Below, one piece after another: positions 1 through 39,936 of a stretch of DNA of 39,936 nucleotides. The stretch's first letter is position 1, and the number at the start of each line of letters is the position of its first letter. A program made the position numbers and the translations under genes. The notes below the pieces were generated by a model. The model saw only the letters and a program-made list of their open reading frames with translations. It was not told the origin of the DNA and ran no database searches. The DNA is from Curvibacter sp. GWA2_64_110. Lineage in GTDB: Bacteria; Pseudomonadota; Gammaproteobacteria; Burkholderiales; Burkholderiaceae_C. The stretch spans positions 94,593 to 134,528 of the forward strand of contig MGPC01000037.1 of assembly GCA_001797315.1 (NCBI GenBank), written 5' to 3'.

Positions 1-379
1 TGGTCACGGTCTTGCCCATCACCACCGCACCGGCCTCGCGGCACAGGGCCACCGTGGCGGCATCGGCCACCGGGCGGTGGTGGGCGTAGAGCGCCGAGCC
101 ATAGCCGGTGGGCAGGTCGGCGGTGTCGAACAGGTCCTTCACGCCGAGGGGCAGGCCGTGCAGCAGGCCGCGCACCGGCCCGGCGTCGAGCGCCCGGGCC
201 TGCGCCAGGGCATTGACGGCATCAAGGTGGGCGAAGGCATGGATCTCGTCGTCGCGCTCGGCCACGCGTTCCAGGCAGGCAATGGCCAGGTCTTCGGCCT
301 TGATCTCGCGCCGCGCCAGCAGCACCGCCGCCTGGGCGGCATCGAGTTCATTGAGCTTGGGCGTGGCCATGTCTGTCAT
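1..379 (-). CDS. Amidase (amidase-signature family), N-terminal part
   Basis: This is the first ~126 residues of an amidase-signature enzyme; the rest lies beyond the left edge. The start is ATG at 379 (protein begins MTDMATPKLNELDAAQ), with a second in-frame ATG at 370. Residues 71-86 read GLLHGLPLGVKDLFDT, the characteristic beginning of the amidase-signature domain, and K81 matches the catalytic lysine of the Ser-cisSer-Lys triad. The serines would lie in the missing part. Family members hydrolyse amide bonds, including GatA-type glutaminases and many catabolic amidases; the substrate cannot be told from this fragment. It is divergent from aroQ, with ~84 bp between the two starts. Confidence 0.85.
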   Translation of the reverse strand, partial: MTDMATPKLNELDAAQAAVLLARREIKAEDLAIACLERVAERDDEIHAFAHLDAVNALAQARALDAGPVRGLLHGLPLGVKDLFDTADLPTGYGSALYAHHRPVADAATVALCREAGAVVMGKTVT

Positions 380-463
380 CCTCAGGTTGTTATGAGCCGA
401 TGGTAGCCCAGTGGCACAATTGGCCATCTGCTGATCTGCACCCCTCAGACTAGGGAATTCCCC

Positions 464-919
464 ATGAAAACCGTTCTCGTCCTCAATGGCCCCAACCTCA
501 ACCTGCTCGGCACGCGCGAGCCGCAGGTCTATGGTTCGCAAACGCTGGCCGACGTGCAGGCGCTGTGCGAGCGCGCCGCCGCCGCCAACGGCCTGGCGCT
601 GGATTTCCGCCAGAGCAACCACGAGGGCGAGCTGGTGGACTGGATCCACGAGGCCGGCCGCCTGCAGGCCGCGGGCCAGCTGGCCGGCGTCATCCTCAAT
701 GCCGGCGCCTACACCCATACCAGCATTGCGCTGCACGATGCCATCAAGGGCGCCGGCGTGACACTGATCGAGCTGCACATCAGCAACGTCCATGCGCGCG
801 AGGAATTCCGCCACCACTCCTTCATCTCGCCGGTGGCCAAGGCCGTGATGGCCGGTTTCGGCATCAACGGCTATGCGCTGGCGATTGCCGGGTTGGCCCA
901 ATTAGCGGAAACGAAATGA
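464..919 (+). CDS. aroQ: 3-dehydroquinate dehydratase, type II
   Basis: This 151-residue protein has the usual length of type II dehydroquinases, which dehydrate 3-dehydroquinate to 3-dehydroshikimate in the cytosolic shikimate pathway. The N-terminus carries [14 protein letters not shown] with the active-site arginine and tyrosine region (Y at about residue 23). [28 protein letters not shown] and [14 protein letters not shown] follow, which are the family's substrate-binding loops. The stop overlaps the start of the next gene as ATGA at 916-919, so translation is probably coupled to trhP. In many beta-proteobacteria aroQ is followed by accB/accC; here trhP takes that place. Confidence 0.97.
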
Positions 920-2292
920 AGCGCAAGGCACCCGAACTGCTGGCTCCGGCCGGCTCGCTGGCCATGCTGGAGACGGCCTTCGCCTTCGGGGCGGACGCCA
1001 TCTACGCCGGCCAGCCGCGCTATTCGCTGCGCGTGCGCAACAACGACTTCGGCGACCTGGCCGTGCTCAAGCGCGGCATCGACCGCGCGCACGAACTCGG
1101 TCGCAAGTTCTTCCTGGTCTCCAACATCTTCCCGCACGGCAACAAGATCAAGAACTACGTGTCCAACATGGCGCCAGTGATTGCACTGAAGCCGGACGCC
1201 ATGATCATGTCCGACCCCGGTCTGATCATGATGGTGCGCGAGACCTGGCCCGAGATGGAAATCCACCTCTCGGTGCAGGCCAATACTGTGAATGCCGCCG
1301 CCGTGCGCTTCTGGAACAAGGCCGGCGTCAAGCGCGTGATCCTGTCGCGCGAGCTGTCGCTCGACCAGGTGGAGCAGATCCGCCAGGACTGCCCGGACAG
1401 CGAGATCGAAGTGTTCGTGCACGGTGCGCTGTGCATTGCCTATTCGGGCCGCTGCCTGCTGTCGGGTTATTTCAACCACCGCGACGCCAACCAGGGCACC
1501 TGCACCAACGCCTGTCGCTGGGACTACAAGACCCACACCGCGCAGGTTGATGCCAGTGGCGACGTGCTGTCGCCGGAGCGCACTGCGGCCCAGGGCTGTG
1601 GCGGCGGCGGGCAGACGCTGCCGAAGGAAGCACGCGACTCGATCTCCTACCTGCTGGAAGAAAGCAACCGTCCCGGCGAGTTCATGCCGATCGAGGAAGA
1701 CGAGCACGGCACCTACGTCATGAACTCCAAGGACCTGCGTGCCATCGAGCACATCCAGCGCCTGGTGGAGATCGGCGTCGACTCGCTCAAGATCGAAGGC
1801 CGCACCAAGAGCCCGTACTACGTGGCGCGCACGGTGCAGAGCTACCGTCAGGCGATTGATGACGCCGTGGCCGGCCGCGGCCTGGACCCGGCGCTGATCG
1901 GCCAGCTCGAAGGCCTGGCCAACCGCGGCTACACCTCGGGCTTCTACCAGCGCCACACGCCGCAGGAAACGCAGAACTACCTGCGCGGTTATTCCGAGTC
2001 GGGCCGCAGCCAGTACGTGGGCGACGTGGTGGCGTTCGATGCCGCGCGTGGTCTGGCTCAGGTCAACGTCAAGAACAAGTTCTCCGTGGGCGATCGGCTG
2101 GAGTTGATTCAACCGAACGGCAATGTCGACTACGACATCAGCCGCATGGAAAACGCGCAAGGTCAGGCCATCGACGTGGCGCCCGGCTCCGGCCACACCG
2201 TCTGGCTGCCGCTGCCGGCCAGCAGCGTGGGGGCCTTTGTGGCGCGCTACGTGAACCTCGCCGCCGAGACGCCGGAGCCGGTGGCCGGTTGA
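916..2292 (+). CDS. trhP: U32-family tRNA hydroxylation protein TrhP (YegQ-like)
   Basis: This 458-residue member of peptidase family U32 is close in length to E. coli YegQ/TrhP, which is needed with prephenate-derived chemistry for 5-hydroxyuridine formation at the tRNA wobble position. The start ATG at 916 overlaps the aroQ stop; a longer open frame runs upstream inside aroQ but is not a gene. The protein begins with [10 protein letters not shown] and carries the U32 cysteine signature C173, C180, C196 and C200 in the pattern CxxxSGRC...GTCTNACR, which fits an Fe-S cluster site. The family link is firm. Assignment to TrhP rather than RlhA or UbiU/V rests on length and on the absence of their distinctive extra domains. 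Confidence 0.9.
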
Positions 2293-2310
2293 TCCGGCAC
2301 CCGCGCGCCC

Positions 2311-2736
2311 ATGACCCTGCCCGCGCTGCTCCAGATCGACGAGTCTGAGGTCGAGATCAACGCCATCCGCGCCCAGGGCGCCGGTGGCCAGAACGTCAAC
2401 AAGGTCTCGAGCGCGGTGCACCTGCGCTTCGACATCCGGGCTTCGTCGCTGCCGGAGGACGTGAAGGAGCGCCTGCTGGCCCTGCGCGACAGCCGCATCA
2501 CGCAAGACGGCGTGCTGGTGCTCAAGGCGCAGCAGCATCGCAGCCAGGACCTGAACCGGCTCGACGCTTTTTCTCGTCTGCACGAACTGGTCAACAGTGT
2601 GGCCCGACCACCCAAGACGCGCCGCGCCACCCGGCCGACCTACGGTTCGCGCCAGCGGCGGCTGGAAGGCAAAAGCCAGCGTTCCCAGACCAAGGCCTTG
2701 CGCGGGCGGGTCAGGAACGGCTCGGATTCGCACTGA
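2311..2736 (+). CDS. arfB: Alternative ribosome-rescue factor / peptidyl-tRNA hydrolase ArfB
   Basis: This 141-residue protein is a stand-alone class I release-factor domain. The catalytic GGQ lies at residues 25-27 in the context GAGGQNVNKVSSAVHL. The C-terminus is rich in arginine and lysine (RPPKTRRATRPTYGSRQRRLEGK and onward), the disordered basic tail that in ArfB/YaeJ threads into the empty mRNA channel of a stalled ribosome. The protein would hydrolyse peptidyl-tRNA on ribosomes lacking a stop codon. The gene starts 18 bp after trhP and is probably read from the same transcript. Confidence 0.93.
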   Translation: MTLPALLQIDESEVEINAIRAQGAGGQNVNKVSSAVHLRFDIRASSLPEDVKERLLALRDSRITQDGVLVLKAQQHRSQDLNRLDAFSRLHELVNSVARPPKTRRATRPTYGSRQRRLEGKSQRSQTKALRGRVRNGSDSH

Positions 2737-2782
2737 ATAAGCGACGCCTGCAAGCTTGATCAAGATGACCTAGGATTGCCGC

Positions 2783-3451
2783 ATGACTACCTCTCTTCAA
2801 ATCGATTTCGTCTCCGACGTGGCCTGCCCCTGGTGTGCCGTCGGCCTGGGTGCGCTGGAACAGGCGCTGGCCAATGTGCAGGGTGAGATCAGCGCCGAGC
2901 TGCACTTCCAGCCCTTCGAACTCAACCCGCACATGGGGCCCGAGGGACAGGATGTGACCGAGCATCTGACCGAGAAATACGGCTCCACGCCCGAGCAGCA
3001 GGCGCAGATCCGCGAGACCATCCGCCAGCGCGGTGCCGAGGTCGGCTTCACCTTCAAGCCCGAAGGGCGCGGCCGCATCTGGAACACCTTTGACGCGCAC
3101 CGCCTGCTGCACTGGGCCGCGCTGCAGGGCGCCGACAAGCAACACGCGCTGAAGAAGGAACTGCTCACCGCCTACCACGGCCGGGCCGAGAACGTGTCGG
3201 ATGCCGAGGTGCTGGCGAATGCCTGTGCCAGCGTGGGGCTGGACGCGGCGCAGGCGCGCGCCATCCTGGCCGGCGACGACTACGCCGACGCCGTGCGCCA
3301 GAGCGAGCTGCAGTGGCAGCAGGCCGGCATCCGCTCGGTGCCGGCCATTGTCATCAACCGCCAGTACCTGATCTCCGGCGGCCAGCCGGTGGAAACCTTC
3401 GAGCAGGCCCTGAGAAAAATCGCCGCCGGACCGGCGGCCGAGCCAGTCTGA
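2783..3451 (+). CDS. DsbA-family (FrnE-like) thiol oxidoreductase, cytoplasmic
   Basis: This 222-residue thioredoxin-fold protein starts MTTSLQIDFVSDVACPWC, with the CPWC redox motif at residues 15-18 and no signal peptide. It is therefore a cytosolic DsbA-like protein of the FrnE / 2-hydroxychromene-2-carboxylate isomerase group, not a periplasmic DsbA. A cis-proline loop is visible as SVPAIVIN near residue 191, followed by ISGGQPVETFEQAL, which is typical of FrnE. The long insert between these elements is the helical domain of the family. The substrate is unknown; related proteins have been tied to oxidative stress and disulfide handling. It lies 46 bp after arfB on the same strand. Confidence 0.9.
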   Translation: MTTSLQIDFVSDVACPWCAVGLGALEQALANVQGEISAELHFQPFELNPHMGPEGQDVTEHLTEKYGSTPEQQAQIRETIRQRGAEVGFTFKPEGRGRIWNTFDAHRLLHWAALQGADKQHALKKELLTAYHGRAENVSDAEVLANACASVGLDAAQARAILAGDDYADAVRQSELQWQQAGIRSVPAIVINRQYLISGGQPVETFEQALRKIAAGPAAEPV

Positions 3452-3477
3452 GCCAGGGCCGCGCTGTGCGTGTTGTG

Positions 3478-4440
3478 ATGAAGCGTTGGCTGTCGTTCTG
3501 TGTCCTGGGGATGTTGGCCGGTGCCTTGGCCGCACAGCCGGTCTCCTTCGGCTTGTTCGGCGACACACCCTACAGCCACTGGGAGCGCGAGCAGCTGCCC
3601 GATCTGCTGGCTGAGATGGGCCGCGAGCCGCTAGCCTTCGTGGTGCACGACGGCGACATCAAGAGCGGCTCCAGCGAATGCAGCGACGCGGTGTTGCGCG
3701 ACATGCTGGGCGTGTTCCAGGCCTCCCGGCATCCGCTGGTCTTCGTGCCCGGCGACAACGAGTGGACCGACTGCCACCGCAGGAACAACGGCGGCTACGA
3801 CCCGCTGGAACGCCTAGCCAAATTGCGCGAGCTGTTTTTTGCCGGCGACACGGCGCTGGGCCAGCGGCCCATGACGCTGGAGCGCCAGAGCCGCGACTCG
3901 GCCTTTGCCGCCTACCGCGAAAACGTACGCTGGGAGGCGGGTGGGGCACTGTTCGTCGGTCTCAACGTCACCGGCAGCGACAACAACTACCACGGTGTCC
4001 ATCGCAGTGGCGGCCCGGTGCCGGAGTTCATCGAACGCAGTGCCGCCAACCGGGCCTGGCTGGCGCAGGCCTTTGCCCTGGCGCGCAACAAGAAGCTGGC
4101 CGGCGTGATGGTCATTATCCAGGCCAACCCCGAATTCGAAGCCGCCAGTGCCGGCAACTTCAAATCCGGCTACCGCGACTTTCTCCTCCAGCTGCGCGAG
4201 GAAACACAGGCCTTTGCCGGCCAGGTGGTGCTGGTGCACGGCGATTCGCACCACCAGCAGATCAACCAGCCGCTGCTCGATGCCGCCGCGCGCGAGGTGG
4301 TGCCGAATTTCACCCGTGTGGAGACCTACGGCTCGCCCTTCCTGGGCTGGGTCAAGGGCACGGTCGATGCGGCCGACCCCAAGGTGTTCCGCTTCGAGCC
4401 GCGGCGATGGAAGCCGCAGCCGGCGCCGAGCCCGAACTAA
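3478..4440 (+). CDS. Exported metallophosphoesterase-like protein
   Basis: This 320-residue protein has a signal peptide (MKRWLSFCVLGMLAGALAAQ, likely cleaved near residue 19-20). The calcineurin-like metal-site blocks appear in order: FGDTPY (27-32), HDGDIK (57-62), PGDNEWTDCH (91-100) and HGDSHH (254-259). An asparagine-rich stretch (GSDNNYHG) lies between. The start is set at 3478 because it places the signal peptide at the N-terminus; the open frame upstream overlaps the preceding gene. A periplasmic phosphoesterase or nucleotidase is likely, with unknown substrate. It sits directly ahead of the Anbu operon, but the promoter at 4466-4479 separates the two. Confidence 0.82.
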   Translation: MKRWLSFCVLGMLAGALAAQPVSFGLFGDTPYSHWEREQLPDLLAEMGREPLAFVVHDGDIKSGSSECSDAVLRDMLGVFQASRHPLVFVPGDNEWTDCHRRNNGGYDPLERLAKLRELFFAGDTALGQRPMTLERQSRDSAFAAYRENVRWEAGGALFVGLNVTGSDNNYHGVHRSGGPVPEFIERSAANRAWLAQAFALARNKKLAGVMVIIQANPEFEAASAGNFKSGYRDFLLQLREETQAFAGQVVLVHGDSHHQQINQPLLDAAAREVVPNFTRVETYGSPFLGWVKGTVDAADPKVFRFEPRRWKPQPAPSPN

Positions 4441-4465
4441 ATAAACCGGCCAAACACCGTTTCTG

Positions 4466-4479
4466 GGCATGGCCCTTGC
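4466..4479 (+). promoter_or_regulatory. Sigma-54 (RpoN) promoter candidate for the Anbu operon
   Basis: The sequence GGCATGGCCCTTGC fits the -24/-12 consensus GGCAC-N5-TTGC, with GG and GC exactly ten bases apart. The only departure in these blocks is T for C at the fifth position. It lies in the 71-bp gap between the phosphoesterase and ATP-grasp genes, which puts the transcript start near 4490, ~22 nt before the ATG. A small inverted repeat (CTTGT-CTCTGC-ACAAG, 4481-4496) spans the expected start. An enhancer-binding protein would be required; none is encoded nearby. Confidence 0.6.
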
Positions 4480-4511
4480 TCTTGTCTCTGCACAAGACAG
4501 GCCCATGCACC

Positions 4512-5942
4512 ATGAAGAACATCTTTGACGAAATGCATGCCCCAAACGGGAGCACGCGCCTGCATTACGCCCCGTACCAGGACTGGTTGTCGCTGATGCC
4601 GGCGGCGCACATCGCCCAAAAACGTGCCGAGGCCGATTCGGCCTTCCACCGCTCCGGCATCACCTTTGCCGTCTACGGCCAGGACGCAGGCAAGGAACGG
4701 CTGATTCCCTTCGATATCATTCCGCGCATCATTCCGGCGGCCGAGTGGGAACAGCTGGAACGCGGCCTGCGCCAGCGCGTCAATGCGCTCAACGCCTTCA
4801 TCCACGACATCTACCACGGTCAACGCATCGTCAAGGCCGGCCTGATCCCGGCCGAGCAGGTGTTCTGCAACGCCCAGTACCGCCCCGAGATGCAGGACGT
4901 GGCGGTGCGCAACGACATCTACGCCCATATCGCCGGCATCGACATCGTGCGTGCCGCGCTGCCCGGCGGCGAGGCCGCCTACTACGTGCTGGAAGACAAC
5001 CTGCGTGTGCCCTCAGGCGTCTCCTACATGCTGGAAGACCGGCGCATGATGATGCGCCTGTTCCCCGAACTCTTCGGCCGTTACCAGGTGCGCCCGGTCG
5101 ACCATTACCCCGACCTGCTGCTTGACACCCTGCGCCAAGCCGCGCCGGCCGGCATCGACGACCCCACGGTGGTGGTGCTCACGCCCGGCGCCTTCAACAG
5201 CGCCTACTTCGAACATGCCTTTCTGGCGCAGCAGATGGGTGTGGAGCTGGTCGAGGGCAAAGACCTCTTTGTGCACGACGAGACGCTGTTCATGCGCACC
5301 ACCCAGGGTCCGCGCCGGGTGGACGTGATCTACCGCCGCATCGACGACGACTTCCTCGACCCACTGGCCTTCCGTTCAGATTCGGCGCTGGGTGTGGCCG
5401 GCCTGCTCTCGGTCTACCGTGCCGGCCGTGTCACGCTGGCCAATGCCATTGGCACCGGCGTGGCGGACGACAAGTCGATCTACCCGTATGTGCCCGACAT
5501 GATCCGCTTCTACCTGTCGGAAGAGCCCATCATCGCCAACGTGCCCACCTACCAGTGCCGCAAGTCGGACGAGCTGAGCTACGTGCTGGCCAATATGGAG
5601 CAGTTGGTGGTGAAGGAGACCCACGGTGCCGGCGGCTACGGCATGCTGGTGGGGCCGGCCTCGACGAAAGCCGAGGTGGAGGCCTTCCGCGCTCGTGTCA
5701 AGGCCGCACCCGACAAATACATCGCCCAGTCAACGCTGGCGCTGTCGGCCTGCCCGACCTTCGTGGAGGCCGGCATCGCACCGCGCCACATCGACCTGCG
5801 GCCTTTTGTACTCTCCGGGCGCGAGGTGCGCATGGCGCCCGGCGGCCTGACCCGCGTGGCGCTCAAGGCCGGCTCGCTGGTCGTCAATTCATCCCAAGGC
5901 GGCGGCACCAAAGACACCTGGGTTTTGGAGTCGGAGGACTGA
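4512..5942 (+). CDS. Circularly permuted type 2 ATP-grasp protein (COG2308)
   Basis: This 476-residue protein belongs to the family formerly called DUF404/DUF407, a circularly permuted ATP-grasp predicted to form amide bonds (amidoligase-type). Recognisable blocks are the N-terminal HYAPYQDWL, then LPRI-like IPFDIIPRIIPAAEW, YYVLEDNLRVPSGVSYMLEDR (~residues 155-177), the Mg/ATP-site segment VVVLTPGAFNSAYFEH, VKETHGAGGYGML, and the C-terminal VNSSQGGGTKDTWVLE. The start at 4512 is the only ATG in the first family-like segment; an AGG lies ~11 bases ahead. It is the first gene of the four-gene operon ending with Anbu, and its stop lies 2 bp before the next start. The substrate peptide is not known. 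Confidence 0.93.
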   Translation: MKNIFDEMHAPNGSTRLHYAPYQDWLSLMPAAHIAQKRAEADSAFHRSGITFAVYGQDAGKERLIPFDIIPRIIPAAEWEQLERGLRQRVNALNAFIHDIYHGQRIVKAGLIPAEQVFCNAQYRPEMQDVAVRNDIYAHIAGIDIVRAALPGGEAAYYVLEDNLRVPSGVSYMLEDRRMMMRLFPELFGRYQVRPVDHYPDLLLDTLRQAAPAGIDDPTVVVLTPGAFNSAYFEHAFLAQQMGVELVEGKDLFVHDETLFMRTTQGPRRVDVIYRRIDDDFLDPLAFRSDSALGVAGLLSVYRAGRVTLANAIGTGVADDKSIYPYVPDMIRFYLSEEPIIANVPTYQCRKSDELSYVLANMEQLVVKETHGAGGYGMLVGPASTKAEVEAFRARVKAAPDKYIAQSTLALSACPTFVEAGIAPRHIDLRPFVLSGREVRMAPGGLTRVALKAGSLVVNSSQGGGTKDTWVLESED

Positions 5943-5944
5943 TC

Positions 5945-6886
5945 ATGTTGTCTCGTACCGCCGACCATCTCTACTGGATGTCCCGCTACACCGAGCGGGC
6001 CGAAAACATCGCCCGCATGCTGGAGGTGAGCTACCGCATGTCGCTGCAGACACCCAATGTGCAGGGCGGCTACTGGGGCGCTGCGCTCGGCATCAACGGG
6101 CTGGAAGAGGCCTACCGCGCCAAGTACGGCACCATCACCGCCGGCAACGTGCTGCGCTTCATGAGCGTGGACCAGGATAACCCCTCATCCATCCTGTCCT
6201 GCCTGCGCGCCGCGCGCGAGAACTGCCACGCCGTGCGCGGCACCGTCACCTCCGAGGTGTGGGAAACCGTCAACACCACCTGGCTGGAAGCGCGCGATTC
6301 GGTCACCGGCTTGCCGCAGGGCAGCATCCAGGGCAGCGAGCTGACCAAGTTCTTCGAGTGGGTCAAGTTCCGCTCGCACCTCTCGCGCGGCGTGACGGTG
6401 GGCACCATGCTGCAGGACGTGGCCTTCCACTTCACCCGCCTGGGCACTTTCCTGGAGCGGGCCGACAACACGGCGCGCCTGCTGGACGTGAAATTCGACG
6501 AACTGGCGCCGCAAAGCAGTGCCGACGGCGAGTACTACGAGTGGAGCGCGCTGCTGCGTTCGGTCTCGGCCTTCGAGATCTACCGCAAGGTCTACCGCGA
6601 CATGATCACGCCGCAGCGCGTGGCCGAGCTGCTGATCCTGCGCGAGGACATGCCGCGCTCGCTGCACGCCTGCATGAAAGAGGTGTACCAGATCCTCGGC
6701 CAGGTGGCCAACGCGCGCTCGCAGGAAACACTGCGTTGCGCCGGTGCCATGTACTCGCGCCTGCGTTACAGCCGCATCGAGGACATCGTCGCACGCGGCC
6801 TGCACGAGGTGCTGACCGATTTTCTGGACGGCACCGCCGACCTGGGCAACCGCATCGCGCAGGATTTCCTCTTACCGATAGGCTGA
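5945..6886 (+). CDS. Alpha-E domain protein (COG2307, formerly DUF403)
   Basis: This 313-residue, almost wholly alpha-helical protein begins MLSRTADHLYWMSRYTERAEN, the hallmark opening of the alpha-E family. ERADNTARLLDVKFDEL occurs mid-protein, repeating the helical E/R pattern. The family is found almost always next to the COG2308 ATP-grasp protein and a transglutaminase-like protein, and is thought to act with them in making or removing an unknown peptide tag. That functional idea comes from comparative genomics, not from this sequence. The start is 2 bp after the preceding stop and the stop is 14 bp before the next gene, consistent with one transcript. Confidence 0.93.
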   Translation: MLSRTADHLYWMSRYTERAENIARMLEVSYRMSLQTPNVQGGYWGAALGINGLEEAYRAKYGTITAGNVLRFMSVDQDNPSSILSCLRAARENCHAVRGTVTSEVWETVNTTWLEARDSVTGLPQGSIQGSELTKFFEWVKFRSHLSRGVTVGTMLQDVAFHFTRLGTFLERADNTARLLDVKFDELAPQSSADGEYYEWSALLRSVSAFEIYRKVYRDMITPQRVAELLILREDMPRSLHACMKEVYQILGQVANARSQETLRCAGAMYSRLRYSRIEDIVARGLHEVLTDFLDGTADLGNRIAQDFLLPIG

Positions 6887-6900
6887 TTCAGGAGACCACC

Positions 6901-7737
6901 ATGCTGCTCGACATCCGCCACGAAACCCTCTACCGCTACGCCGTGCCGGCCAGCTACAGCCTGCAGTACATGCGGCTGTGGCCGCGCGCCGATGGCGGCC
7001 AGCGCGTGCTCAACTGGCGCATCGACGCGCCGGGCCGGCGCTGGGCGCAGACCGATGCCTATGGCAATGCGGTGTTCGTCACTTCGCTGACCAACAAGCA
7101 CGACGTCATTCGCGTGGTGGCGCAGGGCCAGGTGGAAACCTCGGACGAGCGTGGTCTGCTGCTGCCGCACGACTCCGCCGTGCCGCCGCTGGCCTTTGCC
7201 CTGCCCACCAGCCTGACCGAAGCCGATGCCGCCATCGAAGCCCTGGCCGCCGAAGCGCTGGGCGACACGCCCTGGGGCGCGCTGGCCGGCCCCGAGCCGC
7301 TGCAGGCCCTGGCCGATGCCATCTACAGCCGCGTGGCCTACGTGCAAGGCGTCACCGATGTTTTCCACACCGCAGCCGAGGTGCTGCAACAGGGGCAGGG
7401 CGTGTGCCAGGACATGGCGCACGTGTTCCTGGCCTGCTGCCGCGTGCGCGGCATTCCGGCGCGTTACGTCAGCGGCTACCTGTTGACCGACGCCACCCAT
7501 GCCGCCTCGCACGCCTGGGCCGAGGCCTGGCTGCCGCAGGCCCGTGGCGGTGCCGGCGCCTGGGTTGGCTTTGACGTCACGCACCAGCGCATGGCCGGCC
7601 CCGAGCTGTGCCGCCTGGCCGTGGGGCGCGACTTTGCCGACGCCAGCCCCATGCGCGGCATCCACGTTGGCGGCGGCGGTGAAGCACTGTCGGTGCGCGT
7701 GGCGGTGCAGGGCAGCGAGGCCGTGGCCGACCAATAA
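6901..7737 (+). CDS. Transglutaminase-like cysteine peptidase of the Anbu operon
   Basis: This 278-residue protein has a bacterial transglutaminase N-terminal beta domain (LDIRHETLYRYAVPASYSLQ) and a papain-like core. The catalytic triad is visible: C169 in GQGVCQDMAHVF, H204 in SHAWAEAW and D225 in GFDVTHQR. GIPARYVSGYL is the usual strand between Cys and His. No signal peptide is seen, so it acts in the cytosol. In operons of this type it is expected to cleave or transfer on the amide bonds made by the ATP-grasp partner. An AGGAG at 6891-6895 precedes the ATG. Confidence 0.93.
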   Translation: MLLDIRHETLYRYAVPASYSLQYMRLWPRADGGQRVLNWRIDAPGRRWAQTDAYGNAVFVTSLTNKHDVIRVVAQGQVETSDERGLLLPHDSAVPPLAFALPTSLTEADAAIEALAAEALGDTPWGALAGPEPLQALADAIYSRVAYVQGVTDVFHTAAEVLQQGQGVCQDMAHVFLACCRVRGIPARYVSGYLLTDATHAASHAWAEAWLPQARGGAGAWVGFDVTHQRMAGPELCRLAVGRDFADASPMRGIHVGGGGEALSVRVAVQGSEAVADQ

Positions 7738-7801
7738 GCAGAACAGAGCGGGCGGGCCGTGCCGCTACACTGCCAAGTCCATGCAGGAGACAACACAAGC
7801 C

Positions 7802-8548
7802 ATGACGTATTGCGTAGCCGTCCGTAACGATGCCGGGCTGGTCTTCCTGTCCGACTCGCGCACCAACGCCGGGGTGGACCAGATCAGCACCTTCCGCAAG
7901 ATGCACGTGTTCGAGGTGCCGGGCGAGCGCGTCATGGTGCTGCTCACCGCCGGCAACCTGGCCATCAGCCAGTCGGTCGCCAGCGGCCTGAAGGTGCAGA
8001 TGGAAAACCATGGCGAGGGCAGCGAAACCAAGAGTCTGGCCAGCGCGCCCAACATGTTCAGCGCCGCCAAGCTGGTGGGCGAGGCGGTGCGCAAGGTCTA
8101 CGAGCGCGACGCCGAAGCGCTGAAGGAATTCAAGATCGAGTTCAACGTCAGCCTGATCTTCGGCGGCCAGATCAAGGGCGAGGAGCCGCGCCTGTTCAAC
8201 ATCTACTCGGCCGGCAACTTCATCGAGGCCACACCCGAGACGCCGTACTTCCAGATCGGCGAGTCCAAATACGGCAAACCGATTCTGGACCGCGTCATCG
8301 GCAACGAACTTTCACTCGACGAAGTGGCCAAGTGCTGCCTGATCTCGATGGACTCCACCATCAAGTCCAACCTCTCGGTCGGCTTGCCGCTGGACCTGCT
8401 GTGCTACCAGAAGGACGCGCTGAAAGTGGAGCGCCGCACCCAGATCGACGGCAAGGACCCGTACTTCAACTCGCTACGCGAGCGCTGGGGCCAGCAGCTG
8501 CGCAAGGTGTTCAATGAGTTGCCGGATCCGGGGTATTGGCAGGAGTAG
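7802..8548 (+). CDS. anbu: Anbu (ancestral beta subunit) proteasome-type peptidase
   Basis: This 248-residue Ntn-hydrolase is related to the 20S proteasome beta subunit and HslV (COG3484). The start at 7802 gives MTYCVAVRNDAGLVFLSDSR: removal of Met exposes Thr as the N-terminal nucleophile, as the family needs, and AGGAGA at 7785-7790 is well placed. An in-frame ATG at 7781 would bury the threonine and is rejected. Other family blocks are LSDSRTNAGVDQI, TAGNLAISQSV (near the catalytic-lysine region) and FNIYSAGNFIEA. Anbu forms open helical or ring-like assemblies in studied bacteria; its natural substrate remains unclear. This is the last gene of the operon, 64 bp after the transglutaminase gene. 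Confidence 0.94.
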   Translation: MTYCVAVRNDAGLVFLSDSRTNAGVDQISTFRKMHVFEVPGERVMVLLTAGNLAISQSVASGLKVQMENHGEGSETKSLASAPNMFSAAKLVGEAVRKVYERDAEALKEFKIEFNVSLIFGGQIKGEEPRLFNIYSAGNFIEATPETPYFQIGESKYGKPILDRVIGNELSLDEVAKCCLISMDSTIKSNLSVGLPLDLLCYQKDALKVERRTQIDGKDPYFNSLRERWGQQLRKVFNELPDPGYWQE

Positions 8549-8575
8549 GCATTTATCTTCCGGTTGTGAAGTGCT

Positions 8576-9385
8576 TCAGGTGAATGCCGTTTGCAAAAGC
8601 TCATGCCAGGCACTGCGCAAGGCGGGCGTACTGGCTGCAAGTGTCCCCGATGCGTACCAGGGCTGCTCGTCGAGAGACCAGAGCATGCCACCAGCTTCCT
8701 CGATGAGTAACATGCCGGCGGCGGCATCCCAGGCCCCCATGCCGCGCTCCCAGAATACGTCGATGCGACCGGCGGCCAAGTAGGCCAGCTCCAGGGCCAT
8801 GCTGCCGGCACGGCGCACTCCGGAGCATGTGCGCATCACCCGACCCAGTTCAGGCAGGTACTGCTGCATGAAATCCGCTTTCGGCTTGGGAAACACCGTG
8901 GCTGCCACGGCCTGTGACAGGCTAGCTGTCGCAGCCACCTGCAGTGGCTGCCCGTTGCAGTATGCGCCGTGGCCACGTGCAGCCAAGTATGTTTCCTGGC
9001 GTACCGGATCGACAATGCAGGCTACCACCGGCATGCTGTCGTGCAGCAGGGCAATCGATACCGCGTATTGCGGATAGCCTCGCAGGAAGTTCATGCTGCC
9101 GTCGATCGGATCGACCAGCCAGACGTGGTGGTGTTGCAGCAGCGCTGCGATGGGTCTACTGTGTAGGCTTTCCTCGCCCCAGAACAGATGCTCGGGGTAG
9201 CGTTCGGCGATGCGCTCGCGCAACAGGTTTTCGATCTGCAGATCGAGTTCGCTGCACCAGTCGCCCTGGGCTTTCTCGATGATCATGCGGGCCTGCTCGC
9301 GTCCCCGCTGCAGGCGCTCGGCGGCCAGTTGACCCAGACTACAGGCGAAGTCGCGTGCCTGGAGAAGTTCGTACGGACTGTTCAT
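8576..9385 (-). CDS. Inositol monophosphatase-family phosphatase in the sulfolactate locus
   Basis: This 269-residue Mg2+-dependent, Li+-sensitive-type phosphatase shows all metal-site motifs: GEES (70-73), DPIDGSMNF (92-100) and WDAAAG (219-224). DPIDGS differs from the common DPIDGT only by Ser for Thr. Family members act on inositol phosphates, fructose-1,6-bisphosphate, histidinol phosphate or 3'-phosphoadenosine 5'-phosphate (CysQ). The start overlaps the stop of the regulator gene as ATGA (9382-9385), so the two are co-translated. Placement in a sulfonate locus suggests a sulfur-related phosphate ester as substrate, but this is inference; the sequence does not single out a CysQ-type enzyme. 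Confidence 0.9.
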   Translation of the reverse strand: MNSPYELLQARDFACSLGQLAAERLQRGREQARMIIEKAQGDWCSELDLQIENLLRERIAERYPEHLFWGEESLHSRPIAALLQHHHVWLVDPIDGSMNFLRGYPQYAVSIALLHDSMPVVACIVDPVRQETYLAARGHGAYCNGQPLQVAATASLSQAVAATVFPKPKADFMQQYLPELGRVMRTCSGVRRAGSMALELAYLAAGRIDVFWERGMGAWDAAAGMLLIEEAGGMLWSLDEQPWYASGTLAASTPALRSAWHELLQTAFT

Positions 9386-10167
9386 TCGTTGCGCGTCACG
9401 TCCGTCACGTAATCGTGACGCTGGGACGCGATCAGCGAGGTGCGCAGTTCCACCGGACGTTCGCCAAAGCTCAGTGCCAGGCGCTGGACTTCCAGCAGCG
9501 GCGCTCCGTTGGTAACGCCCAAATGACGCATGGCCTCGCGCGTGGCGAGGACGGCGCGGGCACGTTCCTGCGTGTGCAGCACCGTGATGCCGAAGTCGGT
9601 CTGGTACAGGTTGTAGATGGTGTTCTCGCGCTCACGGAAGCGCTTCTCTGTCATGCCCTTGAACAGGCTGGCGGAGATCACAATGCGATCAAGCACTACG
9701 GGTCGGCCTGACAGGCTCAGGCGGTTGTGTATTACGAAGATCGGATCACCTTCACGCAGCCGCAGCGCGCCAGCGCTCACCTCGTCGGATCGCTGGCGTT
9801 CAAACGAGAGGCACTGCACCTGCGGGTATTCGGGCGCGGCTTTCAAACCCAGGTGCGACCAGTCTTCATGTGCCTGCACGCGGAAGAACTGGAACAGGTA
9901 GCGATCCTTCGAATGCAACTTGACGAAGGTTCCCTTTCCCTGGTGCCGCACCAGTACGTGCTCATGTACCAGTTCATCCACGGCGCGACGCAGCGTTCCG
10001 ATGCTCACCTGCAGCTCGGTAGCAAGGGTGCGCTCGTTGGGAAGAGCCTGGCCGGGACGCCATTGATGCGTTTCGATACGCCGCAGCAGTTCGCGCTTGA
10101 CCTGTAGGTAAAGAACGCCCGGTCCGCTGATGGATGGACTGGATGAGATGTTTGGAACGGAAGGCAT
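9382..10167 (-). CDS. GntR-family regulator with UTRA (HutC-type) effector domain
   Basis: This 261-residue protein has a winged-helix DNA-binding domain at about residues 15-85 (YLQVKRELLRRIE, LPNERTLATELQVS, GTLRRAVDELV, GKGTFV) and a UTRA ligand-binding domain in the rest (ISASLFKGM...YNLYQTDFGI, then SLIASQRHDYVTDV at the C-terminus). The ATG at 10167 is preferred because the GntR domain begins shortly after it; the frame stays open to 10257 but no better ribosome site is seen. The gene is divergent from suyA and coupled to the phosphatase gene. It most likely senses sulfolactate or a derivative and controls the locus through the palindrome at 10201-10220. Confidence 0.92.
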   Translation of the reverse strand: MPSVPNISSSPSISGPGVLYLQVKRELLRRIETHQWRPGQALPNERTLATELQVSIGTLRRAVDELVHEHVLVRHQGKGTFVKLHSKDRYLFQFFRVQAHEDWSHLGLKAAPEYPQVQCLSFERQRSDEVSAGALRLREGDPIFVIHNRLSLSGRPVVLDRIVISASLFKGMTEKRFRERENTIYNLYQTDFGITVLHTQERARAVLATREAMRHLGVTNGAPLLEVQRLALSFGERPVELRTSLIASQRHDYVTDVTRNE

Positions 10168-10200
10168 GCATGAAGTGTATCTGCATTCATGAACATCATT

Positions 10201-10220
10201 CAGGTCATATAGATGACTTG
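10201..10220. promoter_or_regulatory. Candidate operator of the GntR/UTRA regulator
   Basis: CAGGTCATATAGATGACTTG is a 20-bp inverted repeat with a single mismatched pair (arms CAGGTCAT and ATGACTTG, 4-bp spacer). It lies in the 117-bp gap between the divergent regulator and suyA genes, 33 bp from the regulator start. A TTGACG that could be a -35 element for suyA begins at 10222. A second, looser repeat (CATGAA...TTCATG) occurs at 10165-10190 over the regulator start. Confidence 0.55.
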
Positions 10221-10284
10221 TTTGACGCTCGGATTTTCCGCGTGCACAGTTGGACACCTCAAGAACGCATTTTTAGGAGAAGCA

Positions 10285-10566
10285 ATGATTCATTTTGTGT
10301 TGCACGACGCAGATGACACCGTGGCGGTGGTGGTGGTCGAAGGCGTCAAGCGCGGTGACAAGATCACCGGCTGGATCATGGACGAGGACCGCATGATCGA
10401 TATCACCTCCAGAGCCGACATCCCGATCGGGCACAAGGTGGCACTCAAGGACATGGCCGTGGGTGACACGGTTATGAAATATGGGATCGACATGGGCAAG
10501 GTGGTTGCCCCGATCGCGGTGGGTGAGCATGCCCATGTCCACAACATCAAGACCAAGCGCTGGTGA
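10285..10566 (+). CDS. suyA: (2R)-sulfolactate sulfo-lyase, small (alpha) subunit
   Basis: This 93-residue SAF-domain protein is the detached N-terminal half of an altronate/galactarate dehydratase-type lyase. It reads FVLHDADDTVAVVVVEGV, GWIMDEDRMIDI, IPIGHKVALKDM, then VMKYGIDMGKV and ends HVHNIKTKRW. Length and wording agree with SuyA as I remember it. With SuyB it removes sulfite from (R)-3-sulfolactate, leaving pyruvate. The start at 10285 follows AGGAGA at 10275-10280; the upstream extension of the frame is not needed. Generic UxaA small subunits look similar, so the SuyA call leans on the neighbouring slcC, comC and suyZ genes as well. Confidence 0.88.
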   Translation: MIHFVLHDADDTVAVVVVEGVKRGDKITGWIMDEDRMIDITSRADIPIGHKVALKDMAVGDTVMKYGIDMGKVVAPIAVGEHAHVHNIKTKRW

Positions 10567-10618
10567 GCGGTTGCCTCGCACACCCTTCGTCCTTCTTCAT
10601 TGACCGAAAGAGTTCACC

Positions 10619-11794
10619 ATGTCCGTCATTTCCAAAGATACGATTTTTCTGGGTTATCGCCGAGAAAACGGCCGCGTAGGCGTTCGCAACCATGTGATCA
10701 TCCTGCCGCTCGACGACCTGTCCAACGCTGCCGCCGAGGCGGTGGCCCACAACATCAAGGGAGCCTTGGCCATTCCCCATCCTTACGGTCGTCTGCAATT
10801 CGGTGCCGACCTGGACCTTCACTTTCGGACCCTGATCGGCACTGGCTGCAACCCCAACGTGGCTGCGGTGGTGGTCATCGGTATCGAGGACGGCTGGACC
10901 AAACGCGTGGTCGATGGCATCGCCGCGACCGGCAAGCCGGTCGCCGGCTTCGGCATTGAAGGCCACGGTGACCACGACACCATCCTGCGCGCCAGCAAGA
11001 CGGCGCGCGAGTATGTGCAGTGGGCCAGTGAGAAGCAGCGCGAGGCGTGCCATATCTCTGAGCTGTGGGTCAGCACGAAGTGCGGCGAGAGCGATACCAC
11101 CAGCGGCTGTGGCGCCAATCCGACCGTGGGAAACGCCTTTGACAAACTGCATGCCCTGGGCAACTACCTGTGCTTTGGCGAGACCAGTGAAATCACCGGC
11201 GGCGAGAAGATCGTCGCGTCCCGTTGCAAAACGCCCGCGGTGGCGGAGAAGTTCATGTTCATGTTCAACCGTTACCAGGACATGATCAATCGCCATAAGA
11301 CGTCGGACCTGTCCGACAGCCAGCCTACTAAGGGAAATATCGCCGGCGGTCTGACGACCATCGAAGAAAAGGCCTTGGGCAACATCCAGAAGATCGGCAA
11401 GAAGTGCACCGTGGATGGCGTGATCGACAAGGCTGAAATGCCCACCCATCCGGGGTTGTGGTTCATGGATTCGTCTTCGGCTGCGGCAGAGATGGTGACC
11501 TTGTGTGCCGCCTCGGGCTATGCGGTGCACTTCTTCCCCACCGGGCAGGGCAATGTGATCGGCAACCCCATCCTGCCGGTCATCAAGATCTGCGCCAATC
11601 CACGCACCGTGCGGACCATGAGCGAGCATATCGACGTCGATAGTTCAGGCTTGCTCCAGCGGGGGATCACGCTGGATCAGGCGGGCGACAAGCTGCTCGA
11701 GTGCATGCTGCGCACGGCGAACGGCCGACTCACGGCAGCCGAGGCCCTGGGCCACCGGGAGTTCGTGCTCACCCGTTTGTACGAGTCGGCGTAA
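10619..11794 (+). CDS. suyB: (2R)-sulfolactate sulfo-lyase, large (beta) subunit
   Basis: This 391-residue UxaA C-terminal-type lyase subunit has the usual size of SuyB. It begins with [23 protein letters not shown], and has GTGCNPN (C81) and [20 protein letters not shown], the cysteine-bearing segments typical of the altronate dehydratase superfamily and likely to hold the Fe site. [25 protein letters not shown] near the C-terminus is another family block. With SuyA it catalyses (R)-sulfolactate to pyruvate plus sulfite in the cytosol, the desulfonation step of the pathway. It follows suyA by 52 bp. Altronate dehydratase is the main alternative, but no uronate genes are present. Confidence 0.88.
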
Positions 11795-11850
11795 GCGTTC
11801 TTCTCTTTAACTCAAGTCGCTGCGCCGAAAGGCGTGGCGGTAATCAGAAC

Positions 11851-12777
11851 ATGGCCCGAATCCTGATCACAGAATTCATGGACACGCCTGCTGTGGCGCA
11901 GCTGCAGCGCACGCACGATGTGCATTACGCCCCCAGGCTGGTCGATCAGCCCGACGCGCTGCTGCGGGAAGCGGCGGTGGCTGAGGTGCTGATTGTCCGC
12001 AACCGCACGCAAGTGCGCGGGGAACTGCTGGATGCTCTTGAGTGTTGCAGCCTGGTCGGTCGCCTCGGGGTCGGCCTGGACAACATCGACGTTGCGGGCT
12101 GCGAGGCCCGTGGCATGCAGGTTGTTCCGGCTACCGGTGCCAATGCGCTTTCCGTTGCCGAGTATGTCATCGGAACGGCGATGCTGCTGCTGCGTGGGGC
12201 CTACCAGTCGAACGAGACCATGCTGCGAGGGCTGTGGCCGCGTAACGTGCTGTCGCAAGGACGAGAGATCCATGGCAAGACCCTGGGGCTGATTGGCTTC
12301 GGCTCGATCGGTCAGAGCACAGCGCGCCTTGCTCAGGGTGTGGGCATGCGTGTTCAGGCCCATGACCCCCTGATGGGCGAGGGGCACCCGGCATTCTTGG
12401 CAACAGGGGTGATGTGCGTGGAACTGGATGAGCTGCTGGCGTCTTCGGATGTGATCAGCCTGCATGTGCCGCTGTTGCAGAGCACGCGGCATCTGATGAA
12501 TGCCGTGCGGCTGGCGCAGCTCAAGCGGGGGGCGATCCTGATCAATAGTGCGCGGGGCGGCGTGATCGACGAACCAGCACTGGTGGCCGCGCTCCAGAGC
12601 GGCCTTCTGGCTGGTGCGGCGCTCGACGTTTTTGAAGACGAACCGCTGCAAGCCGTCAACCCGTTTGTTGGCTGTCCCAACGTCGTACTGACGCCGCATA
12701 TTGCAGGCGTGTCGATCGAGTCCAATCAGCGCGTGAGCGAGATGATCGTGCACAAGGTTCTGGAAGCCCTCGCATGA
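11851..12777 (+). CDS. slcC: (S)-sulfolactate dehydrogenase (D-isomer-specific 2-hydroxyacid dehydrogenase family)
   Basis: This 308-residue NAD-dependent dehydrogenase shows the Rossmann motif GFGSIG (149-154) and the catalytic set of the D-2-hydroxyacid family: R235 in NSARGGVID, E264 in DVFEDEPL and H283 in TPHIAG. GRLGVGLDNID (70-80) is the usual substrate-domain loop. On its own it could be a phosphoglycerate-type dehydrogenase; between suyB and comC it matches SlcC, which oxidises (S)-3-sulfolactate to 3-sulfopyruvate. The frame stays open upstream into suyB, but 11851 gives the family N-terminus (MARILITEFMD). It is translationally coupled to comC by an ATGA overlap at 12774-12777. Confidence 0.85.
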   Translation: MARILITEFMDTPAVAQLQRTHDVHYAPRLVDQPDALLREAAVAEVLIVRNRTQVRGELLDALECCSLVGRLGVGLDNIDVAGCEARGMQVVPATGANALSVAEYVIGTAMLLLRGAYQSNETMLRGLWPRNVLSQGREIHGKTLGLIGFGSIGQSTARLAQGVGMRVQAHDPLMGEGHPAFLATGVMCVELDELLASSDVISLHVPLLQSTRHLMNAVRLAQLKRGAILINSARGGVIDEPALVAALQSGLLAGAALDVFEDEPLQAVNPFVGCPNVVLTPHIAGVSIESNQRVSEMIVHKVLEALA

Positions 12778-13787
12778 GCCAGATCACGCTTGCCCAAGCC
12801 CATGATTGGGTTGAGAAAGCACTGTTGCAGTGCGGTGCACACCCTGACATGGCGGCTGCCACAGCGCGCTCGCTGGTGCGCGCCGAGGCGCAAGGGCTGG
12901 CTTCACACGGACTGTCCCGGGTGCCGCAGTACGTCGCGCATCTGAGGAGTGGCCGGGCCCACGGGGCGGCCGTACCGCGTGTGGTGCGCCATCAGGGGGC
13001 GGCTGTCCTGGTCGACGCCGATAAGGGCCTGGCCTTTGCAGCCTGCGAACTGGCCGTGCGCGAGGCCATCATCACGGTCAGCAAACTCGGCGTCTGTTTT
13101 GCCGGCGTGACCAACAGTCACCATTGCGGTGTGCTGGTCGACCACCTGCGGCCCGCTGCCGAGGTCGGGTTGGTCGGCCTGGGTTTTGCCAATTCGCCAT
13201 CGGCCATGCCGGTGGCCGGCGGCAGGCACGCGATTCTGGGTACCAACCCGATTGCGGCGATCTTTCCCCGTCTGGGTCACGACCCCTTGATGATCGATCT
13301 GTCGCTTTCCGAGGTGGCGCGCGGCAAGCTCATGGTCGCTGCCCGGGAAGGTCGGGAGATTCCGCTGGGCTGGGCGCTGGACGCACAAGGCGAACCCACC
13401 ACCGACCCCCAGGCCGGCATGGCCGGGTCGATGTTGCCTTTCGGCGCGGCGACGGGCACCAAAGGTGCAATGCTGGCACTCCTGGTTGAGCTGCTGGTCA
13501 CGGCCCTGATCGGTGCGCAGTTCGGCTTCGAGGCTTCGTCCTTCTTCGTGGACGAGGGCAACCAGCCGCGCATTGGCCAGGCCTTCCTGCTCATCGACCC
13601 AGGCGCCCTGGCTGGTTCGCGGTCCTACTTCGACCGCCTTGAGGTGTTGATCCGCAACATGCTGGTCGACGAGGGGGTGCGCCTGGCGGGGGCTCGGCGG
13701 CTTGCACTCGAGCGGGCCGCTGCGCAAGCAGGCATCAACATACCTGATGCACTTTTCAAGCAGATCCAGGCACTGGCCGCGGGATGA
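12774..13787 (+). CDS. comC: (R)-sulfolactate dehydrogenase (malate/L-lactate dehydrogenase family)
   Basis: This 337-residue protein belongs to the LDH2/MDHG NAD(P)-dependent oxidoreductase family. Typical blocks are ASHGLSRVPQYV (43-54), TNSHHCGVL with the presumed catalytic histidine (H116 or H117), GTNPIAAIFP and the late GNQPRIGQAFLLIDP. In sulfolactate degraders ComC reduces sulfopyruvate to (R)-sulfolactate. With SlcC it therefore acts as a two-enzyme racemase that feeds the stereospecific lyase SuyAB. The name is shared with the archaeal coenzyme M pathway enzyme, its relative. The assignment rests on family plus gene order slcC-comC behind suyAB. Confidence 0.86.
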   Translation: MSQITLAQAHDWVEKALLQCGAHPDMAAATARSLVRAEAQGLASHGLSRVPQYVAHLRSGRAHGAAVPRVVRHQGAAVLVDADKGLAFAACELAVREAIITVSKLGVCFAGVTNSHHCGVLVDHLRPAAEVGLVGLGFANSPSAMPVAGGRHAILGTNPIAAIFPRLGHDPLMIDLSLSEVARGKLMVAAREGREIPLGWALDAQGEPTTDPQAGMAGSMLPFGAATGTKGAMLALLVELLVTALIGAQFGFEASSFFVDEGNQPRIGQAFLLIDPGALAGSRSYFDRLEVLIRNMLVDEGVRLAGARRLALERAAAQAGINIPDALFKQIQALAAG

Positions 13788-13841
13788 ATAGGACCGCACT
13801 AGCGTCGATCAATGACATGTCCAACCGATGAGGAGTATTCG

Positions 13842-14804
13842 ATGATGCAACGTCGTGAAATTCTGTTGACTGCCGGCTCGCTGGCCTTGGGGACTTCTGC
13901 CTGGGCGCAAGGGGCACCGATCCCGTCCACCATCAAGTATGTGGTGCCGTTCCCGCCGGGCGGCCTGACGGATGTCATGGCCCGCATTGCCGCCAATCGG
14001 CTGGCCGATGCGCTCAAGGTGACGGTGGTAGTGGAGAACAAGGCTGGCGCCAGCGCCCAGATCGGCGCTGAACAGGTTGCCAAGGGGTCATCCGATGGTT
14101 CGCAGATTCTGGCGATCACGCTGGCGCATGCGGCGAATGTGACGTTGTTTCCGCAGGCGCGCTACGATTTGCTGAAGGATCTCACCCCGGTAGCCCTGTT
14201 GGCTGGCTCACCGATGCTTATTGTCGTACCGGCCAACAGCCCGATCAAGGATTTTGCCGGGCTTGTCGAGGCTTCCAAAGCCCGTATGCTGAATGTCGGC
14301 TCGAGCGGAAATGGCACGCCGCCACACCTCACGATGGCGTTGTTCAATGAACTGAACAAGACCGAGATGGCGCATGTGCCGTACCGGGGTGGGGCACCTT
14401 CGATGACCGACCTGATCGGTGGTCAGCTCGATGTCATCTTTTCGAACTTTCCGGAGTCGGTGGCCCATGTGAAGGGCGGCAAGCTTCGTGCGCTGGCGTT
14501 CTGTTCGGCGACGCGCAACCCTCAGATGCCCAATGTACCAACCACGGCCGAAGTCGGCATGCCTGGCTTGCTGGTCGAGAACTGGACGGCAGCCATGGTG
14601 CAGGCACGCACGCCAGCCGGCGTGGTCGACCGCTATTCGCGTGAACTCATCAAGGTCATGTTCACGGACGAGGTGGAGGAGCGTGCCCAGACGTTGGGTT
14701 TCCGGCCCAACCCACAGGGCGTTGACCAGTTCGGCGCCTTCCTCCGTGCCGAGGTTGCACGTTGGTCCCGCATCATCAAGACGGCCAAGATCACGGTGAC
14801 ATGA
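13842..14804 (+). CDS. Bug-type (TTT family) periplasmic substrate-binding protein
   Basis: This 320-residue exported protein has a signal peptide containing an RR pair (MMQRREILLTAGSLALGTSAWAQG), cleaved near residue 23. Bug-family blocks follow: YVVPFPPGGLTDVMAR, VVVENKAGASAQIGAE, NVGSSGNGTPPHLTMALF and VPYRGGAPSMTDLIGGQLDVIF. AGGAG at 13831-13835 supports the ATG at 13842 (or the next codon, 13845) over the ATG at 13812. The likely ligand is sulfolactate or a related 3-carbon acid, inferred from position. No TctA/TctB membrane partners are in the window, so it may lend ligand to a transporter encoded elsewhere or act as a sensor. The stop overlaps suyZ. Confidence 0.92.
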   Translation: MMQRREILLTAGSLALGTSAWAQGAPIPSTIKYVVPFPPGGLTDVMARIAANRLADALKVTVVVENKAGASAQIGAEQVAKGSSDGSQILAITLAHAANVTLFPQARYDLLKDLTPVALLAGSPMLIVVPANSPIKDFAGLVEASKARMLNVGSSGNGTPPHLTMALFNELNKTEMAHVPYRGGAPSMTDLIGGQLDVIFSNFPESVAHVKGGKLRALAFCSATRNPQMPNVPTTAEVGMPGLLVENWTAAMVQARTPAGVVDRYSRELIKVMFTDEVEERAQTLGFRPNPQGVDQFGAFLRAEVARWSRIIKTAKITVT

Positions 14805-15838
14805 TGGTGGCTGGCTCGATGGCTGCGGGGGTCGCCACCCGCTGGGTTCGGCTGCGTCAGCTGTTTCCCGGTTTGCTGATCAGCGGACTGGTGGCCCTCG
14901 CTGCAACATTTGTTTCGGGCCACTATGGTGGACCGCAGCTGTTGTACGCACTGCTGATGGGGCTGAGCCTGCACTTTCTGGCCAATGATCCCACGGTCCG
15001 CCCTGGCATCGATTTCTGCGCCCGCAGCTTGCTGCGCGTCGGCGTGGCGTTGCTGGGCGCGCGCATCACGCTGGCGCAGATTTCGGCGCTGGGGTGGCAG
15101 ACGGCGCTGATCGTGGTTGCGGCGGTGCTCTGTACGATCGCTTTGGGTCTGGCCTTGGCGCGTCACTACCGCCGGCCGGTCGAGGAGGGGCTGATTTCGG
15201 GTGGAGCAGTTGGCATCTGCGGGGCCTCGGCGGCACTGGCGGTGGCTTCGGTGCTGCCTGGCACCAAGGACAATGAGCGTTTCACGCTGCTGGTCATTGT
15301 TGGGGTGACGCTGATGTCAACCGTGGCCATGGTGCTGTACCCGCTGGTGACAGCCTGGATGCAGTGGAGTTCACTCGACAGTGCCATCTTCCTGGGGGCC
15401 ACCATCCATGACGTGGCTCAGGTGGTCGCGGCGGCGAGTCTGTTGGCTTCGGGGGGCGATACCCATACGGTCGACATGGCGACGGTGGTCAAGCTGTTCC
15501 GTGTCATGTTGCTCATGCCCATTGTGCTGGCCATCTCGCTTTTTTTCCGGCGCGCGCAGATCGAGATGAGCGATCGACCTGTGCCGTGGATCCCAGGTTT
15601 TTTGGTGGCTTTCATTGCGCTGGTGCTGCTGGGGAGCGCACAGATGATCTCCGCAGAAGTCTCGACGTATGCGAGTGACACCTCACGCGCTTTCCTGGTG
15701 CTCGCGATTGCGGCTGCCGGTGTCAAGACCGACTTCGCCGATATCCTCAAGCTTGGTTGGGTGCCACTCGTGATGCTGCTGTCGGAGACCGCTTGGATCG
15801 CCATCTTTGTCGGCCTGTGCCGGCCGCTTTGGGGCTGA
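14801..15838 (+). CDS. suyZ: Putative sulfate/sulfite exporter (PSE / UPF0324 family), SuyZ-like
   Basis: This ~345-residue integral membrane protein of the YeiH/UPF0324 family appears to have around ten hydrophobic helices (for example FPGLLISGLVALAATF, LIVVAAVLCTIALGLAL, LLVIVGVTLMSTVAMVLY, MLLMPIVLAISLFF, FLVAFIALVLLGSA). Conserved family segments are LLRVGVALLGARITLAQI, SGGAVGICGASAALAVASVLP and GATIHDVAQVVAAA. Members placed with sulfonate genes (SuyZ, TauZ) are thought to export the sulfate or sulfite released by desulfonation. The start at 14801 forms an ATGA overlap with the receptor gene; Met codons at 14804 and 14819 are also possible. It is the last gene of the right-hand operon. 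Confidence 0.85.
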   Translation: MMVAGSMAAGVATRWVRLRQLFPGLLISGLVALAATFVSGHYGGPQLLYALLMGLSLHFLANDPTVRPGIDFCARSLLRVGVALLGARITLAQISALGWQTALIVVAAVLCTIALGLALARHYRRPVEEGLISGGAVGICGASAALAVASVLPGTKDNERFTLLVIVGVTLMSTVAMVLYPLVTAWMQWSSLDSAIFLGATIHDVAQVVAAASLLASGGDTHTVDMATVVKLFRVMLLMPIVLAISLFFRRAQIEMSDRPVPWIPGFLVAFIALVLLGSAQMISAEVSTYASDTSRAFLVLAIAAAGVKTDFADILKLGWVPLVMLLSETAWIAIFVGLCRPLWG

Positions 15839-15871
15839 AACGGTCGGTGTGAAACGACAAAACAATGCGTG

Positions 15872-18757
15872 TCACGGCGTTTCCTGCTCCATCTCATTCA
15901 CCGGCACACAGCTGCAGAACAGGTTGCGGTCACCCCAGACGTTGTCGATACGCCCCACCGGCGGCCAGTACTTGGCGTGCTGTTCCTCGCCGCGCGGGAA
16001 GGCCCCCACCTCGCGCGGGTAGGCGTGCGGCCACTCGGCGGTGAGCAGGCTGGCGGCCGTGTGCGGCGCGTTCTTCAGTGGGTTGTCGTCCTGCGGCCAC
16101 TCGCCGCGCTCCACCTTGGCGATCTCGCGGCGGATGGCGATCATGGCGTCGATGAAGCGGTCCAGCTCGTCCAGCGTTTCGCTCTCGGTGGGCTCCACCA
16201 TCAGCGTGCCGGGCACGGGGAAGCTCAGCGTGGGCGCGTGGAAGCCGTAGTCCATCAGGCGCTTGGCCACGTCTTCGGCGCTGACGCCGCTGGTCTCTTT
16301 CAGCGGGCGCAGGTCCAAGATGCATTCGTGCGCCACGTGGCCGTTCTCGCTCGCGTACAGCGTGGGGTAGAAGTCTTTCAGGCGGGCGCTGATGTAGTTG
16401 GCGCTCAGGATGGCCGCCTCGGTGGCGGCCGTCAGGCCCTCGGCGCCCATCATGCGGCAGTACATCCAGCTGATCGGCAGCACCGCGGCATTGCCCATCG
16501 GGGCGGCTGACACGGCACCCACGCCGTTGACGGGCAAGCCCCCGGTGGTGTGGCCCGGCAGGTAAGGCACCAGGTCTTCCACCACACACACCGGGCCCAC
16601 GCCGGGGCCGCCGCCGCCGTGCGGAATGCAGAAGGTCTTGTGCAGGTTCAGGTGGCTGACGTCGCCGCCGAACTCGCCCGGGGCGGCCACGCCCACCAGC
16701 GCGTTCATGTTGGCGCCGTCCACATAAACGCGGCCGCCGTGCTGGTGCACCAGGGCGCACAGTTCCTTCACCTGGGTTTCGAACACGCCGTGCGTGCTGG
16801 GGTAGGTGATCATCACGCAAGCCAGATTGGCGCTGTGCTGCTCGCACTTGGCCTTCAGGTCGGCCAGATCCACATTGCCCTGCGCGTCGCAGGCCGTCAC
16901 CACCACCTGCAGGCCCGCCATGTGGGCGCTGGCCGGGTTGGTGCCGTGGGCGGAGGACGGGATGAGGCAGATGTTGCGCTGGCCCTGGCCTTGGGCCTGG
17001 TGCCAGGCGCGGATGGCCAGCAGGCCGGCGTATTCACCCTGCGAGCCGGCGTTGGGTTGCAGGCTGATGCCGGCGTAGCCCGTGGCCTGGCACAGCCAGG
17101 CGCGCAGCTGCGCGTCCAGCTCGGCATAACCCTGGCGCTGCGTTGCGGGTGCGAAGGGGTGGATGTGCGCGAACTCGGGCCAGGTGATGGGAATCATCTC
17201 GCTGGTGGCGTTGAGCTTCATGGTGCAGCTGCCCAGCGGGATCATGCTGCGGTCCAGCGCCAGGTCCAGATCACTCAGGCGGCGGATGTAGCGCAGCATG
17301 CCGGTCTCAGAGTGGTGGGTGTTGAACACCGGGTGCGAGAGGAAGGCGCTGCGGCGGCGCAGGGCGGCGGGAATCAGCGCCTCGGTGTTTTCCAGCGCTT
17401 CCACCGTCGGCAGCGCCTGGCCGTCCCTGGCGAAGAAGGACCAGAGTAGGGTGATGTCGTCGCGCGTGGTGGTCTCGTCGAGCGAGATGCCCAGCGACGT
17501 TTCAGAGCAAAAACGAAGGTTAGCCCCCGCCGTTACGGCGCGAGAAGGTATCAATTTAGTAGCGTTTCCGGTGGCCACCGTCAGTGTGTCGAAGGCGGTG
17601 GCCGCCTGGAGCGTGTAGCCCATGGCCTGCAGGCCGCGCGCCAGGATGGCGGTGAAGGCCGCCACGCGCTCGGCGATGCGCGTCAGCCCCTGCGGGCCGT
17701 GGTACACGGCGTACATGCTGGCGATGACGGCCGGCAGCACCTGCGCGGTGCAGATGTTGGAGGTGGCTTTCTCGCGGCGGATGTGCTGCTCGCGCGTCTG
17801 CAGCGCCAGGCGGTAGGCCGGCCGGCCATGCACGTCCACGCTCACGCCCACCAGGCGGCCAGGCAGGGAGCGCTTGTAGTCGTCGCGGCAGGCCAGGTAG
17901 GCGGCGTGCGGGCCGCCGTTGCCCATGGGCATGCCGAAGCGCTGCGTGCTGCCCAGCACGATGTCGGCACCGAATTCACCCGGTGGCAGCAGCAGCGTGA
18001 GCGCCAGCAGGTCGGCCGCCACGCAGAAGGCGGCCTGCTGCGCATGGGCCTGGTCCACCAGCGGGCGCAGGTCGGGCACGGCGCCGCTGCTGCCGGGGTA
18101 CTGGGCCAGCACGGCGAAGTAGTCGCCCGCCGCCATCAGCTCGGCCAGCGCGCCCACGCGCACCGCGATGCCCAGCGGCTGGGCGCGGGTGCGGATGACT
18201 TCGATGGTCTGCGGGTGGCAGTCGGCATCGACCAGGAAAACATCGCTCTGGCTCTTCACACTGCGTTTGGCCAAGGTCATGGCCTCGGCGGCGGCGGTGG
18301 CTTCGTCCAGCATGGAGGCGTTGGCAATCGGCATGCCGGTCAGGTCGCACACCATGGTCTGGAAGTTCACCAGCGCTTCCAGGCGGCCCTGGCTGATCTC
18401 GGCTTGGTAGGGTGTGTAGGCGGTGTACCAGGCCGGGTTCTCCAGGATGTTGCGCAGGATCACGCCCGGTGTGTGCGTGCCGTAGTAACCCTGGCCGATG
18501 AAGCTCTTGGCCACCTGGTTCTTGGCGGCAATGGCTTTCAGTTCGGCCAGTGCGGTGGCTTCCGTCACCGGCGCCGGCAGGTCCATGCGGCTGCGGCGCG
18601 CAATCGAACGCGGCACGATGCCGTCGATCAGTTCGCGGCGCGAAGCCGAACCCACCGCCTGCAGCATGCGGGCCTCGTCTTCGGGCGAAATGCCGATGTG
18701 GCGGGCCAGGAATTCGGTGGCGTTTTCGAGTTCGCGCAGGGTACGTGCGGCAGACAT
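15872..18757 (-). CDS. gcvP: Glycine dehydrogenase (decarboxylating), P-protein
   Basis: This 961-residue homodimer-type P-protein decarboxylates glycine and passes the aminomethyl group to lipoyl-GcvH. The PLP lysine is K707 in [18 protein letters not shown]. Other family blocks are [16 protein letters not shown], the N-terminal [25 protein letters not shown] and [12 protein letters not shown]. It is the third gene of gcvT-gcvH-gcvP on the minus strand. Residues ~396-420 (DNA 17500-17570) are odd: a run of AT-rich, otherwise rarely used codons (ACT AAA TTG ATA CCT TCT) whose DNA resembles the intergenic repeat at 36985-37010. The frame is intact there and the segment length fits the family, so the protein is probably functional. 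Confidence 0.97.
17500..17570 (-). repeat. AT-rich repeat-like segment inside the gcvP reading frame
   Basis: Within a very GC-rich gene this block has unusual composition. Bases 17538-17563 match the intergenic repeat at 36985-37010 in 20 of 26 positions, in the same orientation (GAAGGTATCAATTTAGTAGC here, GAAGCTATCAAAATAATAGC there). The gcvP frame passes through without a shift or stop. The boundaries given are those of the AT-rich patch; the true ends are uncertain. Confidence 0.5.
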
Positions 18758-18856
18758 GGTCGTGGTTCTCCCTCGTCAGAGACGATCTGGTTTCAAAAAA
18801 CAAAGAGGCGTTGTGAGCGGGCTGTCGGGCGGTACGTCACAACCGCGCATCAGCCG

Positions 18857-19225
18857 TCAGGCGTTCTTGGTGAGCTCGGTGTAGGCCGTCTCGTCCAGCA
18901 GCGCAGCGAGCTGCGAGGCGTCGGACAGCTTGACCTTGAAGAACCAGCCGGCGCCCAGCGGGTCGCTGTTGGCCAGCGACGGGTCGGCGCGCAGCGCTTC
19001 GTTCACCTCGGTCACTTCGCCCGAGACCGGCATGTACACATCGGCCGCGGCCTTGACGGACTCCACCACGCCGGCCACGTCTTTCTGCGCCAGCGTCTTG
19101 CCCACCTCGGGCAGGTCTACGAACACCACATCGCCCAGCGCGTCCTGCGCATGGACCGTGATGCCAACGACGGCAGTGTCGCCTTCGACCTTGAGCCACT
19201 CGTGGTCTTCGGTGTACTTGATCAT
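18857..19225 (-). CDS. gcvH: Glycine cleavage system H protein
   Basis: This 122-residue lipoyl-carrier protein starts [23 protein letters not shown], the usual H-protein opening. The lipoylated lysine is K58 in [18 protein letters not shown]. It shuttles the aminomethyl intermediate between GcvP, GcvT and dihydrolipoamide dehydrogenase. The gene lies 42 bp after gcvT and 99 bp before gcvP on the minus strand, and would be under the same glycine-riboswitch control. Confidence 0.97.
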
Positions 19226-19267
19226 GTTGTCAACTCCAAAAAAACGTTGTGTTCCGTAGAGGCTTAT

Positions 19268-20419
19268 TCAACCACGGTAATAGCGGTTCGGCACGAAGGG
19301 CGTGGCGCTTACCTCCATGGGTACCGGCTTGCCGCGCACGATGGCGTTCAGGCGGGTGCCCGCTGCGGCGCAGGCGGCGGCCACATAGGCCATGGCCACG
19401 GGTTTATCGAGCGTGGGGGAGAGCAGGCCGCTGGTGACCTCGCCCACGCGCTGGCCGTTCAGGTCTTGCAACTCCACATGCTCGCGTACCGGCACGCGCT
19501 CCAGGCCCAGCAGGCCCACGCGCTGGTGCGTGAGCGTGGCCGGGTTGTCCAGTTGCGCCAGCACCTTGTCGGCGCCGGGGAAGCCGCCAGCGCGCGCACC
19601 GCCGGTGCGGCGTACTTTCTGGATGGCCCAGTTCAGGCCGGCTTCCACCGGGGTGGTGCTGGTGTCGATGTCGTTGCCGTACAGGCACAGGCCGGCTTCC
19701 AGCCGCAACGAGTTGCGTGCGCCGAGTCCCGCGGGTTTCACTTCCGGCTGCGCCAGCAGCAGGTGGGCCAGCGCCTCGGCCTGCATCTCGTGCACGGAAA
19801 TCTCGAAGCCGTCCTCGCCGGTGTAGCCGCTGCGGGTGATGAAGCAGTCGATGTCCTGCGCCGAGTGGTGCACGTGAAAGGCGCCGCCGCTCATGAACAC
19901 CAGCTTCTCCACGCCCGGGCACAGGCGCTGCAGCGCCGTCACCGCCTGCGGGCCTTGCAGCGCCAGCAGCGCGCGCTCCGGCATGGGGATGACCTGGCAG
20001 CGCTGGCCGATGCGGGCCTGGATGTGGGCGATGTCATGGGCTTTGCAGGCACCGTTGACCACCACAAAAATATCGCTGCCGCGGTTGACGAACATCAGGT
20101 CGTCGAGGATGCCACCGGCCTCGTTCAGCAGCAGGCCGTAGCGCTGCTTGCCCACGGCCAGGCCCTGCACGTCCACTGGCATCAGGCTCTCGAACGCGGT
20201 GGCCGCGTCCGGCCCCACCAGGCGCAGCTGGCCCATGTGCGACACGTCGAACAGGCTGGCCGCCGTGCGGGTGTGGTGGTGCTCGGCCATCAGGCCCATG
20301 CCCAGGCCCTGGTATTGCACCGGCATGGCGTAGCCGGCAAAGGGCACCATGCGGGCGTTCAAGGACAGGTGCAGGTCGTACAGCGGGGTGTGAAGCAGAT
20401 TCTGGTCAGGGCTCGACAA
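19268..20419 (-). CDS. gcvT: Aminomethyltransferase, T-protein
   Basis: This ~383-residue T-protein transfers the methylene group from aminomethyl-GcvH to tetrahydrofolate and releases ammonia. Family blocks are LYDLHLSLNARMVPFAGYAMPVQY, FDVSHMGQLRL, SGYTGEDGFEI (near the folate site) and LEAGLCLYGNDID. The first ATG in the open frame (20554) lies inside the glycine-riboswitch aptamer, so it cannot be the start. TTG at 20419-20417, with GGAG seven to eight bases ahead, gives (M)SSPDQNLLHTPLYDLH, the normal length and N-terminus. I therefore choose this TTG start. It is the first gene of the gcvTHP operon. Confidence 0.93.
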   Translation of the reverse strand: MSSPDQNLLHTPLYDLHLSLNARMVPFAGYAMPVQYQGLGMGLMAEHHHTRTAASLFDVSHMGQLRLVGPDAATAFESLMPVDVQGLAVGKQRYGLLLNEAGGILDDLMFVNRGSDIFVVVNGACKAHDIAHIQARIGQRCQVIPMPERALLALQGPQAVTALQRLCPGVEKLVFMSGGAFHVHHSAQDIDCFITRSGYTGEDGFEISVHEMQAEALAHLLLAQPEVKPAGLGARNSLRLEAGLCLYGNDIDTSTTPVEAGLNWAIQKVRRTGGARAGGFPGADKVLAQLDNPATLTHQRVGLLGLERVPVREHVELQDLNGQRVGEVTSGLLSPTLDKPVAMAYVAAACAAAGTRLNAIVRGKPVPMEVSATPFVPNRYYRG

Positions 20420-20474
20420 AGCAAAACTCCAGGGGCATTGGAAACCACGGCCAAAAAGCCATGGGCTGCCCCCG

Positions 20475-20700
20475 CTGTCCGCTTTACCTGAGAGATTCAC
20501 CGGGCCGGGCCAGGGTTGGCACGCGCTGCGGTTTGCTCCTTCGGTGGGCTGCATTGAATACAGCCTCTCTCCAGTGGGGAGACGCCAACCGGCATGGCTG
20601 CCAGCGGGCGTTCGTCAGTCCTTTTGCCTGAGCGTTCAGACCGCTGCAATCAGCCGTCCTGCGCCTTCGGCGGTTCTCGATGATGAAAACTCTCTCCTGA
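20475..20700 (-). promoter_or_regulatory. Tandem glycine riboswitch upstream of gcvT
   Basis: On the minus strand two gcvT-type aptamers lie head to tail. Aptamer 1 (about 20700-20605) has the opening AGGAGAGAG, then CCGCCGAAGGCG and the closing CTCAGGCAAAAGGACTGA. Aptamer 2 (about 20592-20475) has CTGGAGAGAGGC, CCCACCGAAGGAG and CTCTCAGGTAAAGCGGACAG. The CUCUCAGGxAAAxxGGAC ends are diagnostic of the family. The element ends ~56 nt before the gcvT start. Glycine binding normally turns gcv expression on. A TACAAT at 20715-20710 may be the promoter -10 box; no clear -35 was found. Confidence 0.93.
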
Positions 20701-20802
20701 CGGGGCGCGATTGTACGCCAGCCAATCCGTGTGTTCGATGCAATGGGTGTGGGGCAGATTCAATGCGTGACGGCGCTGGGTCTGCGCGCATCATTGTCCG
20801 GC

Positions 20803-21003
20803 TCAATAAATGCTGTAGCTGGGCCTTGATTGTGTGCCTGTGCGGTTGTCTGCACGGGTCAAGGGGCGAGGTGATTGGCTGATGACTGGCTTGGCTGTCG
20901 CGCTTTGCGTCTTGCGAGTATCAAGAAGGTGCATGAGGTAAGCGCCGGCAGCCAGATCAAACAAAACGGCCGTGGCCAGTATCAGGAAAAGAATTTTTTT
21001 CAT
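20803..21003 (-). CDS. Small single-pass membrane or exported hypothetical protein
   Basis: This 66-residue open frame starts MKKILFLILATAVLFDLAAGAYLMHLL, a lysine-led hydrophobic helix that could be a signal anchor. A polar, Ser/Thr/Arg-rich tail follows (DTRKTQSATAKPVISQ...) and ends SYSIY. I recognise no family. No good ribosome site is seen before the ATG at 21003, and the frame is open further upstream to 21120. Support is the credible membrane-protein N-terminus and the absence of a competing gene on the other strand. It lies ~100 bp ahead of the gcv riboswitch. Confidence 0.35.
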   Translation of the reverse strand: MKKILFLILATAVLFDLAAGAYLMHLLDTRKTQSATAKPVISQSPRPLTRADNRTGTQSRPSYSIY

Positions 21004-21090
21004 CTTGTTCGAGTCGCTTATGCGGCCGTGTGACCTGGTTCCTGCTCTTCGCAGGTGCGCGTTGACTCTGTCATACGGGGAACTACCAAT

Positions 21091-21117
21091 TTGGAATTGT
21101 ATTTGTGCAAATATAAT
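21091..21117 (+). promoter_or_regulatory. Promoter with embedded palindrome, drives a candidate small RNA
   Basis: A perfect -10 box TATAAT at 21112-21117 is preceded by TTGGAA at 21091-21096 (15-bp spacer, one or two short of ideal). The spacer contains TATTTG-TG-CAAATA, an inverted repeat. Bases 21101-21117 match 14 of 17 positions at 22574-22590 in the same orientation, on the far side of the CLC gene. No protein gene follows on this strand; a terminator lies at 21162-21186. Confidence 0.5.
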
Positions 21118-21122
21118 CACCA

Positions 21123-21186
21123 GGCTGGTCGAGTTTAAGCAGCTAGTTCAGCGAACGAGTTGGAGCCCTTCGGGGCTCCTTTTTTT
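21123..21186 (+). ncRNA. Candidate small RNA (~64 nt) ending in an intrinsic terminator
   Basis: The start is inferred from the -10 box at 21112-21117 and the end from the terminator T-run at 21180-21186. The transcript would comprise ~40 nt of unpaired-looking leader (GGCTGGTCGAGTTTAAGCAG onward), then the terminator hairpin. No open frame of useful length is present. Its 3' end touches the stop codon of the convergent CLC gene, so it could also pair with the CLC mRNA end. I recognise no known RNA family. Confidence 0.4.
21162..21186 (+). terminator. Intrinsic terminator with UUCG tetraloop
   Basis: The stem GGAGCCC / GGGCTCC closes a TTCG loop and is followed by seven Ts, a textbook rho-independent terminator on the plus strand. 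The T-run overlaps the stop codon of the minus-strand CLC gene (21185-21187). On the minus strand the hairpin is preceded, not followed, by the A/T run, so it does not serve the CLC gene well. Confidence 0.85.
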
Positions 21187-22510
21187 ATGTCTTCTGTGGT
21201 GTCGGCAGTCGCAGCAACTGCAATTCGGCCAACGATTTGTAGAGTGGTGTACTGATCAGGCGCGAAACGCCGCTGGCGATCAGCGCACTGGCCATCAGGC
21301 TGAGCACCAAGGCATGCCCGTCGACCATTTCCATGACGATGATGAATGCCGTCAGTGGTGCCTGGGTCACCGCAGCCAGAAAGCCAGCCATCCCCAAGGC
21401 AATGAGCGTCGGTGCATTGGTGTAGGCCGTCAGGTGGGCGATGTCGTTGCCCAAGGCGCCGCCAATGGCCAGTGAGGGCGCAAAAATTCCTCCAGGAACC
21501 CCGGCCCATGTCGTGATCCAAGTGGCCAGGAATTTGAAGAGTACGTAGAAAGGTGCGGAGTCTCCTCCTCCTTCCAGCATGTCTCGTGTATGTGCATACC
21601 CGCTGCCATAAGTTGTACTCTGGCTGACCAGGCCCAGCACGGCAATAGCCAAGCCACAAGCCGCAGCGAAACGCACCGGAGCCCTCTGACGAAAGCGACT
21701 CAGCCAATCTCCCGATTTGCCCCATAACGACACCGCAAGAAGCCGGGCAAACAGTCCCCCCAGCACGCCGCTGCAGACGGCAACCAGCAAGCCTGGCAGC
21801 AGCAAGGCGAAACTCAGGTCTTCGATCCGGATGATGCCGAAGTAAGTGGCGTTGCCGTACACGGAGACAGCCATCAAGCCGCCCAGAACAATAGCGGCCA
21901 AGAGCAGGCCATTGCTGCGCTGTTCGGGTGAACGTGACAACTCTTCGATGGCGAACATCACGCCGCCCAGCGGCGTGTTGAACGCTGCGGCGATGCCCGT
22001 TGCGCCACCAGCCAGCAGCAAGTCATGCTCGGAGATCCTGGAATGCTTGGGCAGCCAGCGCCGGGCATGACGCATCACGCCGGCAGCGATCTGGACTGAC
22101 GGGCCTTCACGACCGAGAGAAAGTCCCGCCAGCAAGCCCCAGGCTGACAACAGCATTTTGGAAATCGTCAACTTCATGGAGACGAACAAGTGACGCATCG
22201 CAGAAGGGACTTCGGGCGTCAATGCGGCCATGACCTGCGGAATGCCCGAGCCCGCCGCTCCAGGCGAGTATTTCCGCGTCAACCATACGATGGCGGCGGT
22301 CGAAGCCGGTGTCCAGAGAAGCGGGAGCCAGCCATAGTGCTTTTCAAAGTGAAAGAACAGGGCGAGGGCATGTTCCGTCAGCCACGTGAACGCCACCACA
22401 GTCAAGCCGGACAAGGCTGCAAACGCCAATATGACACCTCGCCCCGCCCATAAACGCCAGTCGTAAATCTCTTGACGAAATGCCGAAAGGATATGGGGAT
22501 GCGGTTTCAT
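21185..22510 (-). CDS. CLC-family chloride channel / Cl-/H+ antiporter
   Basis: This 441-residue membrane protein has the CLC selectivity motifs in order: GSGIPQ (87-92), GREGPSVQ (133-140, with gating glutamate E135) and, near residue 325, VPGGIFAP. IEEL (188-191) keeps the glutamate that corresponds to the inner proton-path residue E203 of the E. coli protein, so an antiporter is more likely than a channel. The family acts as a homodimer in the inner membrane and exchanges Cl- (or fluoride or nitrate in some branches) for H+. Codon third positions are less GC-rich than in flanking operons. It is divergent from the DapB-like gene, and the gap between them holds the palindrome at 22571-22588. 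Confidence 0.93.
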   Translation of the reverse strand: MKPHPHILSAFRQEIYDWRLWAGRGVILAFAALSGLTVVAFTWLTEHALALFFHFEKHYGWLPLLWTPASTAAIVWLTRKYSPGAAGSGIPQVMAALTPEVPSAMRHLFVSMKLTISKMLLSAWGLLAGLSLGREGPSVQIAAGVMRHARRWLPKHSRISEHDLLLAGGATGIAAAFNTPLGGVMFAIEELSRSPEQRSNGLLLAAIVLGGLMAVSVYGNATYFGIIRIEDLSFALLLPGLLVAVCSGVLGGLFARLLAVSLWGKSGDWLSRFRQRAPVRFAAACGLAIAVLGLVSQSTTYGSGYAHTRDMLEGGGDSAPFYVLFKFLATWITTWAGVPGGIFAPSLAIGGALGNDIAHLTAYTNAPTLIALGMAGFLAAVTQAPLTAFIIVMEMVDGHALVLSLMASALIASGVSRLISTPLYKSLAELQLLRLPTPQKT

Positions 22511-22570
22511 CGGGGGCTTCCGTGATCAAGCAGAAACAAGGCAAACAGGGCGAGCAATGATAACCTCAAA

Positions 22571-22588
22571 TACATTTAGGCAAATGTA
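22571..22588. promoter_or_regulatory. Palindromic operator between the CLC and DapB-like genes
   Basis: TACATTTAGGCAAATGTA is a perfect 7+7 inverted repeat with a 4-bp spacer. Its right half leads into ATGTAAT, a -10-like box (22585-22590). A second half-like copy, GATACATTTCGG (22594-22605), repeats AATACATTTAGG (22569-22580) 25 bp downstream. The site lies 61 bp from the CLC start and 78 bp from the DapB-like start, so it could control both. The MarR regulator encoded at 23490 is a possible ligand (inference). Confidence 0.5.
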
Positions 22589-22665
22589 ATTATGATACAT
22601 TTCGGCGTGCGTCATCTTGGCCAATCGTTACGACGCCGGGTGGCATCGAGAACAATGGAGATTAC

Positions 22666-23412
22666 ATGATCAGAGTTGGGCTCATGGGCTACGGCAAGGC
22701 AGGGCAGGCGGTGGCAAACGTCCTCAAAGCCGATCCCAGGTTTGAGTTGTGCTGGGTTGCTCGTCGCAACAGTTCGGCAGAAGGTGAAACCCTGCCGGAA
22801 AGCACGATCCCGGTCATCGGGCTGAACGGTGTGAATCTGTCGGACTGGCTGGATGCCCATCCGGTTGATGCGCTGGTGGACTTTTCAAAACCCGATGCGG
22901 TTTTTCTCTATGGCGAAGAGGTGCGCAAGCGCGAATTGATGCTGGTCAGTGCCATCTCGTCTTATAGCGAGGATGAGCTTGACTATGTCCGCAGCCTGGG
23001 CGCAGACACGCGAGTCTTGTGTTCCCCGAACATCACGGTGGGCATCAACTTCCTGATCCTGGCTGCCAAGTTGCTACGTGACATTGCACCATTTGCTGAC
23101 GTGGAAGTTCTGGAGCAGCATTTCCGTGAAAAGCCGGAAATCTCGGGGACGGCACGAAAAATTGCGCAAAGCTTGTCGCTTGACGACAGCCAGATTACAT
23201 CTCTGAGGCTTGGCGGCATCGTGGGCCACCATGAGGTGATATTCGGTTTCCCGTATCAGACGGTTCGCCTCATCCACGACTCCATCAAGCGTGAAGCGTT
23301 CGGGACCGGTGCCGCATTTGCCCTCAGCCAATTGGCCGCATGTGACAAGGGCATGTACACGTTTGACGACCTTCTGATGCAGAAAGTGCGGGCTCAACTC
23401 ATGCAAGCATGA
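22666..23412 (+). CDS. DapB-like NAD(P)-dependent reductase, altered active-site motif
   Basis: This 248-residue protein has the fold signature of dihydrodipicolinate reductase: Rossmann start VGLMGYGKAGQAV (4-16), VDALVDFSKP (67-76) and SPNITVGINFLI (120-131). The catalytic segment, usually HHxxKxDAPSGTA, here reads QHFREKPEISGTA (151-163). The first histidine is Gln, the catalytic-lysine position is Glu with a Lys one residue later, and DAP is replaced. True lysine-pathway DapB function is therefore unlikely; it may reduce another imine or ketone. GGAG at 22654-22657 precedes the ATG. It is followed 77 bp later by the MarR gene and divergent from the CLC gene. Confidence 0.82.
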   Translation: MIRVGLMGYGKAGQAVANVLKADPRFELCWVARRNSSAEGETLPESTIPVIGLNGVNLSDWLDAHPVDALVDFSKPDAVFLYGEEVRKRELMLVSAISSYSEDELDYVRSLGADTRVLCSPNITVGINFLILAAKLLRDIAPFADVEVLEQHFREKPEISGTARKIAQSLSLDDSQITSLRLGGIVGHHEVIFGFPYQTVRLIHDSIKREAFGTGAAFALSQLAACDKGMYTFDDLLMQKVRAQLMQA

Positions 23413-23464
23413 GTCGGCGAGCGCTTCTGGCCAAAAAGTGCCCAACAAGGCTTCTATGATGTTG

Positions 23465-23494
23465 TGCATGGCGTATTCGAAATACAGACATGCA
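23465..23494. promoter_or_regulatory. Nested palindrome overlapping the MarR start, possible auto-operator
   Basis: Two inverted repeats share one centre: GTATT-CGA-AATAC (23473-23485) inside TGCATG...CATGCA (23465-23470 and 23489-23494). The outer right arm includes the ATG of the MarR gene at 23490. MarR-family proteins often bind palindromes over their own start, so autoregulation is plausible. Confidence 0.4.
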
Positions 23495-23990
23495 ACGCAA
23501 AACCACACAACAGAGAAAAGCTGCTCCCTCCGCGACAACCACGGCGCAAGTTTTGCGTCGTTTCCGGATCGTCTTCAACGCAGTACGAGGCCATTTCAAG
23601 CAGATCGAGAAACAGGTCGGATTGGGCGGGGCACAAGTCTGGGCACTGAGTCTGGTGCGAGACAATCCAGGTATCGGCGTGGGGAAGATCGCCGAAAGCA
23701 TGGACGTCCACCAGTCCACGGCAAGCAACCTTGTCAAGGCGCTGTTGCGCCGGGAACTGATCAGTCTGGACAGAGGGGTTGAGGATCGGCGCAGTGTGCA
23801 ATTGCACATCCTGCCGGCTGGAATGGATGTATTGCGCCAGATCGCGGGTCCGTTTGAAGGGGTTTTGCCGATGGCGTTGGGCCAGCTGAGCGATGCGACC
23901 TTGCACCGGCTGGATAAGGATCTGGAAAAGTTGATCCAGGTCCTCAAGGCGGACGAGCAGGCCGGCAGCATCCCGTTGGCTGAGCTTTGA
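23490..23990 (+). CDS. MarR-family winged-helix transcriptional regulator
   Basis: This 166-residue protein has a disordered basic N-terminus (MQRKTTQQRKAAPSATTTAQ) and then the MarR core. The core shows the dimerisation helix FRIVFNAVRGHFKQIEK, recognition helix region VGKIAESMDVHQSTASNLVKALLRRELI and the wing LDRGVEDRRSVQLHILPAG with the conserved D-R. The C-terminal helices follow (LSDATLHRLDKDLEKLIQVLK). MarR proteins usually repress neighbouring or divergent genes and release on binding small aromatics or on oxidation. Targets here may be itself, the DapB-like gene and the CLC gene. No clear ribosome site precedes the ATG because the nested palindrome occupies that place. Confidence 0.88.
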   Translation: MQRKTTQQRKAAPSATTTAQVLRRFRIVFNAVRGHFKQIEKQVGLGGAQVWALSLVRDNPGIGVGKIAESMDVHQSTASNLVKALLRRELISLDRGVEDRRSVQLHILPAGMDVLRQIAGPFEGVLPMALGQLSDATLHRLDKDLEKLIQVLKADEQAGSIPLAEL

Positions 23991-24031
23991 GCTGGGTGGG
24001 GTGATGGATGCTGATCTGGAATTTGTGACAT

Positions 24032-24057
24032 AAAAAAACCGGCCCGAAGGCCGGTTT
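24032..24057 (-). terminator. Intrinsic terminator of the RRM gene
   Basis: The stem AAACCGGCC / GGCCGGTTT closes a CGAA loop. The run of As at 24032-24038 becomes a seven-T tail on the minus strand, directly after the RRM gene. In the plus direction it may also stop transcripts from the MarR gene, though the T tract there is short. Confidence 0.85.
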
Positions 24058-24076
24058 CTCAGCTGAAGTTCAGACT

Positions 24077-24406
24077 TCAGTAACGGTTGCCGCCGCCATA
24101 GCCGCCACCGCCGCCTTCGCGACGGCCACCACCACCACCGAAACCGCCGCTGCGCGGCTCCATCGGACGGGCTTCATTGACCACCATGTCGCGGCCATCG
24201 ACGTTCTGGCCGTTCATGCCGGCAATCGCTGCCTTGGCTTCTGCGTCGGAGGACATCTCCACGAAGCCGAAGCCCTTGGAGCGGCCGCTGTCGCGGTCCA
24301 TCATGACCTTGGCCGACTGTACGTTGCCGTAGCTGCCGAAGTGTTGTTGCAGATCGTTGTCGCGCACCGAATAAGAGAGGTTGCCGACGTAAAGTTTGTT
24401 GCCCAT
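24077..24406 (-). CDS. Glycine-rich RNA-binding protein with a single RRM
   Basis: This 109-residue protein has one RNA-recognition motif with RNP2 LYVGNL (5-10) and RNP1 KGFGFVEM (44-51), then a glycine/arginine tail (GGFGGGGGRREGGGGGYGGGNRY). Proteins of this build in proteobacteria and cyanobacteria are often cold-induced RNA chaperones. The start at 24406 gives MGNKLYVGNLSY; the frame is open to 24454 but the RRM begins at once after 24406 and an AAAGG lies 5' of it. It follows infA on the same strand after 93 bp. Confidence 0.93.
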   Translation of the reverse strand: MGNKLYVGNLSYSVRDNDLQQHFGSYGNVQSAKVMMDRDSGRSKGFGFVEMSSDAEAKAAIAGMNGQNVDGRDMVVNEARPMEPRSGGFGGGGGRREGGGGGYGGGNRY

Positions 24407-24499
24407 TTTGGGACCTTTCAAGTAAAGCGTTGACGGTTTCATCGAAACGCGCAACGCAGGGGAATGACGGTTGGTTTAAAAAACCATCAAAGAATTGGA

Positions 24500-24766
24500 T
24501 TAGCGGAATGTGCGCCGCGGTTGCGACGGTGCGCCGCCGGAGCGGGGCTCCAGGTGGCGGAAGGTGATGCGGCCCTTGCCCAGGTCATAGGGCGAGAGCT
24601 CCAGCGACACCTTGTCGCCTGCCAGGATGCGGATGTGGTGCTTGCGCATCTTGCCGCCGGTGTAGGCGATCAGGCTGTGGCCGTTGTCCAGCGTGACGCG
24701 GAAACGCGAATCGGGCAGCACCTCTTCGACCTTGCCTTGCATTTCGATCAGTTCTTCCTTGGCCAT
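24500..24766 (-). CDS. infA: Translation initiation factor IF-1 (long form)
   Basis: This 88-residue S1/OB-fold protein shows [22 protein letters not shown], then [25 protein letters not shown] and [15 protein letters not shown]. It is about 16 residues longer than the 72-residue E. coli IF-1, with a basic proline/serine tail ([13 protein letters not shown]). IF-1 occupies the ribosomal A site during initiation. Many Burkholderiales carry a second infA outside the ribosomal-protein operon; this longer, RRM-adjacent gene is probably such a paralogue. AGGAGC is well spaced before the ATG. Confidence 0.95.
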
Positions 24767-24802
24767 GGCGTGCTCCTTGCGATGTGTGAAAGTAAATGGG
24801 GC

Positions 24803-25042
24803 TCAGGCGGCGGCGCCGTGCCGCTGTTGCAGCCAGCTATGGCCTTCGGCAATGGCGTGCTGCAGCGCACCTTCCTCGGTGGCGAAGTGGGGCATGAAAC
24901 GGAAAACCCGGTCATGCGTACCGCTGCCGCGACCGCTGCGGATGGAGACCGAGGCGGCGTACTGGCCCGACTCGGTGGGCTTGATGAGGGGGGAGACAAG
25001 GTACTTGCCCACCTGGAATGCTTTTTCTAGTGTATTGATCAT
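24803..25042 (-). CDS. Small protein of unknown function upstream of infA
   Basis: This 79-residue protein begins MINTLEKAFQVGKYLVSPLIKPTESGQYAASVSIRSG and ends LQHAIAEGHSWLQQRH. It has a mixed alpha/beta look without membrane segments, and I assign no function. The wording is credible for a conserved Burkholderiales protein. The ATG at 25045 is equally possible. No Shine-Dalgarno sequence is visible. Instead a stable hairpin (CGTGCGG / CCGCACG, 25050-25074) ends five to seven bases upstream of the start on the transcript, which could affect its translation. It precedes infA by 36 bp and may be co-transcribed. Confidence 0.7.
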   Translation of the reverse strand: MINTLEKAFQVGKYLVSPLIKPTESGQYAASVSIRSGRGSGTHDRVFRFMPHFATEEGALQHAIAEGHSWLQQRHGAAA

Positions 25043-25045
25043 CAT

Positions 25046-25408
25046 TGGGCGTGCGGACTTTGTTGGACCGCACGTCTGGAAATTCTGGAAAACGTTCAGC
25101 GGACATTGCCGTGGTGAACGCAAGCGGTACAAAGCCGCTGCCGGGGTGTCCGGTCGAAAGGGGGGAAATTGAGACCGGGGATGAAGCTCGCCGCTGGGGG
25201 GAGTTTGACGCCGTGGGGGCCGGATGTATCGGCCAGAAGGGTGCGGTGTGCGGCTTGGTGAGGGGCCGTGGACCGTGTGTCAGACAACAGTGCTGCAAAG
25301 GTAAGCAAATCGCAGCAACGTGTGAATTGTACGCCTTATCCGGAAATCGTGCTGTTTATTTTTTGGCCGGTGCACAATCCAACCCGGCTGCAACCATCAG
25401 GGAACCCC
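25046..25408. other. 363-bp intergenic region between divergent genes
   Basis: This gap separates the small minus-strand gene from the RNase II-family gene. It contains the hairpin at 25050-25074 and must hold both promoters, but I found no convincing -35/-10 pair. A stretch around 25365-25372 (ATTTTTTG) is AT-rich. Open frames crossing the region lack ribosome sites and family resemblance. Confidence 0.6.
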
Positions 25409-26881
25409 ATGAGCCGCGCTTTGATTCATCACCGCACCGATCTGACGACCATCGCCACCTGGGCCATGTTCAGCCGCGGCTTGCAGCCGGAGTTTCCGAC
25501 CGCGGTGAAGCAGCAGCTGGACCAGATCAAAGGTCCGGCGCATGAGGAAGACAGCCGCATCCGCGACCTGAGCGCGCTGCCCTGGTGCTCCATCGACAAC
25601 GACGACTCCCGCGACCTCGACCAGCTCACCGTGGGTGAGGCGCTGCCCCATGGCCGGGTGCGCATGTTCGTGGCCGTGGCCGACGTGGATGCGCTGGTGA
25701 AGAAAGGCACGCCGATCGACGCGCATGCCCATATCAACACCACCACGGTCTACACCTCGGCGCGCATCTTTCCCATGCTGCCCGAGCGCCTGTGCACCGA
25801 CCTCACCTCGCTCAACCCCGACGAAGACCGCCTGGCCGTGGTGTGCGAAATGGAGTTCAGCGACGATGGCTTGCTGACCAGTTTCAGCATCTACCGCGCC
25901 CGGGTGCGCAACAAGGCGCAGCTGGCCTACGACGCGGTGTCGGACTGGATCGAAGCCAAAGGCGAGTTGCCGGCCGCGGCACACCGCATCAAGGGCATGG
26001 ACATGCAGCTGCGCCTGCAGGACGATCTGGCACAGAAGCTGCGCGTGCTGCGGCGCGCCGAAGGTTCGCTGGAGTTCGAGACCTTCCAGCCGCGTGCCGT
26101 GTTCGACGGCGAACGCATCACCGACATCCGGCTGCAGCCGCAGAACCGGGCACGCCAGCTGATCGAGGAACTGATGATCGCCACCAACGGCTGCACCGCC
26201 CGTTTCCTGGTGGCGCAGGGCCAAGTCTCGCTGCGGCGCGTGGTGCGCTCACCCGAGCGCTGGCTGCGCATCGTGGACGTGGCCAAGAACTACGGCACGA
26301 CACTGCCCAACGAACCCGATGCCCGGGCGCTGGAAGCCTTCCTGGCCAGGCAGCACAAGCTCGACCCGCTGCGTTTTCCCGACCTGTCGCTGGTCATCGT
26401 CAAGCTGATGGGTTCGGGCGAGTACGTGGTGGAGCGGCCGCAGGGCGAACCGATCGGCCATTTCGGCCTGGCCGTGCAGGACTACATGCACTCCACCGCG
26501 CCCAATCGCCGCTACCCCGACCTCATCACCCAGCGCCTGCTGAAAGCCGCGCTGGCCGGCGAAAAGCCGCCCTACACCAGTGCCGAGCTGGCCGAACTGG
26601 CCGCCCACTGCACCGCGCAGGAAGACGCAGCGCAGAAGGTGGAGCGGCAGATGCGCAAGTCGGAGGCGGCCTTGCTGCTGCATTCACACATCGGCCAGCG
26701 CTTCGAGGGTTTGGTTACCGGCATCAACCCCAGCGGCACCTGGGTGCGCATCTTCGAGCCACCGGCCGAAGGCCGGCTCCGGGGCGATCTGCCGGAGCTC
26801 AAGGTGGGGCAGTCCTTGCGCGTGAAGCTGGTTTCCACTTCCGTGGAGCGCGGCTTCATCGATTTTGAAATTACCCATTAA
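25409..26881 (+). CDS. RNase II/R-family exoribonuclease (RNB domain)
   Basis: This 490-residue protein is shorter than E. coli RNase II (~644) or RNase R (~813). It is mainly an RNB catalytic domain plus an S1-like end. The active-site signature is SIDNDDSRDLDQLTV (near residues 60-75), with the aspartates that bind Mg2+. YMHSTAPNRRYPDLITQR is the second conserved RNB block, with the catalytic arginine. The C-terminal VTGINPSGTWVRIF is S1-like. It would degrade RNA 3' to 5' in the cytosol; the N-terminal cold-shock domains of full-length RNase R are absent. The ATG at 25409 is chosen because MSRALIHHRTDL is the first plausible start; the frame upstream is intergenic. Confidence 0.9.
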   Translation: MSRALIHHRTDLTTIATWAMFSRGLQPEFPTAVKQQLDQIKGPAHEEDSRIRDLSALPWCSIDNDDSRDLDQLTVGEALPHGRVRMFVAVADVDALVKKGTPIDAHAHINTTTVYTSARIFPMLPERLCTDLTSLNPDEDRLAVVCEMEFSDDGLLTSFSIYRARVRNKAQLAYDAVSDWIEAKGELPAAAHRIKGMDMQLRLQDDLAQKLRVLRRAEGSLEFETFQPRAVFDGERITDIRLQPQNRARQLIEELMIATNGCTARFLVAQGQVSLRRVVRSPERWLRIVDVAKNYGTTLPNEPDARALEAFLARQHKLDPLRFPDLSLVIVKLMGSGEYVVERPQGEPIGHFGLAVQDYMHSTAPNRRYPDLITQRLLKAALAGEKPPYTSAELAELAAHCTAQEDAAQKVERQMRKSEAALLLHSHIGQRFEGLVTGINPSGTWVRIFEPPAEGRLRGDLPELKVGQSLRVKLVSTSVERGFIDFEITH

Positions 26882-26913
26882 GAAAGAGGACGCGCAACCG
26901 GTCCGGTACAGGC

Positions 26914-28680
26914 CTAGTCGGCGCGTGCTACCCGGTTGCGGCCCGATTGCTTGACGGAGTAGAGCGCATCGTCCGCGGCGATGATCAGTTTCTCCAGCGG
27001 CTGCTCCGTCTTCAACTGGGCCACGCCGAAACTGGCTGTGATCTGCACGCGCACGTCATGCTTGGCGATGACCACCATTTCTTCCAGCGCACAACGGATC
27101 CGCTCCGCAAACTGGGTGGCGGTTTCCAGGTCGGTTTCCGGCAGCAGCATGATGAACTCCTCACCGCCCCAGCGCGCCAGGCAGTCGCCGCTGCGGGTCA
27201 GGCGGGCCAGGGTCTGGCCCACGCTACGCAGCACCTCGTCACCGATGGCGTGACCATGGCGGTCATTGATAGCCTTGAAGTGGTCGATGTCCAGGATGAC
27301 CGCCGCCAGCGGGCGCTGGTGCCGAACAGCCACACTATGGGCCACTTCGGCCTGTTCCAGAAAACCGCGCCGGTTAGCCAGTTGGGTCAAGGCATCCACG
27401 CGGGCATCGCGCTCGGCGTCCAGGCGCTTGAGCATCTGCGCGCGCATGAATTGCACCAGCGCCAGTTGCAGCAACAGGGCTTCGGCCATGGTGCCCATCT
27501 CCACGCCGCGGTAGGTCCAGGGGGTGAAGGGCAACAGGCCCCAGACGGAAAAGGTGGTGGCACACAGCCCGATGGCTGACGCGATGCCCGAGGCCAGGAA
27601 ATACCCGGCGGCGGCCTGTCCGCGCCGTTGGGCGAAGGCGCCAATCGGAACCAAGGCCACCGAGAAAACGCCGCTCACCAGGAATGCGGTGAAGACCGCC
27701 GTGGCGTGCCAGTTGAAGACGACTGTCAGCAGCATCCACGCGATGACACTGCGACACGCCCATTTGATGATGCGCCCCAGCACCAGCTGGTCCAGTTCCA
27801 GAAACTCGCGGGCGAACTTCAAGCCTGCGGCGGCCGAGAGCACCATGAAGACCAGGATGACATAGCGCTGGAGATAGGGTGCCTCGGGCCACAGCCAGGC
27901 CAGGCCACGGCCGGTGTACGACAGGTTCATGGCGACGAAGCTCAGCAGGTACAGGGCGTAATACAGGCTGTTGCGCCGGCCCAGGCCAAAGTACATGAGC
28001 AGGTTCAAGATGGACAGCGCGGCCAGAAAACCGTACAGGACGCCGTAGCTGGAATGCTGGAACTTGGCCTGCTGCGCCAGGGTTTCCGGCGTGAGCAGCT
28101 GCACGTTCACGATCATCGGGTCCGGCGTGGCGATGCGGATCAGCACCTTGCTGCGTCCCGGCGGGACGCTGTGCTCGAAGAGGTAACCCAGCGCATCGTC
28201 CAGATACGAGGCGCCGGCCAGGGCATCGCCCGTGTGCCAACTGGCGGTGTCGCCCGCCGGGTGAACTACATGCACATCGAGCTCGTCCGTCCAGCTCGGG
28301 CTCACGGCGAGTTGCCGCTTCAGGGGGTGGTCTGTGGGGTTGTCGATCACCAGATGCACCCAGACCGGGCGATGCCCAAGGCCCAGCCCCAGGACGGGCG
28401 AGGTGGCGGGCGGGCGTTGTTCCGTGGCAAAAGCCTGTCTGGCGGCTGCCAGGTCCAGCGGGGCGCCGGTCTCGACCAGCAGGCGCATGTGCTGGCCCAG
28501 CGGCTGCGATGGTGGTACCCGTGCGTCCACGGCGCCGGGCGCGTCCGCGGCCTGGGCCGCGGCGCCAAGCCCCAGCAGCAGGGCCAGGAGGACATGCCGA
28601 CAGAAGGCCAGCACAGGCGGCAGGGTTGGTAACCATGCGCTGGCACGCCCGGTTCGCGTACCTGTCTTGCTCCGCGTCAT
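26914..28680 (-). CDS. Membrane diguanylate cyclase: 7TMR-DISM sensor with GGDEF domain
   Basis: This 588-residue protein has a signal/anchor helix (HVLLALLLGLGAAAQA), a periplasmic 7TMR-DISMED2-type beta domain (~60-190, with PVWVHLVIDNPTDHPLKRQL), seven membrane helices (~200-400) and a C-terminal GGDEF domain. The catalytic motif is GGEEF (505-509), intact for c-di-GMP synthesis. An inhibitory I-site RSGD sits at 496-499, five residues before it, so product inhibition is expected. DALTQLANRRGF and DIDHFKAINDRHGH are the substrate-binding blocks. The DISM domain probably senses a carbohydrate or other periplasmic ligand. It is a single-gene unit; a nested inverted repeat lies 77 bp upstream. 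Confidence 0.94.
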   Translation of the reverse strand: MTRSKTGTRTGRASAWLPTLPPVLAFCRHVLLALLLGLGAAAQAADAPGAVDARVPPSQPLGQHMRLLVETGAPLDLAAARQAFATEQRPPATSPVLGLGLGHRPVWVHLVIDNPTDHPLKRQLAVSPSWTDELDVHVVHPAGDTASWHTGDALAGASYLDDALGYLFEHSVPPGRSKVLIRIATPDPMIVNVQLLTPETLAQQAKFQHSSYGVLYGFLAALSILNLLMYFGLGRRNSLYYALYLLSFVAMNLSYTGRGLAWLWPEAPYLQRYVILVFMVLSAAAGLKFAREFLELDQLVLGRIIKWACRSVIAWMLLTVVFNWHATAVFTAFLVSGVFSVALVPIGAFAQRRGQAAAGYFLASGIASAIGLCATTFSVWGLLPFTPWTYRGVEMGTMAEALLLQLALVQFMRAQMLKRLDAERDARVDALTQLANRRGFLEQAEVAHSVAVRHQRPLAAVILDIDHFKAINDRHGHAIGDEVLRSVGQTLARLTRSGDCLARWGGEEFIMLLPETDLETATQFAERIRCALEEMVVIAKHDVRVQITASFGVAQLKTEQPLEKLIIAADDALYSVKQSGRNRVARAD

Positions 28681-28756
28681 CGATCCCTCTTGTTTCGGTT
28701 CAGATGGGCCGGGGCTGAAGCAGCAGGCCGCTGTGGGGGTATTTTAGGTGGCGCGG

Positions 28757-28807
28757 GTGACAGTCATGTGCAGCCCGGTGGTAACCGGGCATATGGCGCC
28801 CTGTCAC
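28757..28807. other. Nested inverted repeat upstream of the diguanylate cyclase gene
   Basis: An outer 7-bp perfect repeat (GTGACAG at 28757-28763, CTGTCAC at 28801-28807) encloses an inner perfect hairpin GCCCGGT-GGTA-ACCGGGC (28773-28790). No T-run follows on either strand, so it is not a usual terminator. It could be a structured RNA leader or a protein-binding site. Confidence 0.45.
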
Positions 28808-28877
28808 AGGAGTCGGTTGGGCTTGAACGGGTTCATCCGAGCCTTCCGTGCATGCCTGGTTTCGCAGGCACGAATGG

Positions 28878-28907
28878 AAACGGGGCCATGAGGCCCCGTT
28901 TGTTTTC
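28878..28907. terminator. Hairpin terminator downstream of ETF-QO
   Basis: A 10-bp perfect stem (AAACGGGGCC / GGCCCCGTTT) closes an ATGA loop, 19 bp after the ETF-QO stop. The stem itself ends in three Ts on both strands, and the plus strand continues GTTTTC. It probably ends the minus-strand ETF-QO transcript. Confidence 0.65.
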
Positions 28908-28919
28908 TGGTGTGTCAGC

Positions 28920-30611
28920 TTACATGCTGCTGTAGTTCGGCCCGCCGCCGCCTTCCGGCGTGACCCACACGATGTTCTGCGTCGGGTCCTTGATGTCGCA
29001 GGTCTTGCAGTGCACGCAGTTCTGCGCGTTGATCTGCAGGCGGTCGGTGTTGTCGTCGTTCTTCACGAACTCGTAGACGCCGGCCGGGCAGTAGCGGGCC
29101 TCGGGGCCGGCGTACTTGGCCAGGTTCACATTGACCGGCACGCTGGCGTCTTTCAGCGTCAGGTGCGCGGGCTGGTTTTCCTCATGGTTGGTGTTGCTGA
29201 TGAACACGCTGCTCAAGCGGTCAAACGTGAGCTTGCCGTCCGGTTTCGGATAGACAATGGGCTGGCACTCGGCCGCCGGCTTGAGGTAGACGTGGTCGGG
29301 CTTGTCGCGGCGCAGCGTCCACGGGATGTGGCCGCGCAGCACGAACTGCTCGAAGCCGTTCATCAGGGTGGCCACGGTCAGGCTCTTCTTGAACCAGCTC
29401 TTGAAGTTGCGCGACTTGTTGAGTTCGGTGTAGAGCCAGCTCTTCTCGAAGGCTTCGGGGTAGGCGCTCAGCTCATCGCGGGCGCGGCCGGCGACCACGG
29501 CGTCGTAGGCGGCTTCAGCGGCCAGCATGCCGGTCTTGATGGCGGCGTGGCTGCCCTTGATGCGGCTGACGTTCAGGTAGCCGGCATCGCAGCCGACCAG
29601 CGCGCCGCCCGGGAACACGGTCTTGGGCAGGCTCATCAGGCCGCCGGCCGTGATGGCGCGTGCACCATAGGCCAGGCGCTTGGCGTTGACCTCGCCTTTG
29701 TCGTTCTCGAAGTACCAGCGGATGTTGGGGTGGGTCTTCCAGCGCTGGAACTCTTCAAACGGGCTCAGGTAGGGGTTGCTGTAGTCCAGGCCCACCACGT
29801 AGCCGATGGCGACCTTGTTGTCTTCCAGGTGGTACATGAAGGCACCGCCGTAGGTGTTGTTGTCCATCGGCCAACCGGCGGTGTGCATGACGAAGCCGGG
29901 GGTGTGGCGCGAAGGGTCGATTTCCCACAACTCCTTGATGCCGATGCCGTAGGTCTGCGGGTCGCGCCCTTCGTCGAGCTTGTATTTGGCGATGAGCTGC
30001 TTGCCCAGGTGGCCGCGCGCGCCTTCGGCGAACACGGTGTACTTGGCGTGCAGTTCCATGCCGAGTTGGAAGTTCTCGGTCGGCACGCCGTCCTTGCCCA
30101 CGCCCATGTTGCCGGTGGCCACGCCCTTGACGGAACCGTCCTCGTTGTACAGCACTTCGGCGGCGGTGAAGCCGGGGAAGATTTCCACGCCCAGCGCTTC
30201 GGCCTGGGTGCCCAGCCAGCGCGTGAGGTTGCCCAGGCTGATGATGTAGTTGCCGTGGTTCTGCGCGCACTCGGGCAGGAACATGTTGGGCGTGCGGGTG
30301 GCGCCGGTTTCGCTCAGGAAGCTCCAGGCGTCGTCGGTCACCGGCTGGTTGAGCGGGGCGCCGAGTTCCTTCCAGTTGGGGAACAGTTCGGTCAGGGCGC
30401 GCGGGTCCATGATGGCACCGGAGAGGATGTGCGCGCCGGGCTCGCCGCCTTTTTCCAGCACCACCACCGAGACGTCCTGGCCTTTTTCAGCCGCCAGCTG
30501 CTTGAGGCGGATGGCTGTGGCCAGGCCGCCGGGGCCGCCGCCGACCACCACCACGTCGTAGTCCATCGATTCGCGGGGGCCGTACTGGGCCAGGATTTCT
30601 TCGTTCGTCAT
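28920..30611 (-). CDS. Electron-transfer flavoprotein:ubiquinone oxidoreductase
   Basis: This 563-residue ETF-QO moves electrons from reduced ETF (fed by acyl-CoA and other dehydrogenases) to ubiquinone at the inner membrane. The FAD site is VVVGGGPGGLATAIRLKQ (GGGPGG at 24-29). The C-terminal ferredoxin-like part carries the 4Fe-4S ligands C508, C532, C535 and C538 in CPAGVYE and NCVHCKTCDIKDPTQNI. FAEGARGHLGKQLI and GCDAGYLNVSRIKGSHAAIKTGMLAAE are further family blocks. It is complete and of normal length. The etfBA genes are not in the window. It is divergent from the SDR gene. Confidence 0.97.
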   Translation of the reverse strand: MTNEEILAQYGPRESMDYDVVVVGGGPGGLATAIRLKQLAAEKGQDVSVVVLEKGGEPGAHILSGAIMDPRALTELFPNWKELGAPLNQPVTDDAWSFLSETGATRTPNMFLPECAQNHGNYIISLGNLTRWLGTQAEALGVEIFPGFTAAEVLYNEDGSVKGVATGNMGVGKDGVPTENFQLGMELHAKYTVFAEGARGHLGKQLIAKYKLDEGRDPQTYGIGIKELWEIDPSRHTPGFVMHTAGWPMDNNTYGGAFMYHLEDNKVAIGYVVGLDYSNPYLSPFEEFQRWKTHPNIRWYFENDKGEVNAKRLAYGARAITAGGLMSLPKTVFPGGALVGCDAGYLNVSRIKGSHAAIKTGMLAAEAAYDAVVAGRARDELSAYPEAFEKSWLYTELNKSRNFKSWFKKSLTVATLMNGFEQFVLRGHIPWTLRRDKPDHVYLKPAAECQPIVYPKPDGKLTFDRLSSVFISNTNHEENQPAHLTLKDASVPVNVNLAKYAGPEARYCPAGVYEFVKNDDNTDRLQINAQNCVHCKTCDIKDPTQNIVWVTPEGGGGPNYSSM

Positions 30612-30715
30612 GGTGGCTGCTTTCGTCTGAAGTCGCTTGATAATGAGGCCAGCATGTTAGGGGCAACCCGATGCATGGCCTGTCGAATGCGTGACTGATT
30701 TTAATTCGGTTCTGA

Positions 30716-30745
30716 AACAAAATCGAACGATCGTTCTATTTTGTT
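30716..30745. promoter_or_regulatory. 30-bp palindromic operator upstream of the SDR gene
   Basis: A 30-bp inverted repeat centred at 30730/30731 has one mismatched pair (C30724 and T30737). Its core GAACGATCGTTC (30725-30736) is perfect and the outer arms are AACAAAAT and ATTTTGTT. It ends 28 bp before the SDR start and lies in the 162-bp gap divergent from ETF-QO. Long AACG/CGTT palindromes of this kind are typical TetR-family sites. No TetR gene is present in the window. Confidence 0.65.
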
Positions 30746-30773
30746 CATTGATCAACGACAAGAGGTGATTCTG

Positions 30774-31556
30774 ATGGCTTACAGCATCGATCTTTCCGGC
30801 CGCGTGGCCTTCATCACCGGCGCCTCCGGCGGCCTGGGGGCGCAGTTTGCCCGCACCCTGTCCAAGGCTGGCGCCGCCGTGGTGCTGGCCAGCCGCCGGG
30901 TGGAAAAGCTCAAGGACCTGCGCGCCGAGATCGAAGGCGCTGGCGGCGACGCCCACGTGGTGGAACTGGACGTGACCGACGTGGACTCCATCAAGGCCGC
31001 CGTGGCGCGCGCCGAGACCGAAGTCGGCTCGATCGACATCCTCATCAACAACTCGGGCGTCAGCACCACGCAGCGCATCGTGGACGTGACCGAGGTCGAC
31101 TACGATTTCGTGCTCGACACCAACACCAAGGGTGCCTTCTTCGTGGCGCAGGAGGTGGGCAAGCGCATGCTGGCTCGGGCCAAGGGTTCGGCGCCGGGCA
31201 CCTTCACCGGCGGGCGCATCATCAACATCGCCTCCATGGCCGGCCTGCGCGTGCTGCCGCAGATCGGCATCTACTGCATGAGCAAGGCCGCCGTGGTGCA
31301 CATGACCCGCGCCATGGCGCTGGAGTGGGGCAAGTTCGGCATCAACGTCAACGCCATCTGCCCGGGCTACATCGACACCGAGATCAACCACCACCACTGG
31401 CAGACCGAGCAGGGTCAGAAGCTGATCCAGATGCTGCCGCGCAAGCGCGTGGGCCAGCCGCAGGACCTGGACGCCGTGCTGGTGATGCTGTGCTCCAACG
31501 AAAGCCATTTCATCAACGGCGCGGTGATTGCCGCCGACGACGGGTTCGGTTCATGA
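30774..31556 (+). CDS. Short-chain dehydrogenase/reductase (SDR)
   Basis: This 260-residue classical SDR has the cofactor motif TGASGGLG (15-22), LDVTDVDS, NNSG (NAG-like, with Ser for Ala), and the catalytic YCMSK preceded by IASMAGLRVLPQIG. PGYIDTEIN follows. ASRR after the second strand suggests NADP(H) (arginine pair), by inference. AGAGGTG precedes the ATG at 30774; an in-frame ATG at 30741 would lie in the operator and is rejected. The stop overlaps the thioesterase start (ATGA, 31553-31556), so both act together, probably on an acyl-CoA or 3-hydroxyacyl substrate. Confidence 0.93.
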   Translation: MAYSIDLSGRVAFITGASGGLGAQFARTLSKAGAAVVLASRRVEKLKDLRAEIEGAGGDAHVVELDVTDVDSIKAAVARAETEVGSIDILINNSGVSTTQRIVDVTEVDYDFVLDTNTKGAFFVAQEVGKRMLARAKGSAPGTFTGGRIINIASMAGLRVLPQIGIYCMSKAAVVHMTRAMALEWGKFGINVNAICPGYIDTEINHHHWQTEQGQKLIQMLPRKRVGQPQDLDAVLVMLCSNESHFINGAVIAADDGFGS

Positions 31557-31972
31557 AGATTGAATTGCCTGACAACAAGAAGCTGGTCTCGGAGATGACC
31601 ATGCCGATCCGCTGGGGCGACATGGACGCCATGGGCCACGTCAACAACACGATGTATTTCCGCTACCTGGAGACGGCGCGCATCGAATGGTTCCGCACCA
31701 TCCATTGCGAACCCGACCCGCAGGGCCAGGGGCCGGTGATCGTCAATGCCTTCTGCAATTTCTACAAGCAGCTCGAATACCCGGGCGACATCGTGGTGAA
31801 GACCTATGTGAGTGACCCCGGGCGCACCACCTTCGAGAGCTGGCACACCATCGAGCGGGTGGACCAGCCGGGCGTGATCAGTGCCGCTGGCGGCGCCACC
31901 GTGATCTGGGTCGATTTCCCGCAGCAAAAGGCGGTGACGCTGCCCGAGCGGATGCGCCAGATCGTGAGTTGA
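31553..31972 (+). CDS. Acyl-CoA thioesterase, 4HBT hotdog family
   Basis: This 139-residue hotdog-fold protein carries the 4-hydroxybenzoyl-CoA thioesterase-type active-site segment RWGDMDAMGHVNNTMYFRYLE, with D25 at the usual catalytic position (DMDAMGHVNN). It would release free acid from an acyl-CoA in the cytosol. The ATGA overlap with the SDR gene argues for coupled translation. The pair sits beside ETF-QO, which fits fatty-acid or branched-acid breakdown. The exact substrate is not visible. Confidence 0.92.
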   Translation: MKIELPDNKKLVSEMTMPIRWGDMDAMGHVNNTMYFRYLETARIEWFRTIHCEPDPQGQGPVIVNAFCNFYKQLEYPGDIVVKTYVSDPGRTTFESWHTIERVDQPGVISAAGGATVIWVDFPQQKAVTLPERMRQIVS

Positions 31973-32020
31973 CCTCCCCTGGCTTGGGCGCAAAATAGGC
32001 GGCAAACCACGTTTGACGCC

Positions 32021-34447
32021 ATGCCCATCACCCCAGTCACTCCCGCCGACCTGCGCCTGGCCATTGACGCCCAGGCGCTTGGCTTTGCCGATACCTCCGA
32101 ACTGCTGCACCACCCGCTGCCCTGGATCGGGCAGGAGCGCGCCGAGCAGGCCGCGCGTTTCGGCCTGCAGATGGACCAGCCGGACTACAACCTGTTCGTG
32201 CTGGGCGAGGTGGGCAGCGGGCGCACCACGCTGCTGTGTGAAATGATGCGTGCGGTGGCGGCCGAGCGGCCGGTGCCGCCCGACCTGTGCTACCTGCACA
32301 ACTTCGACGTGCCCGAACACCCGCGCGCGCTGCGCATGCCCGCCGGCCAGGGGCGGCAGCTGCGCCAGTTGATGACGCAGTTCATCAAGACGCTGCAAAG
32401 CGAGATCCCCAAGCGCCTGGCCGGCCCCGACTTCAAGGATGAGCGCGACCGCCTGGCCAAGACTTACAAGGCGGAGGAAGACCACGCCTATGCCGAGCTG
32501 GACGCCTATGCCGAAGCGCGCAACTTTGCGCTGATCCGCGAGTCGGGCCACATGGTCTTCACCCTGCGCGACGACAAGGGCGAGCCGCTGACCGAGGGCA
32601 AGGCGCTGTCACTGCCGAAAGAGCGGCGCGTGGAGATCGACCGCATGGAGGAGGAGCTGCGCGGCGAGATCACCCGCTTCCTGGACAAGTCACGCTCCCT
32701 GGAGCGCGTGATGAACGAGGGGCTGGCGGCGTTGCGCCGGCAGATGATCAAGCCCATGCTGGAGCATGAGCTGCAGGAGATCCGCAACGAACTGCGCAAG
32801 CAGATCAAGGACACGGTCAAGCTCGGCAACTACCTGGAGCAGGTGCAACACGACGTGCTGGAGAACCTGGAACTGTTCCAGTCCGGCGACGAGGCCGAGA
32901 GCGAGGAGATCCGGTTGCAGGCGCTGGCCGAGGTGCTGGCGCGCTACCACGTGAACCTGGTGGTGGACAACCAGGGTCGCGAGGGCGCGCCGGTAATCGT
33001 GGAAGACAACCCGCTGTACCGCACGCTGTTCGGCAGCATCGAGTACCAGACCGAGAACGACGTGCTGGTGACGGACTTCTCGCGCATCCGCGCCGGCAGC
33101 CTGCTCAAGGCGAACGGCGGCTTCCTGCTGCTGCACCTGCGCGACCTGCTGGCCGACGAGCCGGTGTGGGAGAAACTGCGCCGCTTCCTGCGCAGCGGGC
33201 GGCTGCAGATCGAGGAGCCGGGCATGATGTATGCGCCGATTGCGGCCGTCTCGCTGCAGCCCGAGCCGGTGGACGTGGACGTGAAGATCATCCTGATTGC
33301 CTCGGTTGAAGAGTACTACGCGGTGCAGGAGGGCGACCCGGAATTCGCGCGGCGCTTCCGCTGCAAGGTGGACTTTGCCGAGAGTTTCACCGCCAACAGC
33401 GAATCGCGCCTGGCTACCGCCATCTTCGTGGCGCATACCTGCCGCAAGATGGGGCTGCCGCACTTCAGCGCCGCCGCCGTGGCTGCCCTGCTGGAAGAAG
33501 CGCACCGTGAAGCGGAAGACCAGGCGCGCCAGAGCGCCATCTTCGCGCACACCGAGGCGCTGCTGATGGAGGCTGCCACCATGGCGCGCGCGCGTGGCGC
33601 CGTGCGGGTGGAAGCGCCCGACGTGGAAACCGCGCGGCTAGGGCGCATCCATCGCCACGACTACCCGGAGCAGCGCCTGCAGGAAACCATTGTCGACGGC
33701 GAGCGCCTGCTCGACCTGGGCGGCGAGAAGGTGGCGCAGGTCAACGGCCTGACGGTGGTGGACCTGGGCGACTACCGCTTCGGTTTTCCGGTGCGGGTGA
33801 CGGCGCGCACCCATGCCGGAGACGAAGGGCTGCTGAATATCGAACGCGAGGTGGAGCTGTCCGGCCCCATCCACGACAAGGGCGTGCTGATTTTGCACAG
33901 CTACCTGTCGTCGCTGTTCGCGCACATCGCGCCGCTGGCGTTGAATGCGGCGGTGGTGTTCGAGCAGGAGTACAGCGGGGTGGAGGGCGACTCGGCCTCC
34001 TGCGCCGAGTTCTATGCGCTCCTGTCGGCGCTGGCCAACACGCCGCTCAAGCAGGGCATTGCCGTGACGGGGGCGGTGAACCAGCGCGGCGAGATGCTGC
34101 CGGTGGGCGGCATCAACGAGAAGATCGAGGGTTATTTCCGCAGCTGCGAATTGATGGGGCTGACGGGGCAGCAGGGCGTGCTGATCCCGCGCCGCAACCG
34201 CCGCCACCTGATGCTGGACCGCCGCGTGGTGGCAGCGGTGGCGCAGGGGCGTTTTCACATCTACACCGCCGAGCTGGCCAGTGAGGGCATGGCGCTGCTG
34301 ACGGGCTTGCCCTTTGGCGAACTGGGCACCGGTGGCTACCCGCCGGACACGGTGCTGGGGCGGGCGCAGAAGACGCTGCAGGACTACCGCAAGGCCTGCC
34401 AGGCCTCGGGTGCCAAGCCGGAACGCCGGCCGCGCACTTTGAAGTAG
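32021..34447 (+). CDS. Lon-like ATP-dependent protease (COG1067 type), degenerate Walker A
   Basis: This 808-residue protein has an N-terminal AAA-like region, a long helical insert (~130-300, FKDERDRLAKTYKAEEDH...) and a C-terminal Lon peptidase domain with the Ser-Lys dyad S658 (EGDSAS) and K701 (GGINEKIEGYF). The P-loop reads GEVGSGRTT (62-70): the Walker A lysine is replaced by Arg. LKANGGFLLLHLRDLL and QPEPVDVDVKIILIAS are AAA+ blocks of the LonB/YcbZ group. The second, sensor-type elements are present, so ATP use may be reduced or special. No transmembrane segments are seen, unlike archaeal LonB. It is probably a single-gene unit 48 bp after the thioesterase gene. Confidence 0.9.
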   Translation: MPITPVTPADLRLAIDAQALGFADTSELLHHPLPWIGQERAEQAARFGLQMDQPDYNLFVLGEVGSGRTTLLCEMMRAVAAERPVPPDLCYLHNFDVPEHPRALRMPAGQGRQLRQLMTQFIKTLQSEIPKRLAGPDFKDERDRLAKTYKAEEDHAYAELDAYAEARNFALIRESGHMVFTLRDDKGEPLTEGKALSLPKERRVEIDRMEEELRGEITRFLDKSRSLERVMNEGLAALRRQMIKPMLEHELQEIRNELRKQIKDTVKLGNYLEQVQHDVLENLELFQSGDEAESEEIRLQALAEVLARYHVNLVVDNQGREGAPVIVEDNPLYRTLFGSIEYQTENDVLVTDFSRIRAGSLLKANGGFLLLHLRDLLADEPVWEKLRRFLRSGRLQIEEPGMMYAPIAAVSLQPEPVDVDVKIILIASVEEYYAVQEGDPEFARRFRCKVDFAESFTANSESRLATAIFVAHTCRKMGLPHFSAAAVAALLEEAHREAEDQARQSAIFAHTEALLMEAATMARARGAVRVEAPDVETARLGRIHRHDYPEQRLQETIVDGERLLDLGGEKVAQVNGLTVVDLGDYRFGFPVRVTARTHAGDEGLLNIEREVELSGPIHDKGVLILHSYLSSLFAHIAPLALNAAVVFEQEYSGVEGDSASCAEFYALLSALANTPLKQGIAVTGAVNQRGEMLPVGGINEKIEGYFRSCELMGLTGQQGVLIPRRNRRHLMLDRRVVAAVAQGRFHIYTAELASEGMALLTGLPFGELGTGGYPPDTVLGRAQKTLQDYRKACQASGAKPERRPRTLK

Positions 34448-34474
34448 CCAGGCGCAGCGGCTTTCGCCCTTGTC

Positions 34475-34933
34475 TCAGTTGTTCTTGGCCTTGCTGGCCA
34501 TTTCATAGGACTTCTTCAGGTCGCGGTATTCCTCGCAGGAGAAGGTGCAAATCTTGTCCAGTGCATCGAGGTGCTGCTTGGCCTTGTCGAGCTGGCCGAG
34601 CTGGATGTAGGCCTCGCCGATGTACTCGTGGGCACCGCGGTGCTTGGGGTCAATGGTCAACGCCTTGTTATAGGCTGCCAGCGATTCGTCGTAACGTTTG
34701 AGGTGGCGCAAGCTGTAACCCAGCAGGTTGAAGCCGTCGGCGTTGGATGGGTTGGCGCGGGTGAAACTGCCCAGCACCTCGATGGCGCCGGCCCAGTCTT
34801 TCTGGCCGATCAACTGGCGGGCCCGGGTCAGTTCGGAAGCCGGTGCCGGCGTGCTGGGTTCGGTGTCGGCGCTCCAGGCCAGCTGGCTGCAGAAAATGAC
34901 GAGCAGACAGGCGAGAGACTTGAAAGGATTCAT
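34475..34933 (-). CDS. Exported tetratricopeptide-repeat protein
   Basis: This 152-residue protein has a signal peptide (MNPFKSLACLLVIFCSQLAWSA, cut near residue 22) and about three TPR units: ARQLIGQKDWAGAIEVLGSF, NADGFNLLGYSLRHLKRYDE, and GAHEYIGEAYIQLGQLDKAK. Two cysteines in KICTFSCEEYRDLKK near the C-terminus could form a disulfide in the periplasm. AGGAG precedes the ATG at 34933. A scaffold role in a periplasmic complex is likely; the partner is unknown. It lies downstream of the alpha/beta hydrolase gene, from which a hairpin at 35045-35064 separates it. Confidence 0.87.
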   Translation of the reverse strand: MNPFKSLACLLVIFCSQLAWSADTEPSTPAPASELTRARQLIGQKDWAGAIEVLGSFTRANPSNADGFNLLGYSLRHLKRYDESLAAYNKALTIDPKHRGAHEYIGEAYIQLGQLDKAKQHLDALDKICTFSCEEYRDLKKSYEMASKAKNN

Positions 34934-35044
34934 GGAAATGCTCCTGCCCGGCGGCGGCGGGAGTGCCGTGCGAGAGGGCCGGGAAACAAAGCATAGTGGC
35001 CGCAGGCCCACATGACAAGAGACCCGCCTCCTGTCTGTCCGATG

Positions 35045-35064
35045 CCGGGCCGGGGGCGGCCCGG
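35045..35064 (-). terminator. T-less (I-shaped) hairpin after the alpha/beta hydrolase gene
   Basis: CCGGGCC / GGCCCGG forms a perfect 7-bp GC stem with a 6-base loop, directly after the hydrolase stop at 35068. There is no T-run, so termination would be of the I-shaped type, or it may be an mRNA-stabilising stem. Confidence 0.4.
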
Positions 35065-35067
35065 TAC

Positions 35068-35895
35068 CTAGCGGATGCCGGCGACGGCCTGGATCCAGCG
35101 GATGATTTCGGGCGCGGCCGCTGCGGGGGCTTCAAGGTGGGAGGCGTCCGGCTCATACAACCGGGTCTGCGGATGGCGGGGCAGGGCGGCCACCGTCGCC
35201 TGCTTGAGCCGCAGCAGGGCCGGATAGTCCCGTGTGGGCACAACGAGCAGCACGGGGGTCGCCGGATCGAGGCGCTCCAGCGCCGCCGTCTGGTTCAGGG
35301 CGCCCGCCGGGTCGAACCAGTCCACGTAGGCGACCGGCGGCGTGATGATCGGGTAGGTGCCACGGGAGCCTTCGTAGTCCAGCAACTGGACCTTGTCGTT
35401 GCCCTTGCCTTCGGCGACCAGACGGCGGGCTTCCTGCAGGGTGCCACCGAGCTTGTCCCGGTACACCGTGCTGGCCGGGCTGCCGCCCGGCGCGATGGCG
35501 ATGAGGCCGTCCACCTTGAGCTGGCTGCCGAGGTAGAAGGTGAACAGTCCGCCCAGGCTGTGGCCGGCGATGAACAGCTTGCGCGCGCCCTGCGCATGCA
35601 TTGCCTGCAGCGCCGCATCCACCTCGGCCACGGCCTGGCGGACGGGGACGTCGTAGTCGCGCCGTCCGGACCAGGCCATTTCCAGATTGGCGACCTGCCA
35701 GCCCTGCTCCTTGAGCGCGGAGGCCAGCGGGGGAACAAATTTGTTGGGAGAACCGCCCTTGCCGTGCATGACGACAACGCCAATGCTGCCTTCCGGCGGC
35801 GCGGGCGTCTGCGCCGCGGCGGGGCCGGCAGCCAGTCCGGCCAGCAGCAGGCCGAGGATCGATGCCACGACGGGGCGGCGAGGGGGCTTGTTCAT
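35068..35895 (-). CDS. Exported alpha/beta hydrolase
   Basis: This 275-residue protein has a signal peptide (NKPPRRPVVASILGLLLAGLA, cut near AAAQT at residue 29). The alpha/beta-hydrolase elements are the oxyanion-loop HGKGGSPNKF (44-53), the nucleophile elbow GHSLGG (S113), the acid near VVPTRDYPAL and the histidine in PDASHLEAP. AGGAGA before the ATG at 35895 supports this start over the in-frame ATG at 35931. The enzyme would work in the periplasm on an ester or amide. Nothing nearby points to the substrate. Confidence 0.88.
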   Translation of the reverse strand: MNKPPRRPVVASILGLLLAGLAAGPAAAQTPAPPEGSIGVVVMHGKGGSPNKFVPPLASALKEQGWQVANLEMAWSGRRDYDVPVRQAVAEVDAALQAMHAQGARKLFIAGHSLGGLFTFYLGSQLKVDGLIAIAPGGSPASTVYRDKLGGTLQEARRLVAEGKGNDKVQLLDYEGSRGTYPIITPPVAYVDWFDPAGALNQTAALERLDPATPVLLVVPTRDYPALLRLKQATVAALPRHPQTRLYEPDASHLEAPAAAAPEIIRWIQAVAGIR

Positions 35896-35927
35896 GTCGG
35901 TCTCCTGAAGGTGGGGCCAGGCCCGGA

Positions 35928-36500
35928 TCATTTCTGCTTCGGCACCCGGCCCATCAGATAGAACTCGGGGTTGGGCATCATGTTGCTGAAGCTGGCCATG
36001 CGGTTCGAAAGGCCGAAGAAGGCGGTGATGGCAGCAATGTCCCAGATGTCTTCGTCGCTGAAGCCGTGGGTGTGCAGGGTGGTGAAGTCGGCCTCTTCAA
36101 CCTCGTGCGAGCGCTGGCAGACCTTCATGGCGAAGTCGAGCATGGCGCGCTGGCGCGGAGTGATGTCGGCCTTGCGGTAATTGACCGCCACCTGGTCGGC
36201 CACCAGCGGCTTTTTCTCGTAGATGCGCAGGATGGCGCCGTGCGCCACCACGCAGTACAGGCACTGGTTGGCCGCGCTGGTGGTGGTGACGATCATCTCG
36301 CGGTCGCCCTTGGTGAGGCCCGAATCTTCCTTGAGCATCAAGGCATCGTGGTAAGCGAAGAAGGCGCGCCATTCGGCCGGCCGGCGCGCCAGCGCCAGGA
36401 AGACGTTGGGCACGAAGCCGGCCTTCTCCTGCACTTCCAGTATCTTGGTGCGGATGTCCTCGGGCAGGTCTTTGATGTCGGGGTGGGGATAGCGGCTCAT
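35928..36500 (-). CDS. AhpD-fold peroxidase-related protein (carboxymuconolactone decarboxylase family)
   Basis: This 190-residue protein has the AhpD redox motif NQCLYCVVAHG (C80, C83, H87). The pattern CxxCxxxH is that of alkylhydroperoxidase D-type proteins. The overall layout (PHPDIKDLPEDIRTKI at the start, IWDIAAITAFFGLSNRMASF near the end) matches the uncharacterised peroxidase-related subfamily. It likely reduces peroxides or serves as a thiol relay in the cytosol. It is divergent from a second CMD-family gene at 36580, 79 bp away. Confidence 0.92.
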   Translation of the reverse strand: MSRYPHPDIKDLPEDIRTKILEVQEKAGFVPNVFLALARRPAEWRAFFAYHDALMLKEDSGLTKGDREMIVTTTSAANQCLYCVVAHGAILRIYEKKPLVADQVAVNYRKADITPRQRAMLDFAMKVCQRSHEVEEADFTTLHTHGFSDEDIWDIAAITAFFGLSNRMASFSNMMPNPEFYLMGRVPKQK

Positions 36501-36579
36501 GGGGTCTCCTCGTTGTTCTGCTGCAGATTATGCTTGGCGCTTGACACACAACTTGCAGCCCATAACAGGAGAACGATTC

Positions 36580-36951
36580 ATGGACGCCCAATACGACAAA
36601 GGCCTCGCCGCCCGCAAGCAGGTGATGGGCGAGGACTTCGTGGCCAACGCCTTTGCCAACGCCACTGAGTTCACGCTGCCGATGCAGCAGTACATCACGC
36701 GCAACGCCTGGGGCGATGTGTGGCAGCGCGAGGGGCTGGACCGCAAGACGCGCAGCCTCATTACCGTGGCCATGCTCACCGCCTTGGGCAAGCAGCACGA
36801 ACTGAAAGGCCATGTGCGCGGCGCGCTCAACAACGGTGCCACGGTGACCGAGATCCAGGAGGTGCTGCTGCACGCCAGCATCTACTGCGGCGTGCCGAGC
36901 GCGGTGGAGGGTTTTCGCGCCGCGGCGGAAGTGATCGACACCAAGAAATAA
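36580..36951 (+). CDS. Carboxymuconolactone decarboxylase-family protein (PcaC-like)
   Basis: This 123-residue single-domain protein shows MDAQYDKGLAARKQVMGEDFV, then EFTLPMQQYITRNAWGDVWQREGLDRKTRSLITVAML, the PcaC wording, and HVRGALNNGATVTEIQEVLLHASIYCGVPSAVEGFR. It lacks the CxxC pair, so it is of the decarboxylase, not the AhpD, type. True PcaC converts 4-carboxymuconolactone to the enol-lactone in the protocatechuate pathway. No other pca genes are present, so a different lactone or an uncharacterised role is possible. AGGAGA at 36567-36572 precedes the ATG. Confidence 0.9.
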   Translation: MDAQYDKGLAARKQVMGEDFVANAFANATEFTLPMQQYITRNAWGDVWQREGLDRKTRSLITVAMLTALGKQHELKGHVRGALNNGATVTEIQEVLLHASIYCGVPSAVEGFRAAAEVIDTKK

Positions 36952-36954
36952 GCA

Positions 36955-37012
36955 TTTTTTTGGCCTACAGGCCTTGCGGAATATGCACTAGAAGCTATCA
37001 AAATAATAGCAA
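36955..37012. repeat. Dispersed AT-rich Comamonadaceae-type repeat
   Basis: This intergenic stretch has a T-run, the palindrome GGCCT-AC-AGGCC (36962-36973), then GCACTAGAAGCTATCAAAAT leading into the stem GCTAT...ATAGC (36994-37010). From memory, a near-identical block (TTTGGCCT...AGAAGCTATCAAAA...ATAG) is scattered through Comamonadaceae genomes. A related copy lies inside gcvP at 17538-17563. Confidence 0.6.
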
Positions 37013-37028
37013 ATTGAGACATCCCGGC

Positions 37029-37583
37029 TCAGCCGCCCATGAGCTTGTGCACCAGGTCGGCCGTGGTGCTGGCCTTGTACTTGCGCATCAGGCGAGCGCG
37101 GTAGATCTCCACCGTGCGGTGGCTGATGGCCAGCGCCTTGCCGATTTCCTTGGAGGTCAGGCCGTCGAGCAGGTGGGCTGCCACTTCGCGCTCGCGCGCG
37201 GTGAGCTCGGCCTTCACCGGACGGTGCGCGCTCAGGTCCTGGAAGGTCCAGATGCCGGCACCGTGCGGGTCGGCCGGGTCGAGCGCGCGGCCGGTGACAT
37301 GGCACCAGAAGGTCTCGCCCTTGAAGCGGCCGTCCACGCGCTTCATGATGCGGTCGTCGGCGTAGGTGCCGTGGCGGTTCATGATGGGGACGATGCGCGC
37401 GCCGATGCGCTCGAACTCGTCGGCGCTGGGGTAGAGCACCTGAAAGGACTGGCCCACCAGGTCTTCCTGGCTGGTGCCGAACATCTCGCACACATGGCGG
37501 TTGCAGTCCACAATCACCCGGTTGCGCGACAGCACCAGGCCGATGGGGGCGAGTTCGAAGGCAAGACGGTAGTCGATGTCCAT
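37029..37583 (-). CDS. PAS-domain LuxR-type transcriptional regulator
   Basis: This 184-residue protein has an N-terminal PAS domain (~5-118: LAFELAPIGLVLSRNRVIVDCN, MFGTSQEDLVGQSFQVLYPS) and a C-terminal LuxR/FixJ-type HTH (~125-184: LTAREREVAAHLLDGLTSKEIG, SHRTVEIYRARLMRKYKA). There is no receiver domain, so it is not a classic response regulator. The PAS pocket probably senses a small metabolite or redox state directly. It is divergent from scoA by 101 bp, and that gap contains adjoining repeats at 37627-37653, which makes scoAB its most likely target. Confidence 0.92.
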   Translation of the reverse strand: MDIDYRLAFELAPIGLVLSRNRVIVDCNRHVCEMFGTSQEDLVGQSFQVLYPSADEFERIGARIVPIMNRHGTYADDRIMKRVDGRFKGETFWCHVTGRALDPADPHGAGIWTFQDLSAHRPVKAELTAREREVAAHLLDGLTSKEIGKALAISHRTVEIYRARLMRKYKASTTADLVHKLMGG

Positions 37584-37626
37584 GGGCGCCGAAGTCAGAG
37601 CTGCATCAGGGTTGCAATTTACGCGG

Positions 37627-37653
37627 AACTACGTAGTTTGGTAAGTAGTATCG
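37627..37653. promoter_or_regulatory. Tandem operator-like repeats in front of scoA
   Basis: AACTACGTAGTT (37627-37638) is a perfect 12-bp palindrome. Overlapping it are two adjacent direct repeats, TACGTAGTTTGG (37630-37641) and TAAGTAGTATCG (37642-37653), which share nine of twelve bases. They lie 31-58 bp before the scoA start and 43-70 bp before the regulator start. Binding by the PAS-LuxR protein is the obvious proposal. Confidence 0.6.
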
Positions 37654-37684
37654 TACGCCTATTGATTCTTCAAAGGAGAACAGC

Positions 37685-38389
37685 GTGAACAAGATTTACC
37701 CGAGTGCGGCCAAGGCGCTCGAAGGCGTCATCCAGGACGGCCAGCTGATCGCCGTCGGCGGCTTCGGCCTGTGCGGCATTCCCGAGGCGCTGATCGACGC
37801 CGTGCGCGATGCGGGCGTGAAGAACCTGACCGCCATTTCCAACAACGCCGGCGTCGACGATTTCGGCCTGGGCAAGCTGCTGCAGACGCGCCAGATCAGG
37901 AAAATGATTTCCAGCTATGTGGGCGAGAACAAGGAGTTCGAGCGCCAGTACCTGGCCGGCGAGCTGGAGCTGGAATTCACGCCGCAGGGCACGCTGGCCG
38001 AGAAGCTGCGCGCCGGCGGCGCCGGCATCCCGGCGTTCTTCACCAAGACCGGTGTCGGCACCGTGGTGGCCGAGGGCAAGGAGCTGCGCGAGTTCAACGG
38101 CGAGACCTATGTGATGGAACGCTCCCTGGTGCCCGACGTGGCGCTGGTGAAGGCCGACATTGCCGACCGCTCCGGCAACCTGCGCTTCAACCTGACGGCG
38201 CGCAACTTCAACCCGGCCGCTGCCATGGCCGGCAAGATCTGCATCGTGGAAGTGGAGCGCATCGTCGCCACCGGCGAACTGGCGCCCGACGACATCCACC
38301 TGCCGGGCATCTACGTGCACCGCATCGTGCACAACCCGACGCCCGAGAAACGCATCGAGAAGCGCACCACCCGCGACCGTAAGGTCTGA
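37685..38389 (+). CDS. scoA: Succinyl-CoA:3-oxoacid CoA-transferase, subunit A
   Basis: This 234-residue subunit starts with GTG at 37685, supported by AAAGGAG at 37672-37678. The class I CoA-transferase alpha signature is AVGGFGLCGIPEALI (near residues 22-37), and NNAGVDDFGLGKLLQ follows. ERSLVPDVALVKADIADRSGNLRF is another family block. With subunit B it moves CoA from succinyl-CoA to acetoacetate or another 3-oxoacid, for ketone-body use or the end of aromatic degradation (where it is called PcaI). No other aromatic genes are seen, so scoA is preferred. Confidence 0.95.
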   Translation: MNKIYPSAAKALEGVIQDGQLIAVGGFGLCGIPEALIDAVRDAGVKNLTAISNNAGVDDFGLGKLLQTRQIRKMISSYVGENKEFERQYLAGELELEFTPQGTLAEKLRAGGAGIPAFFTKTGVGTVVAEGKELREFNGETYVMERSLVPDVALVKADIADRSGNLRFNLTARNFNPAAAMAGKICIVEVERIVATGELAPDDIHLPGIYVHRIVHNPTPEKRIEKRTTRDRKV

Positions 38390-38441
38390 AATTTTGCGGG
38401 ACAGACCTTCAGCGCTGTCCTCAACTGAATAGGAGCAAAAC

Positions 38442-39080
38442 ATGGCTTGGACCCAGGACCAAATGGCCGCCCGCGCGGCGCAGGAACTGCAGGACGGTTT
38501 TTATGTGAATCTCGGCATCGGCATTCCGACGCTGGTGGCCAACTTCGTGCCCGATCACATCGAGGTCTGGCTGCAGAGCGAGAACGGCATGCTGGGCATC
38601 GGCCCCTTCCCGTACGAAGACGAGGTGGACCCGGACCTGATCAACGCCGGCAAACAGACCGTCACCACCATCAAGGGCTCGGCCATCTTCGGCAGCCATG
38701 AGAGTTTTGCCATGATCCGCGGCGGCAAGATCAACCTGTCCATCCTCGGCGCCATGCAGGTGAGCGAGCAGGGCGACCTGGCCAACTGGATGATTCCGGG
38801 CAAGATGGTCAAGGGCATGGGCGGCGCCATGGACCTGGTGGCCGGCGTGCCGCGCGTCATCGTGCTGATGGAACACGTGGCGAAGAAGAAGGACGGCACC
38901 GAAGACCTGAAGATCCTGCCCAACTGCACCTTGCCGTTGACCGGCAAGGGCGTGGTGGACCGCATCATCACCGACCTGGCCGTGATGGACGTCACACCGC
39001 AAGGCCTGAAGCTGGTGGAGCTGGCGCCGGGCGTCACGCGCGAGCAGGTGCAGGCCAAGACCGGGGTCAAGCTGATCTGA
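38442..39080 (+). CDS. scoB: Succinyl-CoA:3-oxoacid CoA-transferase, subunit B
   Basis: This 212-residue subunit carries the catalytic glutamate E47 in [11 protein letters not shown], the residue that forms the glutamyl-CoA intermediate. The N-terminal [14 protein letters not shown] and [18 protein letters not shown] are further signatures of the beta subunit. It follows scoA by 52 bp with its own AGGAG site (38432-38436). A GC-rich two-part inverted repeat (ACGAAGCC...GGCTTCGT, 39080-39119) after the stop could end the transcript, but it lacks a T-run. Confidence 0.96.
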
Positions 39081-39106
39081 CGAAGCCCCGAGGGCGCGTG
39101 CGTGCC

Positions 39107-39373
39107 CTAACGGCTTCGTGCCAGGACGAGGCGGGTCTTTTCGGCGTGGATCTCCTCGGCCTTGACGGCTCCGGCAATCTCATAGAGGTGGACGAAGAGC
39201 TGGCTTCGCGTGAGCATCACGTGGCTGACGGTACAGCGCTGCCCTTGGTAGGTGACGGGCAGGCCGGGGCGAAACAGGGGCATTTCCATGGTCGGGACCT
39301 CGGTACGGTCCTCTTGCGAACGCTCTGTCGGGATCGTCTGCAAGTCGAACAGGCGGTCAAAATCGTCTTTCAA
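39107..39373 (-). CDS. Small hypothetical protein, TTG start
   Basis: This 88-residue protein, MKDDFDRLFDLQTIPTERSQ onward, contains FRPGLPVTYQGQRCTVSHVML and a C-terminal segment rich in charged residues (VKAEEIHAEKTRLVL). The shape suggests a small beta-rich SH3-like fold, but I recognise no named family. The start is TTG at 39373, with an ideal GAGGAGG four bases ahead (39384-39378). The ATG further inside would lose a third of the protein. Its end lies in the inverted repeat after scoB, with which it is convergent. Confidence 0.7.
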   Translation of the reverse strand: MKDDFDRLFDLQTIPTERSQEDRTEVPTMEMPLFRPGLPVTYQGQRCTVSHVMLTRSQLFVHLYEIAGAVKAEEIHAEKTRLVLARSR

Positions 39374-39390
39374 GTGGCCTCCTCAGTGCC

Positions 39391-39552
39391 ATGCAATGGT
39401 TGAGCCAAAAATCACTGCCGCGCACCCGAGGCGCGGCGGAGGGTCGGCAGTTTGTTGATTTCAATCCGATGAAGCTGCGGCCGGGCCTGTCTCAGGTCAG
39501 CGTTTTCGCCACACCCGGACAGGCGTTTGCCATGCCCATTGCCAGCTTGTGA
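39391..39552 (+). CDS. Possible 53-residue open frame, doubtful
   Basis: A frame of 53 codons runs from ATG 39391 to TGA 39552 through otherwise empty sequence. It reads MQWLSQKSLPRTRG..., with FNPMKLRPGLSQVSVFATPG later. No ribosome site is seen ahead of the ATG. It could equally start at the internal ATG at 39469. It is listed only because nothing else accounts for this 220-bp gap, which also holds a small inverted repeat (GCCGCGC / GCGCGGC, ~39415-39438). Confidence 0.2.
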   Translation: MQWLSQKSLPRTRGAAEGRQFVDFNPMKLRPGLSQVSVFATPGQAFAMPIASL

Positions 39553-39595
39553 CGGCACGGCGTCAGCGGACAGCAGGTATTTCAGCGGATTTGAA

Positions 39596-39669
39596 TGGAG
39601 CGGGTGAAGGGAATCGAACCCTCGTATGAAGCTTGGGAAGCTGCCGTTCTACCATTGAACTACACCCGC
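39596..39669 (-). tRNA. tRNA-Gly (anticodon CCC)
   Basis: The 74-nt minus-strand sequence folds as a cloverleaf with acceptor GCGGGTG/CACCCGC, D-stem GTTC/GAAC, anticodon loop TTCCCAA, T-loop TTCGATT and an encoded CCA end. The anticodon at positions 34-36 is CCC, so it reads GGG. The anticodon stem GCAGC/GCTTC has one C-T mismatch. The gene lies 14 bp after the stop of the dehydrogenase gene on the same strand. Confidence 0.95.
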
Positions 39670-39682
39670 GTGAGGGCGTATT

Positions 39683-39936
39683 TTACTTGAGGATGTCGCC
39701 CAGGCAGAGGTACTTCATCTCCACGTAGTCTTCCATGCCGTGGCTGGAGCCTTCGCGGCCCAGGCCGGACTGCTTGACGCCGCCGAAGGGCACGTGCTCG
39801 GTGGCCAGGATGCCGACGTTGATGCCGACCATGCCGTACTCCAGCGCTTCGCTGACGCGGAAGATGCGGCCGACGTCGCGGCTGTAGAAGTAGCTGGCCA
39901 GGCCGAAGATGGTGGCGTTGGCCGCGTCGATGGCTT
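39683..39936 (-). CDS. gabD: Succinate-semialdehyde dehydrogenase, C-terminal part
   Basis: This is the last 84 residues of an aldehyde dehydrogenase; the start lies beyond the right edge. The segment reads AANATIFGLASYFYSRDV, then VSEALEYGMVGINVG, FGGVKQSGLGREGSSHGMEDY and VEMKYLCLGDILK before the TAA. The closing GREGSSHGxEDYxExKYLCLG is the usual end of NAD(P)-dependent succinate-semialdehyde dehydrogenases (GabD), which oxidise succinate semialdehyde to succinate. The catalytic cysteine and glutamate are outside the window. Confidence 0.85.
   Translation of the reverse strand, partial: AIDAANATIFGLASYFYSRDVGRIFRVSEALEYGMVGINVGILATEHVPFGGVKQSGLGREGSSHGMEDYVEMKYLCLGDILK

Follow-up and report, generated by a model that had tools for sequence, protein, structure and literature searches.

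The interval from 8576 to 15838 of the window (the whole stretch of 39,936 nucleotides that was analysed, from a betaproteobacterium of the Burkholderiales) very probably carries a 3-sulfolactate catabolic operon, with a racemising dehydrogenase pair, the sulfo-lyase SuyAB, an exporter and GntR control from a palindrome. As read from the sequence, the gene set is of a known type, common in Burkholderiales, which should break down sulfolactate to pyruvate and sulfite. A sequence-only reading of this DNA had listed SuyA, SuyB, an SlcC-like and a ComC-like dehydrogenase, a Bug receptor, a SuyZ-like exporter and an opposed GntR/UTRA gene; all were located where it had placed them, with open frames, and ORF positions and Pfam matches confirmed the set. 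The two ATGA overlaps that it described, slcC/comC (12774-12777) and receptor/exporter (14801-14804), are both real. There is good support for its sulfolactate assignment from the position in the tree, from residues specific to the clade, from relatives linked to hpsN and from a conserved neighbourhood, whereas its view of the Bug receptor as an unusual arrangement is not supported. The features are as follows.

8576-9385, minus strand: inositol-monophosphatase-family phosphatase (IMPase); PF00459, 197.6 bits
9382-10257, minus strand: GntR/UTRA regulator; PF00392 and PF07702 over cut-off
10204-10217, no strand: predicted operator, palindrome GTCATATAGATGAC; counts in the window and in upstream stretches
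10285-10566, plus strand: SuyA, small (SAF-domain) subunit of (R)-sulfolactate sulfo-lyase; 3k3s match, synteny and alignment
10619-11794, plus strand: SuyB, large subunit of (R)-sulfolactate sulfo-lyase; PF04295, PF20629, tree and residues
11851-12777, plus strand: SlcC-like (S)-sulfolactate dehydrogenase, D-2-hydroxyacid dehydrogenase family; PF02826/PF00389
12774-13787, plus strand: ComC-like (R)-sulfolactate dehydrogenase, Ldh_2 family; PF02615, 310 bits
13812-14804, plus strand: Bug/TctC-type periplasmic solute receptor; PF03401, 179 bits
14801-15838, plus strand: SuyZ-like putative sulfate/sulfite exporter; PF03601, 196.5 bits

Assignment of the lyase

The lyase has the two-subunit form, with a short SAF protein of 93 aa and a large GD_AH subunit of 391 aa carrying PF04295/PF20629. 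The Pfam scan reported no family for the SuyA ORF, and its match to the NCBIfam galactarate dehydratase model was weak (27.5 bits, cut-off 731). The solved chain closest to SuyA is the N-domain of an altronate hydrolase (3k3s, 3.2e-12), and SuyA could be aligned with the proteins found at its position in Cupriavidus pinatubonensis and Paracoccus. SuyB shares 83.6% identity with the SuyB adjoining hpsN/hpsO in C. pinatubonensis HN-2, and the nearest named SuyB is from a Limnohabitans MAG.

The sequence-only reading had proposed a tree with altronate and galactarate dehydratases, and had named a grouping of SuyAB inside these enzymes as one of two outcomes that would refute it. In a maximum likelihood tree SuyB grouped outside them, in a single clade of 25 SuyB rows (support 100/100, stem 1.82), so that it passes this half of the test. 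The C. pinatubonensis and Paracoccus rows of the clade belong to strains or species close to those studied and are not the assayed proteins themselves. The clade excludes the 11 other rows, namely, E. coli UxaA, GarD, and fused and split UxaA relatives. In the alignment, the 25 SuyB rows share 23 invariant positions at which the 11 remaining rows differ, including E157 (G or D outside the clade) and Q310 (R, D or V outside the clade). An altronate or galactarate dehydratase identity for SuyAB was rejected on the tree and these residues.

We consider it highly improbable that the lyase acts as a dehydratase of the altronate/galactarate type, or as some other split UxaA enzyme, with the dehydrogenase pair racemising a non-sulfonated 2-hydroxyacid. 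Pfam and NCBIfam do name solely the galactarate/altronate family for the lyase; however, this label carries no weight because C. pinatubonensis SuyB likewise matches just the galactarate dehydratase model (152 bits, cut-off 731). Variovorax SRS16 encodes a split UxaA protein together with a hydroxyacid dehydrogenase, an Ldh, a receptor and GntR, yet its lyase is clearly different (36.6% identical), and because this lyase has similar neighbours, the neighbourhood by itself does not identify the enzyme. The tree and the diagnostic residues, by contrast, place SuyB with the hpsN-linked SuyB and away from UxaA and GarD. As a sulfo-lyase, SuyAB would be a metal-dependent enzyme cleaving (R)-sulfolactate to pyruvate and sulfite.

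Dehydrogenases, transport and the source of sulfolactate

A D-2-hydroxyacid dehydrogenase and an Ldh_2 protein are linked to suyAB, as in the SlcC/ComC two-dehydrogenase racemase. SlcC would oxidise (S)-sulfolactate to sulfopyruvate, which ComC would reduce to (R)-sulfolactate. Of the NCBIfam models, ComC matches NF040650, L-sulfolactate dehydrogenase, best (185.8 bits, cut-off 500), and the exporter scores 117.1 bits against TIGR00698 (cut-off 232.6) while passing that of PF03601; the names ComC and SuyZ are therefore drawn from family and neighbourhood. Among 52 well-flanked relatives, SuyA was present in all 52, ComC (at least 50% identical) in 48 and SlcC (at least 50% identical) in 39; a homologue of the exporter at least 45% identical was found in just 9 of the 52 loci.

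By ORF reading the receptor stands alone, with TctA and TctB absent from the locus, and the locus does not encode a TTT transporter. The genome encodes TctA twice outside this locus, each time near a receptor-like and a TctB-like ORF recognised by eye. A lone receptor is not unusual, since 18 of the 52 well-flanked relatives have a similar Bug/TctC receptor (at least 40% identical), no TctA match being present in any of these 18 loci, and that of C. pinatubonensis is also alone. In two other loci of the 52 (L084 and L120) a TctA-type permease is encoded and the receptor match is weaker. The receptor may bind sulfolactate in the periplasm and pass it to a separate permease, and the sulfolactate for the operon is probably taken up from outside.

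The PF03601 protein would export sulfite or sulfate. Pfam scans that covered 20 further ORFs of the window, outside 3678-8548 and the glycine-cleavage genes (15872-20554) and apart from a few ORFs under 130 aa, agree with the earlier statement that the window holds no sulfite dehydrogenase or cysteate genes. The genome encodes three PF00174 proteins; SoxC is above its model cut-off, and none of the three exceeds those of SorA or SorT. A SoxY search gave no match in the genome, nor in any of its 14 controls, and no DmsC-type subunit (Soe route) was detected in the genome, the control for which was positive in only 1 of 14.

The sulfolactate cluster of Chromohalobacter salexigens was reportedly described by Denger and Cook in 2010, and Rein et al. 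in 2005 are said to have dealt with suyAB of Paracoccus pantotrophus. In published work, the C. salexigens cluster comprises SlcHFG, SlcC, ComC and SuyAB, with SlcHFG as a TTT transporter for sulfolactate (PMC5812351, PMC9594981, PMC12421959), and the racemising dehydrogenase pair with SuyAB is likewise already on record (PMC11382572, PMC9594981). Judged from these descriptions, the present locus resembles that of C. salexigens in two-dehydrogenase racemisation feeding SuyAB and in a Bug/TctC-type receptor for sulfolactate, but differs in having a lone receptor in place of a complete TTT transporter, and in the presence of the IMPase and a GntR/UTRA regulator.

Published work gives the DHPS-sulfolactate-SuyAB pathway as established in C. 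pinatubonensis JMP134 (PMC11382572, PMC9594981), with the cluster hpsRNOUP-suyAB (PMC11382572). C. pinatubonensis HN-2 is like the present organism in its lyase (SuyA 72% and SuyB 84% identical), in the lone TctC receptor that follows suyAB and in a related palindrome, CTCATATATATGAG, upstream of suyA. Unlike here, hpsNOP supply (R)-sulfolactate from DHPS in C. pinatubonensis and transhydrogenase genes follow, and the 25 kb examined in HN-2 had no match to the SlcC, ComC, GntR or IMPase of the window. The Paracoccus suyAB loci (P. versutus and P. seriniphilus) share GntR, suyAB and a putative sulfate exporter with ours, and one stretch of P. seriniphilus holds hpsN/O/P-type genes, GntR, suyAB, a receptor, a permease, slcC, comC and a putative sulfate exporter. 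They differ in that SuyB is just 68-69% identical, hpsN-type genes are nearby and the IMPase has no match; an annotated sulfite oxidase lies near suyAB in P. versutus.

It is distinctly unlikely that the locus serves sulfolactate made internally, from DHPS or sulfosugars, instead of imported sulfolactate. Relatives do carry hpsN in the suyAB locus, including three genomes of the same genus (L149-L151), and hpsN at 78-82% was found in the suyB locus in 9 of 80 genome_contigs loci; in one relative (L115), suyAB is accompanied by genes for a PfkB kinase and a tagatose-bisphosphate-type aldolase and by homologues of hpsNOP. However, the present locus has its own receptor, and hpsN was not found in this genome, where the sole match was 36% identical and had neighbours that, judged by eye, belong to histidine biosynthesis. 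A DHPS feed via HpsN was rejected on this ground, and DHPS is an unlikely source, although the absence of hpsN is not final because the assembly is 95.6% complete.

Regulator, predicted operator and the IMPase gene

Two parts of the locus were missing from the earlier description, namely, the inositol-monophosphatase-family gene (8576-9385) and the palindrome GTCATATAGATGAC (10204-10217). The true start of GntR is probably an internal ATG at 10170, and a GntR homologue at least 33% identical occurs in the locus of 44 of the 52 well-flanked relatives. At up to two mismatches, the palindrome has its sole match in the window at this site (0.07 expected). Of 94 stretches taken from upstream of suyA, 68 contain it at this stringency, where shuffles would give 0.15, and 14 lack it (at least four mismatches). 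The palindrome upstream of suyA is conserved, with an outer pair complementary in only 44 of the 80 sites compared and pair 6/9 in 28. GntR may control both divergent operons from this predicted operator, with sulfolactate or a relative as the likely signal. Among the literature matches listed for suyAB together with a regulon or binding site, none mentions suyAB.

The IMPase gene overlaps the end of gntR by ATGA; the two are probably co-transcribed and would be co-regulated. The protein belongs to the inositol monophosphatase superfamily, with WGEE, DPIDGS and WDAAA, which we take to be the catalytic motifs of the family. It falls below every NCBIfam cut-off compared and is not the equivalog of SuhB, HisN or CysQ (142.4, 142 and 91.2 bits; cut-offs 332, 275.15 and 228.8). 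Elsewhere the genome has a gene resembling SuhB, which at 299.9 bits also stays under 332, and one for CysQ, which passes 228.8 with 290.1 bits. Of 106 loci, 12 have an IMPase homologue behind a homologue of the regulator.

Our best guess is that the IMPase acts on a phosphorylated organosulfonate or has a clean-up role. A more specific proposal, unlikely as it stands, is that one branch of the sulfolactate pathway has a dedicated IMPase, coupled to the SuyAB regulator and under the same operator, which would hydrolyse a phosphorylated sulfonate, such as a phosphosulfolactate or phosphorylated sulfosugar, and so feed or protect SuyAB; we found no description of such a route. A role as phosphosulfolactate phosphatase fed by ComA was rejected, as ComA was not found in the genome in a search whose control was positive in 2 of 14 genomes. 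Among 105 distinct suyAB loci, the IMPase lies within 4.5 kb in 14, hpsN in 17 and both in none; mutual exclusion of the two was not significant (Fisher p 0.12) and was also dismissed. A PfkB-family kinase occurs in 7 of 109 records, or six distinct ones (L201 repeats L080), two of these six with the IMPase. No kinase substrate can be read from the four scanned (L068, L080, L052 and L115) because none passes any NCBIfam cut-off.

Many sets for sulfolactate mineralisation in Burkholderiales are labelled just galactarate/altronate dehydratase-like by the family libraries used here, and the SuyB residue signature together with the operator would aid their annotation. The recurring gntR-IMPase couple marks a concrete gap in an otherwise solved pathway.

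Gene content and identity of the lyase

The assembly holding the window comprises 3.4 Mb and is 95.56% complete. All of the genes named in the sequence-only reading, which proposed a sulfolactate locus, were found with open reading frames, and both of the ATGA overlaps that it claimed were verified in the window sequence. An inositol-monophosphatase-family gene (IMPase) that was absent from its description lies within the same interval and shares an ATGA with the end of gntR (4-base overlap).

Genes of the locus (window positions, strand)
8576-9385 (-), IMPase
9382-10257 (-), gntR, regulator
10285-10566 (+), suyA, lyase subunit
10619-11794 (+), suyB, lyase subunit
11851-12777 (+), slcC, predicted sulfolactate dehydrogenase
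12774-13787 (+), comC, predicted sulfolactate dehydrogenase
13812-14804 (+), Bug/TctC receptor
14801-15838 (+), putative PF03601 exporter, SuyZ-like

Elsewhere in the window (35928-36951), two opposed carboxymuconolactone-decarboxylase-family ORFs overlap at their starts by 2 bases.

The sole Pfam/NCBIfam label of the window lyase is the galactarate/altronate dehydratase superfamily, and SuyB of C. pinatubonensis carries the same label. A comparison with altronate dehydratases by the maximum likelihood method (36 rows, the assayed SuyAB proteins themselves not being among them) favored the proposed identity as a sulfo-lyase: the window protein fell in a SuyB clade of 25 rows (support 100/100, stem 1.82 changes per column), and outside it lay E. 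coli UxaA and GarD together with further UxaA-type proteins, among them a fused altronate dehydratase from P. seriniphilus. The interrelations of these outgroups are unsure because of their long branches. In the alignment, 23 positions were invariant in the 25 SuyB proteins and different in all 11 other rows, including Q310 and, within a CGESD motif, E157 (replaced by G or D in the other rows). The closest named SuyB proteins among the matches listed came from two MAGs, one of Limnohabitans and one of Burkholderiaceae (95% each), and SuyB from a second genome of the genus differed very little from its counterpart in Polaromonas sp. P2-4. Among plasmid records, identity to the window SuyB was 83.6% for C. 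pinatubonensis, 82.6% for Caballeronia insecticola, 67-70% for nine alphaproteobacterial records, and 62-63% for two from Rhodococcus, falling to 40.5% in the next record. The order in C. pinatubonensis HN-2 is hpsN, hpsO, an MFS transporter, a dehydrogenase in the hpsP position, and the suyB homologue, in agreement with the strain JMP134 cluster named hpsRNOUP-suyAB in a passage of PMC11382572.

Distribution of the arrangement and the rest of the pathway

SuyB matches at E ≤1e-80 were present in 39 of 299 genomes drawn from the family and 15 of 398 from the phylum, the own genome counted in each. Within the genus, 15 of 26 genomes had any match; four of these (own genome counted) reached at least 82% identity, and the best matches of the remaining 11 were 28-32% identical. 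We surveyed the loci of the best 80 relatives, a set biased toward close relatives, and 52 were well flanked (≥3.5 kb of sequence to the left of suyB and ≥5 kb to its right). These 52 contained SuyA (52), ComC (48), GntR (44), SlcC (39), and less frequently IMPase (10), the exporter (9), and hpsN (6). A receptor at ≥40% identity occurred in 18, none of which had a TctA match; a TctA-type permease was found in two of the 52. In the literature library searched, no paper paired sulfolactate with Limnohabitans.

The genome of the window has two TctA genes above the cut-off, each adjoining a TctB-like ORF with a receptor-like ORF nearby (by eye; in one case with an intervening ORF). hpsN was not found in this genome, the lone match being 36% identical and lying amid histidine biosynthesis genes recognized by eye. 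None of its three PF00174 proteins passed the SorA or SorT models; two of them are SoxC (591 bits against a cut-off of 420) and MsrP (482 against 207), and the third passes no model. A TauE-like protein was spotted by eye in one stretch, with no NCBIfam model matched. On a 7.7-kb contig of the same genome (L179:230-2684), SoxC over the TIGR04555 cut-off adjoins a 363-aa ORF, which was unmatched by any NCBIfam model but is cytochrome subunit-like by eye; this pair hints at sulfur oxidation.

Two other stretches were seen in passing. A relative's suyAB locus (L115:1034-9995) encodes a PfkB-family kinase, a tagatose-1,6-bisphosphate-type aldolase above the NF009498 cut-off, and hpsN, hpsO, and hpsP homologues, and is possibly a sulfosugar-to-sulfite cluster. 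On a Variovorax sp. SRS16 plasmid (L187:1736-7288), genes for a hydroxyacid dehydrogenase, an Ldh-family protein, a TctC receptor, and GntR accompany a split UxaA lyase that shares 36.6% identity with SuyB of the window; this stretch repeats the gene logic of the sulfolactate locus around a different, unassigned lyase.

The phosphatase gene

An IMPase match was present in 14 of 106 compared loci and, next to suyAB, immediately followed a GntR homologue in 12 (L050, L060, L065, L066, L067, L068, L079, L080, L100, L121, L124, and L165), but not in L094 and L162. Record titles of the gntR-IMPase loci include Limnohabitans, Rhizobacter, Polaromonas, Brachymonas, and Variovorax. In the four loci with listed ORFs, the two genes overlap by 4 bases (L050, L121, and L197) or are 15 bases apart (L068). 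In a family sample, 7 of 120 genomes had a match at E ≤1e-48, five of them beside suyB, including that of the window. The other two were L197 and L198. In L197 the IMPase follows a homologous GntR, but the 13 kb read contain no match to suyAB, which argues against a strict tie of the couple to sulfolactate. The window IMPase passed none of the SuhB, HisN, and CysQ cut-offs, and a SuhB-like gene and a CysQ gene are present elsewhere in its genome. In a tree, the suy-linked IMPases formed no single supported clade separate from SuhB, and the match in L198 grouped with the SuhB-like protein of that genome. Two suyAB loci with IMPase also have a PfkB-family sugar kinase directly 3' of the receptor (L068:7501-8427 and L080:12324-13262).

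The predicted operator

A palindrome, GTCATATAGATGAC, lies between gntR and suyA at 10204-10217 and is a predicted operator. It is the sole match in the window to GTCATMTAKATGAC at ≤2 mismatches (0.07 expected). The motif, drawn by eye from the window, was tried on 94 distinct upstream stretches, window included: 68 matched at ≤2 mismatches, 12 at 3, and 14 at ≥4, and base shuffles gave 0.15 at ≤2, although relatedness inflates the observed count. Both arms change together in some distant loci; examples are C. pinatubonensis, with CTCATATATATGAG, and two genomes from the phylum that share GTCTTATATAAGAC. Among the 80 sites with ≤3 mismatches, arm pairs 2/13 to 5/10 and 7/8 were complementary in 67-79, but the number fell to 44 for the outer pair and to 28 for pair 6/9. 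Since the predicted operator falls within the longest GntR reading frame, the true gntR start is probably the internal ATG at 10170.

No paper linking sulfolactate to GntR and an operator came up in the literature library searched, and the phosphatase and predicted operator appear undescribed in literature searches on sulfolactate/suyAB with these elements. Passages of PMC12421959, PMC9594981, and PMC5812351 already describe a two-dehydrogenase system and a TTT system for sulfolactate, and the window locus is a well-preserved sulfolactate operon of a previously published kind.
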